From Ricordea florida (lineage: Eukaryota; Cnidaria; Anthozoa; Corallimorpharia; Ricordeidae): a DNA stretch of 64,000 nucleotides. A program made the position numbers and the translations under genes. The stretch lies in the NCBI GenBank assembly GCA_949710005.1, contig OX453274.1:14389497-14453496 (forward strand). Direction: 5' to 3'. Positions 1 through 64,000 of the stretch are shown piece after piece. The notes beneath the pieces were generated by a model. It worked only from the letters and a program-made list of their open reading frames with translations. It had not been told where the DNA came from and ran no database searches. Within the stretch, counting starts at the first letter, position 1. Each line of letters starts with the position of its first letter.

Positions 1-544
1 ACCTGTAAAGAAAAAAACACAGAAGCAAAAAACAAAACAAAACAAACTCATTCAACTGGTAGCATTTTCATTCAAACACATTAAGGTAGATATCAGGTGG
101 ACCGTCCAGCCGTGTCAGAAATTGTAAGAGCCTGCCAGTACAGAAAAATAATATAAATATTTCCTTAATTGCATAATGCATGATTATGCAAATGATAAAT
201 TAGTTGACAAGGGAAAAGGTTGCCCTAGATAATAGCTGCACATAAAGTTTTCGGCTTTGCAGTGAAATACTTGATCAATGAACACCTCTCTAAGGCGTAC
301 CATAAGTATACACTTAACTTGCTATCTCTTGCCTACATTGTTGATAGCAATTAATTGAGGTCTTTTATAGTTTATAGTAAGTTAATTTCTATTGGTTTGT
401 TTTAAATTACTCCCATTGTTAAGGGTCAGCAAAGCTGAGCAATGGTTCTGAGGACCACGCTGGTAAGCAAAGTTAATTGCCTATAACAGTTGCAAAATTA
501 CAATGATAGGTCACAATCCTTTTAACTCAACTGGGATTGGACTG

Positions 545-649
545 AAGAAATTTGGTAAATCAAACGAATTGATTAAGCAAGTTATACCACCGTAAGGTAA
601 AAGAGAGGTGCTGACGATTCGAGCGTTAGCCCTTCGTCGGATTGGACTG
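545..649. mobile_element. Short insertion present only in duplication copy 1
   Basis: The bases GGATTGGACTG occur at 534-544 and again at 639-649. The paralogous stretch near 31785 has the motif once and lacks the 94 bases between. This pattern fits a short transposon or SINE fragment with an ~11-bp target duplication. The insert carries GACGATTCGAGCGTTAGCCC. I could not assign a family. Confidence 0.6.
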
Positions 650-1818
650 GGATGACTCAAAATAATATTCTGCACAATTCCAGTCCATTTTTCAGTAGAC
701 TTTTCTTGAATATTTTCTAGTCTTATATTAGGACCTTTAAAGGTGTATATTTAACTGCGATGGAACGAAAAATCACCCAAAAAAACCTAATATCGAGCCG
801 CACCTATGTGCTTATTACTTTCAGTCAATTTGCCGGTCCATTTCATTTCTCAGCAGTCGAGGATTCGTCACAATATTTTCATTCAAATCTGAACTCTTAA
901 AGTGTTTTCATGTATGCTCCATGGAACAAAAATCCATCTGGAAACTGTTACATTAAACTGGGAGGACCAACGCCAACTTCATTTAAGTTTATTTCAAATT
1001 GCTTCACTTTCCACAACCCGGCCGCTAAAACGGTGGAGAAAACAATGGGGAAGACAATGACAGAACCATTACTTATTAGGGGGGTAGGGAAATTTTTGTT
1101 CAATCGAGATTTAATGTCTTTAATTATCTAACAGAATAGAATGTGTGCAATTGAAGTCTAAGCCTCATTTTACTATAAACTACCTTAAATGAAAGGGAAA
1201 AGAAGGAAAAACGTAAAACAAGGGTTAGCGTGTTAGACTTCCGGGTGGGAGGTTAAAGTTTCAGACCTTAGTGGTACGGTGGCAATGTGTTGTTCTCTTA
1301 GACAAGAAAAGCAGCTCCATACTCTCTATGTCTCTTCATTTAGGTGAATATACAAATGGACATAGCAGATATTCTGCTATGGATAACACTGCGATGAACT
1401 ATTGTAGCATCTCGTTGAGGGGCAAGAATAATAATACTTCCAAGTGCTCCATGCTACAAAAACCGGAAAAAACTCCAGCCTTGAGGGTCTCATGACTCGA
1501 GTGCAAATTTTCATATACTTACTTCACGATAGAGCTCATTTGTCTAATGTCGATTAAATATCGTGCATCTCTTTCTATAGTTATAGCTATGTTATGTTTG
1601 TATTCATGAAAGAATTATGCATGAAAACTTTTCTTTATCAACAGTAATTTATGTAACGCTCTGATGGCACTAATTTGGAGACATTACATTAGAGCCTGGG
1701 TCTAGTGTTACAAATAATTAGTCACGCAAGACTTTGAGTAATGTTCTATTAAGCCATATTTACAGAGACTATGTTGTAGCCGCATAGCTCATTAAGCTTT
1801 ACAACGCTCAGCTGAGGT

Positions 1819-1897
1819 ATGGCCAACTCATGGCAACATCGCGTGCTCCGACTGTTAATTATCTCACTGCTTGTGGCGATATCACTTCCGCTTGGAG
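1819..1897 (+). CDS. Signal-peptide exon of Ig-like gene 1
   Basis: An ATG opens 26 codons, with a basic stretch (HRVLR) followed by the hydrophobic core LLIISLLVAISLPLG, a typical secretory signal. The exon ends GGA G|GTATGG, a plausible splice donor in phase 1. The Ig exon at 25461 begins CAG|CA and needs one preceding base, so the two join in phase and complete an Ala codon. A near-identical exon lies at 33412. The product would enter the secretory pathway. No expression evidence is visible. The exon is inferred from frame, composition, splice site and conservation between the two duplication copies. Confidence 0.75.
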
Positions 1898-2856
1898 GTA
1901 TGGACTATCACTGGTCAACACTAGATTAACTTAGATTTCGTGTTTCATGAATGTTTCTTGGATATATATTTGACTAAGTATTATAAACCATTCCAATTCT
2001 TTCAGTTGTCATTCGTGAGAGTAAACTGCTGAAGCCAAATTAGTGTGCAAAAATACATGAAAGGCCCATTGATAAAAATGATGGCGATAGTTGTCAGTTG
2101 TCACTGGTGGAATCCTTGTATGTTTGAACCATTGAGAAAATTTGCAATAAGGCTTGGATCAGCCGAAATTGAAATGACTAGCACCTTCTTGCGAACTTTG
2201 CTTGCTCTTATTCAAATCTGCTACAAACTCCTTTCTAAGTCTAAAAATATGGCGTTGGCTTGCTTGTTGGTTGTTTAATTCTAATCTGTGGCTAGGTAGA
2301 ATCTTACAGGTCACGGCAAGCTACCCGCAATGTGTGTAAAACACTATTCGGTAAAACAATGAACTATTTTGAAATGGTTCATCTATCAGGAAGAAACTCA
2401 AGAATTGCAACAGACATATTCTGATTACTGAAGGGAAACCCCGTATGAAGCAATGTTCCGTATTGTAATTCGCATGCAAGGCTCCAGTTTCAACATCCAG
2501 ACAACGACGCCACGCTTCATCGAACATCAGATTACTGATTGCGTGATAGTCAACATGCGACTGATTTTTTGAGTCTACGGTCCCTAGTGCATCGTGAACT
2601 TTTTGCTATTGCCTGTTTGAGTCCGTTCGTGAAAATTCCCGTCATTCGTAATGATTCTTAATTTATTCTTGATCATTCGTCACAGAGTTGTGGAGTAATT
2701 CGTCCACTCGATTCGCAACATCGTACACTAGATCTGAGTTAAGATCTAGGTGTCGACAATAATGGTCAACCGATATAATTGGAATAGGTAATAGGGGACT
2801 CCTTGGTCTATATGTAAATTTAATATTGCGTCGTTGGGCTTGGAAAAAGTAAAGGT

Positions 2857-3081
2857 TTAAAATAAATTAATATTCTCATAATAAAACCCCGTACCAACTT
2901 TATATGCGGTTAGCGCTTGATTAGCCAAATAGTCACTATCGATTGACCAATATTCTAATTCCATATTTTTAAGTTCATAGTCAGGTGGAGTACTTGCATC
3001 AGAATAGACCACAATATTATTAATCGGGGCCAATGTAAACTCGAATTTGAGATCGTGTTTTAGACCATATGGGTAGAACAC
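2857..3081 (-). pseudogene. Possible Polinton-like structural protein fragment
   Basis: A 74-codon open stretch reads LKNMELEYWSIDSDYLANQ and then YKVGTGFYYENI. The pattern of a strand-forming start, 'LEY', 'LANQ' and an aromatic-rich 'GFYYE' resembles a segment I associate with capsid-type proteins of cnidarian Polinton-like elements. The match is from memory and weak. It sits at the outer edge of the element, beyond the integrase. The apparent start may not be an ATG initiator. Confidence 0.3.
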
Positions 3082-3620
3082 ACCGTGATCGCATAATATC
3101 GGATGATCAATTGGAATAGATTATTTTCTACCGTGGATCCCTTCAAGTCGTTCATCGTCGGTTTTGGAATTGCCAGCATTACCCGCTTCAGTACGTAATC
3201 TGCGAAGATTAAGATTACTTATTCCTTGTCTAATTCAATCTCTTCTAACTTCAGATTTCAATTATAAATCCTCGTATGTAGTATATAAGTCATGTCGTTT
3301 AATTTCTTGGATTTTTTCGCCACCGTATAAGACCAAGATTTCTTTAAATAAACTCCTAACTAGGTTATTGTTTGCGTGACCAGTTACTACTAAATCGAAT
3401 ACCAAATAGACACTTTTTGGAATAATTACCATGTTTTAAGCCAATTGAGGAATACTTAAGTAAATTGTTTCTTCCGGTTTCGCCGAGGATAGTTTCATTG
3501 TCACTCGATGCAGAGTGGAGGACGCTTTAAACCAAATGGAACCTTGAGCGATTGGTTTGGATCTAGCTTGTCACTTAAATTAAATTTGCAATTTAAAATT
3601 TATTGGAGTTGAATCTCTAA

Positions 3621-4638
3621 ATGGAGTTATCCAAGATTTACTATAGTACTCATGGTTATTGGAAAGGTTATGCGGCAATTGAAGAACTTGCCAATAAAGC
3701 CAAGGTTAGTGAATCGGAAGCTAGAAATTGGTTAGAGAACCAAGCAATCTGGTAAATCTATTAAATCTATTTACCACCTCCAAAATACATACCTCGACCG
3801 AGATGGGTTGTAGGCAAATCTAATGTACATCAGGCCGATTTGCTATTCTTGCCGCATGATAAGTTTAGGGGTAGAATTTATAAGTACGCATTAGAAGTTG
3901 TTGATGTGGCTAGTAGATACAAGGACTCGAAGCATTAACCTCCAAAAATTCCGAGGCAGTCGCTAAAGCTTTTAGGAAAATTTATGCTAGAAAGTTAAAA
4001 TGGCCGAAAACTTTAGTTGTTGATCCAGGTAGAGAATTTAATAATAATAATAAATAATAATAATGACTTTATTTCAGCATTTCCACAATGAAGTGGCTCT
4101 TCATCTGAAAAAAAATTATGGGTGCTGTAGAAAAATTGGTGAAGCAGCATTTGTGTCATTATACGAAGAAGGGAGGCTAATAATCATCGTGCTCAAGCGT
4201 TTGTGGAAAGGGCCAGTAGGGCTTGAGCAGAAAAATTATTTTCGCATTGATATTCCCTGGAATTTTTAATTGAAGATCGATCAAGAATTTGGGTTAAAAG
4301 GCTTCCAGCAATTATTAAAACTTTGAATTCGACTACAACACGTCTGAGTAGATAGGATCGAGGTTACAAACGGCCCGTCGGTACTGATTAGGCGAGGTTG
4401 CCTATGGGCGCTTATGTAAAATATGTACTAGCTAATGGTAAATTAGAGGGAAGTCAGAGGAGGGCGACCGACCCGATATGGAGTATTGATATTTTTTAAT
4501 TTGGGTCGATTCGTGGTTTCTACGGGCCAGCTCGTGCTTTATTATTTGGTTGATCGACCTAGGCGTTCGTTTACCAGGGAAGAGCTTAAAGTGGTCCCGC
4601 CGGATACGGAGTTACCGCCGGATTTTGTATTAAAATAA
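3621..4638 (+). pseudogene. Retroviral-type integrase of Polinton-like element 1, degraded
   Basis: Translation from the ATG at 3621 gives IYYSTHGYWKGYAAIEEL, the N-terminal part typical of this integrase family. It stops at TGG-TAA near 3752 and continues in another frame with PRPRWVVGK and the core strand QADLLFLPHDK. The second acidic position lies in VVDPGREF and the glutamate in AQAFVERASRA. The C-terminus shows DRPRRSFTREELKVVPPD and ends TAA at 4638. A short AAT-repeat-bounded insertion at about 4030-4110 interrupts the core. Several stops and shifts make it non-functional. The copy at 40690-41473 is homologous. Confidence 0.75.
4030..4115 (-). mobile_element. Probable LINE 3' tail inserted in the integrase
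   Basis: Read on the minus strand, this ends in GAAATAAAGTCATTATTATT, a poly(A)-like signal followed by an ATT-type repeat. Such tails are common for CR1-like LINEs. It interrupts integrase homology that resumes after about 4115. Only the extreme 3' end would be present. Confidence 0.4.
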
Positions 4639-4639
4639 T

Positions 4640-5300
4640 TAGATTTCTTCATACAATTACATCGTTTGCAGCAAAATACACAATTGTTGTTTAGAAGTAT
4701 CAAGCCTCTCAAGAGATACGAGATCAGAATCATATTTGACGTATTGTAATTTAATATTACAATCAGAATAATAACGTTGTATGTATTTGTCGATTAGACC
4801 GCGTAAAAATGGTTTATCTACATGGTTATTAGGGTCATATCTATTATACTCTTTTATCTTTTTTAGTACGGTTCATTACATATGGTTAATTGTTACCTCG
4901 ATTTCACCAGAAGATAATTTGCAATACTTTTTTTTTGCTTTTTTTTATGTATATGTTGTTGTTCAATTTTTTCCTTGGTTTAAATTTTATTTTCCTTTGT
5001 CTTTTGGTATGGTAATGTATGATAACGAGTTTGAAACAAAGGAAAATAAATTTTAAACCAAGGATAAAACTGAACCACAACATATACATACCTGGGATCC
5101 ATAACATTCGATGCATTTCCACCGTTTTCTGCCATGAGACAAAAATTTTTTATTCAAGATTTTTAACCCCATTCATGTTACATGATGCAAGTTTTTAGAA
5201 TATGATCTTTCTTTATGAAGTCCTTTTGATACCTATAACATTTACATTTGTGAGATTTCTTATCGCGCATTTCATTCATATTATATCTATTACACCTTAA
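4640..5300 (-). pseudogene. Cys-rich small gene remnant
   Basis: Minus-strand frames show HGRKRWKCIECYGSQVC near 5090-5150 and FLRGLIDKYIQRYYSDC near 4750-4800. The second segment matches the corresponding place in element 2 near 41640 (FIRGLVEDYSVCYYPDC). The Cys/His spacing suggests zinc binding. The gene is split by the palindromic element at 4949-5087 and contains stops. Function is unknown. It lies between the integrase and the TBP-like gene in both Polinton-like copies. Confidence 0.4.
4949..5087. repeat. Palindromic foldback element, copy 1
   Basis: Long inverted arms, TTCAATTTTTTCCTTGGTTT on the left and its near complement on the right, flank the loop TGGTATGGTAATGTATGATA. The same structure with the same loop recurs at 40297-40437. 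It is probably a non-autonomous MITE. No clear target duplication was identified. Confidence 0.75.
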
Positions 5301-5462
5301 TTCAATTTTATTTGTTCGAAATAGTCAATAAAAATTCCTCGAATAAATTCATAGGCATCTTTTACTTGTTGGTATGTAATTGCTGATGTTATATATTTAT
5401 CTTTCCAGAGCGGAATTCTATTATTTTAACGTCTTTTCCAGTAGTCCTATAATTAACAAATA
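5200..5462 (-). pseudogene. TBP-like protein, C-terminal part (split by Gypsy-1)
   Basis: The minus-strand translation contains VKIIEFRSGKINITSA followed by QVKDAYEFIRGIF. This is the pattern of the second half of a TATA-box-binding-protein fold: a strand, an SGK turn, a strand, then the helix in which an aromatic follows Ala-Tyr. One frameshift or stop is visible after KINI. The rest of the gene lies at 10330-10690, beyond the Gypsy-1 insertion. The equivalent gene in element 2 is at 42050-42610. The role is inferred by fold pattern only. An element-encoded TBP-like factor would act in transcription initiation. Confidence 0.5.
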
Positions 5463-5669
5463 AATAAGCCTCCACTGGGCTTTGTTCTGTTATAAAGCAC
5501 GCATGAGGTGAGGAGAGCACGAAAGAAGTGTAGGGGTAACACGAGCAGCAGGCGAGTGTTTCTCCCTACTTCTTGAGTGTTCTTGTCACCTCCTAACAAA
5601 CAAGACGAACTGCTTGGCTTGTGGCTGAAACTTCAGACGGTGTGGCATGTTTCCTGAATAGACAACGCC
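5463..5669. other. Unassigned sequence left of Gypsy-1
   Basis: No coding signal is visible. The text has the look of another repeat (GGTGAGGAGAGCACGAAAG, GTAACACGAGCAGCAGGCGA), into which Gypsy-1 may have inserted. I cannot name it. Confidence 0.4.
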
Positions 5670-5853
5670 TGTAGTGTATTGTATTGTTTCACATTCTCAA
5701 GTACACATTGCGGACCTTCTCTACGTTTTTTCCAGAACTCTGTGTGGGGGGATTGGGAAAAAAGATCATGGCGTGATAGTGCAATCCGCAGTCTTGGCGT
5801 ATTTTGTATACAATCTAGTCTTTATAGTGCAATCCCGCAGTTGAGCCACTACA
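5670..5853 (+). repeat. Gypsy-1 left LTR
   Basis: 184 bp starting TGTAG and ending TACA. It is followed directly by ATTGGCGACGAGGATAA at 5854. It aligns with the 119-bp truncated right LTR. Confidence 0.88.
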
Positions 5854-5895
5854 ATTGGCGACGAGGATAATCTTCAGAAGACGAGATCTCAAGTC

Positions 5896-8800
5896 ATGGC
5901 AACAAATCTCGAAATTGGAGGAATGAGTCCCTTCGATTGCAAAGGTGATGCGACGAGTGTTGGCAACAGGTGGAAGCGATGGAAAACGGCTTTCGAATTC
6001 TACGTAGAAGGAAAAGGGGTCAAAGATGCGAAACAAAAACGAGCCCTCTTGTTACATTCTGCAGGGATGGATGTTCAGGAAATATTTGCGACATTAACAG
6101 ATCCAGGACCGGCGACGACCGACGAAGAGGGTCGTGCAAGTGTTTACGAGAAGGCCCTCCGCACGTTGGATGCACACTTCGCACAGCAAGTCAACGTCCC
6201 ATACGAGCGGCGTGTGTTTCGACAAATGTGTCAGGGAGAATCTGAAACAGTCGATCAGTTTGTAACCCGTTTAATGCGCCAAGCCGAGAACTGTATGTTC
6301 GGTGACCAGACACAGGAACAGATCCGAGACCAGATCATCGACAAATGCAGGTCAAGCAAACTGAGGAGAAGGTTGTTGGCGAAAGGTCAAGCACTCACAC
6401 TGACCCAAGCGCAGTCGATTGCTCGCTCATTGGAAGCGGCGGACATCCAAGCGCAAAAGATGGAATCGTACAGTCAAAAAGTATTGGAACCGAGGAACGG
6501 GAAAGAAGTAAATAGCGTTAGCGGAGTGAAAAAGCATGGCAATGGCTACCGCTGTGGGAAGGATGGTCATTTCGCACGGGATAAAAAATGCCCCGCACGC
6601 GAAGCCACATGTCGGAAATGCCACAATAAAGGACATTTTGCCACTGTTTGTAAAACGGATCCGACAAAATATAAAACTCCTGAAGCTAAATATTCAAGAA
6701 AGGACGGGAGAGGAAGATCCTCCGAGGCTGTAAAGAGAGGAAGAGGTCGTAGTGGACAACAGAGAGGAAGCAAACAAAAGGTAGACTTTGTTGAGGATGG
6801 TGATGAGTACGCTTTCAATGTCACAGATGAATGCATCCTTAGTATGGATAAAGGAACTGTTCAACTTACAGTCGGTGGGGCTGTTATCCGAGACGTGTTG
6901 ATCGACTCCGGAACTTCATGCAATGTTGTTGACAAGGGAACATGGGAGAATCTCAAAGGACAGGGCATCAAGTGGACTCAGAGGATCTACCCATATGGCT
7001 CTGTGGAACCATTAAGCACCCTTGGAAAGTTTAAAGCGTTGGTTCAACTCAATAGTCATGAAACTGAGGCAGAATTCATTGTCATCAGTGGAAAAGGAAG
7101 ACCTCTTCTAGGGCGGAAAACTGCAATGCAGCTTGGAGTACTAAAGCTGGGCCCACAAGTTAATAGTATCGATACCTCTTTAAGAGTCAAGTTCAAAGAC
7201 TGTTTCGAAGGCATTGGAAAGTTGAATGATTATCAGGCGAAAATTCACGTTGACCCTGATGTTCCACCCGTTGCTCAAAGCCCAAGGCGCATACCTTTTA
7301 GTTTGAGAGAGAAGGTGGAGTTGAAACTCATGGAACTTCAAGAGGCAGACATCATTGAGAAAGTTGAGGGGCCCACTCCGTGGGTCAGCCCCGTTTGCGT
7401 GGTTCCAAGACCGTCTGGCGACATAAGGCTTTGCGTCGACATGAGAAGGGCGAATGAGGCCATACTGCGAGAGAGGCACCCTATTCCAACAATGGACGAA
7501 GTTCTCCAGAATATGAATCAGAGCACACTGTTTAGCAAATTGGATCTTCAGTGGGGATACCACCAACTTGAATTGGCCGAGGAGTCAAGGGGCATCACAA
7601 CTTTCACCACTCACGCTGGCCTATTTCGCTACAAGAGGCTCATGTTTGGGGTGAGCTCAGCGCCAGAACTGTACCAACACATCATTTAACAGGTGCTGCA
7701 GGACTGCCAAGGAGCCCACAACATTGCAGACGATATCATTGGCCATGGCCAAACTGTTGAGGAGCATGATGAGAGGCTGGAAAAGGCTTTCCAAAAGCTG
7801 GAGGACAGAGGCCTTACGGTGAACCCTGACAAGTGTGAGTTTAAGATCCCAAGAATCACTTTCATGGGACATGTATTGTCAGACAAGGGGATTGGCCCTA
7901 CTGAAGAGAAAGTGAAAGCAGTGTCTGAGTCAAGAGAGCCAGAGAGTGCGTCCGAAGGACGAAGTTTCTTAGGTTTGGTAAACTTTTGTGCCCGTTTTAT
8001 ACCAGACCTTGCAACAACAGCAGAACCCTTGAGAAAGTTGACACGACGAGGTGAAACCTTTCGCTGGGGCCCTTAACAGAAAAAAGCCTTCCAGCAGCTG
8101 AAGGAGAAATTGTCAAAGGCTGAGACCTTGGCTTACTTTGACAAAAATGCAAAGACCCAAGTTATTGCAGACGCTAGCCCGGTAGGACTAGGAGCAGTCT
8201 TGATCCAGAAGCAAGCGGGTTTGAAACGTGTAGTTGCCTATGCAAGTAAAAGTCTGTCAAACGTAGAACGCCGCTACTCCCGAACCGAAAAGGAGGCATT
8301 AGGACTTGTATGGGCATGTGAACGTTTCCATGTCTACCTCTATGGAACCCAGTTCGAGCTGCTAACGGATCACAAGCCTTTGGAGGTCATATATTCCAGC
8401 AAGTCTAAACCATCTGCCAGGGTTCAGCGGTGGGTCCTGCGCTTGCAACCGTACCATTTCACAGTAAAGCATGTACCCGGGTCAGAGAATATTGCTGACA
8501 CACTCTCGCGCCTCACCCAGAGAAATGAAAAAGGGAGTAGTAATGTGGCCGAAGAGTACATTCGTTTCAACGCAGAGCACGCATCCCCGAGAGCAATGCC
8601 AATACAAGAAGTAGAGCGAGAATCAGCGGGTGATCCAGAACTGTCTCAGCTGAGAGAATGCATTAGGAGAGGCGATTGGAGGTCTTGCCCCGTTGCGTAT
8701 AAGTGGGTACGTCATGAGCTTGCTGTGTTAGGAAAACTAGTGTTGAGGGGTACAAGGATCGTCGTGCCACAGAGTCTTCAGGGGAGAATCCTGGACTTGG

Positions 8801-9888
8801 CCCATGAGGGATGGCCAAATGTATGGTGGCCCAATATTGACATGCAGGTTGAACGGAAATGCAAGGTGTGTCATGGATGCCAGCTAGTTGCACAGCCAGC
8901 ACCCCCTGAACCCCTAAGGCGTACAGAATTTCCTTCTGAGCCATGGTGGGACCTCGCAGGTGACCTGCTTGTACCTTTACCATCGGGCGAGTACTTGTTT
9001 GTCGTGGTCGATTACTATAGCCGTTACTTCGAAGTGGAAATTCTAAAGTCAGTCACCTCAAAGAAGATCATTGATTGCCTGGCTGTTATGTTCTCTACTC
9101 ATGGCATGCCAAACTCGATAAAGACAGACAATGGGCCTCAGTTCATTTCAGAAGAAATTGAGAAGTATTTTGAAGACAATGCTATTGTACACAGATCTTC
9201 CACCCCGCTCTGGCCTCAAGCAAATGGGGAGGTGGAAAGGCAGAACCGCTCCCTTCTCAAAGTGATGCGTATTGCACAGGCAGAAAAGAAAGACTGGCGG
9301 AAAGAGTTGCTGAAGTTCCTTCTTGCATACCGAAGTACCCCGCACACCACCACGGGCGTAACCCCTGCTAAGTTGTTGTTTGGTCGCGAGATCCGAACGA
9401 AGTTGCCCAGTTTGACAGTCGAGTCTCCACTAATGAATGAGGATGTGCATGACATTGAAAACATCGCGAAACAAAAAGGGAAGATCTATGCAGATACCAG
9501 GCGAAAAGCCCAAGAAAGTGACCTGCAAGAGGGAGACCAAGTTTCGCTCAAGCTGAACAAGAGTCACAAACTAGACACGCCTTTTGGACCGGAGCCATAT
9601 AAAGTCATCAACAAGAGAGGAAGTGAGGTTACAGTGGAATCCAGCACTGGAGAAATGTGCCGCCGTAATATAACCCATGTTAAGAAGTTCCACACTGACA
9701 GTTCGCGACCTCCACCAGTTGATCAACCAGTCGTCAGAGAGGAGTGTCAAGAGGATCTCCCTAAAACCGAGTTGACCCCAAAGACAACGTCGTACCCCGG
9801 GACATTTCAAAGACTACCATCTGTATTGATTGTAGGCTTATCACTAAGAAGTAGTTTTGTGCAAGTGCCCAAGTACTTTTTCATATAG
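5896..9888 (+). pseudogene. Gypsy-1 gag-pol polyprotein
   Basis: One frame runs from the ATG at 5896. It contains a Gag capsid region (about aa 25-180), a double zinc knuckle (GYRCGKDGHFARDKKC, then CRKCHNKGHFATVC), a protease with DSGTS near 6907, RT with TPWVSP, LCVDMRRANE, FSKLDLQWGYHQL and the ADDI active site near 7730, RNase H (DASPVGLGAVL, TDHKPL) and integrase. The integrase has DYYSRY, TDNGPQF and NGEVERQN. Breaks are a TAA at 7687-7689 and a TAA at 8074-8076, both single-base changes from sense codons seen in relatives. The HHCC zinc-finger histidines of the integrase are lost by a small deletion near 8810. The element is therefore inactive, but recently so. Confidence 0.9.
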
Positions 9889-9971
9889 ACAGTGACTGTA
9901 CATGAAAGGCACTTCTCGCGTTATGATGTATTTTGAGTTATATAGTTTGTTATTCCGAAAAAGGGAGAGAC

Positions 9972-10090
9972 TGTAGTGTATTGTTTTGTTTCACATTCTC
10001 AAGTACACATTGCGGACCTTCTCTATGTTTTTCCCAGAATTCTGTATGGGGGGATTGGGGAAGAAAAGATTATGGCGTGATAGTGCAATC
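9972..10090 (+). repeat. Gypsy-1 right LTR, truncated
   Basis: It matches the left LTR from TGTAGTGTATTG to TAGTGCAATC and then stops abruptly. The last ~65 bp of the LTR are missing. Confidence 0.85.
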
Positions 10091-10329
10091 TTTAAATCAG
10101 CCTCTATATCTACATTTTCCTAGAGCTCCTCATCTTAGCATTCGTCTAAGTGTAAGGGATACTTTGGTCGAGCTCGGTCAGAATATTTAACGAAAAGTTG
10201 CTTAACTCTTCTTTCAAAAATTTTGCAACTTTTTTCACTGTGCAAAGCCGGGGATGACGCGAGCACCGTCCTTTATACTCTGATAAAGGACGGTGCTTGG
10301 ACCAATCATATCTCTAGTAGTATCGGGTC
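10091..10329. other. Unassigned sequence right of Gypsy-1
   Basis: It holds an imperfect hairpin around 10262-10303 (CACCGTCCTTTAT...ATAAAGGACGGTG). No coding signal is visible. It is probably part of an unnamed repeat. Confidence 0.4.
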
Positions 10330-10690
10330 TGTATTATAAACAATTATAATCTCAGAATACTTATTCTTATCGTAACAACAGCTAACCACGTCTGGTTGAT
10401 TTTTCATTAATTTTACGAGTTTATCTCGATTTATAGAATAACCACGCTTTGTAGGCGAATTGATTAAACAAATAGTACATTACTATGCGAATCATCTTGA
10501 AATTTACGTTTGATTATATTCGTAGCATTAATACCGTCTTTACAACCCACAAGCACCAATGTTCCATTTCGGAACAATTTACTATTGATATGTCTATCTA
10601 CTAGATTTATAGTAAAAGTTCTTTAATTTTTGAATTTGCCACTACTTAACGCATCGATTGCAATTATTTCGTCATCTCATTCAATATCAA
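10330..10690 (-). pseudogene. TBP-like protein, N-terminal and middle parts (split by Gypsy-1)
   Basis: The minus-strand frames read INSKLFRNGTLVLVGCKDG and, after a shift, SPTKRGYSINRDKLVKLM and VVSCCYDKNKYSEIIIVY. The first segment has the 'F-x-NG-x-(V/I)-x-VGC' pattern of the first TBP-type repeat. The same segments occur in element 2 at 42070-42500, which supports homology. At least one stop and one frameshift are present. The C-terminal part lies left of Gypsy-1. Confidence 0.5.
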
Positions 10691-10769
10691 CATCAGCATT
10701 AGTATTTATCTTACATTTGACTGTCACTGGAATTAATCTCGGCGGATCTATAATTTCCAATTGCATAGG

Positions 10770-12160
10770 TATCTGCTGAATCGGATGATTATTTTACCAT
10801 CAAATGGTGACAGGGTCACTTTGTTAATGGTCTCAGAATAGATTTCATGGACATGACTATTTATAACATTCATCTTCCTAAGTCGTTTTTCCTGATTAAA
10901 TTAACATTCTTTGTAATTGGCGTGAGATATCTCCTTTTTTATTACAGATTTCTTTATGCCCTTACTTTTTTATGTTCCTTCTCAGTATTCATCAAATATG
11001 AATATAATATAGCGCGTAGTCCAGCAAACGGGATAATTTGTTCACCACTAGCTTCGACTTTGAACATTCCTATTATTTTCTTGTTCATTCCTGTTTTAAT
11101 ACTGGATGCATGATCTTTTGGAAAGTTACTCGTATCGAACATTAATTCTACATCGGGATTAATATCCTGGTAAAAATTAATTGTCTTGATCTCATTAGAC
11201 CATCCGTGTCTGTGAAAAGCAGTTTCGCTTTATTACCATATTTCGGTTTAATATACTCATAATGGAATTTATACATTTAAGCTTTACTCAGGTCTAAAAT
11301 ACACATGCGTAAATGAACGGGCTTATCAAATGTTAATTGGGGTTGACCCATGTGAATTGCTGCCAAATTTTCATCGAAGATTGTGTTATGTTAGTACTTT
11401 GGTTGGATTATTAATCTTTTAGCACTTTCGAGATCTTTAACCAGTTTAATTTTTTCCTGTTTCAAACATTTTCCATTGTTTTACCGAATACGGAATTATT
11501 CATGAGTTTGTAACAGTCCTTCTCAAAGTCGTTAGTGGTTTTTGTTCTTAAGTCAGTATTTAAATCAACATTTTTTTTCAGCCAGGCTAGTTCCTCAAAC
11601 TTAATTCCACGATGACTTTTTGTTAGTATCAAACCATGTTTAAGGTATTGTCTTAGGTTTTCTCGGTGTAATGCATAGTTTGTTTTGCTTTTTAAATTTG
11701 AATTTTTAAATTTCGACTTTATCTTTTTTAAGTGTTCTGGTGCTAATGGCTAGTCATTATGTAAATCGTGTAATTCCCTTGGATAACTTAAGTCAACTTC
11801 TAATATACATGGAATATCCTCCCAATTTTTTAGTTCATCTTCTATCATCCACCTAAGCCCGTGTGTTGGTACTGGTTTGGACATCGCCCATCCGTATAAA
11901 TTATTAGCATCAATGTATATGATAAATTGACTTGGTTTAGTTGGATCATAATTCATCATGTATTTATTATTTCCTTGTTGATAACGGTTACTTATCATTG
12001 AAACTCTGCCACGAGTACCATGCGTGATCATACCCAGCATACCCCCATCTTTCAATAATTCTAATTGAACACCTGTTAATTTAAGGCGTACATCCCAAGC
12101 CAATCCAGATGCTATATAATACTATAGCAGATCTAATTTATAATGTTGCAAACATATATC
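10770..12160 (-). pseudogene. Polinton-like PolB, catalytic and C-terminal part (element 1)
   Basis: Minus-strand pieces of a protein-primed-type family B DNA polymerase. Motif A is FIIYIDANNLYGWAM (near 11900), followed by PTHGLRWMIEDELKNWEDIP. Motif C reads LLFTDTD near 11200 but is then frameshifted. The C-terminus has MFDTSNFPKDHASSI, FAGLRAILYSY and MNVINSHVHEIYSETINKV. Many stops and shifts are present, so it is a relic. It continues upstream, beyond the Harbinger-like insertion, at 12823. Confidence 0.85.
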
Positions 12161-12165
12161 TCTAA

Positions 12166-12822
12166 TATATAGATTTAGCCAAGCCTAAAAGCGGGGCTCC
12201 CGTTTAGTACTTTCATTTCACTTTAAACTGTAAAAGCATTCTAAAATATTGCGAGGGAATTCACAAACGTTTTTACCTATAGTTTAGTGTCGAGGTCGGT
12301 TAACTCGCTATGATTTTTGTCTAAACTTTCGTCTGTCATTAGTACGGTCTTTCTACCTACAAAGCCATGGAGTATATTCTACAAAAAAACACAAATTATC
12401 AATGTACTGTATTCTATTCCTGATGAAATTAACCATTCTATTTGCGTAAAGGTATTTAAAAAATTTCTACACGCTACTGGGAAATGCAGGACACAACTCT
12501 TGTCATTTTCGTGTTAAGACGAACACCTCGGTAAAATAAATGTTTCACCAAGGTATGGTAAAATGTTCTTCGCTAAAATTTTGTATGTTTTCAACAGCAC
12601 GGAGTCTTTCCGCTTCTTGGCGTTCTTCGTTAACATTTTGTCTGTTTTCTCGAGCCCGGACTCTTTCTGCTTGTTGGCGTTCCTCGCTATAATTTCGATA
12701 GTCTTTCCTACCCTACCCGTACAAGCGTACGTACGTACGCTCGGTCAGTCACGTGACAACCAAACGAAAAGAGGTTGACCATATTCCATGAGTATGGGGC
12801 TCTGCCCCACGCGCGCCAGTTA
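12166..12822 (+). mobile_element. Harbinger-like non-autonomous element, copy A (deleted)
   Basis: The left end TATATAGATTTAGCCAAGCC follows TAA and is identical to the ends of copies B (22391-24032) and C (55716-57668). Internal landmarks are shared: TTCACTTTAAACTGTAAAAG, the CGTACGTACGTACGC palindrome and CATATTCCATGAGTATGGGG. The other terminus is missing. The copy stops at GCCCCACGCGCG and abuts PolB sequence, so a deletion removed its end together with some PolB. Confidence 0.8.
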
Positions 12823-13723
12823 TTTTGAAACAGAAATCTTCTTTAGTCGGTAACTCTGAGTACTTAAGTTTGTTATAACTATCAAACTAAACATATGGAA
12901 ATACACCTTTCATTTGTAGTAATTCTAATTGGCTACCTTGATAATGGTTTGACAGATTAATAAATTTATCTTTCGGTAAATTATTGGCCAGATTATCTAA
13001 GCCAGTTGCCATAAACCTAAAACTATCAAGAAATCGTAATTCAATATGTACTGGTAATTTTTGCCATTTTTGTCAAATGTTCGTATCTACTCGGATATAT
13101 TTTGAAAATGAAATATAACGCTCTTTCGTATTTACAATGCAATTTATTTTTCCTTTATTTTCTTCAATTAAATTTAACTTTTTTTATAAATAGATGAGAG
13201 TTAAATACCATGGGTATAAATTTAAGTGTTTTATAATTTAAGTTGCATTCATTATGTGCTGCTCCCCTATACTTACCAGATAGATGACAATGATCCAAGA
13301 AGACTTTATCACCATTTAATGGTTTATCACAAATATGGCAATGAGTGGAATTGTTGAATTCGATTTTATCTTCCAAAGAAAGTGTCACATTCCTCGGATA
13401 TTTAATCTTATTATAAATATATTTCTTTATATGTTCTAAACTTAGAACAAATTCTTGAGCTACGTCATCATCTTCCGACTTCGCAGTGTAATTAATTAAT
13501 TTTGGTTTGCAAATTGCTATATCACTTCGTTTTAGAAAACAACAAAATCCATATGGTGTATGTTTTTGTAAAACATACACCATCACCTGGTGAACAAGTA
13601 GATATAGATTCAGTGAGCACTCGAAACCCGCATATATTGCAAATGATGCTCTCATCTTACTATTGTAATGCTCAAACTGGATTAATTTAGGAGAGCCATC
13701 TTCATTAACTGGCATTATGGTAT
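12823..13723 (-). pseudogene. Polinton-like PolB, exonuclease part (element 1)
   Basis: Minus-strand pieces include SFAIYAGFE, the ExoI region with Asp changed to Gly. The zinc-type segment THCHICDKPLNGDKVFLDHC and GKYRGAAHNECNLNYK follow, then FNSHLFIKK (ExoII region) and LPTKEDFCFKI at the left limit. The upstream continuation in the same frame lies right of Gypsy-2, at 17547. The loss of the ExoI acid and the stops show it is inactive. Confidence 0.85.
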
Positions 13724-13728
13724 GTACC

Positions 13729-13871
13729 TGTAGTATCCATGATGTAATTGTGTAGGCCGAAATGAATTATGGAATAGAATATAAGCACATGGTCAAGTGT
13801 TGAGTTGAATCTGTGTTGCGTGTATTTAGTTTGGTTAAATCCGGATGTTTTACTGACCGTGAAACAAAACA
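13729..13871 (+). repeat. Gypsy-2 left LTR
   Basis: 143 bp, nearly identical to the right LTR apart from the last few bases and GTGTAGGCC versus GTTTACGGCC. The high LTR similarity contrasts with the badly broken ORFs inside. Confidence 0.88.
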
Positions 13872-13923
13872 ATTGGCGACGAGGATAACGTGATACGAAG
13901 ACACGTCGGTTTGAAGGAAACTT

Positions 13924-16900
13924 ATGGCGACAAATGACGAACCTCGCGGAATAAAGCCGTTTGAATGCAAGTCCACAGAGCCTCGGCGAAAACGTCTGGA
14001 AAAGGGAGAAGAGCTCACATTGTTGGAAACGTAGAAGATTGCTCGCACGTGACAAGCATTGCCCAGCACGATCTAAAACCTGTGCAAAGTGCCACATGAC
14101 AGGACATCTTACCTCCGTTTGCAGAACAAAGAGTAAACAAGAGCAGAAGAAAAACAACACACGGAAACAAGGTAGATGGGGAAAAGTTAACCGCGTGGAG
14201 GATGGTGAAGATGATGAATATGCTTTTACGGTAGGATTTGGAAAATATTAGAACAAGAGTGGATCAGAGACTATCAATTTACAAGTTGGAAGTGTTATTC
14301 TCACTTGAGTTCTTATCGACTCAGGATCATCATGTATTATTATTGATCAGAAGACTTGGAAAGAATTGGAGCAAAAAGGCGTAAAGTGCAAGTCAGAGAA
14401 AACAAATCAGAAATTGATCCTTATGAACACGTTGGGAAAGTTTGAGGCATCAGTAAACCTGGCTGAAAATATGTTAGAGCTGAATTTATTGTCATTTCCA
14501 ATAAAAGCAGAACGCACTAACATGATGATATGGGCAGAAGGACAGCCATGGCGTTGAATGAACTGAGACTGGGACCACAAGTTAATGCTGTAAATACATC
14601 AGACCTTGTTGATAAATACAAAGCATGTTTTGAAGGAGTAGTAAAGTTAACTGATTATCAAGTTAAAATCCATCTGAAAAAAGAAGTTAATCCAGTGGCT
14701 CAGCATCACAGGCGAGTGCCAGTCTGAGAGAGAAAGTAGAGAGCAAGTTGCATGAGTTAGAGCAGCTGGATATTATTGAGAAATTAAAAGGGCCAACACC
14801 TTGGGTCAGCCCAATAGTAGTTGTTCCTAAACCTTCTGGTGAGGTCAGATTGTGCATTGATATGCACAGAGCAAATGAAGCCATTGTAAAAGAAAGACAT
14901 CCAATTCCCACCGTTGATGAGGTTCTCCAGGACATGAGCCAAAGCAGTGTGTTCAATAAGTTAGACCTTAAATGGGGTTACCATCAACTGGAACTGAGTG
15001 AAGAATCACGTGACATCACAACTTTCTCAAGGCATGCTGGACTTTATCGCTACAAGAGACTGATGTTTGGCGTAACTTCTGCTCCTGAGATCTATCAGCA
15101 TGCAATCCAGCAAGCTCTCCATGGATGTGAAGGAGTCCGTAACATATCTGATGACATAATTCTTCATGCTAAAGATGACCAGCGACATGATGAGGCTCTA
15201 GAAGCTGCTAGAAAGATTGGAACAAAGAGGTTTAACCTTGAATGGTGAGAAATGCAAGTTCAAGATGCCCCAGTTAGAGTTCATGAGATGCATATTGTCT
15301 ACACGTGGTATTGGACGAACAGAATCCAAAGTTGAAGCAGTAGTCAATGCAAGATAACCTGCGGCTGTAGCAGAAGTGCGAAGTTTTGTGGGACTTGTGA
15401 ATTTCAGTGCAAAATTCATTCCAAATCTGGCCACAGTTGCAAAACCATAACACTAGCAAGCGCTGAAACATTAGCTTATTGTGATAAGGATGCCAAAACA
15501 AGAGTCATTGCTGATGCAAGTCCTGTAGGACTAGGTGCTGTTCTTGTCCAAGAACAAAACGGCAATTGGAGACCAGTCTACTATGCAAGCAGAAGTCTAA
15601 GAGCAGTTGAGAGAAGATATTCTCAAACAGAAAGAGAAGCTCTAGAAGAAGCTCTTCCATGTTTATCTATATGGGAAACATTTTGAGTTGGAAACGGATC
15701 ACAAACCACTTGAAGTGATCTATTCTAGTAAAACTCAACCCTCTGCGAGAATTGAAAGATGGGTCTTACGACTTCAGCCATACGAGTTTACCGTGGTTTA
15801 TCGTCCAGGCCCACAGAACATAGCTGATGCTTTGTCTCGCCTAACCCAAGAAGTTTCAAGTGAAAGCAAGAATGTGGCAGAGGAATACATTCGGTATGTC
15901 GCAGAGAATGCAACCCCCAAAGCCACACCTATCCAGGAAATTGAAGAAGCATCAGCTGAACATGAAGAAATTACAGTGTTAAGGAGGGGTACTCAGACCA
16001 ATGATTGGAATGTTAGTGATCCAGTTTTCAAAGCTGTGAGAAACGAGTTAACTGTGCTCGGAAAGTTAGTGTTAAGAGGAACTAGATTAGTGATTCCAAA
16101 GAAATTTCACAGGCAAGTACAGGATCTGGCACATGAAGGCCGTCACGGGATAGTTACGACCAAGCAAAGACTACGTACCAAAGTATGGTGGCCCGGTATA
16201 GACCGTCAAGCAGAACAGAGGTGCAGAACATGTTATGGTTGCAAGGTTGTTGGCAATCCGCTGCCCCCAGAACCAATGAAGAGAACCGAACTGCCTAAAC
16301 AGCCATGATAAGACCTCACAGCAGATCTGCTAGGACCCCTTTCAACAGGTGAATATCTACTGGTGGCTGTTGATTATTTTCTTGGTCGATTCAAAATCAG
16401 TTACATCTGGCAAAATGATTAGCTGTCTAAAAACAATGTTCGCTACTCATGGACCTACCTCTGTCAATAAGAACAGACAACGGCCCACAATTCGTTTCGG
16501 AAGAATTTGAAGCCTACCTCAAAGACAAAAACATCGAACACCGAACATCAACCCCATTGTGGCCACAAGCAAATAGTGAGGTAGAGAGACAAAATAGAAC
16601 TCTGCTGAAAGCTATGCGGATTGTGCACAGCGAGAGACGTGAATGGCAAAAGGAATTGCAGAAATTCTTGCTCGGTTACAGAAGCACACCACACACGACT
16701 ACTGGAGTAAATCCTGCTAAATTGTTATTTGGAAGAGAGATTCGTTCTAAGCTCCCAGGTGTGGAAGACGTGCGCTCAGCTAGTAATGACAGTGACGTTT
16801 TGGACAGAGATCGTGAAAGAGAGCAAAAGGGCAAAGATCATGCTGATAATCTGACAGGTGCTTGTGAGTCTAACCTGAAAGGAGGAGACAAAGTTCTTCT

Positions 16901-17210
16901 TCAGAAACTGAAGTCAGAAAAACTGTCACCACCATTCGAAGCCACACCCTATGAGGTGGTCAACAAATAAGGAAGTCATGTGGAAATTAAGTCTCCTGTT
17001 GATGTCCATTACAAACGAAATGTTACTTACCTACAGAATTATGATGAGGATAAGAAACAAGAAACAGCAGCCATTAGTCCTAAAGAGACATTATCAAAAG
17101 ACCCAGAAACTAGTCAGGAAGCTGAACCAAGAGTTTCAACCCAGCATTATGCGTCAAGGCCTGGGCGCAATCGTCAACCTGAGAGACTAAAAGATTATGA
17201 ACTCGGTTAA
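13924..17210 (+). pseudogene. Gypsy-2 gag-pol relic
   Basis: Gag starts ATG at 13924 but most of the capsid region is deleted. Zinc-knuckle remnants (KCHMTGHLTSVC) lie near 14090 and protease remnants near 14320. RT is readable at 14748-15248 (TPWVSPIVVVPKPSGEVRLC, FNKLDLKWGYHQL, SDDI). RNase H fragments lie at 15500-15720 with TDHKPL. Integrase has an intact-looking HHCC region (HEGRHGIVTTKQRL...CRTCYGC), TDNGPQF and NSEVERQN. It contains several stops and frameshifts. It belongs to the same lineage as Gypsy-1 but is a different family, with different LTRs and more divergence. Confidence 0.9.
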
Positions 17211-17397
17211 GATTTTGTTTACATGATGGATATTTATTGAGAAAAACATTCACCTTTTAAACTATGTCATTCTTTTATTGATTTCAGTTTTGAATATTGG
17301 AGCAATTGTCGTTTAGTTAGTTGCTTTTTAGGGAGGTTATAGCATGTATTGTTTTGTTTAAGAAATCAGACTGGACACATTCGAAAAAGGGAGAGAT

Positions 17398-17541
17398 TGT
17401 AGTATCCATGATGTAATTGTTTACGGCCGAAATGAATTATGGAATAGAATATAAGCACATGGTCAAGTGTTGAGTTGAATCTGTGTTGCGTGTATTTAGT
17501 TTGGTTAAATCCGGATGTTTTACTGACCGTGAAATCCTACA
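17398..17541 (+). repeat. Gypsy-2 right LTR
   Basis: 144 bp from TGTAGTATCC to CCTACA, followed by the target duplicate GTACC. Confidence 0.9.
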
Positions 17542-17546
17542 GTACC

Positions 17547-18057
17547 TTTTCATGTTATCGACAATAGTGGTCGTGTTTCTTCCTAGATTTTTCACAATTA
17601 AGTGAATTAAACACCGGAAACAGAAAAAACCTTTAGCCTTTGTGGTAATTAATTTTTAAAAATACAGGCCGACTAAAGTCTTTGATCCAACAATAATGAT
17701 TCGTATTTTCATTATTAATAAGTAATGAATTAATATACTGATTACATTCCGATAACTTATCGTTATTTTTTAAGGTAATGGACTTTTTGTTTGATCATTA
17801 TATCCAATGATATTAATCGAATATGGATTATGTTTTTGAAACTCGTCTATGTCTTTATATGTTACTGGAAAATTAAGATTATCCCAGTTGAATTTTTTGA
17901 AATTTTTGATCATTTTAGATGTTAGTCGTTCTGGATGTGCTTTTTCGAGGATATACAGACGATGTGACGACCCAATTGAAGCAATCATTATCATTAAGAT
18001 TCTTAACATTAGCCACCGCTTTCTTGTCTGCAATAAATTTAGGTAATGGAACATAAC
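17547..18057 (-). pseudogene. Polinton-like PolB, upstream part (element 1)
   Basis: Minus-strand segments read FPVTYKDIDEFQKHNPYSIN, KAHPERLTSKMIKNF, and, near the right limit, PLPKFIADKKAVANVKNLND. These are typical of the region before the exonuclease domain in this PolB family. The frame is interrupted at the MITE (18058-18327) and resumes beyond it. Confidence 0.75.
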
Positions 18058-18327
18058 AGGAGCCCATCACCCGGAGCCTCCATCTCCCTTATAAACCCTA
18101 GGAGACAACCTTTGCCCGTATCTTTCTATTTTTAGTCGTTCGAATTCCCGCGAATGCATTGTACCGTCCAATCAGAACAAAGTTGTTGTTTTACGTCACA
18201 TGCAGTCACAAACCAGTGATAGCGTCTCACCAAATACTCTCTTGAGACTGTTCTAAAAATAAAAAGATACGAGCAAAGGTTGACTCAAGGATATAGTGTG
18301 TATGGAGGCTCCGGGTGATGGGCTCCT
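18058..18327. mobile_element. MITE with 9-bp target duplication in PolB
   Basis: Perfect terminal inverted repeats AGGAGCCCATCACCCGGAGC and the complement at the right end bound 270 bp. GAACATAAC is present at 18049-18057 and 18328-18336. A 9-bp duplication fits a Mutator-type element, although the ends could also be read as CAGG...CCTG with a shorter duplication. The PolB frame lines up when the insert and one duplicate are disregarded. Confidence 0.88.
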
Positions 18328-18815
18328 GAACATAACTACTACCTGAAATCGGATCAGCTTCGATATCTTGCATATCAAAATGTTCAACATTTATGAATTT
18401 CCAGCCAGTACCTTCAGCTTTAAATCTAGGTATTTTTTCTAATATTATTCTTGTTATTTTGTCTAGTATTTTCATGTTATCCGATTCGGTAATCAATATT
18501 GCTTTTCCACCATTGAATCCAGCAAACATTTCTTTTGGTTCTTTTGTCGGTGAATCCAATCTGAATCTACAAGTTAATATGAATCTCAACTTTACTGGTT
18601 TATCAATATTTCTAATGGTATTTAACACAGAGAGTCTAACCTTATCCATAAACGATCTTGCATCGCCTGTGTCTCCGTCAATTCTATAGTTTGGCCAATT
18701 TTTTAGCCATTTCTCGTAATGTGCTTCGATTCGGTGTTGGTGGAGTTGGTTTTAAAACTTGCACATTAATTTCAGAGAAGGGTTGATCCATTATGTTTTG
18801 CGTTTGACTGACCAT
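18328..18815 (-). pseudogene. Polinton-like PolB, N-terminal part (element 1)
   Basis: It begins at an ATG at 18815 with MVSQTQNIMDQPFSEIN, which is homologous to the piece starting at 36444 (MSQIQNIMAESIPEIN). The open stretch 18649-18328 contains NTIRNIDKPVKLRFIL, FAGFNGGKAILITESDNM and GTGWKFINVEHFDMQDIEA. A stop lies near 18690. The region precedes the exonuclease in this polymerase family and may include the terminal-protein part, which is inference only. Confidence 0.75.
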
Positions 18816-18877
18816 TAATTAATAATAAAAGATCGATTTCTTTAATATTTAAAACACTAAGTATGATTATTTATACA

Positions 18878-19054
18878 ATGCTGAGTTATTGTTTGAAAGA
18901 ACGAAAAGAAACAGAATGTATACAAGAAAGTGAAGAATGTGTTGTAACAAGTAACGGAAAATTTATGGCTCAATGTGTTTGTACAGGTTGCGGCTCCAAA
19001 AAGCTTAATTTATATCACAAACAGCATATAACACTCATAAAGAATAAGTGTTAA
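18878..19054 (+). CDS. Small zinc-motif protein (DUF5679-like)
   Basis: The ATG at 18878 opens 58 codons: MLSYCLKERKETECIQESEE, then VVTSNGKFMAQCVCTGCGSK. The pattern YC-x-K, 'V-T-x-NG', C-x2-C, GSKK is that of a small protein common in Polinton-type and large DNA viruses (DUF5679-like), recalled from memory. The second Cys of the first pair is replaced by Glu here (KERK). It is the only open gene of element 1 and lies at its right edge, divergent from PolB. Function is unknown. Confidence 0.5.
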   Translation: MLSYCLKERKETECIQESEECVVTSNGKFMAQCVCTGCGSKKLNLYHKQHITLIKNKC

Positions 19055-19085
19055 ATGTCGCAAAATTTTTAGTGGAAATGTATTA

Positions 19086-19192
19086 AACAATTAGATTATG
19101 AGCTCGAGATTTCTATCGCGTGATAGGTGACGAGGGCGCAGCCCGACTCAGCTATCACGCATAGAAATCGAGAGCGAATAACCTAATTGTTT
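19086..19192. repeat. Foldback repeat with ~42-bp arms
   Basis: The left arm, around AGATTTCTATCGCGTGATAG, pairs with the right arm around CTATCACGCATAGAAATC. The outer parts (AACAATTAGATTAT and its complement) also pair. A ~22-bp loop contains GACGAGGGCGCAGCCC. It probably belongs to a MITE family. Confidence 0.7.
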
Positions 19193-19194
19193 TA

Positions 19195-19402
19195 GTTTAA
19201 ATCTACTAGTCGTTCAAAACTTTGTCTTTTCTGGAACAGCCTCGACCAGTAAACTGTCTAAATCTTCTTCACGGACACTTCGAAAACGTGAAGAAGCGGC
19301 CGCCATTACGCTACTCACTATCTATCACAGAATAGATAGTGGGTAGTGTAGCCAATCAGAGCGCGGCATTTGTGATAGAACGCTAGTAGATTTATACTAA
19401 TG
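19195..19402. repeat. Second foldback repeat adjacent to the first
   Basis: AGTTTAAATCTACTAG at the left pairs with CTAGTAGATTTATACT at the right. An inner palindrome around CACTATCTATCACAG lies at 19311-19346. It contains GCCAATCAGAGCGCGGC, a phrase seen again in altered form at about 28564. No genes are visible. Confidence 0.55.
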
Positions 19403-19514
19403 TGGATTATATTGTGGCGACCAGGGGTCGTGTTTGATTTATTTTAAGCGGATTTTAGATTGGGGTGGTTTCGTGCGGAGTTTTGATTTATTTTAAGTGG
19501 ATTTTGGTGAAAGC

Positions 19515-19715
19515 TCCCCAGGTAAAAGAGCGAGGTGGGATCCCGCCAATCCCACCTGGGATCCCAGCTTCCTTGCACGCAAAATCCCGCCAATCCCACC
19601 TAGCAACCTCTGTTTGTCCTAGGTGGGATCCCACCAATCCCACCTGGGATCACAGGTTTGTACCAGGTGAGATCCCTAGTGGGATCAATCCCACGAATCC
19701 CACTTGGGGACTCAC
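19515..19715. repeat. GATCCC/GGGATC minisatellite-like tract 1
   Basis: Many imperfect copies of GGGATCCCACCAATCCCACC and the complementary GGTGGGAT occur with irregular spacing. A related tract lies at 24655-24930. It remains open in the frame that enters the LINE, but I read this as chance. Confidence 0.75.
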
Positions 19716-21293
19716 GTACTTGTTTGTGAGACTTGAGAGACTAATGTATAATAGACTTACTAGTTTTCTAGATAAACATAATGTATTATTTGACAAGCAA
19801 TTTGGCCTTAGGTCTAAACATAATACTGATCATGCAATACTATCTATAGTAAATAAAATACAAAAGGCAATTGAGGAACAAAACTATTCCTGTGGAATAT
19901 TCCTTGATTTTAGTAAAGCATTTGATACAGTCAATCACAAAATCCTACTTAGAAAGTTAGAACATTATGGCATAAGAAGAGTTGCAAATGATTGGTTCAA
20001 ATCTTATCTTACTGATCGGCAACAGGTTGTCATGGTAAATAATGTCACATCAGCGAAATGCAGTTTGACATGCGGAATCCCACAGGGTTCTGTTCTTGGC
20101 CCTTTATTGTTTCTATTGTATATTAATGACTTCCACTATTCTTCAGAAGTGTTTGATTTTCACTTATTTGCAGATGATGCAAATTTATTCTGTGAGAATA
20201 ATAGTCTCCAGATACTACAAAATAGAATAAATTTGAATTAATTAACATTCATACTAATGGCCAAGTGCTAACAAACTCTCACTTAATATAGAAAAATCAA
20301 ATTTCATACTTTTTCATCCGCCTCAAAAAAGATTACAGGATTCTACTTTTAATCTCCTTTTAAACAACAAACAATTGAAAACAGAGTATTGTATTAAGTA
20401 TCTTGGCATACTAATTGATTCATACCTAAGTTGGAAACACCAAGTAGAATTTATAGCTAGGAAAATTAGAAGAAGTATAGGCATTTGATCTAAGTTAAGA
20501 CATCATGTAGATCATAATATTCTGTTAAAACTATATTATGCCTTAATTTACCCCTTTTTGACCTATGGTATCATCATTTGGGGCAATACATACGAATCAA
20601 CACTTAAACCAATATTTAAAGAAAGCCATGCGTACTATCACTTTTTCTCAATTTGATAGTCCTTCCAGCCCTTTGTTCAAATCTCTCCAAGTTATCAAAT
20701 TCTTTGATCTTGTCACATTTTATATTGCTATATTCATGTACAAATTTCATAACGAGCTCCTTCCTATTGCCTTTCATTCTTTTTTTACTAGAGTAACTAA
20801 TATTCATAATTATAATACTAGGCTTGCAGCAAAACAGTCTTATTATCTTCCTTTCGTAAGAACTAATTATGGCAAGTTTAACATTAGGTTTCAAGGCCCC
20901 TCTATTTGGAACTCCATTGATGATCATATAAAGTTATCATCCGCATCAATGTTTAAGAAAAAAAATGCAAGTTGAGTATCTCGAAAGATACTAGCTAGCG
21001 CCTGTATTGATCGACTCTAAGGCTGTTTTGCTCTTTTGTTTCCTCGATATTCTAATATATTTTTGTCTTTTTTTTTTTCATTTACCTCACTGTAATGTTC
21101 TGTAATGTTCTGTGTTCTTGTGTACTTTACCGACCTAAATTTGTGTTACATAATTGTAACACTGGCTGCCTGCCCTTTTTAACTCTACAGTTATTTCAGG
21201 CAGCCAGACCCTTAATTACTTATTTATTTATACTATATATATTCTCTTTCTTGTAATTTATTAGGGTAAATAAAGTTGTTGTTGTTGTTGTTG
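19715..21293 (+). mobile_element. 5'-truncated LINE (CR1/L2-type)
   Basis: Only the C-terminal half of the RT and the 3' end remain. The end is AGGGTAAATAAAGTTGTTGT followed by (TTG)n, a short-repeat tail instead of poly(A), typical of CR1/L2 clade LINEs. It begins without an endonuclease domain. Target duplication was not resolved. Confidence 0.82.
19733..20975 (+). pseudogene. LINE reverse transcriptase remnant
   Basis: Open to 20241 with FLDFSKAFDTVNHKIL (motif A), GIPQGSVLGPLLFLLYIND (motif B) and FADDANLF (motif C). A stop/frameshift at 20239 is followed by KYLGILIDSYLSWKHQ and a further open stretch at 20565-20975 (MRTITFSQFDSPSSPLF, PSIWNSIDD). These are typical of the thumb and C-terminal region of CR1-like ORF2. 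Inactive because of truncation, a stop near 20488 and frame breaks. Confidence 0.85.
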
Positions 21294-22387
21294 TGACCCA
21301 AACAGGATCCAATTTATTGAGTTTTTTTAATAACCCACAAATGCCAATTCCATGTTGCTTTGAAACATGTCTAAACTTAAGTGGTATGGTAAAGAAAATA
21401 TATCACACATGGGGTCCTATAGCTACCCTACCCAGAATTTCTTCCCATCAAAAAGGTTCCCACAATTTTCAGCCATCAATCAGAATACAAATACTTAAAA
21501 CAGTTTGGCATTTATATTGCTAGTATAATTATAGACTTAATCATATTTAACAAACTTACTTTCAAAAGATTCTAATAATTATTAACCCTTGAACATAAAA
21601 TGGCCAGATCTAATTCTTGGTTTCTAAAATAATATTTTGTGGCAACTTGGCTTATAAATCTTCATCTTCATATTCATTTAAATCAGAGAAATTGGTGGAC
21701 TCATCTGGCTCTACATGTGCCGGTCGTATATAGTTTAAAGGTTTTAATATTTGCAGAATGTTTATAATTAGGTCTACAGCATTGATTGCACTTGGTCCTG
21801 CTCCTCGAAATATATTATTTTCCCCAAAGACAAACATCTGGGAGGGCATCTAGCTATACTCAAAACCAAATCAAATTCAAAACGAAAATTCTGCCAAAAA
21901 ATTACAAGTTCCTGCTACAAAATTGAAAATTTGTACTAATATCTTTTGGGTGATATCTTTTGCTCCAGTTTCTGCTATTTATAAACCGGGATCCACTTTA
22001 AAAACTAAAGGAAAATCTAATAGGGTGCTTACTTTGTCAGCCAAAATAAGCCAGCTTTTCGAAATTCTTAACATACAAATTAACATACAGTTATGCAGCA
22101 GAGCCCGAGTTCATGTTACTTTTACTATGTCATGATATTATTTCTTAAGTTCGCCTAGATTTCAGAATACCCGTCCACTTATTAACATACTGATGATACT
22201 GATTGTGTTCATTGGAATCAGCATATAGCCCCTCCCAAGTGTCTTTAAAGTTAAATCAGAGCTACAGTGTATATAGTATGTGCGAGTGAAGTAAAGGAAG
22301 GCAGTCTTGTACTCACCACGAGTTGCGCGCCTTAGAATGATTCCCAAATAATTCTTGATCGTTTTTTTTTCCAAACCACTTATTAAT
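21294..22387. other. Region without recognised genes
   Basis: Two minus-strand open stretches (21849-21652, 'FGENNIFRGAGPSAINAVDL'; 22388-22162) look protein-like but match nothing I recognise. They may be remnants of a transposon gene. Nothing else is supported. Confidence 0.4.
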
Positions 22388-22390
22388 TTA

Positions 22391-24032
22391 TAGCGGGGCT
22401 CCCACGCGCGCGAAGCCCCATACTCATGGAATATGGTCAACCTCTTTTCGTTTGGTTGTCACGTGAGTGACCGAGCGTACGTACGTACGCGTCTACAGAT
22501 TGTACGGGTAGGGTAGGGGAGACTATCAAAAGGAAGGGAGGGGTATCTCAGGCGTGTCTTGGCAAATCCACATCTTTTACATTGGACATTCACAGTATGG
22601 TCAATTGACAGCTGTCAAAACAGGATATCCACTGACCAGCATCACATGACCATATTGCGGGCTCATGTGTCAACTCATTGAAGTGACGTGATTTATTTGG
22701 AAGCTGTCTGCTGACCAGATCGTGGGCTCAAGTCTCGAGTTCCAGTAGCCCGCGTATTTTTGGCGGGAAATTGTCTTGTCGTCCGAAAAAGAAATTTTCA
22801 GTTCATTGTCTTCTTGAGACACAATATTATTACTCTACACTGTTTAAGTTATACTAAAGGATAAACGAAACAATTTCTATTGCTATAACAACAAACAATA
22901 GCAGAGAAAATATAATTTGCAGAACACAGGGTTCAGGTGAAGAGCAACGGGAAAGAGAGCGGAAGAGAGCAAGAATTAACTGGGGAAGAATGAGCGAAGA
23001 AGATCGCCAAGGAAGGCGCGCTCGGGAAAGAGAAAGGAGATGAAATTATAGCGAAGAACGCCGACAAGCAGAAAGCGTCCGGGCTCGAGAAAACGGACAA
23101 AATGTTAACGAAGAACGCCAAGAAGCGGAAAGACTCCGTGCTGTGGAAAACAGAAAAAATTTTAGCGAAGAATGCCGAGAAGCGGAAAGACTTCCATGCC
23201 GTGGAAAACAGACAAAATTTTAGCGAAGAACGCAGAGAAGCGGAAAGACTCCGTGCCGTGGAAAACATACAAAATTGTAGCGAAGAACGCCGAGATACCC
23301 TGCTAAGAGCCAAGCAAGAGAGAAACGTCGGCTCGTAGGGTAAAGCAGAGAAGGTTTTTTGCCCATGATTATGAATTATAGGATTGAAGGAAACCCTGAA
23401 GTTCAGTAATAGATTCTTGAGTGCTTAATAACTTTACGATTTCATTTAATAATTCAATTTGAGTGGCATCCATAACTCAATTTAAAAAAAAGAAAAACAT
23501 TTCCATTTATTTTGCTTCCATGCAGGCTATATACTGGAACCTCGATATCAAGCTAAATTAAGTAAGAAATACTAGTGGAACTGTCTAAATGTGTTTTTAT
23601 ATAGATAGTTATATCTAAGCCCTTTTGCCTACATTTTACCATACCTTGGAGTAAACATTTATTTTACTGAGGTGCTTGTTTTAACACGAAAATGACAAGA
23701 GTTGTGTCCTGCATTTCCCAGTAGCGTGTACAAATCTTTTAAATACATTTACGCAAATAGAATGGTTAATTTCATCAGGAATAGAATACAATACATCGAT
23801 AATTTGTGTTTTTTGTAGAATATACTCCATGGCTTTGTAGGTAGAAAGACCGTACTAATGGCAGACGAAAGTTTAGACAAAAATCTATAGCGAGTTAACC
23901 GACCTCGACACTAAACTATAGTTAAAAACGTTTGTGAATTCCTTCGCAATATTTTAGAATGCTTTTACAGTTTAAAGTGAAATGAAAGTATTTAACGGGA
24001 GCCCCGATTTTAGGCTTGGCTAAATCTATATA
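22391..24032 (-). mobile_element. Harbinger-like non-autonomous element, copy B
   Basis: Both termini are present, TAGCGGGGCTCCC at the left and CTAAATCTATATA at the right, flanked by TTA on both sides (22388-22390 and 24033-24035). A TWA-type 3-bp duplication fits PIF/Harbinger. It shares long internal blocks with copies A and C, including the CGTACGTACGTACGC palindrome, a ~60-bp coding-like tandem repeat and the ACTTTCGTCTGCC-type block near its other end. No transposase is encoded, so it must move in trans. Confidence 0.8.
22990..23338 (+). repeat. Coding-like tandem repeat inside copy B
   Basis: About five imperfect ~57-60-bp units read AERLRAVENRQNFSEERRE in one frame. This is a strongly charged, helix-forming repeat like the basic coiled-coil regions of some transposon proteins. 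Frames shift between units and a TGA lies at 23041. The minus-strand equivalent is in copy C (56885-57082). It is probably a relic of the autonomous element's ORF. Confidence 0.65.
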
Positions 24033-24654
24033 TTACGGCTTTGCCTCGCACCAAGCCCTTGGAAACGTTTAATGTAATCCACGTACCATACGTACAAGCT
24101 TATGTCGTCCCTTGAGGCGCGCGGACTGCATGATCAATAACCGATCGCAATTGTCAAATTCAACTGCTTGCGCTTGGCGCAGAATTGGAAGTCACATGAG
24201 AATTTGCATGTTCTGATTGGTTTAGCAGACATGCATCCCCTTCCAGGGTCTTGACGGCAGTCCTATTTCAATATGGCGGACGAGTGGCCGCGAGCGGGTG
24301 TTAGCTTCAGAAGGGACCATCCTAGTCAAAATAATTCTTCATTTCATAGGATTTACGAAAAGAAGATTTTCTGTAAGTGCCCTATTGGTCTCCCAAGTTT
24401 ATAAAGTGAGTACAAACAGCTTCGAGTTGCGTGCTGCCTGAATTTTGTTAGCGATCGACCTGGTGGAGAAAACATTATGAACTCCAGCCTCAGCTGACGC
24501 AGACTACAGCAATATACAAAACACCCCCAACCTACATGGCCGTAAAAAGTTTATTTTCTTACATTCCAGACTTCCAAGTAGAAATGAATCAGCTAAAATC
24601 ACAGTTGCGGTACATGTAAAGTTATCCATATGATCCCAGGTGGCAAGCATGAAT
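24033..24654. other. Region without recognised genes
   Basis: AT-rich with a few GC-rich phrases (GACGAGTGGCCGCGAGCGGG). I see no convincing coding or repeat structure. Confidence 0.4.
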
Positions 24655-24930
24655 ACTTCAAAAGATCTTGAGTAGGATGTGTAAATCCCACTAAAGATCC
24701 AGGTGGGATTGTGTGATCCCGGATGGCATGTAGTAATCATGTCTGTCATCCTGGGTAGGGATGAATGATCCCAGGTGGGATGTATTGATCCCGCCTGCGA
24801 TTCCAGGTGGGGTGTGTGGATCCCACCTGGGATCCCAGGTGGGACATGAAAATCCCGTGTTTATGGCGCGATCCCAGGCGGGATTAATTCCCACCGGGGA
24901 TCCCGTCTGGGATTTGATCGGAATTTAATA
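24655..24930. repeat. GATCCC/GGGATC minisatellite-like tract 2
   Basis: Irregular copies of GATCCCAGGTGGGAT alternate with spacers such as TGTGTGGATCCCACC. The motif is related to the tract at 19515-19715. The units are partly palindromic and contain many GATC sites. Confidence 0.75.
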
Positions 24931-25460
24931 CATTTTAAGCTGTCCTAGGACCCGCAAGTCACCAATACCCGTGGATTTCAAAGACAACTAAGTCTAGTAT
25001 AATAATAGAGTTTCTTGGGATAATCTCGAACGCATTACTGTTATCGATATATTTCTTACGCTATGCCAGTTCCTGAGCACTTTATCTTAACAGCAAAGAG
25101 TGTTAATCTAAGTTTTGTTCTTTGTAGGATGCTACCATTGACTTTAATAAAGAATAAAGAACTAGTTAGAAGCTACCTTCGAACAAAGCTGTATTCCCGT
25201 CCGTGTCCGTTCATTAATAAAAAGCCAATGTCCATATAGTAGTGGACACTTACAACACGATAATACACTAAAAATCTAATTTTATGCAAATTTATCATAA
25301 CAAATGCATTATTCAGACTTATGTCTTTTTTTTCAGTGATTGATTATAATATTGGGATAATATTCGATAATTCCACTGCAAACTACTTATTCTCGTAAGG
25401 AACCACGTATCTCTTTCTTCCTGTTTATTGAAACAAGTGATGTCCGTCTGTGTTTTGCAG

Positions 25461-25820
25461 CAAGTCAGGTACAACTTATTCAGCCTTACGGTGGAAGAAA
25501 AATCGGTGCACTTTTGAACTCTCATATAAACTTCACCTGGACATTCACTGGGTCTTTCCTGAGTGCCAGATGGGGATTGAAATCTGGCAACACAGATGAA
25601 ATTGACCTTCAATTGGTGTCTGTTGCCAGGGATGGTACAGTAATAATAACAGACAGTGGCACGTATAAGGACCGAGTGAATGGATATTGGAATGGTGCAG
25701 GACAGGTTGCTTTTACACTAAGGTCACTTTTGAAAGCAGATGAAAGATATTTTGCAGTGGAAATCATTGATTCAGTGAATAGAATTGGTGTAGGTGATAC
25801 AGTGCAGCTAGTTTTTAATG
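25461..25820 (+). CDS. Ig-like domain exon of gene 1
   Basis: The acceptor TTTTGCAG|CA and donor AATG|GTGAGT bound a 360-bp phase 1-1 exon encoding ~120 residues. It shows a V-type Ig pattern: NFTWTFTG (B/C strands), ARWGLKSG, VAFTLRSLLKADERYFAVEI (E to F strands, the usual D-x-Y-x-C motif with Ala in place of Cys) and a G-strand VGDTVQLVF. Both canonical disulphide cysteines are absent. It is clearly paralogous to 51234-51605. It joins in phase to the signal exon at 1819. The likely role is a secreted or surface recognition domain, by analogy with invertebrate Ig receptors. Confidence 0.8.
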
Positions 25821-26399
25821 GTGAGTAATGTATCTTAGTTCCTCTTGAATACTTATAGTATTGTAGGTTGATTTGATTACTAATTAAAAGTAACTGTAAA
25901 AACCGACAAAAAAAAACTCTGTTTGACTTTTAACCCTTAGAAACTGACATTATTCGTTCGAAGAAGTCGCCTGAGTTCCCCCACATGCATCTTCTCTACG
26001 GGCCTTTCCATGCTCTTCACTAGTCTGAACATTTTCAGGTTTCAGGAAAGGAAAACATACAGTGGAGATCAACGAGGAATTTCAATGAAGTACTTCGTAA
26101 CGATACCGTTTATCGCCGCGATACATTTACATAACAATGGAAAAGGACACCCTACTATAGTAAAAGAACTGACCTTCGAAGCACTTCAGCTGTGTATTTA
26201 CTATACCTGGGCCCTAATTTTTCCCAAGACGTATTTTCTCTGGATGTCTTCAGAGCTAAGTACACGCTGTAAGATACACTTGAAAGGTTTTAACAGAACC
26301 CCTCAGCCCTTAATTAGCAACTGTTACTACTGAACAGCCTCACTTTGGTGCGGCCGTCGCCATATTTGCAATCGATCTTTTCGTCAAGGGTTGCTGCAG
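25821..26399. other. Region without recognised genes (intron)
   Basis: An open stretch at 26010-26333 has no domain pattern I recognise. Probably intron. Confidence 0.4.
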
Positions 26400-27208
26400 G
26401 TTGCTGAGTCTTTCTTCAACAATATTTCTTTCTTTGACTTGGGCGGAGATCCCTGCTCTGGGTTTGGCAACCTTTTCTTGTTCTTTTTGCATTTGTTTTT
26501 CACTTTTTTTCCAGAGAGAGCAATTTCTTTTTTACTCTTTCAAAATCATTATTAAGATTCTTTTGAAGTCGCTTTAAACTGTCAAGTTCACGCTTACTTT
26601 CAATTGCAAAATCTTGTTCTTCTCCCCTGGCATCAAACTGAGTCTGAGCTTGTGCGATTTTCGTCCTCAACTTTTCAATCTTATCTTTCTTTTCCTACCT
26701 TTCTCAAGCATTTTTTGCTGCTGCCTTCAGTTATTTTTTTTGTTTTGTTTTTTTAGTGCTTCCCTCTGTTGACTTTTGCATTCTCTTCAGCTAAAATATC
26801 TTCAGCGGACGGCCCAACGGTCTGAACCATCGTCTCTAAAAAATATTTCTTCGTTACCCTTGATCGGCCATACCACCGGCTTACCCTGATTACCCTTCTC
26901 TTGGCCTACACGGATTAAGAATTTTTCGGTTACTTGTTGCCTTTGGAAGTATTGATTGGCATGCGGCAGTGCCATCAGATAGTCTTTGTATGTAATATGA
27001 AAGCAAACCACCTTGCTCTGTAGGTAATGCAGTCATTTCAATTGGTTCACTTTCACGGGAGAGAGTGGATGTGACAGCAGTTTATGGAGGGCTCGTTCTA
27101 TTAACCTCTGTTTCCTCATCATCGTTCATCGAGATCCAAAAGATATTGCTCCTCATCATTGTGGTCTAAAGCCTCATCAAGATCTGGATCGTTGTTGCCA
27201 AAGTCACC

Positions 27209-27212
<4 letters not shown>
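26400..27212 (-). pseudogene. Unidentified degenerate gene with coiled coil
   Basis: Minus-strand reading gives an acidic start (DFGNNDPDLDEALDHNDEE) and then CFHITYKDYLMALPHANQYF, VVWPIKGNEEIFFRDDGSDR and a coiled-coil stretch (KIEKLRTKIAQAQTQFDARG). At least three frame breaks or stops separate these. It is probably a transposon-derived gene. I cannot name the family. Confidence 0.4.

Positions 27213-27252
<40 letters not shown>
27213..27252. repeat. (TA)n microsatellite
   Basis: About 20 uninterrupted TA units. Confidence 0.95.
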
Positions 27253-27255
<3 letters not shown>

Positions 27256-27500
27256 TGTAAAAGTTGATTAATCGTAAAACAGTGCTCAATACGTGAACGT
27301 AGAGCGAAGTAGTTGCTGCGGGAGAAAAAAACACACAAACAAACTACGGGTTTATCCCTACAAGCCTGTTTCGTGGTTGCCCACTCGTCAGGGGACAACC
27401 ATAATAAACGCAGGGACAACCATAATAAACGCATCTTAACCACATCTACACAAACCAACGATGCTGCCGCCGCTAACACTAAAGAAAGAAAGACATTCAA

Positions 27501-27700
27501 NNNNNNNNNNNNNNNNNNNNNNNNNNNNNNNNNNNNNNNNNNNNNNNNNNNNNNNNNNNNNNNNNNNNNNNNNNNNNNNNNNNNNNNNNNNNNNNNNNNN
27601 NNNNNNNNNNNNNNNNNNNNNNNNNNNNNNNNNNNNNNNNNNNNNNNNNNNNNNNNNNNNNNNNNNNNNNNNNNNNNNNNNNNNNNNNNNNNNNNNNNNN
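27501..27700. other. Assembly gap
   Basis: 200 N bases. True length is unknown. Open frames reported across it have no meaning. Confidence 1.
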
Positions 27701-28495
27701 ACAAAAAAGATTAAATTTTTTCGAATACCACAGTCAGGAATCCTAGGGCAAAGCCGCTTCCGCTTCTTTATATCGGGTTAGCAGAAAAATAATTAGATGT
27801 TTGCCCACTCGCAAAGTCTCGAATTTAGAGGCACTGTTATAGGTTTTAGCGATCAGGGATAACTGGCAAAATAACTTTAGAGACAAGGGATAACTGAGAT
27901 AAATTTAGGGATAACAAAAAACAGCTTTGATTTGTCAACCGTCACACGTTTGGTCACTTTTGACGAGGATTTGCATCACCGACGATCGGTAACGAACTGC
28001 AATGGGTCGCTTTACACTTTAAAACTGCCACCGATTGTCAAATTCCACATATAAGTAATTTTGGGGATAGCAGTCTCATCTGAATCTTAGGGATAAGGGA
28101 TATCTGCCCCCGGAATATGAGGATCCCTAATAGGTTTTGGGGGATGCAGGATTTGGCTTTTCTCCGTGGTAATATTCGGGCTCTGAGCTAAAACCAGTGG
28201 CGGTAAGCAGAAATTTCAGTTGCTAGTGGCAGCGGGATTTGGTGTTTTTTTAGGGTTGGGAAGCGAGATTGGCAAGGAAAACAGAGCGGAATACGGGATT
28301 TCATTTCCAATGTGGCTTCATCCTAAGATTACGAGCGCAAAAACCGCAAGCTGGCGGAAATTTACCTTTTGTGTGTAAAGGTGTGTGTCACGTTTCAAGT
28401 GGTGAAGAGTTTGACTAATGGTCGTGGGTCGTGGCTCGTGGGTAAAAGTCGTAAGTCGTAGGTGTTGGTGTGGTTACAAGTCATGGGTGCGGGTG
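27701..28495. other. Non-coding repeats, including GTCGTGGGT-type tract
   Basis: It contains repeated GGGATAA phrases (27855-28100) and a tract of degenerate GTCGTGGGT/GTCGTAAGT units at 28420-28490. No genes are visible. Confidence 0.5.
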
Positions 28496-29215
28496 TGGCT
28501 AATAGTTTATTATAATAATAATTAATATTATTATATCTGCAACCCCTGTATATGAGCAAACGCGCGCTCTGATTGGTTCCCTACTCATAGTATATCAGCT
28601 CATATACCATTGGCACGGAAAACGGCCATCATGGAGGGATGATTTCTTGAATTAGACAGGGAGAAATTCAAGTCAAGCTTAAAAAAACATACACCAAAAA
28701 AAAACTACCGAAGCAAATAAATATGGGATGAAATTATTCGACGGTAAGTGAGCAAATTATATTGCGAAATTGTTTATTACGAACGAAAGTGAAACTCTTA
28801 CAAACAGCCGCCATTTTGAAAGAACTGTTAAGCCCGTAAACTGAGTTTTTATTTTATTTCTACCTACATTTTCCACTTTAAAATTCTCAAAATAATTTGC
28901 TAACTCGAAAAAAAAATTGACAAGTACATTAAATAGATGTTTAAAAAAGAGCCGGACTCGTGTTTGAAACTTTTTTACACATCGGCTCTACAATATGTCG
29001 GCTCGACAACAACATGGTTCAGTTCAAAAACAATAACAAAGTCAATTCTTGTCGTACAAACTAATTCCAGTGTCTCATAAGCGAGGGTTTAGAGATATAA
29101 TAAAACAATTATTCCACTCTATCTCGTCGTATATGAGCTATAGCCAACTCGGCGCTACGCGCCTTGTTGGCTATTGGCTCATATACGACTCGATTTCGTG
29201 GAATAATTGCTAAAT
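28496..29215. repeat. Foldback/MITE-like region
   Basis: Arms at 29103-29147 and 29161-29208 are long inverted repeats around CGTATATGAGC and TTGGCTAT with a short GC-rich loop (GGCGCTACGCGCC). The left part (28545-28620) contains CTGTATATGAGC and CTCATATACC, related to these arms. It is probably one non-autonomous DNA transposon of ~700 bp. Confidence 0.6.
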
Positions 29216-30444
29216 ATTAATGGTAATGATATTGATATAAGTTATATTTAATAGAGGAATAAAAATATAATTTAATATAGTTAATATAATATTAGAGCGA
29301 TATTTGTTATTAATCATAACTATAACAAAACTCTTAAATCTGATTGCCTATCAACTACCCTGACTTTAACCTTAAAAGACAGTTTATTATAATAGGACAG
29401 TACGCATCATGTCTAAGTAATTGGACACTACGCGCCATCACGCGCGTGCTTATAAAGATTTTTTTCAATGCTACTCCACTCATTCCTTTTACCATTACTA
29501 ATTATGGCTTAAGTTGACTTACATTTAATAATACATAAAAACATGAGTAATACATAAATATTATACAACCCTTCCCCCACTGTAAAGTATTATGGTTCAT
29601 CCCAACATCGTTGTATCATCTCGGTTTAGTAAGCATAATATTTTATTGATATTTTATTTTCTTTAATTTATTGATTGATTACTATCCTTCAATGCATGTT
29701 TTGAGTCTCTAACTGAGATATGGGCATGCTGTTGCTTATCTGTAATAATATAACGGTTCTCAGTGTATGAGCACCGAGTAGCATTCTAAAGAGCCAGAGT
29801 AATGCATGCTTCCTCATTTCATTGTTCCCATTGATCTTTTTTGCATGTCTCCAAAATACATTATATGTCTGAGGGGTGGAAAAAGGTTCTACTATTAACT
29901 CCATCTTCAAGTCCTCTGGCACTACAAAGATAGCGTTTATCAAATTTAAGGCCTAACTATGAACAATGACATTAAATGGGTTTTCCACCCTGCAAAGCTG
30001 AATAGATAAATTTAAAACATAGGTTGTATCCCTGTCTCAGTTTGACAATATCTAATAACTGCTTATTAATCTGGAAAATGCAAGAGGTTACGAATGTTGA
30101 CAGAATTTTACCAAGTTATCTTGAATTTTACGGGCCATTTAAGGAGTTGGAACAAGTTACATCTTTCATATAAATATTAAAATCATACTAGGAAGGCCAC
30201 GAGTAAAAGCCTCTATGGCTATGCATGGCAAGGACTGAAATGGATTAGAACTGTACAAATTATTTGACCAACTGTTACCAGTTTTTCTTCTCGTTTCATG
30301 GAAAAAACAGCCAAATTCTGCTTATGTTCTCATATCTCTGTGAGAAAAAATGAAAGAGTTACCAAGGCACAGCCCCTTTCAGCAATGAAGTGAAGAAATA
30401 TATAGTGTAACATTAATTTTTTTACTCACATTTTTGCCATACAG
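29216..30444. other. Region without recognised genes
   Basis: AT-rich. An open minus stretch at 29943-29689 shows no domain. Probably intron or decayed repeats. Confidence 0.4.
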
Positions 30445-31009
30445 TACTTCTCCTTCCAACCCAACTGCTGACAACGCGCCTTCATCTGATCCTCCTGACT
30501 AATCATCATTGTCCACGCCCTTGCTAACTTCTCCATCATCACCCACTACCTCATATACTCCATCATCAACCAATACCTCATTAACTTCTCCATCATCATC
30601 CGCTACTTCGTCTACTCCATCATCAACCACTACCTCATTAACTTGTCCATCATCATCCGCTACTTCGTCTACTCCATCATCAACCACTACCTCATTAACT
30701 TGTCCATCATTATTCACTACGTCATCTACTCAATCATCGACCACTACCTCATTAACTTCTCCATCATTATCCACTACTTCATCTACTCCATCATCAACCA
30801 CTTCCTCACAAACTCTTTCATCATCAACCACACCTTCAACATTAGCATCAGCTCCGGTTATCAATTGATACCCCACTTTCTACTCGAGCATCATCTGCAC
30901 CCTCACTGTCAGTCCCAGCAACTGCTGCCCACGCTAATACAGCCATGGTCATGTCCTCACCAGTAGCAACCCCAGTAGCACAGAATTCATTGCCAAGAAA
31001 TGAACGCAG
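30445..31009 (+). CDS. Ser/Thr/Pro-rich (mucin-like) exon, probably gene 1
   Basis: The acceptor CCATACAG| and donor CGCAG|GTATGA bound a phase 2-2 exon. The product is almost entirely Ser, Thr and Pro with a 19-residue repeat (SSSATSSTPSSTTTSLTCP). It would form an O-glycosylated stalk or spacer. Two breaks are visible: TAA at 30500-30502 in the main frame, and a one-base shift near 30866, after which S/T/P-rich reading resumes to the donor. Either this is a decayed exon or the repeat-rich sequence contains errors. It follows the Ig exon on the same strand and is followed in phase by 31236-31389. Assignment to the same gene is inference. Confidence 0.55.
30530..30835 (+). repeat. 57-bp coding minisatellite
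   Basis: About five tandem copies of a 57-bp unit containing CCATCATCAACCACTACCTC. The length is a multiple of three, so copy changes would keep the frame. Confidence 0.85.
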
Positions 31010-31235
31010 GTATGACAGTTTACATTCCTCCTTTAACATAACTGACATCAGTGTATTAACAAGAACTAGGGAATGAAGTAGTGTTTAAAAGGAAATGTGC
31101 TACTATGATTTATTGAGAAAAATATCAATACCCTAACATTTGTTTCAAACCAGAAGATACCTGACTGCATAAGCACAAAGGAGCAACATAGAGCGTGAAT
31201 TTGTAATTTTGTCATCTCTCTTTTTTTGTGTACAG

Positions 31236-31389
31236 TACCAGAGAAGAAAAAAAAACGCAAAACACTCTCATTCAATTGGTAGAGTTTTCATTCAAACACA
31301 TTAATTTAAAAGTAGACATCATGGTGGACCATTCAGAAGGGTCAGAAATTGTAAGAGCATGCCAGTGCTTAGCAACAACTGAGATATAA
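31236..31389 (+). CDS. Probable terminal coding exon (short tail) of gene 1
   Basis: The acceptor TTTGTGTACAG| follows a pyrimidine tract. The frame that continues from the phase-2 donor at 31009 stays open for 50 codons (REEKKTQNTLIQLVEFSFKH...) and ends TAA at 31387-31389. AATAAA occurs downstream near 31541. The corresponding sequence at window position 1 suggests the 3' end of another paralog. No hydrophobic anchor is seen, so either the product is secreted or a transmembrane exon was missed. Confidence 0.4.
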
Positions 31390-32532
31390 ATAATATAAAT
31401 ATTTCTTTAATTGCCTCATAATTATGCAAATAATCAATTAGTTGATAACCATCAAGGGAAAATGTTCCCCTAGCTGATGGCTGCAGATAAAATTCTTTTT
31501 TTTTTTCAGAAAAAAAAAATCAGTCAAATATTTGTCTAATCAATAAACACCTCCTTAAAGCGTACCATATGTAAGCACTTAACTGGCTATCTCTTGCCTA
31601 CATTATTAGTAGGAATTAATATAGGACTTTTATAGTAAATTAATTACTATTGTTTTTCATTGTTCAGGGTCAGTACAGCTAAGCATTGACTCTGACGACG
31701 ATGCTGGTAAGCAAAGTTAATTGCCTATAACAGTTGCAAAATTACAGTGATAGGTCACAATCTTTTTAACTCAACTTGGATTGGACTGAGATGATTCATA
31801 ATAACATTCTGCACAATTTCAGTCCATTTCCAGTAGACTATTCTTAAATATTTTCTCGTCTTATATTAGGACCTTTAAAGGTCTAGATTAAACTGCGATG
31901 GAACGAAAAACCACCCTGAAAACTAATATCGAGCAGTATATGCGGGCCTTATTACTTTTAGTCCATCTACCTGCTCCATTTCATTTCTCAGCAGTCGAGG
32001 ATTCGTGGCCATATTTTCTTTCAATCTGAACTCTTAAAAGTGTTCTGATTGAATACACGATGAAACGAAAAACCGTCTTTAAACTGTTACATTGAACCGG
32101 GCGAACTAAGGCCAATTTCTTTTTATTTTATTTTTTTTTTTACCTTGCTTCACTCTCTTCCACTACCCGGCCACTAAAACGGTGGAGAAAACAATGGGGA
32201 AGTCAATGACAGAACCATTACTTAGTACGGGGTGTAGGGAAATTTTTGTTCAATCGAGTTTTAATGTTTTATGTTAATTATCTAACAAAATAGAATGAGT
32301 GCAATTGATATCTAAACCTCGCATCACTATAAACTACCTTATATGAAAAGGAAAAGAAGGAAAAACGTAAAGCAGGGCTAGCGTGTTAGACTTTCGGGTG
32401 AGAGGTTACGGTTTCGAACATGAGTGGTACAATGGCAATGTGTTGTTCTCTTAGACAAGAAAAGCAGCTCCATACTCTCTCTGTCTTTTCATTTAGATGA
32501 ATATATAAATGGGCATTGCAGATATTATGCTA

Positions 32533-32985
32533 CAGGGACGGCGGAGCCGGGGGGGGGCTGGGGTTGCTTTAGCCCCCCACTTTTGAGGAGGATGACATTT
32601 TATTTTGTTTAAGCTACAACTTTATACAAGCCTCTTCGGAAACTTTTCGCGTTTACGTATTTTTAACATTTTCTCAGCGTGTGCTTCCTTCCCACAGTCG
32701 GGAAGCTTGTGTCCAAAAACCGCAGGCTAGCGTTGGAGACCGGAAGGCTGAGAAATAACCTCCAAAATATTGCTGTAAGCATTAAAAGGACCTTTCATTT
32801 TACGCTTTATCCAGGCTAATTATTTCAAGAAGTATGTCGCGGAGAATGTTGTAAATACGATTTCCGAGACTCTAGACTTCAAAATTTCCTGGGGGAGGAT
32901 GCCCCCAGACCCCCCTACCAACTCGCGCCTCCCGCGCTCTTTTTCACCCCCCCCCCCCACTTCAAAATAGGCTCCGCCGTCCCTG
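32533..32985. mobile_element. hAT-like MITE, 453 bp, with 5-bp target duplication
   Basis: The ends CAGGGACGGCGGAGCC and GGCTCCGCCGTCCCTG are perfect inverted repeats. TGCTA flanks both sides (32528-32532 and 32986-32990). The paralogous empty site near 1376 has the same flank once. The subterminal runs of G and C make a strong hairpin. A CAGGG terminus with a 5-bp duplication suggests the hAT5-type group. No coding sequence. Confidence 0.9.
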
Positions 32986-33411
32986 TGCTATGGATAACAC
33001 TGCGATGAACTATATATAGTAGCATCTCGTTAAGGGGCATTAATAATAATACTTCCAAGTGATCCATGCTACAAAAATCGGGAAAAACTCCAGCCTTGTG
33101 GGTCTTGAGTGCAAATTTCATTGTACATACTAACGATAGAGCTCATTTCTATAATGTCGATTAAATGTCGTGCATCTCTTTCCATATTTATTGAATTCCG
33201 CATGAAAACTGTTCTCTATCAACATTATTGATTTATGTAACGCTCTGATAGCACTAATTTGGAGACATTAATTTAGAGCCTGGGTCCAATGTTACAAGTA
33301 ATTAGTCACGCAAGACGTTGAGTAATGTTATGTTAAGGCGATTAAGGCATAATTACACAGACTATTTTGTTTCCGCATAGCTCATTAAGCCTTACAACGC
33401 TCAGCTGAGTT

Positions 33412-33490
33412 ATGGCCAGCTCGTGGCAACATCCCGTGCTCCGACTGTTAACCATCCCACTACTTATGGCGATATCACTTTCGCTTGAAG
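33412..33490 (+). CDS. Signal-peptide exon of Ig-like gene 2
   Basis: 79 bp, 26 codons plus one base, with core LLTIPLLMAISLSLE. It ends GAA G|GTATGT, a donor in phase 1. It differs from the exon at 1819 at several positions but keeps length, frame and splice site, so the coding frame has been maintained since duplication. It joins in phase to the Ig exon at 51234, 17.7 kb downstream, across Polinton-like element 2. Confidence 0.75.
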
Positions 33491-34329
33491 GTATGTACTA
33501 TCACTGGTCAACACTAGATTAATTTAGATTTCGTGTTTCATGAATTTTTCTCAGTTATATATCAGTCTGACTAAGTATTAACAAGCCATTCCAATTCTAT
33601 CAGTTGTCATTCGTGAGAGTAAACTGCTGAAGCCAAATTAGTGTGCCGAAATACATAAAAGGCCCATCGATGGATAGAAGTGATGGCGACTGTAGTTATC
33701 AGTTGTCACTGATCGAATCCTTGTATGTTTGAACCAGTGAAAATATGCAAAAAGGCTTCGATCAGCCGAAATTGAAATGACTGGCACCTTCTTGTAAACT
33801 TCGCTTGCTCTCATTCAAATCTGCTAAAAACGCCTTTCTAAGTCTAGAAAAAATATGATATTGGTTTGCTTGTTGGTTGTTTAATTCTAATCTGTGGACG
33901 AGGTAAAATTTTTAAGGTCACGGCAAGCTACCCGCAATGTGTGTAAAACAGGTAAGCACGATCAACTTTTGAGTTTAAGCGTGTGCTTTCTAGAGACAGT
34001 TACACTATTCGGTAAAATAATGAACTATTTTGAAATGATTCATTTATCAGAAAGAAACTCAAGAAGTGCAAGAAACATATTCTGATTACTGAAGGGAAAC
34101 CCCGTGTGAAGCAAAGTTCCGTACTGTAATGCTCATGCAAGGCTCTTAGTTTCAACATCCAGACAAGGGCGCACGCTTCATCGAACATCAGAATACTGAT
34201 TGCGTGACAGTTAACATACGACAGATTCTTTGGAGCATCGTGGACTCTTTGTTATCGCCTGCGTGAGTCCGTCCGTGAACATTCTCGTCAATCGTAGTGA
34301 TTCTCAATTTTGTCTTCATCATTCGACGC

Positions 34330-35905
34330 GGACGTATGGATGCTGAGAAAAGATTTAGGGATGGAGTTAGTAGAATTTACGATAGATTCTCGTCAAACCA
34401 AGTTAACACCGAAACAGAGGCGGTAGATGAAAGTGAATACGAGACCGCTGATGAAGGTGAACAAACATCAAACACTTCCTATAGATAACACCGAAGATGA
34501 ATTCCCCATCATACAAGAGGAATCAGACTTAAGTAGTAAGATGAGAAACTATAAGATGGAAAGAGTGTCTATGATTCCAAAACGTTCCTCGAAGCGATCA
34601 ACCAAAAGTTATTGAATTCATAAATGCGCAGAAAAAATCAATACAACTTCAGTTACATTAACATGCAGATTTAAGATAAAGGGTGCTGTTGATCCTATTG
34701 TTGAAGAAAGTATAAATTACGTCAGTAGTAAAAAAGAAAAAACATATAAAGCCACAAATATGTCTAATAAATACGATACCATGCTTCCAAAATAGATGAA
34801 TTAATTGATAAATATGAACAAGATGTTTTAAACTGGCGGTTTGATAATATTGAAAGATTCGACATCCACAGAGACACACACAACCCACTTTCTGGGAGCA
34901 CCTACATTCCTCTACTTAAACATATAGCCGCTAAGCTAGCTGTTATTAATGTATAAAACGAGCATGATCACAAGTGTTTTAAATCGGCATTAACCTCCGC
35001 TATATACCCAAAAGAAAAAAAATCCTCACCGTCTTACGAAAACAAATGCGGGAAGATTCTGAACAGTTCAACTGGACAGGGATAGAGCTTCCAGCGACAT
35101 ATAAGGGTATTGATCGGTTTGAGCAGCAGAACAATTATGCAGTTAACGTTATGGCATATGATGATCATGAAATACGGAAAAATAATCTATACATAGAGAA
35201 AGAGTGAGAAAAGGGTATCTTAGTTTTAATACCCAAAACAGGAAAATGCGTGTTTCAATGTTATTTATGCAGATTTTGAATGGTACACAGAGAAACTAGA
35301 CACTTTCCTGCCTGATGATAGTAAAAGTTTCACTAAAAATTGAATATCAGAAACACACCCTTTCCGGGTTCTGCTATTCAATCAAATGTTTTGATAAACT
35401 GATATATAGACATAAACGTGAATGTTATACAGCCAAATCACCCGATGATGATGTCGCTAAAGTATTTGTCCATTGGTTGGAGCGAGATATTAGGGATATT
35501 TACAATCAAATAACCAAAAGTTTAAAGAACGGTAATATGACCCCGTCATGTAAAGTAAATTGCAACAATGCTACACACTGCCATATCTGCGAAAACAGCT
35601 AGGTGGAGGCATAGCCTGTTAGACCACTGACAACACTTTACGAACAAATACAGAGGAGCGGCTCTTGAGACATGAAATTTAAATTATAAGTTACTAAAGT
35701 TCCTTCCAGCTATATTCCATAATCTTACTGGTTATGACAGTCATTTATTCATAAAAAAGCTAAATTTATCTCGAGACAAAATAGACGGAGACAAACTAGA
35801 GGAAGACAAACCAGAGGAAGAAAAATTAGAGGAAGGGAAAATAGACTGCATAGCTAATATTGAAGAGAACTATATATCATTCACAAGGACAATTATGTAC
35901 AGTGG
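34330..35905 (+). pseudogene. Polinton-like PolB relic, N-terminal to exonuclease region
   Basis: In shifting frames: CRFKIKGAVDPIVEESINYV, LNWRFDNIERFDIHRDTHNP, PLLKHIAAKLAVINV, IELPATYKGIDRFEQQNNYA, then CYTAKSPDDDVAKVFVHWLE, CNNATHCHICENS and FHNLTGYDSHLFIKKLNL (ExoII region). It ends in ENYISFTRTI near 35880. Five or more shifts or stops. It corresponds to the start of PolB, with the catalytic half absent. Confidence 0.8.
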
Positions 35906-36443
35906 GTACACTTACTAATAAAGAAGGTAAACTAGTCGAGCTTAAAAAGCTTCCTGGACCTTTTCGTTTTTTTTTTTTTTAATTTGTCCGACTTATAGTA
36001 AAAACATAAGTAGTAAGGACTAGGGTATTCTGGGACATTTCTCAAATCCTAGGAATTTTTTTTTTTAATATTGTGCCAGAACCGCCAAGCAGCTGCTAAC
36101 AGAACCTCAGTCTAATCCACTAACTTAAGTACTATCCATTCACCAGCAAGCTCTCAAACACCTTCCACGAACAAAATAAGTAACAAAAAGATCACTTTTC
36201 TTATGATAAATCCAAATATAATCCACATTGTATCCGCGGACGAATATAGCTTTCCGCGCACTACATTCTGCGCAAATGCATTTCATCAAGCGTTCACCAT
36301 TCTTTGAAGGAGTATATTCTTCGCTTTCATCTACAGATTCAGTAAACTTTCTTTTTTTCCATCTGTACCTACTAACACTAATGCTTCTAAGTACCGTTCA
36401 TTTTATAACTTAGGGAAATTGATCCTTTGTACATTAATCAATT
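35906..36443. other. Region without recognised genes
   Basis: AT-rich with T runs (35968-35980, 36058-36066). No coding signal supported. Confidence 0.4.
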
Positions 36444-37135
36444 ATGAGTCAAATACAAAATATAATGGCTGAGTCAATACCTGAGATCAATGTGCCAATT
36501 CTAGCGCCAACATCACATGTTGAGCCCGCAGCCAGCCATAGCACATTACGTAGATTAACTAATAAACTGGCCGAATCCGCGAATTGAGAGCTTAAGAAGT
36601 TTACTGATTGGCTCCTATCTTTCCTCCACCTATACAGACAACAGTAAATACGCGAGTCCCAAAGGTGAAAGATCAAGTTCATAAAATTTACAATAGTTAA
36701 CATAAATGCAAACCTAAAGAACAGCAAACGGCTATAAAAGCTATCTTAAAACCAGGCTATCAATGGTGATAATGGTGATGCAGAGTCATTCATCGAAAAA
36801 ATTAGGTTCTTAAATGTTATCTATACCATACGAAAGATGGAAAAACCCGTTAAGTTAAAGTTTATTCGCTTACAGTACAGTGTAACTTTAAACTAATATT
36901 CCTACTTCCAACGAGCCTAGGGAAACTTATGCTCATTTCAATAATTGCAAACTGATACTAATAATTGAATCAGACTATTTACCTGATATTATCGGTACTG
37001 CGTTCCGTAATATTCTTGAAAAAATACCAAAATTTCAAGACGAGGGAACAGGCTGGTAGTTTGTTAGTGTTGAAACTTTCGACATGCATAAAAGCCGGAA
37101 AGTCAGATCTCGTAGCTAGTTTGCTCATATCCCTC
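36444..37135 (+). pseudogene. Second PolB N-terminal fragment
   Basis: The ATG at 36444 begins MSQIQNIMAESIPEINVPIL, matching the start of PolB in element 1 (18815). Later pieces read ESFIEKIRFLNVIYTIRKME and IPKFQDEGTGW, parallel to 18227-18649. Several stops. It is a separate copy from 34330-35905 because the regions partly repeat each other. Confidence 0.7.
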
Positions 37136-38083
37136 TTTCAAAATATATAGTCTCGGGTAAGCAACCTTATTATAGGGGTTATTTGTCACATTAAATAATG
37201 GATCATCAGGTAGTGGGACTCTCAACTCATATAAGTAAATATGAAAAAATATGGTAAAGTAAGTATGGAATTTAATGAAGCTATATACCACGGTGGATAA
37301 TCCATGCTCTCCGATAGACTAATAACACAACCTGATGCAGCACACGAAGAGGCAAAGTTTAATTCCTGAGGCCAATAGTTAAAATCAGGGCCACTTAACC
37401 ATCGTTTGCTTTGTCCGTCAGATCTGAAAGTCACAACGGCCGATCGGAAAATATCTCGGCTATCCCATTGCAAACTTTAGTCGCCACATATATATCCAAC
37501 TTTGTTAACAACTCAGTAATGTCATCTGCCAACTCTGGGAAATCTATAGCTGGTATAGGGTATTTTCTATGCCCGATCAGTGTCTGATATGTTTTACTAG
37601 CCTGACGTCCAGCAATCTCCCGTTCATTAACCATAAGGATCTCATCTACTGTGGGTCCAAGAGCTTCTCTCATTGTAGGCCGGATTTTATCTATACCCTC
37701 AACTAAGTTATTATCGGGTCTATAGTATTGCATATTTTCTTGCGCCTCTCCTAAATAACCTAGCTAATACCCTCCCTAATCTGTCCGTCCGTGTAATGAG
37801 TGCGGATTTAATTTTACCACGTGGGATTTTACTACAGATGCTCATATCTGCATCATTTATATCAGCTAATGAAGGAACTGTTGGGTCATCTCCACTTATG
37901 GTTTCCATATAAATATATTTTTCAGGTTAGCTCGGATACTTATCTTTAGGCCGAGCGCCCGCTGGCCGCGTTGTGGAACTCTCTATTGTATTTCCATCTT
38001 GGTTTGGTAGTAATGGATCCTCTGTATTCTTATCCCCATCATCAATACCGAATAGATCAGTCTGGTCAGTATCATATAAAGCC
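37103..38083 (-). pseudogene. Conserved Polinton-like hypothetical protein, degraded
   Basis: Minus strand from the ATG at 38083 (MALYDTDQTDLFGIDDGDKN). It then reads LITRTDRLGRVLARLFRRGA, RPTMREALGPTVDEILMVNE, FPELADDITELLTKLDIYVA and WLSGPDFNYWPQELNFAS, with a hydrophobic, aromatic stretch near 37260. An in-frame stop lies near 37937, and shifts occur at ~37735 and ~37440. I recognise the pattern as recurrent beside Polinton-like PolB genes in cnidarian genomes. Its function is unknown to me, perhaps structural. Confidence 0.5.
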
Positions 38084-38383
38084 ATTTCGATATTAAGCTC
38101 ATGGAATCTGTATATTATAATAATCTACCAGCCAGATAAACAAGAGCTAACATCCGACCACCAACATAAAGTAACTCACCCCCCTTTTGCTTATCACTCG
38201 ATCTATAATAATCAGAAAGTTGCGATTCCCGTAAAAAGTAATCTGGATGTGCTTGGCTATATAATTTCAATGCACGATCAGTGTCTGATATGTTTTATTA
38301 TCCGGTTGCCGAGAGTACCATCCATTAATTTCTCTTTTTTTTCCTGGTATAACTTATAGTTATTGAAACACGAGCTCTAGACA

Positions 38384-38936
38384 AACATTTGAAAATGATC
38401 TCGGAAAAAAACTAAGGTTAGTCAGGTTACTATTCCCTTTCATTTTTATTCTTTCATTGTTTTCTGACTTCAGGTTCCAGTTCCTGAATGACTTCCCAGA
38501 GTACCTAAGACTATTTATGTCTTATTTAGACCCTTTTAGTTCAGGAATCAGTGCAGTTCTTTACAACCTGGCAACCTGTTCTTAACCCAATTATTCTTTC
38601 GAACTCGGAGTTTTCTAATTCTGACTTAAGATTAATTTTGACACATTTACTATTTGGGTGATTTAGTTTTGATGTGGGGTATTTTTGTCGCTGGGTTCAA
38701 GATTCAAGATTTTAATATCAACTTTTATTATCAAATACATGTGCCCAACTATGGGTGTGACGCAACAGACTCTAGATTGGGCCAAGGAAACTCGACCATT
38801 TGAGCGTCAAATATTATTGCTTCAGTGTATACTATTAATAAATAATGTTTATAATAATCAGAAATATCATCCTTATAATTTAACAGAAAACAACCCTAAT
38901 ATACTACACTATATATGCCTCTCTTGAGCCTGCTCG
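38384..38936. other. Region without recognised genes
   Basis: AT-rich. Short phrases around 38260-38300 repeat those near 37575 (GATCAGTGTCTGATATGTTT), so part is a local duplication. Confidence 0.4.
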
Positions 38937-40240
38937 TCACAACTTCTTTTTGATTTCTTTACGTAGAGCCTTGTCTTTAGATTGCTTTGCTTTAATTTTA
39001 AAGTCTTGTATGATGTCCTTGGCTAATGAGAACGAGCAAACCCTGAGGTACAAATTTACAATACTATGCAGGGCATCTTTGCTAAAATCCTTAGTGGGAA
39101 CCAGTTCAACATCTGAAGCCATAGTTTGTTAGTTCGATACCACATCACTATCAGTGACTGACTTCTGAGTCCACTCGTTGCAGACTATCAGCAACTTTCA
39201 AAGTTGACTGTCTGAAATAATGTTTGGTCCTAGAAAATGTGAATTGTGCAGACTCTGTTTTAGGCGACCAAGGTCCAAACTGGAAACCAGTCTTTGTGAG
39301 TCAGAGCCATACTCCAATTTCCCAGCTTTGAGGAATCTGTGGAATCTGCATGGGCATAATATTTCTCTTAAAACCTTTATCTGTCTCCTTTAACTATACA
39401 TCAAACAGTATTTTAAACACGGAAAACTCCTCAGTTTCAATAAGCTGTCCGTACTCATAGTGCTTGAACTCGTCTCCTAAGGCAGCGTGGAAGACTTTGT
39501 TTTCTTTAACTTTTTTCACAGCAGCATTCACAATCTCAACAAGAACCACTGGCGCTTAAGGCAACTGTTGCTGTTGATCGTTGTGTTTAGTAGTAATTTG
39601 TGCCTACGGTAGCCTCCACTAGACTTTTATTTTTTTCCGCAGTCGCTGCATAAAATGACTGTCGATTGAACCTACAATGGACACGGAAACACAAACAAAT
39701 AAGGATAGGGAGCCATAAAGTGTTTTGATAAGGTGAAACATTTGGATAGTAAATGAAGACAACAACTACACATTCTTTACTTACAACACTGTAATCTGGA
39801 GCAAAGTTTCGCAATAATGCCTGTACATAAGCTAACATAAGTTGTTTTTATTTCTTTTCATTGCGGAAACATTTACCGATTATCTTGAACAGACAAACTA
39901 GAGGTTGTTTATATAGCAAACGAGCTCGCGTTCCAATTCCAGCCGAAACAAAAGAGGAGACTTTCTGGATTATTTTGTACTTACATCGCTAGTCTTACTG
40001 AGCTTTCAAATTGCTTCTCCAAGTCTTCATCACCTTCTAGGATATCCAAAATTGCTTCGAAATCTTCCGCCAAGAGGTAGAGATCGTTCATAGTGTCCTC
40101 CATCTTGTTTTGAGTGTGCAGGGTCAGTATCATGTGACGGACTAGCTCAACATCAGAGAACGGCTATTGTTTTGGTCCTTTAAAGTTTACCGAGTTTCCT
40201 AACCAGTCTCCTCTATTAATGCTGCAATCTGTTAGGATAA
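38937..40240 (-). pseudogene. Multi-exon gene of unknown function, probably transposon-derived
   Basis: Minus-strand exons are suggested. One runs from an acceptor near 40234 (AACAG|) to a donor GAT|GTAAGT near 39989, reading WLGNSVNFKGPKQ, a TAG stop, then YLLAEDFEAILDILEGDEDL. Another starts with LAYVQALLRNFAPDYS and ends at GTAAGT near 39780. A third follows TTGTAG| near 39673 and reads CSDCGKK and GGYRRHK, zinc-finger-like. The last reads MASDVELVPTKDFSKDALHS, ends KEIKKKL and stops at 38937. Several stops intervene. I do not recognise the family. Confidence 0.4.
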
Positions 40241-40296
40241 AATACTCCATGCTTGGATAAGGTGGAGTGGTCTAACGGAATGCAGTATTTAGTTTT

Positions 40297-40437
40297 ATGT
40301 AGATGTTGTAGTTCAATTTTTTCCTTGGTTCAAGTTTTATTTTCTTTTGTTTTCTGGTATGGTAATGTATGATAATGAGTTTGAAACAAAAGAAAATAAA
40401 ATTTGAACCAAGGATAAAATTGAACTATAACACATAC
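40297..40437. repeat. Palindromic foldback element, copy 2
   Basis: Same arms and loop as 4949-5087 (TTCCTTGGTT..., loop TGGTATGGTAATGTATGATA), with a few differences that are partly compensated between arms. It lies just left of the integrase here, whereas copy 1 lies just right of it. Confidence 0.75.
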
Positions 40438-40689
40438 GTGAGATTAAAACATCATCAGCTTTTGACGTTTTCTTATTCTTCGCACTGGTTCTAAGCCACC
40501 TTAAGTTTACGGAGGAATTTCCTTGCCGTATTCTGTCTTTACGTTCTTCAGTCTTTGGGTATAAATCGTGGTCTATAGTAAATACATCGTACCTTGATGT
40601 TTCTTGTAGTTTTACTCCACCGAAGAGCACCTCAAACATATACATATATATACCTAGACCACACTGGGCAGTACAGAAGCCTAACATGG

Positions 40690-41473
40690 TTCACCAAGTT
40701 CATTTGATATTTTTACCACTCGATTAAGTAGGTAGAAAGACATACAGATATATTGTCATTAGTTGTAGTTTATGTAGCCTCTAAATGTAAAGATGCAGAA
40801 GCTTTAACCTCGAAAGATTCCGGCGAAGTTGCTGGGGCGTTAAAAGATATACTCAGTCTCGTAAGCTAAGGTGACCTAAAACACTAGTTGTTTATTCTGG
40901 AAGCGAATTTAAAGGTGATGTAACTAAGTTAATGCAGCAACATGATGTTACAATTCAAAGAAGTGAGGCTGGCAATCAGAAGGTTCAGGCTTTCGTTGAG
41001 AAAGCAAACAGAACATTAAGCGAAAGATTGTTTAGCCATCGACATGCTCAGGAATTTATTAGTGATGATCGATCCCGTGTGTGGGTAAGAAGGCTGCCTG
41101 CAGTTATAAGGCATTAAATTCTACTCCTACCAGGTAAATAGGTAAGGAACCTATTAAAGTATTGAAATTAAGTGAACTTAATATAAAAGAGGTTAATTAC
41201 AAACGTCCTGTGGGACTGGATGAGGTTAGGTTGCATGTAGGTGTTAGGGTAAGATATTTATTGGCACCCGGCAATCTGGAAGGTGGTGAGCGTAGAAGGG
41301 CTACAGATCCGATATGGAGTCTGGAAATTTACGATTTGGACAGAAGCGTGGTATCTCCTGGACAATTTGGACTTTATTACTTAGTCGGTGGACCTAAGAG
41401 GGGGTTTGAGCGTGAACAGCTCCAAGTTGTTCCAGAGGATACTATGCTTCTACCTCCGGTTGTTTTGAAATAA
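40690..41473 (+). pseudogene. Retroviral-type integrase of Polinton-like element 2, degraded
   Basis: The central part reads VVYSGSEFKGDVTKLMQQHD. The second catalytic Asp (VDPG in copy 1) is Tyr here. The glutamate region is QAFVEKANRTLSERLFSHRH. The C-terminus 41162-41473 is open: KRPVGLDEVRLHVGVRVRYL, RRATDPIWSLEIYDLDRSVV, GPKRGFEREQLQVVPEDTML. The N-terminal domain is mostly lost. It is homologous to 3621-4638. Confidence 0.75.
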
Positions 41474-42045
41474 TTCAATTTTTGCCTTGATTATGACACC
41501 TTCGGTAGCATGTAACACAATTTGATTTGAAGGTGCCGGCGTTGTTTTTTAGTCCTTCACTTGTTGTTAAATTATCTGTATTATCAACTTATTACAGTTT
41601 TACTTTGCAATCTGGATAATAACATACCGAATAGTCCTCAACTAATCCTCGAATAAAACATTAATCTATGAAATGATCGGGATCACAACAAGTGTATTTC
41701 TTGTCGGATATTCTACAATTACAAGTCCATTTTATGATGCTTAGTTTGACGGGATCTGAGCATGTCTTGCATTGATAATTCATTTTGTTATGCACGCATA
41801 TTTGCGAGCCACCGCATTATTCACACATCGACTTTTGTTTTTGTTATGTGGACAGTGATTGTTAATTTGGATTTTCTATTAGGCTCTCTACACCTACTGC
41901 ATGATTTTAACACACGATCGTTTTTAATAAAATCACTAGGATAACGGTAGCATTTACGCTGGTTACTGCTTGTTTCTTTGTTCTTCCATTTTATAATATA
42001 CAGTTATTATTCAATTTTATTTCACGGAAATATTTAGTAAAAACT
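41474..42045 (-). pseudogene. Cys-rich fragment between integrase and TBP-like gene
   Basis: The minus-strand reading near 41780-41630 gives YQCKTCSDPVKLSIIKWTCN and then YTCCDPDHF, FIRGLVEDYSVCYYPDC. Multiple CxxC pairs suggest zinc binding. The last part matches the fragment near 4750-4800. Fragmentary. Confidence 0.4.
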
Positions 42046-42049
42046 CCGG

Positions 42050-42610
42050 CTATAAAGTTATGCGCCTGCTCAACTGTAGATGAGTTTTTGCCGATGTGAT
42101 GTTAATTTTATCAGTGTGAAACACGATAACCTTAACATCTCGAGTTGGTTTCTATATACTTTAATTCCCTTAGCATTCTTATTTTTATTGTAATTGCACC
42201 TAACGGCATTCTGATGGATATCAATTAATTGTTGAAGGCTGTTACGATTTATATAGTAACCGCAATTTGTGATAGAGTGAATCAAAGATATACATACTGT
42301 AGCTGGTTGTAAATCGTTTATACATAAACCGAGCGAAAGCTGTACTACGTTAGTGGCACTTACGGCGTGTTGTTTAGATTTACAACCAACATTAACTATT
42401 TTTCCATTATTGAAGATTTTAGTATTTATAATTTTATCACCTGCGTTAATGATAAAAGTGCATTGATTTTTAAACTTCCCACTTTTAGGCTGCACGCACA
42501 GTGTATAATATCGCGATAACTAATGCCGACTATTTTCTGGTTTAGTTGTGTACTACCTGCCACTATACCAAGGTTTAATTTGGCATTGATGAATGAACTG
42601 ATAGTCATAG
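42050..42610 (-). pseudogene. TBP-like protein of Polinton-like element 2
   Basis: Starts MTISSFINAKLNLGIVAGST and, after a shift, continues CTFIINAGDKIINTKIFNNG, KIVNVGCKSKQHAVSATNVV, STNCGYYINRNSL, QNAVRCNYNKNKN and VKVIVFHTDKINITSAKTHL. The two 'F-x-(N/T)-(G/D)-K-I-x-(V/I)' strand-turn units, each followed by a helix, are the TBP-repeat pattern. It aligns with the split gene of element 1. Frameshifted and ending early in the last helix. Confidence 0.55.
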
Positions 42611-42639
42611 TAATCAATCGTTAAGGTTCTGTATTCAAT

Positions 42640-43790
42640 GGGGATTCAGCATGTGTTGAGATTATAGTGCCCGTAGGCGTGTGTGTGTATTTTGTCCTCT
42701 CTGATAATGAGCGGATAATGCGTTTTCGTTAATATTTTCGGTGTACACGTCATGTAAATAGCTTCTAATGGCATTCACTTTGCGCATCTGCGGCTCATGG
42801 CTAAACTAGAAGGGCACTCGGTAGAGTGCATACCTCCGCCCCGCCACATATTGTTGTCTTTTAAGAGTTTGGATCCACAAATAAGAGCTATTTTGGATAT
42901 TTGCTTGATTCTTTACCAATTATGGTCCCAAACGTGTTGTATGTTGGCCCTTATTTGTGTGGCATCATTGAGGAATTACAAAAATGCTAAACTGGGTGGC
43001 TGTTTATTTTCCAACAACAAATACATTGCAATACAACAAAGCTATTAATTCGGTGACTATGTTTGTCAGGCCGAATTCCCTCGGGCCTCTTTTCAAAATC
43101 ATCTCGGGAGCTTTTCTTATTCAAACTCAAGTTTTTTCTCTACGTGGTCGAGTGGAAAGACATTAGCGGGAACAGGGCCAATAAGGCAAAATCGGAAGAA
43201 AGGTATATCCGATTGAGGAGTAATATTGTTTTATTTTCCCACATATGGCTTCTTCGCCTTCGATAACTTGGAATCAGATGAACGGCATCTAGTTTCACAA
43301 CTGTTTTCTACCGTGGGAACCAAGAAAGCTGATTGGTCATCATTAATTCGATTAGTAAACAAACCCAATTATCACTGAAATTTCTGTAGAACCTTAGAAA
43401 ACGTTCTGATAAAATCGCTCAGCTTAAACACGACAAGAATTGCGGTGCGATATACAGTCTGGTAGGTTTTTTGCGGTCGTGGAACCAGCCATATAGTATA
43501 CAATATATAAAAAAGTTAGGCGTAAACTGACATTCACGTTTGTTCGAAGCCGTATTATCAAGTGTAGCCCGAGTGAACGCTCCCGAGAGCGTCTAGTCTG
43601 GATCTGAGATCCGGAGTTTAATCCGGATAAATCCCAAATTTTAATCGATTGATCCTGGGTATATTTGTGACCTTTCCACCAAATTTGGTGCAAATCCGTT
43701 GATTAGTTTTTTCGTAAAACGATTAACAGACAGACAAACGGACAGGCGTGAAAACATAACCTCCTTGGCGGAGATAATAAACAATCCTCG
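42640..43790. repeat. Dispersed repeat, family not named
   Basis: The left end has GGGCACTCGGTAGAGTGCAT and CCTCCGCCCC. The right end has GGACAGGCGTGAAAACATAA and CCTCCTTGGCGGAG. The phrase GACAGACAAACGGACAGGCG is familiar from the ends of widespread animal repeats. No coding sequence is supported. It interrupts the stretch between the TBP-like gene and PolB. Confidence 0.45.
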
Positions 43791-45720
43791 TAATCCTCGT
43801 GAGTAATTTCAACTACAGATTTCTTTATACGTTTGCATTTTCGCTCTTCGTCTCCATCATCCATCTTATATGAGTATAGCGTTGCTCTGAGACCAACGAA
43901 TTTAATAATCTGCTTACCACCCGCATCATCTTTGAAAAAGCCGATAACCTTCTTCAAGTACTAACTTCGGTATGAATACTAGATGGCTGATTCTTCTAAT
44001 AATTACTAGTATCGAACCAGGATTCTAAATCTGGACTGATATCTTTGTAAAAATCCTTTGTCTGGATCTCATAACTTAAACTATCTGTATCAGTAAATAA
44101 TAACTTAGCCCGATCTCCATATTTGGGTTTGATATAATCATAATCAGGAATTGGTACATTAATGTTGTTGATATATCTAAAATCACGACACATTCCAAGA
44201 TAAACCGGTTTGTTGAAGTAAAGCTCTGTGTATCACATGTGGATAGCAGCTAGATGTTCGTCAAATACGGTAAAGTGTCGATAGTTGGGTTGTATTATTA
44301 GCTTTCTCGCCTTAAATTCATTCTTAACTTAATGAATATCTTTTCGATTAGGAATATTCTCCATTGTCTTACCGAAGACCGAGTTATTCCTTAGTTTACA
44401 AAAGTCCTTTTCAAAATCATTAGTTGCTTTAGCCCGAAGTGCGGTATTTTTATCCATATATAGCTTCATCAAGGTTGACTCTTAATGTTATGCCTCTATG
44501 TATCTTAAGTCACGTCTTAACTATAGTTTAAGATTCAAGTGATGTAAGACATACTTGGTTTTATTGTTTAAGTTTGGTATAAGCTTTGATACGTTATCGA
44601 CTTGTACGTGCTCTGGAGCTAACGGATAGGCGTTATGTAAATCATGAAGCTCACGATGGTAAACCAGATTTACCTCTAGGATAAATGGAATATTTTCCCA
44701 ATTATTATCTAGCTCATCATCACTCTTAGTCATCCAACGAAATCCGTGAGTTGGCAACGGTTTACTCTGATGACCCAGCCATATAAGTTATTTACATCGA
44801 GATTAATTATGTATTTACTTGGCTCGTTCGGATCATGATGCTTCATATCATTATTTATTATTAGCTTTAGTTTAACAGCTACTTATTTTTGACACTCCAC
44901 CCCTAGTATCTTCCTCTATCAAAAAAAACATATCTGGATCTGTTAATAACTCTAGCCGAACTCCTGTTATTTTAAGACAAGCGTCCCACGCTAAACTAGG
45001 TGCTGTGTAATACCATAGTGGATCGAGCTTATAATTATCCATACACACATCCCTGAAATTCTCAAATACATCAGCTAATAATAATAATAATAATAATAAT
45101 AATACATCAGTCATTAGGTAGTGGTTATGAAATTCTCGTATTGACTTCATACCAAATGTATTTCAGACTTTCTGTGCATGTTGGTGGTCCTCTTCAGAAA
45201 TGTCTGTATCGTTCAGCCTTGAATAAAATGCTTCCTCTGGTGGTAATGGGGTGGCATAGAGCCGTTCAAAACTATCAAACCAGTCATATGGAAAAACTCC
45301 TCTTCTTAGTACTAATTGTAATTGTTTTTGATCTCGAAAAACGCTCTCAGTGTTTATGAATTTATCGCGTTGTTAATTATTTACAAACTTATCTAGACTA
45401 GTAGCAATGAATCTAAAACTGCCTATGAATCTTAAATAACGATAAACCGGGATTGTCTTACCGTTTTCTTGATTATATATGTCTGCAATAATTTGTTTCG
45501 AGAAATATATGTATTTTTCTTCATTATTCGCTAAGCAGCCAATCTTACCGCCTTCTTCCGGTGTGTCTTCAGATAAATTTTGCTTTTTAATAAATAGATG
45601 GGAATCATACCCAGTTAGATTAGGGAAAATTACTGGGAAGAAGTTAGGAATTTTATAATTCAAATTGTATTGATTATGCGACACTCCTCTGTACTTACCT
45701 TTGAGATGACAATGATCTAA
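43791..45720 (-). pseudogene. Polinton-like PolB, ExoII to C-terminal part (element 2)
   Basis: Minus-strand pieces from right to left: FPNLTGYDSHLFIKK (ExoII), RFIGSFRFIATSLDKFVN, the ExoIII region HYLMTDV...ADVFENF, WDACLKITGVRLELL, then PTHGFRWM. Motif C reads LLFTDTDSLSYEI (44050-44110) with both Asp present. The C-terminus has FVGLRATLYSYKM and VVEITHEDYEDCL. Frames change repeatedly. It continues upstream in phase at 49713, beyond the ISL2EU insertion. Confidence 0.85.
45076..45104. repeat. (AAT)n microsatellite inside the PolB ExoIII region
   Basis: About nine AAT units on the plus strand read as poly-Leu on the minus strand, at the place where the family has a short Leu-Leu-Leu between the Asp and ADVFENF. 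It is an in-frame repeat expansion within a dead gene. Confidence 0.85.
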
Positions 45721-45831
45721 TAGAGTACCGAAGCGCTGACGTCACGTTACCATGGAAGCATTTTGGCTGGTTCTAAACAAAAGATCAACATAGCGTCTCT
45801 CTTTGGGTAACGTAACGTGGACAAGTCGAAA

Positions 45832-47384
45832 ATGGTTCAATGTTTTGCCCCAGATTGTAATCATCAATCAGAAAGGGAGACATGTAAATTTTTTAGGTTT
45901 CCGAAGGATCCTGTGGAGTTCAATTGGTGGAAAAAGCTCCTAAGGTAAGGTAAAACACGCTAGAAATACCGGCGCTAGGTAGTGGCGTGACGACTCGAAC
46001 AATTGAACTCTGACTCTTTGAATTCTTCTTATTGTTCTTAATCTTCGATATCCCTCTCTCAGTTACTCTTTAAAACAACGGTTTTTAATATGTATCAATA
46101 TTCGTTTGAAATGAATCTGCTTTTAATAGACGAGAAGACCGAAGTCCGGGAAGCAGTTCTCGAGTTTGTAGCTGCCATTTTCGTGAAGGACTGAAAGTAA
46201 ACGGCCCTGAGATATTTAAAAGAAATGCCGATAAACTCTTTCCAAATGCTGAAACACGTACGCCAAAGCGAGCTAAGACGAAGAAGACAAGTTCAGAAGA
46301 CTCGGTTCCGGTTTCTGATATAATCAAGCAGTTAAACGATTCGTACTCATCAAGTGGGGAAGCCTCAAAGTGTGAAACCAGCAATGCCTCTATGCAAAAT
46401 GTCCTTCTTGAAGTCGAACTGGAAAACTTGAGAAAGGAATTGCAGGACAGGAAGTCAAATGAACAATATCAAAGAGAAATATACTCGGTAATGGCTTTAA
46501 GAGATGAAGTAATATGTATGGAAACAGGACTACCAAACAAGCAAATATTTTCAATTGTTGTGAACTATGTCAGACGGTTCTCGGCAGAAATTAACTATTT
46601 TTATGGCTGGAGGGTTGAAAGGATCCTGTTGGAAGATCAAGTTTTTATAACCCTTATGAAGTTACGACAGAACTACACAAACCTGCACTTGGCTGAGCTC
46701 TTTCACTGTAGCACTGCAACAATCAGTAATATAATACTTACATTGGTTCATGTATTATACAAGCTACTATATGAAGACTGTTTACAATCTGTGCCATCCA
46801 AAGAGAAGAACAGAACCTCTATGCCAGAATCTTTTTCACTGTTTGGGCATTGCAAAATGGTCATCGACTGCACTGATATAGAAATTGCAGCACCTGGTTT
46901 AATGAGTGACCAAAAATTGACTTACTCAACATACAGGGGAATGAACTCCTTCAAGACACTTATTGGTGTTGCACCAAATGCTGTTATTACCCATGTTAGT
47001 AAATTGTTTCCAGGCTCAACATCAGATAAAGCCATTGTGGAAAAATCTGGTGTACTAGAACACTTTAAACCTGGGGATCTGATACTTGCTGACAAAGGCT
47101 TTTTGATAGCTGATATTGTTCCAAATGGTGTGTCTATTAATATTCCCCCATTTTTATATAATGGGAAATTTAACGAGAGTGAACTTAAGCTAACTAAGAC
47201 TATTGCACGGTGCAGAATTCATGTGGAAAGGGCAAATGCACGCCTCAAAGATTTCAAGATTCTAACCTTCATTCCACCATACTTGAGATGCTACACTGAA
47301 AAAGTTTTGAAATTATGTGCTGGCTTGGTAAACTTACAAAACTCCCTCATTAGAGAAGTTAGAGATTCTGTTGACATGGAATAG
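45832..47384 (+). CDS. THAP-domain DDE transposase (two exons)
   Basis: Exon 1 is 45832-45944 (ATG start, donor AAG|GTAAGG) and exon 2 is 46130-47384 (acceptor ATAG|). The join restores one frame of 455 residues. The N-terminal THAP zinc finger has C-x4-C (VQCFAPDCNH), the conserved Trp (FNWWKK) and C-x2-H (VCSCHF), then LFPNA. A basic linker and coiled-coil segment follow. A helix-turn-helix-like region (LAELFHCSTATISNIILTLV) precedes the DDE_Tnp_4 domain with Asp in VIDCTDIEI, Asp in LILADKGF and Glu in HVERANARLKDF. All three catalytic acids are present and there are no stops. It would bind the TIRs and catalyse transposition in the nucleus. Confidence 0.9.
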
Positions 47385-47703
47385 AATTATTTTTTTCTAA
47401 TTCTTGGTTGGGTATAGTTGAGATGAAACATGCATCCCTAGCTGTGAGCTTAATTTTGATACTTAGAACATGCTGCATGTATAGCATAATATGATTTTGT
47501 TTGATTCCATTAAATGTTTATATCCCTACAGTCTTGATTGCAGTGTTTTGAGTATTCACTTTTGCAAAACTTAAAATAAAAGTGAGTGTTTCAACTGACA
47601 TTCATCTCTGTTTATTTCATGTTAAGATTTTACTGTAATTGTAGTTGTTACCATCTATTTGAAAAGGAAGAAAAAGGAGTGGCTTAACCTGGTAAATGTG
47701 TAT

Positions 47704-47998
47704 TAAGTAATGGTCCGCGTAAGAACTAGGCAAAAGAACAATAGGCTAGTGCAATAGCTCTAACTTTTGATTGGCGCATAGAACAATGCTAATATTTGAC
47801 CGTGAGGTAGACAGGAGGGACCAGGGGAAAACTAAGGAGAAAAATGTTGTTTATGTCGGGTTTTTCATTGTTTTTCGGCGATTTTTGGCCGTCCACCAAT
47901 CAGATTCGTCGATTTAATTGATATTAACAATTAAGAGTTCACACTTTTGAATCGATTTTGCGTTTGACCTGCCTAGTTCTTACGCGGACCATTACTTA
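47704..47998. mobile_element. MITE nested between the ISL2EU genes
   Basis: Perfect ~27-bp terminal inverted repeats (TAAGTAATGGTCCGCGTAAG... and complement) bound 295 bp. AT flanks both sides. It lies in the 3' intergenic space of the two convergent genes, so it does not disrupt either. Confidence 0.85.
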
Positions 47999-48320
47999 AT
48001 TACGGTAAGCTAGTGTATATAAAAAACAAATAAAAGAAATTATGGAATAGTGGAGCTGCACTCCTTAAAAACAGTGTTTTTGAAAAAATGTTGAATTGCA
48101 TTTTACAGTTTATAAGTTACCCAAAGACTTAAGTTAATTAACATCACAAGTTTGCAAAACACAAGCAATTTATTCTGTACATCACATCAGATGACCACAA
48201 CCCAAAGTTGTTTTTCACAATGCTGAAAAAAACATGCATGAGATCTTAACAATGTTCAGTCTCCAACAATTTCATATGTTCATGAAAATCAGTCTGCGGA
48301 GCTGCTGACTGCCTGTAGCC

Positions 48321-49634
48321 TTACAGTAGATCATTAGAGAATGCTGGAATAATATGCTTAATATAAAAGTCCTTTAAGAGTTGAAGATTGTCAGCCCAGG
48401 CAGGATCTTTCTTGATTTGGAGGATGAGGGTTTCTTTTGTTGTCCACACAACAAAAAAGCAAATCTCCCTTCCAGTTAAATATAACTGTCCTTGTACTTG
48501 ATGCCAGTAAACATGTCCTTTATCGAGTTCATAGTGTCCTTGTGAATTCTTCTTGATATAAAATTTACCTGATGATACTGCTTCTTCTATGGTTAAATCT
48601 CTTTGGGTGAATGGGCACTTCACCTCCAGCAGTGCATACGTGCCTACCAAGCCATCAGGGGAGGCACCTAGCATTCCTGACAGCTCAAGCCAAATCCCAG
48701 ATTCTTCAACACATAGCTTTGTTTTTTGTTCAAACACTTTCTTTGCCTGATTTTCGTTAGTTATGCCCCAATTAATGGCTTGTACCCTTGATAAATCGTA
48801 CTGGCCAAGCACTCGCTTTAGAAGGGATGGAGTGGCTCTCTTGCAGTTTAAGACATTTCCAAAATTGCTGGCTGTGAGTCTTCCTTTCCTTATCATTTGC
48901 CAGGAAGGATTATCTCGTTGTCTTACGGTGGCTTTATTTACGGCTATACGCTTCTCTTCAGAGATACGAAGTTTCTCGGTAAGGTATCTCTTCTTATCCG
49001 CATGATTTAGAAATTCCCGAGACAACACAATCTCTTCTACAGTGATCGCAGGCAGGGCGTTGTTCTTTTCAGGCTCTGGAGAGAGAAGCCACAAAGTACT
49101 GGTAAAGTTGCCGTACTTTTTCAGTTCTTGGTAGAACCAGGAACGATCCTCTTCGTTTACTTCTCTTTTAAGGCAATTATACTCCTTTGAGCAAGGATAT
49201 AACTCTTCTACGGATTTCACTTGGTTTGGGGCCCTGGGCTTTTTCCATTTGCATTCTACATCTGTTCGGCTAAGATTATGGATTCCATAGATAATAAGTG
49301 CCGCGGCATGGCTACATTTATAGTTTCCACGGGGACATTCGCACTTAGCAGACTTTATTTCATTCCCATGAAGAGAAACCTGTATTGCAAAGTAAACATA
49401 GGGAACATTAAAGTTTTATACAAACGATTACGAGTGTTCCGAACTTGTGAGTTTACTTACCGTGACCTTGTAAGACTTGTCCTTCATACTGGCATGTACC
49501 AATCCTATAATCATTCCATTGGAATACTGAAAAGACTCTATATGGTCGGATTTGTAATGATTTTCACCACGTTCGATTGATTTCGGCTCACCAGAAAAGA
49601 AAGAAGTAAGAGAAGTTATCGATATGGCCGCCAT
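48321..49634 (-). CDS. SWIM-YqaJ nuclease of the ISL2EU element (two exons)
   Basis: Minus strand: exon 1 is 49634-49461 (ATG start, donor ACG|GTAAGT, phase 0) and exon 2 is 49379-48321 (acceptor CAATACAG|), 410 residues in all with no stops. Exon 2 starts with a SWIM zinc finger, C-x-C then C-x-H (CECPRGNYKCSH). The YqaJ/lambda-exonuclease-like domain follows: GRLTASNFGNVLN, GASPDGLVG and LLEVKCPF carry the PD-(D/E)xK residues (Asp in PDG, Glu and Lys in EVK). It is the partner nuclease of the ISL2EU transposase. Its exact role in transposition is not known to me. Confidence 0.88.
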
Positions 49635-49712
49635 GTTGGTTCGAATGCTCTTTGTTTAGAACCACTCAAATCGTGCCCATGGTAACGTGACGTCACACTT
49701 CGGTACTCTGTA

Positions 49713-50055
49713 CTTTGTCTTCACCTAACTCACCTTCACAGATATGGCAGTGCGTAGCATTATTGTACTTTACCTTATTTCGTAAATTTGCCTAATATGC
49801 CGCTCCAACGATTGGACAAATATTTGAGCCATATCATCATCCGGTGATGCGGCTGTGTGACTCTTGAGAATAGGCTCACAGATAGCGTCATCACTAGGAT
49901 TGATAAAATAACAAGAGTCAAAAGGTGTGTGTTTTTATATTTTTGAGTGACGCTTTTAGTACTATTCGGTGTGCATGCGTCTGTGGTGTTTGTAAAGTAT
50001 TCGAAATCTGCATATATTACATATATTATAGTTTTAAAAATAAATATATTGTGGA
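49713..50055 (-). pseudogene. Polinton-like PolB, exonuclease start (element 2, upstream of ISL2EU)
   Basis: Minus-strand YVIYADFEYFTNTTDACTP gives the ExoI motif with both acids. Then come SPDDDMAQIFVQSLERHIRQ and YNNATHCHICEGELGEDKV, directly before the ISL2EU TIR. The same frame resumes at 45720. It is truncated on its N-terminal side at about 50055, next to a short hairpin (CGCCGACTTC...GAAGTCGGCG). Confidence 0.8.
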
Positions 50056-51233
50056 CTTCCGCCGACTTCCTTCCGTGAAGTCGGCGACAACGCATTTTAT
50101 TTGAGCGCTTTGCCAAAGCTAAAGGGAGAGATCTGGCACCGCAAAAAGACGGCAGAGAGACAAACCTGAGGAAATGTGGTAAAGAAAGTTATGAAAAAGC
50201 GCGAATTGATGGGCACTACACAAATCATTCTCTTTGGCGAAGCAGTGCTACGCGATTGTATGGTAGTGGTGTTCCAGAAAACCTTAGTCAAGAAACTACT
50301 GGTCATCGGTCTTCCGCTTTAGTCAGAGCCTGTAAATGTACGTCATCGACACTTGAAAGGGAAGCAACCAAAATTTGCAGGATTCTCTTTCAAAATAGGC
50401 TGTAATTGATGAATAGAAAAAAGACGAAAACGGTGCTGGGCAAACCTACACTGCACAAGATCGAGGATAAAGGAGTAAAACTGGAAAAATGCGACCAAGA
50501 GAGTAGAGTAGTAATCAGTCAGTTGTTGTTAGCACTTATTAAACTAAAAGTGTTATTTCTTATAAATGAACTTCTGACTAGAATATTTCTTAATACACTA
50601 AACTGTGGGCCATTCTATTCTTGTCCTTGATTCCGTTTATTCTCAGTGTTTGAGAGTTTTTGAAGTGGCACTTCGGGACAAAAAAATGAGGTGCAATAAA
50701 CGAGAGTTAGACCGAAACGGTGCTGTCGACAAAGTCGGTTCTAAATTATCTGGGACAGTGCTCTGTACAAACATGGAACTGGCTAGAACAGGATAACTAC
50801 AGTATTTTCTATATTGTAGCCTGTATAGTGCAATACTTAAAATATTGCAGGGTGCAGGCTACAAGATTAAAAATATTGCATCCTGTTTGATTTAGCGCGT
50901 TTATTACATATTACCCATGATAATTTCCCCGCTGACAAAAAGAACCGCCCACGTTTTCCTTGGACAGTTGTTTTAGCATCTCTAAGGCTCCAATCGTTGA
51001 TTATAATGTGAAGAGAGAACCATAGGATTGAAGAGGATCAGTAATTATTTAAGGATAAAGTAGCAGATAAGGCCTATTGAGAACGACACAAATTGAAGTT
51101 TTCTACTAATTGGACGAGAAGCAGATAAATTGCTTTGGTTCACTTACCCATTGGTTTGAAAGAGGTCAAATTAGGTTGTTCTCTTATTCTGCATAACTAA
51201 GTACGATTACTTTTTAATGTTGTTTCATTGCAG
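50056..51233. other. Region without recognised genes (intron before Ig exon 2)
   Basis: No coding signal supported. ATATTGTAGCC-type inverted phrases near 50811-50870 and AAAATATTGCA repeats are present. Confidence 0.4.
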
Positions 51234-51605
51234 CAAGCCAAGTAGTCTTTAATTCAACGTATGGTGGAGCAGACGTTCTAGGGATTGTAGGATCTGCTGT
51301 TAACTTCTCTTGGACTTTTACTGGTGATGCAGACAGAATTGTATGGGGAACCAAAGAAACAACCAGTGATACCATAAAAGATGATCTGGTCATTTTAACC
51401 ACCGGTGGATCATCACCCGTAACACTCCCTGCGCAGTATGATGGACGTGTCAGCGGATCCTGGGATGGAAAAACAGCTCCTGGTCATGTTGTCTTTACAC
51501 TCAGTTCAATTAAAAACGAGGATGACAAGTTCTATGTTTGCCGGGTTGAACCCAGCAGTATTCTGGGTACAAAAATAAGTGACAAATTACATCTGGTGGT
51601 AAGAG
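51234..51605 (+). CDS. Ig-like domain exon of gene 2
   Basis: The acceptor TTCATTGCAG|CA and donor AAGAG|GTGAGT bound a 372-bp phase 1-1 exon encoding ~124 residues. Ig V-type features: VNFSWTFTG (B/C strands, Ser where the B-strand Cys is expected), IVWGTKETT, and the E-F region FTLSSIKNEDDKFYVCRVEP with D-x-F-x-V-C, so only the F-strand Cys is kept. It is paralogous to 25461-25820, sharing ASQV, TWTFTG/SWTFTG, the 'RV(N/S)G-W-G' turn and VAFTL/VVFTL. The frame is intact despite surrounding transposons, suggesting a maintained gene. Confidence 0.82.
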
Positions 51606-51906
51606 GTGAGTGGGAAGACATTCATTCTGTTACTTATTCAATTTTCGTCCACCAAAACATTTGGAGACTAAAGTAGTAAGGGGGGTCACTATAGGAGAAA
51701 TGGAGGCTTCTAATTGGCTGTTGAAAAATTAGCATACTGGTCAAACCGGTTATGCAAATGGCGAAAACCGGTTTGACGAGTATGCAAATTGGGGTCCACC
51801 GGTGTCCACCGGTTTTTGGGGGGTGGAACGGGTTTTTTTTTGTTGGGGGGTGGGACGGGTTGTTGTCAAGGATGATGATGATGCCGCCCCATTTGGAACG
51901 AGAGTA

Positions 51907-52227
51907 TCAATAAAAGAAAACAAATGGCAAAATAAAGTACAATTCATGTTGTTTATTGTTTTTCACTGTCACATCCACATGGTCTTTCATCTCCTTTGCC
52001 TTAATTTTTTTGTCAAGAAACTTGGCGAAATGATAAGTTGGTGCTAAAAAAAATTTGGTGAGTCTTACTGGGGTGGATTTTTTGCCAAATTTGTTGAGCT
52101 CTTTTTCCATGCCATCCAGTTTCACGTGGTCAAGGAGTTCAAATGCTTCACGTGACAAATTTCCACCACGCATGGTGCGTCCTCTTCTTCGTCTTCGTTT
52201 AGAGCGTGTTCTTTTCTTTCGTACCAT
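51907..52227 (-). CDS. Basic protein 1 of the Maverick (106 aa)
   Basis: The ATG at 52227 is chosen because the frame upstream lacks an ATG. The N-terminus is extremely basic (VRKKRTRSKRRRRRGRTMR). It is followed by a mixed helical part (EAFELLDHVKLDGMEKELNK) and a Lys-rich stretch, and ends ILPFVFFY. It could be a DNA-condensing virion protein, as in adenoviruses, inferred from composition and position only. It is the last ORF of the leftward block. Confidence 0.6.
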   Translation of the reverse strand: MVRKKRTRSKRRRRRGRTMRGGNLSREAFELLDHVKLDGMEKELNKFGKKSTPVRLTKFFLAPTYHFAKFLDKKIKAKEMKDHVDVTVKNNKQHELYFILPFVFFY

Positions 52228-52253
52228 CACCAAGTACCATTGAAAGGGGGAGG

Positions 52254-52397
52254 TCACCAAGTACCAATGAAAGGGGGAAATCGCCTGTACTTGTTAACAA
52301 GTTTTCTTAATCTGTTTTGTTTGCCTCCGTACTGTCTTATTCGTTTGAACACTCTTTTGTATCTTTTGACGCGTCTCCCTTTAGGCATGACGGTCAA
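52254..52397 (-). CDS. Basic protein 2 of the Maverick, behind a splice acceptor
   Basis: ATG at 52388, 44 residues (MPKGRRVKRYKRVFKRIRQY...FPPFIGTW), about one third Arg/Lys. The frame is also open back to 52397, the base after TTTCATTTCCAG|, again phase 0 (TTGACCGTCATG). It resembles small core proteins of DNA viruses in composition. The stop at 52254-52256 nearly touches the next ORF. Upstream lies a CA/GT microsatellite (52447-52466). Confidence 0.6.
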   Translation of the reverse strand: MTVMPKGRRVKRYKRVFKRIRQYGGKQNRLRKLVNKYRRFPPFIGTW

Positions 52398-52526
52398 CTG
52401 GAAATGAAAGGGAAACGGGTGGTGTCGAGCTTTTTTATGGGTACAGACCACACACACACACACACATGAAGAGGATGCAACGTTTTTTTTAATGGAAACA
52501 GTCACCATGATGACTTTTACAACATG

Positions 52527-52829
52527 TTACCATGATTCATAGATAGATGGTATTTTACTGAATCTATAGAACAATGATCTGAAATAACGCCTCGATAAGG
52601 GACCATGGATCGGTTCAAAACGTTGATAAGCACTACAGAAATGACAAAGACAAGACACATGATGGGGATTCACATACGTTAAATAATCTTGACAGTGAAT
52701 GCATTGATGCGTGCAAACGTCTGGCATTTCACATAGGGTACATTGAAAAGGACATGGACAAAGTTCTCGTAAAAAAGGTCTCATGTACCCTTGATGATCG
52801 TCCTCGTCACTATCGTCATCACTATTGTC
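52527..52829 (-). CDS. Cassette: acidic start plus Cys-rich domain (100 aa)
   Basis: Open in phase 0 directly after TTTTTTTGTAG|. It begins DNSDDDSDEDDHQGYMRPF, without an ATG at the junction (first ATG at 52784). It continues with a Cys/His-rich part (CPCPFQCTLCEMPDVCTHQC, CLCHFCSAYQRF) that could bind zinc as a RING- or B-box-like finger. It is the longest cassette of the array. The acidic start is paralogous to the two cassettes upstream of it. Confidence 0.6.
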   Translation of the reverse strand, partial: DNSDDDSDEDDHQGYMRPFLRELCPCPFQCTLCEMPDVCTHQCIHCQDYLTYVNPHHVSCLCHFCSAYQRFEPIHGPLSRRYFRSLFYRFSKIPSIYESW

Positions 52830-52857
52830 CTACAAAAAAAATAATCATTGGATTCAT

Positions 52858-52953
52858 CTACATCGTTTTACATTCGTTGGCATTTTGGATGGAATCTCTC
52901 ATAAACTCTTCAGTATGACTATATTCTTGATCGCTATCGTCATGCCTATCGTC
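52858..52953 (-). CDS. Cassette: short acidic ORF (31 aa)
   Basis: Phase 0 after TTTTTTTTGTAG|. Begins DDRHDDSDQEYSHTEEFMRD and ends TAG. The start resembles those of 52829 and 53208, suggesting duplication of exon and acceptor together. Confidence 0.45.
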   Translation of the reverse strand, partial: DDRHDDSDQEYSHTEEFMRDSIQNANECKTM

Positions 52954-53025
52954 CTACAAAAAAAATTTTAAACAAAATTACTGCAGGGATAGAGTACCTA
53001 TGTGCCAGAAGAGAGCATCACACCC

Positions 53026-53208
53026 CTAACAATCGCAATAATCTATCCTGTCCATCATGTGGTAACAATAGTGACAATCACAACCACAATACGTGTACTG
53101 ATCTACATCTTTGTTACAGTCATCACAATGACAAGCTGCCAAGTCAAAAAGTAGTTCGGAACTATCATTATCCTCAGATACACTACTCTCATCATCGGTA
53201 TCTTCATC
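53026..53208 (-). CDS. Cassette: acidic start plus Cys/His-rich tail (60 aa)
   Basis: Phase 0 after TCTTTTTTCAG|. DEDTDDESSVSEDNDSSELL is followed by a tail with many Cys and His (CHCDDCNKDV, YCGCDCHYCYHMMDR), ending TAG. Possible metal binding. No ATG at the junction. Confidence 0.5.
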   Translation of the reverse strand, partial: DEDTDDESSVSEDNDSSELLFDLAACHCDDCNKDVDQYTYCGCDCHYCYHMMDRIDYCDC

Positions 53209-53240
53209 CTGAAAAAAGAGGATGATTTGTTTTTTAATCA

Positions 53241-53380
53241 TCATCTGAGACATCGTCTTAACGCATGAAAAATCATCAAATCAGCGTAAAAAACACATTC
53301 AATATCGACACCATCCGTTTCAGGGATATTGGAATCTATCCGAAAAAAAAACTTGTACAATCATCAATGGATTGAGTTAT
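53241..53380 (-). pseudogene. Cassette: ITQSIDDCT family, member 3, frameshifted
   Basis: After GTTTTCCAG| it begins ITQSIDDCTS and runs into nine T residues, where the frame ends at a TAG (53336-53338). In the other frame a homologous continuation is readable to about 53241 (DSNIPETDGVDIECV...). A homopolymer length error or mutation would explain it. Confidence 0.55.
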
Positions 53381-53394
53381 CTGGAAAACAAAGT

Positions 53395-53550
53395 TCAATC
53401 GCCCATGAATAAACGTCGAACCCTTCGTCTACATTCCATCAAGTTATCATAAGTGCGTAACATGTGATAGATTTGAATCATATCAATGTGGGCAACGGGT
53501 CCATCTACTAACGAAACAAAACGTGTACAATCATCAATGGATTGAATCAT
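53395..53550 (-). CDS. Cassette: ITQSIDDCT family, member 2 (51 aa)
   Basis: After TTTTTTTTCACAG| it begins with ATG: MIQSIDDCTRFVSLVDGPVA, then IYHMLRTYDNLMEC and a basic end (RRRVRRLFMGD). Mostly helical by composition. Its neighbours start with ATA at the same codon, so the ATG here is not needed if a leader supplies the start. Confidence 0.55.
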   Translation of the reverse strand: MIQSIDDCTRFVSLVDGPVAHIDMIQIYHMLRTYDNLMECRRRVRRLFMGD

Positions 53551-53565
53551 CTGTGAAAAAAAAGA

Positions 53566-53712
53566 CTATAAATCACGCATACTTCGAAACGTTCTGGAGG
53601 CATGTAATAAATCATCGTAAATATCTAACATATCCAATAGAACGGATTCTTCTACTACTTCGTTGAACTTTTCTCTACACAAGCTTGTACATTCATCAAT
53701 CAATTGGGTTAT
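53566..53712 (-). CDS. Cassette: ITQSIDDCT family, member 1 (48 aa)
   Basis: After TTTTTTTTTCACAG| it begins ITQLIDECTSLCREKFNEVV and continues LLDMLDIYDDLLHASRTFRS, ending TAG. There is no ATG in its first 27 codons, yet similarity to members 2 and 3 begins at the very first codon after AG. That is strong evidence that translation enters through a splice junction. Confidence 0.55.
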   Translation of the reverse strand: MTQLIDECTSLCREKFNEVVEESVLLDMLDIYDDLLHASRTFRSMRDL

Positions 53713-53732
53713 CTGTGAAAAAAAAAGAAAGG

Positions 53733-53846
53733 CTAATAATATAGGAAATGAATAAAATCTCGACCATAGAAAGAGGATATTAGTTTTAATATCTTCTTCT
53801 TTCTTGATTTAGCCCTTAGGATGTCTTCGTTTATACGGATGATGCT
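53733..53846 (-). CDS. Cassette: basic/hydrophobic 37 aa
   Basis: Phase 0 after TTTTATTTTCGTAG|. SIIRINEDILRAKSRKKKIL is followed by KLISSFYGRDFIHFLYY and TAG. No ATG anywhere in the cassette, so it can only be translated as a fusion. Confidence 0.5.
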   Translation of the reverse strand, partial: SIIRINEDILRAKSRKKKILKLISSFYGRDFIHFLYY

Positions 53847-53956
53847 CTACGAAAATAAAAAAAAAAACATCATGTAAGGTGGAAAATCGATCCTCGTTTT
53901 TAAATGGTGTTCTCTATTCATAAAAAAAAGGTGTTTTAAACGTGTCCAACAAGGAT

Positions 53957-54094
53957 TCAACGGCAAGTTGTTTCGGTATAAATAAATATAAATGTCTGAA
54001 TACTAAGTAGCGGCCGATATAAATATAAATGTCTGAATACTAAGTAGCGGCCGATACTCGGTTCTGGATGATAGAAACGGGTTTCGGGATAGAT
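53957..54094 (-). pseudogene. Cassette with 37-bp tandem duplication
   Basis: Phase 0 after TTTTTTTTTCAG|. Begins IYPETRFYHPEPSIGRYLVF. A perfect 37-bp tandem duplication (about 53979-54052) shifts the frame, giving an early TGA at 53957. A longer open frame exists past that point in the pre-duplication phase. No ATG at the junction. Confidence 0.5.
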
Positions 54095-54108
54095 CTGAAA
54101 AAAAAAGT

Positions 54109-54342
54109 CTAAGTGAAAAACGAAGTTAAAAATTGTTTAGCGAGAGATCGACGATACGCTTTCACAGCATGAAAGAGAATTTGACTGGTAAAGGCATACA
54201 CATTACGGTGACGAAAATGGTCGTGATAGAGTAATCTCGAAGCTAACGTTTCGATCATACTATGACTGTTTGATGAGTCTCGTCTTATACTGCTAAAGAA
54301 TTCTGCTCTGGATCTATCCTCATTTCGGAGTCTGAAATACAT
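54109..54342 (-). CDS. Cassette: 77-aa basic protein
   Basis: The ATG immediately follows TTCATGTCTACAG|. MYFRLRNEDRSRAEFFSSIR, then SMIETLASRLLYHDHFRHRN and an Arg-rich C-terminus (KAYRRSLAKQFLTSFFT). It is one of the few cassettes with its own ATG at the junction. No recognised domain. Confidence 0.55.
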   Translation of the reverse strand: MYFRLRNEDRSRAEFFSSIRRDSSNSHSMIETLASRLLYHDHFRHRNVYAFTSQILFHAVKAYRRSLAKQFLTSFFT

Positions 54343-54363
54343 CTGTAGACATGAAAAAAAAAA

Positions 54364-54537
54364 CTAATTATCAGCTCTATGTTGTGTATTGTGAAGAACC
54401 ATGAGGTACGAGTCCCATTCTTCCAAACTTAATGAACGACGAAATCCATATCTTAGCAAATAAATGGTGTTCGTGGTTGAAAATACAGGACAACTATGAT
54501 ATGCAACTAAACCTCCGTGAATCATACGACTACAAAC
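54364..54537 (-). CDS. Cassette: 57-aa ORF
   Basis: Phase 0 after TTTTTTTTTTAG|. VCSRMIHGGLVAYHSCPVFS, then IYLLRYGFRRSLSLEEWDSY, ending TAG. The first ATG is codon 5. No recognised domain. The helix-turn-like spacing 'GFRRSLSLEEWDSYL' is noted only. Confidence 0.5.
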   Translation of the reverse strand, partial: VCSRMIHGGLVAYHSCPVFSTTNTIYLLRYGFRRSLSLEEWDSYLMVLHNTQHRADN

Positions 54538-54628
54538 CTAAAAAAAAAAGAAAAGAAAAGAAAAAAAATCATACGACTCATCTCGACAAGATGGTGTGCC
54601 TAAAAGACATTTATGCATGCCATACGGA

Positions 54629-54706
54629 TCACTTTAAACAAAGTCGTTTTTTTTGGTGTATTATGCATGTGTTCAATGGTATTTGAATATCCACGATTTG
54701 ATCCAT
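54629..54706 (-). CDS. Small ORF paralogous to the 54901 cassette (25 aa)
   Basis: MDQIVDIQIPLNTCIIHQKK, TGA at 54629. It resembles the 54901 cassette (both 'M-(E/D)-x2-V-x-IQ-x-P-x-NT-x-I'). The usual T-tract/AG is altered to TTTTTTTTAAAATG, so the acceptor seems lost. Probably a decaying duplicate. Confidence 0.4.
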   Translation of the reverse strand: MDQIVDIQIPLNTCIIHQKKRLCLK

Positions 54707-54727
54707 TTTAAAAAAAAGAAACATCTC

Positions 54728-54762
54728 GAGGAGGAGGGGGGTGGGGGTACCCCCCACCCAAA
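54728..54762. promoter_or_regulatory. G-run/C-run palindrome, copy 1
   Basis: GGGGGGTGGGGGTACCCCCC centred on a KpnI-like GGTACC. A similar palindrome occurs at 58328-58348 in the divergent promoter region. Function is unknown. It can fold as a very stable hairpin and could act in termination or regulation. Confidence 0.4.
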
Positions 54763-54790
54763 AAAAAATAAAATAAATAAAATAAAAAAT

Positions 54791-54901
54791 TTAATGACAA
54801 TAATCCACATACAAACGTAAACGAATTTTTTCTTTTTGGTTGAAATAGACTATTTGAGTGTTGAATGGAACTTGAATGTATGATACCATATGCTCCATGG
54901 T
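54791..54901 (-). CDS. Cassette: 36-aa ORF
   Basis: Phase 0 after TTCTTTTCTTTTCAG|. ACC ATG places a Met at codon 2: MEHMVSYIQVPFNTQIVYFN, then KEKIRLRLYVDYCH and TAA. Paralogous to 54706-54629. The sequence upstream contains long inverted repeats (AAAGAAAAGAAAAGTTATT and complement, 54905-54998). Confidence 0.5.
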   Translation of the reverse strand, partial: TMEHMVSYIQVPFNTQIVYFNQKEKIRLRLYVDYCH

Positions 54902-55032
54902 CTGAAAAGAAAAGAAAAGTTATTTTTTTGAGTGGCCTCCAAACCTACCCTTACAGCCACCCCTAACCTCCAAAGGGAATAACTTTTCTTTTCTTTTATT
55001 GACTTATAACATGTTTATATAATTAAAAAAAA

Positions 55033-55089
55033 ACTAATCTTCTTGTCTTCTTCTTAATGCATCATGCGCATTATATTGATGAAAACCAT
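55033..55089 (-). CDS. Very short ORF after an AG acceptor, doubtful
   Basis: After TGTGTTCAG| two readings are possible: an 11-residue phase-0 ORF (MVFINIMRMMH) or an 18-residue reading in another phase (GFHQYNAHDALRRRQED). The acceptor lacks a T-rich tract. A plus-sense TTTATTGAC at about 54996 gives AATAAA on the minus strand just downstream, a possible polyadenylation signal. Confidence 0.3.
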
Positions 55090-55098
55090 CTGAACACA

Positions 55099-55302
55099 TT
55101 AACAACAAAACGTGTTCAACACTCTGAATAATTCTTTCACAGAGGTATAATCAAGTGTTCGGGTCGCTTCGTTACATTTCAAGGTAGTTTCCAAAAGATG
55201 TTTTAATACATAAAAATTAAAGAAAAAACGATGAGGGCAAGCAATGTGGTTGGGTGATTTGTATCTGAGTGTAGATTTGGTGGCTTTTAATTTAATCAAC
55301 GC
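55099..55302 (-). CDS. Cassette: 67-aa ORF
   Basis: Phase 0 after CTTTTTTTTCATAG|. ALIKLKATKSTLRYKSPNHI, then FFFNFYVLKHLLETTLKCNE and a C-terminus VKELFRVLNTFCC. No ATG in the cassette. Function not recognised. Confidence 0.5.
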   Translation of the reverse strand, partial: ALIKLKATKSTLRYKSPNHIACPHRFFFNFYVLKHLLETTLKCNEATRTLDYTSVKELFRVLNTFCC

Positions 55303-55342
55303 CTATGAAAAAAAAGAAAAAAAAACATGTATTTTTTTACAA

Positions 55343-55507
55343 TCAAACAATGAAAGAATCAGATAAAAGAGTTCTTTCAAACCATGTTAATTTGGGGGGT
55401 TCAAAATAAACGGGTCCTATACACAAGGCTCTACATAGTAGCAACATAATACGAAGTTCAATATCTGAAATCCTCATGCTTCGTGCTTGTTTATATTTCG
55501 CATAAGT
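55343..55507 (-). CDS. Cassette: 54-aa ORF, first after the leader
   Basis: Phase 0 after TTTTTTTCTTTTAG|, only a few bases beyond the stop of the leader ORF. TYAKYKQARSMRISDIELRI, then MLLLCRALCIGPVYFEPPKL, TGA. The first ATG is codon 11. It would join in frame to the leader donor at 55645. Confidence 0.5.
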   Translation of the reverse strand, partial: TYAKYKQARSMRISDIELRIMLLLCRALCIGPVYFEPPKLTWFERTLLSDSFIV

Positions 55508-55521
55508 CTAAAAGAAAAAAA

Positions 55522-55710
55522 TTAAGACAAACGAGTTTGAACATGTCTTGTGGTCAAATAAAAATAATAAAGTGCTATGGTCAAGAAACACAAAGAAAGT
55601 ATGACTAATAACATTATTATGACGGTATTCAAGTCTATTCTTACCAGACGAATCCTTCGTTGAAATTCTGGGTCCTGTAAGAGGGCATCCGTAGCTTCTT
55701 CAGAGGCCAT
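55522..55710 (-). CDS. Leader ORF with internal phase-0 splice donor; unspliced form is a membrane protein
   Basis: The ATG at 55710 opens MASEEATDALLQDPEFQRRI and then CGT CTG|GTAAGA, a consensus donor between codons 22 and 23 (55645/55644). If unspliced it reads on into a strong transmembrane helix (VIIMLLVILSLCFLTIALYY) and stops at 55522, a 62-aa single-pass protein. If spliced, the 22-residue start would fuse in frame to any downstream cassette, since all of those are phase 0. Before the copy C insertion the start overlapped the end of the RING gene. The splice model is inference from sites and phases. Confidence 0.6.
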   Translation of the reverse strand: MASEEATDALLQDPEFQRRIRLVRIDLNTVIIMLLVILSLCFLTIALYYFYLTTRHVQTRLS

Positions 55711-55715
55711 AATAA

Positions 55716-57668
55716 TATATAGATTTAGCCAAGCCTAAAAGCGGGGTTCCTGTTTAGTACTTTCATTTCACTTTAAACTGTAAAAGCGTTCTAAGATATT
55801 GCGAAGGAATTCACAAACGTTTTTAACTATAGTTAAGTGTCGAGGTCGGTTAACTCGCTATGATTTTTGTCTAAACTTTCGTCTGCCATTAGGACGGTCT
55901 TTCTACCTACAAAGTCATGGAGTATATTCTACAAAAAACACAAATTATCAATGTACTGTATTCTATTCCTGATGAAATTAACCATTCTATTTGCGTAAAT
56001 GTATTTGAAAGATTTGTATACGCTACTGGGAAATGCAGGACACCTCGGTAAAATAAATGTTTACTCCAAGCAGGGTGCAAAGAAAATTAATTTTACAGAT
56101 CGCCGCAAGCTGTAACCAACATCTACTAGCCCGAAAAAAAATTTTCACGAGAATGAAAAAATAATTATTAATTATTCTTTTCTTAATTACATTGTAAGTT
56201 TAAAAAATTACTGTCTTCATTTATTCACTACAATCAGCTGTAGTTACTTAACAAAAGAAATAAATAACCGTAAAAGTGTGAACTGTAAGTAGACCTGGTC
56301 CAACGCAACACGTGAATGACTAATATACATTTTACAATTTAGAAGAACATTTTTTACGAAAACAACGGCGTTGAAACCAAAGTTCTCAATCGACACACTA
56401 AATGACAACGTCGACAACGCGAAAAGCTGCCAGTGAAAGCGCTACACTCTGCAATCTGCCGCCAAAAAAAAATTCCTGCGGGAGTATTTCTTAGCCGTCG
56501 ACAGGGGCGATGTTTATATGATTAAAGGACATAAAAATTTTAAATCTTTCATCAGTTTGCTTCTCGTTCAAACGTAGTGCATTCAGAAGATCATTTTTCT
56601 GAAGAAGGTTTGTTTAGAAGTCGGTTTTCCAAGTCAAGTGTCAAGTTTGAGGGAAAGTGGAAAGTGCGAGTGCCGACTCACGCATCAGTGAGCAAATATT
56701 ATGCAGACAAAACTTAAGCAAATTTGTGGTTCATCTTGTTATTAAATGAAATCGTAAAATTATTAAGCACTCAAGAATCTATTACTGAACTTCAGGGTTT
56801 CCTTCAATCCTATAATTTATAATCATGGGCAAAAAACCTTCTCTGCTTTACCCTATGAGCCGAGGTTTCTCTCTTGCATGGCGTTTAGCAGGGTATCTCG
56901 GCATTCTTCGCTACAATTTTGTCTGTTTTCCACAGCACGGAATCTTTCCGCTTCTCGGCGTTCTTCGTTAATATTTTGTCTGTTTTCTCGAGCCCGGACT
57001 CTGCTTGTCGGCGTTCTTCGCTATAATTTCGTCTCCTTTCTCTTTCCCGAGCGCGCCTTCTTTGGCGACCTACTTCGCTCATTCTTCCTCAGTTAATTCT
57101 TGCTCTCTTTCCCGTTGCTCTTCACCTGAACCCTGTGTTCTGCAAATTATATATTCTCTGCTATTGTTTGTTGACATAGCAATAGAAATTGTTTCGTTTA
57201 TCCTTTAGTAAAACTTTAACAGTGTAGAGTAGTAATATTGTGTCTCAAAAAAACAATGAACTGAAAATTTAGTTTTCAGTCGTCAACGCAATTTCCCGCC
57301 AAAAATACGCGGGCTACCAAAACCCGAGACTTGAGCCCAGCTTCTAAATAAATCACGTCCGCTCAATGAGTTGACACGTGAGCCCACAATATGGTCATGT
57401 GATGCTGGTCAGTGGCTATCCCGTTTTGACAGCTGTCAATTGACCATATTGTGAATGTCCAATATAAAAGATGTGGTTTGCCAAGACACGCCTGAGGTAC
57501 CCCTCCCTTCCTTTTGATAGTCTCCCCTACCCTACCCGTACAATCTGTAGACGCGTACGTACGTACGCGCGGTCAGTCACGTGACAACCAAACAAAAAGA
57601 GGTTGACCATATTCCATGAGTATGGGGCTCTGTCCCACGCGCGCGAAGAGCGCGTGGGAGCCCCGCTA
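55716..57668 (+). mobile_element. Harbinger-like non-autonomous element, copy C
   Basis: The left end TATATAGATTTAGCCAAGCC and right end GAGCCCCGCTA are flanked by TAA (55713-55715 and 57669-57671). It shares end blocks, the CGTACGTACGTACGC palindrome and the charged tandem repeat (minus strand, 56885-57082) with copies A and B, but has a different central segment (about 56080-56700). The insertion separated the end of the RING gene from the leader ORF, which were overlapping. Confidence 0.85.
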
Positions 57669-58159
57669 TAATTGTTGGGAAGTTGTTTTCTGCAGTGGGG
57701 GCAATCAAATCGGCGATTAGCCATGCAACTTTCCAAGCAAGGGTTACATAGTGGTTTGCGGCAACAGGGTGTGGGTGGACTCGCTTCTCCCTCGAAACAA
57801 ATACAACATTCTCCTGGAATGGGTTGATCTCTCTGAAAGGCTGGTTGTTGTTGTTGCTGCACATCTGGCTGTTGTTGCTGCCCATCTGGTTGTTGTTGTT
57901 GCTGCACATCTGGCTGTTGTTGTTGCTGCACATCTGGGCTGCTGGGTGGTGTCACAGGATCAGCGGATGTAGATGGTATCACAGTATCAGCAACAGCAGC
58001 AGCAACAGTAGATGGCCCGGTTTCATTGTTCAAATTGAAATTAAACATATGTTTTGACCCAGAAGGCGAAGGCGATACAGGGTCGCTGGAAGAAGAAGAT
58101 GGTGTTGTTGCTGGTCTTTTGGCAGCACCTCTTTGGCTCTGTTGTCTACGCTTGGGCAT
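57527..58159 (-). CDS. RING-finger protein of the Maverick, C-terminus replaced by transposon
   Basis: The ATG at 58159 (MPKRRQQSQRGAAKRPATTP) is chosen over an upstream non-ATG extension. Basic N-terminus, then a Ser/Pro-rich and Gln-rich linker (VQQQQQPD repeats). A C3HC4-type RING follows: CCICFEGEASPPTPC, CRKPLCNPCLESC and CPHCRKQLPN. Native coding ends at about 57671. The last ~48 codons read into copy C. Before the insertion the stop would have overlapped the next ORF's ATG. A RING suggests E3 ubiquitin ligase activity against host proteins (inference). It is the first gene leftward from the divergent promoter. Confidence 0.8.
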   Translation of the reverse strand: MPKRRQQSQRGAAKRPATTPSSSSSDPVSPSPSGSKHMFNFNLNNETGPSTVAAAVADTVIPSTSADPVTPPSSPDVQQQQQPDVQQQQQPDGQQQQPDVQQQQQPAFQRDQPIPGECCICFEGEASPPTPCCRKPLCNPCLESCMANRRFDCPHCRKQLPNNYSGAPTRSSRAWDRAPYSWNMVNLFLFGCHVTDRAYVRTRLQIVRVG

Positions 58160-58234
58160 TCTTGAGACCGACAAATAGAAAAACACTGGAACAAATATCA
58201 CCCTGTACCACCTTCGCCTACAAGGAGATGAGCG

Positions 58235-58511
58235 AAAAGACACCAATTGGAAGCAGCGTCCTTACTTATATACATGTTGGAAAAAACCAGTTTAAAACCG
58301 GTTTAACTGTTTTTTTGAAAAAATACGAGGGGGGTGGGGGGTACCCCCCATCAAAACGGGTTTTTTAACAAGACAAACTGGTTTGACAGGAATAAAACTT
58401 GATGAACCGGAAAAAACCGGTAAAAAACAGGTAAAGGGCGGGGCACCATACAGAGAGTATAATAGAGGAGTAAGTTCTGATATTTTCATCACAAATAGTG
58501 AAGCGAGATCA
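58235..58511. promoter_or_regulatory. Divergent promoter region of the Maverick
   Basis: It separates the two gene blocks. On the minus strand TATATAAG lies at 58265-58272, about 110 bp before the RING ATG. On the plus strand TATAATAG lies at 58458-58465, ~50 bp before the ATG at 58511. Between them are AACCGGTTT/AACTGGTTT repeats and a GGGTACCCCCC palindrome. The AACCGGTT motifs recur at the element's left end (51740-51805). Confidence 0.5.
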
Positions 58512-59086
58512 TGGAACAAGCAGAGGAGACTAAAGAGAATATAGAAACTCAGTTCTGGCGTGTCTATTGCGAGTGCGTTTGGAATAGAGTTGAAATTTTA
58601 TCGAAGGAGGCCTGTTATGGATGTTCTCATAGAACTCCATACGAACAAGATCATCAACTATGTGCATTGAGTGATGAAGACAAGGTTTCAGGATTTATAG
58701 AAAAAGCGTAGCATTGTATCAAACCAGCTGAGGTCATCCGACCTTGGTTACAATCATGCACGATGTTGGGGTACACCCCTCAACAAATCACGTATTTTAA
58801 CAAGGAATGGGTCGATTATCAATTTGTGAGGTCTGATATTCAAAACGTTTTGTTGGGTTTGATGACTGGCAGCGAGATACCTGCAGTGAATAACAATGAT
58901 GAATTAGATTCATGGAACACCATGGAACAAGAGAGTGATGACGAAACGAACCAAGAGAGTGATAAGGAGTTATTACAAGCAGTAGCAACCATCCTTGAAC
59001 AACAACAACACGAAGAGGGGCAAGTTGATATGTTTGATCACATTGTTCAACCCGTTGCTTTTGATGTCACCATGTTCGATGTTTGA
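58511..59086 (+). pseudogene. Conserved Maverick small zinc-motif protein with one stop
   Basis: ATG at 58511. N-terminal ACYGCSHRTPYEQDHQLC gives C-x2-C...H-x3-C (here CYGC, HQLC), probably a metal site. After a single TAG at 58709-58711 the same frame continues (HCIKPAEVIRPWLQSC, ITYFNKEWVDYQFVR) to a Gln/Glu/Asp-rich C-terminus and stops at 59086. The ACYGC-type protein next to PolB is a recurrent Polinton ORF in my memory. Function unknown. The stop could be a G-to-A change or an error. Confidence 0.6.
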
Positions 59087-59095
59087 AGTGAGCAA

Positions 59096-62000
59096 ATGGG
59101 TGGCCGTCGCGGGGGAAGTCAACAACAACAACCCAGTTATAACCTGAAAGAACAGAATCGACGCCACGTTCCCAGATTCAAAACCTCGGGTATTGACTAT
59201 CATTTAACCATTGATATTCCCCGAGCCAAAAACATTCAAGAAGGAGCATCCAATTTGAACAATGTATTGAAAAGAGTGGTTGAAGATGTCACCCGTGGAA
59301 TGAATGAACGAGATCAGATTCGTTTTGTCATGCAAACTCGCGAACTAACTTCACCCATTAGTCTACCATTCATACCTGTAGAAGACCTTACATCTCAAAG
59401 AATTATGTTTGAAGTGGAAGAGTATTACAGTCTCATGAGGATTTGTATGCGAATCAAAGATTTGATGTGAATTTGGTCCACGTGTCTCTTCCCACCGGAA
59501 GTGGAAGAAAGAAAGTGGTGAACATGGCCAAACGTTTGAGAGATAAACGTTGTTTTGTTCGTATCAGGAATAAGGACGAATTGTGTATGGCCAGAGCCAT
59601 AGTGGTGGGCATGGCTAAACTGGAGAACGATCCCAAGTATGACTTCATAAGACATGGTTACCCCATACAAAGAACAAGAGCCTTGGAACTACATCACAAG
59701 GGCGGATCCGCCTTACAACCATGTGGCATCGAAGAGGTAAAAAAAGTTTCAAGCCGTCTTACCCAACTATCAACTGGTGATTGTCAGTGCGGAACATTTT
59801 AACAGTATTATTTACAAAGGTCCCACCCAGGAGAAAGTGATTTATTTATATTTACATCATGGTCATTATGATTTCATCACCTCCATGCCTGGCTTCATGG
59901 GGCGCACTTATTATCCTTTGGAATGTGAAAAGGGTTATAACACAGAAGACGGAAGACATCATCGATGTACCAAGAAGTGTTTGTCTTGTTTTCAAGAAGG
60001 ATGTCGTGGTGATGTATCCTCATGGATCTATTGCGCTTATTGCCGAATATCGTTTCAGGGACCTGGATATTTTGAGAATCATCGTCGAATGGGTCCTCAG
60101 GGTGGAATGTCTGTTTGTAAACAGTATCTCAAGTGTAAAGATTGTGGTAAAGTGCTGGATCGGATTCGACGCAATGTCAATGAACACAAATGTGGAGAAG
60201 TGATGTGTCGTATATGTGACAAGTTTGTCGACAAAAATCATCAGTGTTTCATGCAAGTACCCAAACAAAGCAAGAAAAGAAAGAGAGAGGAGGAGAAACA
60301 AGAGGATATGTATTTGTTTTTTGATTTTGAATGTACCCAGAACAGCGGAAGCCATGTACCCAATCTTGTGGTGGTGCAAGATCAACATGGAAAGGAGTCG
60401 ATTTTTAAAGCATGTACCGAATGGTTGTTTGGCGAGATGCCAGGCTCGACCTGCATAGCCCATAACTTTAAGGGTTATGATTCTTATTTTATTTTGGATT
60501 ATTTGTACAAGAACAATGTGAAACCAACCCTGATCATGAATGGCGCCAAGATTATTGAAATGAGAGTTCCAGAGGTTGATGTGCGTTTCATTGACACTTT
60601 AAATTTTTTTCCTATGGCACTGTCAAAGTCACCCAAAACATTTGGCATCAAAGAACTCAAGAAAGGCTATTTTCCCCATTTCTTCAACACGGAAGAAAAC
60701 CAACATTATGTGGGTCCCATACCAGATGTCGAATATTATGACCCTGATGGAATGAAACCAGACGCTCGTGATGCTTTCCTGACTTGGTACAAAGAACAAC
60801 AGACCAAGCATGTGGTATTTGATACGCAGAAGGAACTGGTGGCCTATTGTCGATCTGATGTGGACATTTTGCGTCGATGTTGCTGCCATTTCATAGACCC
60901 GGTGAAAGGTTTATGCCATATTCACCCGTTTAAAGAAACTATGACCATTGCATCCTTATGCAATTTAATATATCGTACCATGTTTCTCAAAGAGAAAACC
61001 ATTGGTATTATCCCTCATCTAGGATACAGAAAGACAGCCAATCAATTGCATTGCGCCTACCAGTGGCTTGCTTATGTGGCACATGAGAACAATGTATTCA
61101 TTCAGCATGGTAGAAACGAAGGAGAGAAGCGTGTGGGACCCTATTTGTTGGATGGATATTGTGAGGTTACCCATACAGCCTATGAGTTTCATGGTTGCTT
61201 TATTCATGGCTGTATCAATTGTTTTCCCGGTTCCACCATGAATCCCATCAGTCAATGCTCCATGCATGAATTGTATCAACATACCTTGGAAAGAACCACC
61301 TATTTGAAGAAAGAAGAAATTGACGTGGTGGAAATGTGGGAATGTCAATGGCGAGAGCTCCTAAAGAACCAAGAAGTGAAAGCGTTTGTTGATGGATTGA
61401 ATTTTGTTGCTCCCCTAAATCCGCGTGATGCCTTCTATGGGGGACGTACCAATGCCACGAAATTGTTGGTGGAAGGAAAGAAGATCAAATATGTAGACTT
61501 TACAAGTTTATATCCAGATATCAACAAGAATGGTGTGTATCCTGTGGGACATCCCAGAATAGTCACGGACAATTTAAATCCTGCTCATGTTGGACAGTAT
61601 TTTGGGATCATCAAATGTGATGTGCTTGCCCCCCGTGGTTTATATCATCCCGTATTACCCTACAAATGCAACAACAAACTCATGTTTGCATTGTGTCGAA
61701 GCTGTGCTGAATCATTACAACAATCCCCCTGTGAACATACCGATGAAGAAAGAACCTTGACTGGAACATGGGTGAGTCTAGAACTGGATTTGGCACGCGA
61801 GATGGGATATCAAGTGGTGCGATTACATGAAGTGTGGCATTTTGAGCAAAAAAGTCAAACTTTATTTAAAGACTACATCGACATGTTTTTGAAGAAGAAA
61901 CAGGAAGCATCGGGTTGGCCTTCTTGGTGTGAAGGCGATCAAGATAAAGCCAGGTATATTCAAGAATACCATCAACACGAAGGGATTCTTTTGGATAAGG

Positions 62001-62563
62001 AGAATATTCAGTATAATGCTGGAGCCAGAAGTGTGTGGAAACAAATACTAAACAATATGTGGGGGAAATTGGGACAGCGTCCAAACAGACCCAAATTGGA
62101 AGTGGTGGATGATACGAAACGTTTTTTTGAACTGTTCACCAGTGCCAGTGTCGACATAAAAGATGTTCATCTTGTCTCTGAGGACATGGTAGAAGTGTGC
62201 TATACCCAAGAGAATGACTTTGTGGAAGCTTCCGACAGAACCAATTTTGTTTTGGCTGTTTTCACCACAGCTCAAGCCAAAATGAAATTGTACCGGGTCA
62301 TGGAAAAACTGGATGAAAGAGTATGTTATTATGATACAGACAGTCTTGTTTATATATCGGAAGAAGGACAATGGGAACCCTTGTTGACCGATTACCTGGG
62401 GGAACTCACGAACGAGTTGGACAGTGATGATCATATCATCACATTTGTTTCGGCAGGCCCCAAGAATTTCATATTGGAATGGTTGATGGAACAAGATATG
62501 AAACTCCCCAGTTTACCATGGTTGGTGATGATCTACTTGTATCATTACATGAGACAGCCATAA
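59096..62563 (+). pseudogene. Protein-primed-type DNA polymerase B of the Maverick, three frame breaks
   Basis: Starts MGGRRGGSQQQQPSYNLKEQ. Frame changes at about 59450 and at the A7 run near 59745. Then one long frame (59777-62563) holds a Cys/His-rich segment, ExoI (LFFDFECTQ), ExoII (CIAHNFKGYDSYFIL), ExoIII (YCRSDVDILRRC), motif A (YVDFTSLYPDINKNG), KxY-type (NNMWGKLGQRPN) and motif C (CYYDTDSLVYI). All catalytic acids are present. A further shift after AGPKNF (~62475) alters the C-terminus. It is otherwise complete at ~1150 residues and would replicate the element by protein priming. The breaks may be sequencing errors. Confidence 0.88.
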
Positions 62564-62720
62564 AAACAATCCGGAGGATCAACTTTTTCTAGTTTTACAA
62601 TCCCTTGCTTGGGACGTGGATCTCTACCTTCTCTTACATTGAGAAACTTGTTTAAACGCATAAGGTGTCATATTGCCTGCAGTAAAGGCATTGTGGTTGA
62701 AATTTTTGACGATCTAGAAG
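62564..62720. other. Junction between PolB and integrase
   Basis: Readable in several frames but without a recognised pattern. It may hold the true end of PolB and an intergenic spacer. Confidence 0.4.
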
Positions 62721-62723
62721 AGT

Positions 62724-63839
62724 ATGAAGACTCGGCGGCAGAAATGGAAGACGGAAAGACAATCCATACCCATGCTAGAAAGATTGTATTACAAACCAGG
62801 GAAACCTGCTGCCTTTGTTGGCGCCAAGCGATTGGTTGGTGCCGCTCGCGTCAAAGGAATCAAACCATCCATAGCCAGGAAATGGCTCGAATCTCAGGTT
62901 CCGTATACCTTGCACAAACCTGTGCGAAAACAGTTTAAACGCAGCCGGGTAGTGGTCAACGGTATGATGAACAATGGCAAGCGGATCTTGGGGATGTTCA
63001 AGCATTGAAAGAGGAGAATGATGGATTTCGTTATCTCTTGACCGTCATTGATGTTCTCTTCAAATATGCATGGGTGGTACCTTTGAAAAACAAAACGGGG
63101 AAAAGTTTGGTGGAAGCTTTTGATCACATTTTTAAACAAGATGGACGTATCCCTGAACGTTTGCAAACCGATAAAGGAACAGAATTCACGAACCGTCAGT
63201 TTCAAAAGTTTTTGGAATCCAAACACGTGGATCATTTTGTTACCTACAGTGAAACCAAAGCCCAAATCGTGGAACGCTTTAATAGAACCATCAAGAGACC
63301 CATGTGGCGATTTTTCACTCAAGTGAATCATTATCGTTACTTGGATGTGTTGGATGATTTGGTGAAAAGTTACAATGGTTCAAAACATCGTAGTATAGGA
63401 ACTGCACCTAATCTTGTCACCCAGGCCAATGCTCAAGATGTATGGCGTTATTTGTATGGGGATAATTTTGTGAAACGAGTCAAACGGATGCGTTACAAGT
63501 TTAAAGTGGGGGATCAAGTACGTATCTCCAAAGAGAGAGGTATCTTTGAAAAGGGATACACCCCCAATTGGACTGAAGAAGTGTTTACCGTGGCCAGACG
63601 GAATCGTACCACAGTACCCACCTATCGATTAAAGGAATATGACGGGACATGGCTTAAAGGCATGTTCTATGAACCTGAACTGGAACGAGTTCGAATCAAG
63701 GAGGATGATTTTTTTAAAGTGGAACAAAATTCTCGATACTCGAGGGGCGGGGCGTCGAAAAGAATATTTAGTACGATGGAGAGGGTGGCCAAGCAAATAT
63801 GATCAATGGATTCCCGCCCATTACATGAAAGATGTGTAA
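62724..63839 (+). pseudogene. Chromodomain retroviral-type integrase of the Maverick, two frame breaks
   Basis: The first part (ATG probably at 62778, MLERLYYKPGKPAAFVGAKR, then WLESQVPYTLHKPVRKQFKR) has the Polinton N-terminal pattern. A shift lies near 62990. The core in 63005-63802 has the three acids: LLTVIDVLFKYAW (D), LQTDKGTEF (D), AQIVERFNRT (E). SH3-like and linker segments follow (FKVGDQVRISKERGIFEKGY). A second shift near 63730 moves into the chromodomain KEYLVRWRGWPSKYDQWIP, ending TAA at 63839. Chromodomains on integrases usually steer insertion to marked chromatin (family knowledge). Confidence 0.88.
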
Positions 63840-63883
63840 ATAAAAAGAGTTCTTTGAACTGTTTTTGATTCATTGATATCAAC

Positions 63884-64000
63884 ATGTTGGCACAAGAGGA
63901 TTTCTACCTGATTCTTTCAAGCAACACCATCAGTGATCGTTTTTTGGATAATAGACCACATCATTACAAAATCGAGTTACCTCAAGAGATTCTATTGCAA
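63884..64000 (+). CDS. Start of a Maverick structural-type ORF (runs out of window)
   Basis: ATG at 63884: MLAQEDFYLILSSNTISDRF, then HHYKIELPQEILLQ at the window edge. The 'DFYL-x-L-x-SN...(Y/F)-x-(I/T)-x-LP' opening is shared by large ORFs of Polintons that I believe are virion components, from memory. It follows the integrase by 44 bp on the same strand. Confidence 0.6.
   Translation, partial: MLAQEDFYLILSSNTISDRFLDNRPHHYKIELPQEILLQ

What the first reader, a model, noticed from the sequence alone, without database searches (positions are those of the whole stretch)
52254..55710. Array of phase-0 terminal-exon cassettes behind T-tract/AG acceptors in a Maverick
Fourteen short ORFs follow each other on the minus strand with starts at 55507, 55302, 54901, 54537, 54342, 54094, 53846, 53712, 53550, 53380, 53208, 52953, 52829 and 52397. 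Each begins immediately after a usually T-rich tract ending in AG and is open in phase 0 from that base to its own stop. Often the stop of one lies within ~15 bp of the next acceptor. Uniform phase in all fourteen is unlikely by chance. Most have no ATG at the junction, and two or three have none at all. The ORF at the head (55710) supplies an ATG and a phase-0 donor CTG|GTAAGA after 22 codons. The simplest reading is one leader spliced alternatively to many terminal exons, giving a set of proteins with a common N-terminus, as in adenovirus transcription units. I do not know of such an array described for Polintons.
Basis: partly seen in the sequence, partly recalled or inferred. Interest (0 to 1): 0.93.

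Follow-up and report, generated by a model that had tools for sequence, protein, structure and literature searches.

The report
Viral RING gene with swappable tails
A family of virus-like elements in one host genome appears to splice a single RING-finger (ubiquitin-ligase-like) exon onto any of about 10 to 16 alternative tail exons, so that one gene could make a whole set of proteins with different targets.

Summary
In detail: all 14 sites are YAG acceptors, most behind a clear T/C tract, each followed at once by a phase-0 ORF. The layout recurs in most of 37 further copies fetched from the same genome, in four lineages of one Maverick family. An ORF-blind scan found 247 strong acceptors on the array strand of 35 copies; 213 have a phase-0 ORF of >=30 codons, against 23 in phase 1 and 30 in phase 2. 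Ten tail families pooled have pN/pS 0.47 in phase 0, 0.96 and 1.06 in the other frames. In the window a 1.95-kb repeat element splits that exon. Left unspliced, most copies encode a membrane-spanning tail instead (27 of 32). Best reading: a RING E3-like protein with 10-16 exchangeable C-terminal modules, chosen by alternative 3' splice sites. No RNA was available; E3 activity and targets are inferred.

The parts
57669..58159 (-). 5' part of the constant exon: acidic/Q-rich region and RING-finger domain (ORF listed as 57527-58246)
   Evidence: ORF; in 30 of 33 copies (window counted among the 33) the RING end runs in frame straight into the 22 codons before the donor; RING match to RNF8 for the homologous exon of L056. 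The window's own copy gave no RING hit in Pfam.
55716..57668 (.). repeat-element insertion that splits the constant exon in this copy
   Evidence: Parts of the same element match window 12166-12816 and 22414-24032; both ends match an insertion inside L017; the 30 copies in which the RING end abuts the 22 codons lack it there
55645..55715 (-).
   Evidence: 22 codons, pN/pS 0.08 in 18 rows, 0.09 in 23 copies
55636..55647 (-). shared splice donor CTG|GTAAGA, phase 0
   Evidence: best donor of the region; GTAAGAAT in 20 of 20 aligned rows; GT in 23 of 23 copies found by the exon's protein motif
55522..55644 (-). tail made if the donor is not used: membrane-spanning segment, 40 codons
   Evidence: 27 of 32 copies have a hydrophobic stretch (KD19 >=1.6) here; pN/pS 0.57-0.67
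55343..55507 (-). tail A, acceptor TTTTAG|ACT
   Evidence: in-frame TAG acceptor in 15 of 15 copies of the family
55099..55302 (-). tail B, acceptor CATAG|GCG, no ATG in the ORF
   Evidence: pN/pS of the family 0.27
54905..54997 (-). hairpin whose 3' arm is the pyrimidine tract of acceptor C; AATAAA (55000) at its 5' foot, G-rich loop
   Evidence: arms kept in 19 of 22 copies, AATAAA in 15 of 22
54791..54901 (-). tail C (TMEHMVS..)
54629..54706 (-). remnant related to tails C/D; no acceptor AG in the window
54364..54537 (-). tail at 54537 (VCSRMIHGG..)
54109..54342 (-). tail at 54342
53957..54094 (-). tail at 54094 (E type), carries a 37-bp tandem duplication
53733..53846 (-). tail at 53846
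53566..53712 (-). tail at 53712 (F family)
53395..53550 (-). tail at 53550 (F family)
53336..53380 (-). tail at 53380 (F family), frame broken
53026..53208 (-). tail I: acidic start, CxCxxC-type motifs
52858..52953 (-). tail at 52953 (acidic)
52527..52829 (-). tail at 52829: acidic start, cysteine-rich
52254..52397 (-). basic core-protein-like ORF with ATG at codon 4 (array member or first late gene)
51907..52227 (-). basic ORF, perhaps a core or minor capsid-type protein, near the truncated end
   Evidence: no Pfam hit
59741..62563 (+). Maverick type-B DNA polymerase; frame interrupted (relatives match only to residue ~900, N-terminal pieces lie in other frames)
   Evidence: PF03175, E 2.5e-46
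62939..63802 (+). Maverick integrase
   Evidence: PF00665, E 1.3e-12

Best explanation
The array is the 3' half of one alternatively spliced gene of a Maverick/Polinton family. A constant 5' exon encodes an acidic or polar N-terminal region, a RING finger and a 22-residue end. It finishes at one phase-0 donor. Downstream lie about 10-16 alternative acceptors, each followed directly by a short phase-0 ORF that ends in its own stop. Joining the constant exon to one acceptor gives a RING protein with one of many C-terminal tails; leaving the donor unused gives, in most copies, a RING protein with a membrane-spanning tail. Later ORFs on the same RNA would be 3' UTR. Shown by comparison of copies: the anatomy, phase, frame-specific protein conservation and donor/acceptor conservation. 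Inferred: that splicing happens, that the RING is an E3 ubiquitin ligase, and that tails choose its targets (host or viral), so one viral gene yields a set of ligases.
For: Phase: 213 of 247 ORF-blind acceptors in 35 copies have phase-0 ORFs >=30 codons, phases 1/2 have 23/30. Protein selection: constant 22 codons pN/pS 0.08-0.09, other frames 2.2-5.6; RING 0.22, other frames 1.50 and 1.58; ten tail families pooled 0.47 in phase 0, 0.96 and 1.06 in the other frames. Tails without a start codon at the acceptor: in families A, B and H the acceptor AG is part of an in-frame TAG in 47 of 47 copies, and the first Met is codon 9-28 (A), 36-64 or none (B), 35-48 or none (H). One donor: rank 1 of 93-154 GTs in 24 of 32 copies, rank <=2 in 28 (copies there were found by their GTAAG). 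Duplication unit is acceptor plus ORF. RING. Layout kept in four lineages, down to PolB 69%; PolB lies divergently upstream in 5 of 7 copies tested.
Against: No transcript data. Copies share ancestry, so counts are not independent, and several are decayed. The opposite-strand control also leans to phase 0, though far less: 22 of 57 sites, phases 1/2 8/8, in 26 copies. An excess of variable third codon positions is significant alone in only 2 of 10 tail families (B, I), pooled p 3e-4. Constraint is uneven: E 0.87 and 0.68, F 0.60 and 0.67, G 0.70, H 1.12. Donor scores are weak in L045/L046, L051-L054 and L055/L056 (2.4-2.9, ranks 1-5), L033 (2.88, rank 3) and L027 (0.98, rank 8). The retained-intron membrane tail is missing in L051-L054. 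The RING lacks the usual His ligand and stays under Pfam cut-offs (19-22 bits against 27). Tails have no significant relatives in Pfam, PHROGs or PDB sequences where tested, and neither the head ORF nor tail I found a homologue in the protein database, so target choice is a guess.
Confidence: 0.85

Rival explanations
1. Spliced-leader trans-splicing: a host leader RNA, possibly ending in AUG, is joined to each acceptor and makes a polycistronic array into separate mRNAs.
For: Compact same-strand ORFs each behind an acceptor look like a trans-spliced operon; a leader ending in AUG would also demand phase 0 (recalled from flatworms).
Against: A cis donor lies at the end of a strongly conserved coding exon (pN/pS 0.08-0.09 for its last 22 codons, 0.22 for the RING) and has just the phase the tails need, in four lineages; trans-splicing needs neither. 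Whether the host has spliced leaders was not tested.
Confidence: 0.05
2. Ordinary small genes: each ORF is translated from its own ATG, and T-tract/AG sequences are spacers or relics.
For: Tails C, D, E, F and G begin with ATG at codon 1 or 2 in most copies (18 of 18, 14 of 14, 17 of 19, 18 of 18, 12 of 14).
Against: Tails A, B, H and I run on from the base after the AG without an ATG there; for A, B, D and H the AG is part of an in-frame stop in 61 of 61 copies. Codon 1 of tail F is ATG in 53550 but ATA in its paralogues 53712 and 53380.
Confidence: 0.04
3. Nested splicing is real but the products are mainly about RNA control, or one or two tails do the work and the rest are decaying duplicates.
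For: Tail families differ in constraint (0.20-1.12); F, G2, H and the window's 53712/53550 are paralogues, so some redundancy is likely.
Against: Nine of ten families and ten of ten are below 1 in phase 0; order and number stay similar across lineages.
Confidence: 0.12
4. Within the splicing reading: the RING protein is not an E3 ligase but a structural or transcription-type zinc protein whose tails give different nuclear functions, as in cellular BTB genes with many 3' ends.
For: Non-canonical ligand set (eight Cys, no conserved His at the usual place); acidic region before the RING.
Against: Best PDB sequence matches are E3 ligases: RNF8, RNF125, TRIM56.
Confidence: 0.25

Closest known systems
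lola and mod(mdg4) of Drosophila (recalled)
   Same: A constant N-terminal part is spliced to many alternative 3' ends, giving a family of proteins with one common and one variable part.
   Different: Cellular BTB transcription factors over much longer genes; here a RING exon, 15-30 nt spacing between many tails, all within about 2-3.5 kb, in a virus-like mobile element.
Polyomavirus early region and adenovirus E1/E4 units (recalled)
   Same: Early DNA-virus regions in which a shared N-terminus or leader is joined to alternative acceptors.
   Different: Fewer products, no tandem array of duplicated acceptor-plus-ORF units, no RING; adenovirus late leaders are non-coding.
Membrane-bound viral RING-CH ligases, KSHV K3/K5 type (recalled)
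   Same: The form with the retained intron would be a viral RING with a membrane segment.
   Different: Different RING class, and here only one of many tails.
Maverick/Polinton elements (PMC8097293, passages seen)
   Same: PolB, integrase, accessory regions; two gene modules on opposite strands.
   Different: Intact vertebrate Mavericks are reported to have no introns, in line with Kapitonov and Jurka 2006 as cited there.
Adintoviruses (PMC11071296, passages seen; Starrett 2021 not held)
   Same: Animal PolB-plus-integrase viruses; the preprint names an 'Oncoid' class of small accessory proteins.
   Different: No array of this kind in the passages seen.

Membership tests
Maverick/Polinton | type B DNA polymerase of the organellar/viral (protein-primed) kind | tested here: met
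   PF03175 E 2.5e-46; 50 matches in the genome, 49 of 1583 candidates scored
Maverick/Polinton | retrovirus-like integrase | tested here: met
   PF00665 E 1.3e-12; integrase in 3 of 7 upstream pieces
Maverick/Polinton | capsid, ATPase and protease genes | not tested
   the window's element seems cut at ~51.9 kb; that side of other copies was not searched
[quoted passage not shown]
   element ends not sought
Adintovirus | adenovirus-class virion proteins with PolB and integrase | not tested
   no capsid genes in hand
RING-type E3 ligase | cross-brace spacing of metal ligands | tested here: inconclusive
   eight conserved Cys in 22-24 of 24 copies, no His at the usual place; sequence match to RNF8; Pfam RING models below cut-off
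RING-type E3 ligase | ubiquitin transfer | not testable with these tools
   needs biochemistry
Constant exon with alternative 3' ends (lola-like) | one donor, many in-frame acceptors | tested here: met
   at sequence level:
Constant exon with alternative 3' ends (lola-like) | spliced transcripts | not testable with these tools
   no RNA held; a search for intronless copies did not complete (first, last)

The most novel reading that the evidence does not exclude
A virus-borne combinatorial ligase: one RING exon with a tandem array of interchangeable substrate-binding tails that duplicates, diverges and recombines between element copies, giving each copy its own set of ~10-16 targeted degraders plus a membrane-anchored form chosen by not splicing.
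Probability: 0.5. Interest if true: 0.96.

Novelty: new variant of a known kind. Interest (0 to 1): 0.9.

Why it matters
Intact vertebrate Mavericks have been reported as intron-free (PMC8097293, passage), and nothing in the listings and passages I saw describes an alternatively spliced array in one (searches; open-licence papers only; one search was swamped by unrelated papers). If the reading holds, a small DNA element packs 10-16 proteins behind one domain by adding compact acceptor-plus-tail units, a cheap way to evolve new specificities. Four lineages in one genome, with many polymerase frames still open, make it directly testable with RNA data, and the tails would be a natural library of small protein-targeting modules.

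Tried and rejected
Relatives elsewhere: IMG/VR scans with PolB, a PolB alignment, the integrase and the RING exon gave no usable relative. Five contigs labelled bacterial or archaeal (L001-L005, probably mostly eukaryotic contamination) hold at most 1.2 kb on the side where the array would lie; no array was seen. Protein-database searches with the head ORF and tail I found nothing. LxCxE ('oncoid') reading: the motif in window tail B is absent from the other copies of tail B that I looked at by eye, rejected. Single-sequence structure models of two tails: one long helix (pLDDT 79, pTM 0.37) and a low-confidence model (pLDDT 48); not used. The 22-codon leader as a gene of its own: rejected. Free-standing TM protein from the head ORF: becomes the retained-intron tail of the RING protein. 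Host identity: not settled; the nearest named PolB relatives among the 120 listed are octocorals at 47%. In one search the row for w52953 repeats the previous row's hits because its profile was empty; ignored. The acceptor and donor matrices are recalled metazoan consensus values, not trained on this host. Dropped before counts: L052 and L058 (tail A only, or no array, in the piece) were left out of the acceptor count; L025 and L026 out; copies with ORFs far from the median length out of pN/pS (numbers); families G, H and J were in the pooled value (0.42) but not in that (0.47); L017's inserted repeat was kept.


Full report
Check of the observation. All 14 starts on the minus strand sit directly behind a YAG with a T/C-rich tract and are open in phase 0 for 14-100 codons. 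Nine of the 63 such sites of the window fall in this 2.7% of its strand length. The donor at 55645/55644 is the best GT between 51900 and 58600 on that strand. Codon usage trained on the element's PolB, integrase and RING ORF favours phase 0 over the other two frames summed over the 14 tails (-23 against -144 and -136), though not in every tail: 55507, 53846, 53380 and 52397 score better in another frame.

More copies. The window lies in an unnamed 538-Mb genome of 48 contigs. A DNA search with 54300-55700 gave 112 matches, many of them several pieces of one copy (40 of 81 candidates scored, so a lower bound). I fetched 20 array pieces (L015-L034), nine more (L042-L050) and eight beside PolB matches (L051-L058), plus one small piece beside L057 (L059): 37 further copies. 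Not all had arrays: L052 kept only the constant exon end and tail A, L058 nothing, L023 and L026 little after the donor.

Phase. On the array strand the ORF-blind scan gave 131 sites in the 20 copies L015-L034, of which 111 have a phase-0 ORF of at least 30 codons (phase 1: 11, phase 2: 18); 61 sites in the nine copies L042-L050 with 52 (4, 6); 55 sites in the six copies L051 and L053-L057 with 50 (8, 6). Sum: 213 of 247. The opposite strand, counted for the first and third set, gave 57 sites with 22 in phase 0 and 8 and 8 in the others, so a mild lean to phase 0 exists there too. Copies share ancestry; these are not independent trials.

Frame-specific conservation. pN/pS over pairs of copies, phase 0: the 22 codons before the donor 0.08 (18 rows) and 0.09 (23 copies), with 2.2-5.6 in the other frames; tails A 0.54, B 0.27, C 0.37, D 0.35, E 0.68, F 0.67, 54537-type 0.55, 53846-type 0.44, I 0.33, K 0.55, pooled 0.47 against 0.96 and 1.06. 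In the first set G was 0.70, H 1.12 and E 0.87, and third-position excess was significant alone only for B and I, pooled p 3e-4. The stretch just after the donor, read on without splicing, gave 0.57-0.67. Protein constraint therefore drops sharply at the donor.

Why splicing is needed. In families A, B, D and H the acceptor AG is part of an in-frame TAG in 61 of 61 copies, so the ORF opens exactly at the splice site; the first Met is codon 9-28 in A, 36-64 or absent in B, 35-48 or absent in H, and codon 37-51 or absent in I. B and I are among the best conserved tails. They are hard to read as plain AUG genes. One donor stands out: it ranks first among 93-154 GTs in 24 of 32 copies and within the first two in 28 (those copies were picked by their GTAAG). 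Without that pick, GTAAGAAT is present in 20 of 20 aligned rows and GT in 23 of 23 copies found by protein motif; the most distant lineage has GTACG.

The leader is a RING exon. In L051-L056 the frame is open upstream of the 22 codons to the edge of the piece, 122-182 codons, through a RING-like domain. Of 33 copies with the donor in the piece, 30 have the RING end in frame right before the 22 codons; exceptions are L025, L050 and the window. The homologous exon of L056 matches solved E3 ligases: RNF8 1.4e-5, RNF125 5e-5, TRIM56 5e-4; Pfam RING models hit three such exons below their cut-offs (E 1.6e-3 to 1.4e-4) and the window's own ORF not at all. Eight Cys columns are kept in 22-24 of 24 copies, with no His at the usual ligand place, and the RING segment has pN/pS 0.22 against 1.50 and 1.58 in other frames. 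In the window the RING ORF (58159-57669) and the stump (55715-55645) are separated by a 1953-bp element, parts of which also lie elsewhere in the window and both ends of which match an insertion in L017.

The form without splicing. Reading on past the donor gives a tail with a strongly hydrophobic stretch in 27 of 32 copies (20-55 residues long); it exists in two or more sequence types and in the lineages of L055/L056 and L059 (L059 judged by eye), but L051-L054 have only 17 residues. Intron retention would then make a membrane-anchored RING protein; this is inferred.

Tails and their evolution. Copies with few breaks have 11 or 12 tails (L029), about 15 (L053) or about 16 (L056) (ORFs of >=25 codons behind pyrimidine-rich YAG, overlapping ones counted once by eye). 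Of 189 stop-to-next-acceptor gaps, 98 are 30 nt or less, median 27. F, G2, H and the window's 53712 and 53550 are related; the repeat unit is acceptor plus ORF. Sequence types of constant end, intron, tail B and tail C are combined freely between copies (six pairs of segments fail the four-gamete test with clusters cut at 12% distance), so recombination has probably shuffled segments. Tail I is acidic with CxCxxC-type motifs; the tails tested have no significant Pfam, PHROG or PDB-sequence relative.

RNA control. Before acceptor C, 19 of 22 copies keep a hairpin whose 3' arm is the pyrimidine tract of that acceptor, and 15 of 22 carry AATAAA within 150 nt upstream, at the hairpin's 5' foot, with a G-rich loop. 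A choice between an early poly(A) site (tails A and B only) and the distal tails is a testable idea, not shown. AATAAA lies at the stop of tail I in 9 of 23 cases.

What it is part of. PolB and integrase lie divergently beside the constant exon in the window, and PolB does so in 5 of 7 copies whose upstream side was read; the genome gave 50 PolB matches, many in frames of over 1000 codons without stops. So this belongs to a Maverick family; capsid genes and terminal repeats were not looked for. The window's own copy is a fossil: PolB frame broken, constant exon split, one tail without acceptor, tail 53380 broken.

Literature. PMC8097293 (passages) reports no introns in intact vertebrate Mavericks and cites Kapitonov and Jurka 2006 for the same. 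The passages I saw of PMC11071296, PMC12220804, PMC6431247 and PMC11071308 describe nothing like this. The adintovirus paper of 2021 could not be read. That such an array is not in print rests on the ten searches named under 'why it matters', in open-licence papers only.

Verdict. Splicing of one RING exon to many tails: about 0.88, short of RNA. RING acting as an E3 ligase: about 0.65. Tails as target modules: about 0.5.

Noticed in passing
window 12166-12816, 22414-24032, 55716-57668: Copies or parts of one repeat element; the last splits the RING exon, and further copies sit in L016 and L017.
   Followed up: partly
window 54905-55000 and homologous sites: Hairpin plus AATAAA that would mask acceptor C; kept in most copies.
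   Followed up: partly
G000:C8:21370168-21399972: Four PolB matches of the 69% lineage in about 30 kb, three of them spaced about 5.3 kb.
   Followed up: no
window 46392-47384 and 48321-49415: Harbinger-type transposase (DDE_Tnp_4) and a YqaJ/SWIM ORF next to the truncated end of the element.
   Followed up: no
window 5896-9888 and 14748-16970: Gypsy-type retroelement ORFs (by eye; 8110-9885 by Pfam).
   Followed up: no
window 13167-13715: Fragment with an endonuclease VII domain, perhaps of another PolB-type element.
   Followed up: no
L015-L033, constant end / intron / tails B, C: Free combination of sequence types between copies (four-gamete failures), a sign of recombination among elements.
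   Followed up: partly
window 27204-27714: Run of N (withheld or unknown).
   Followed up: no
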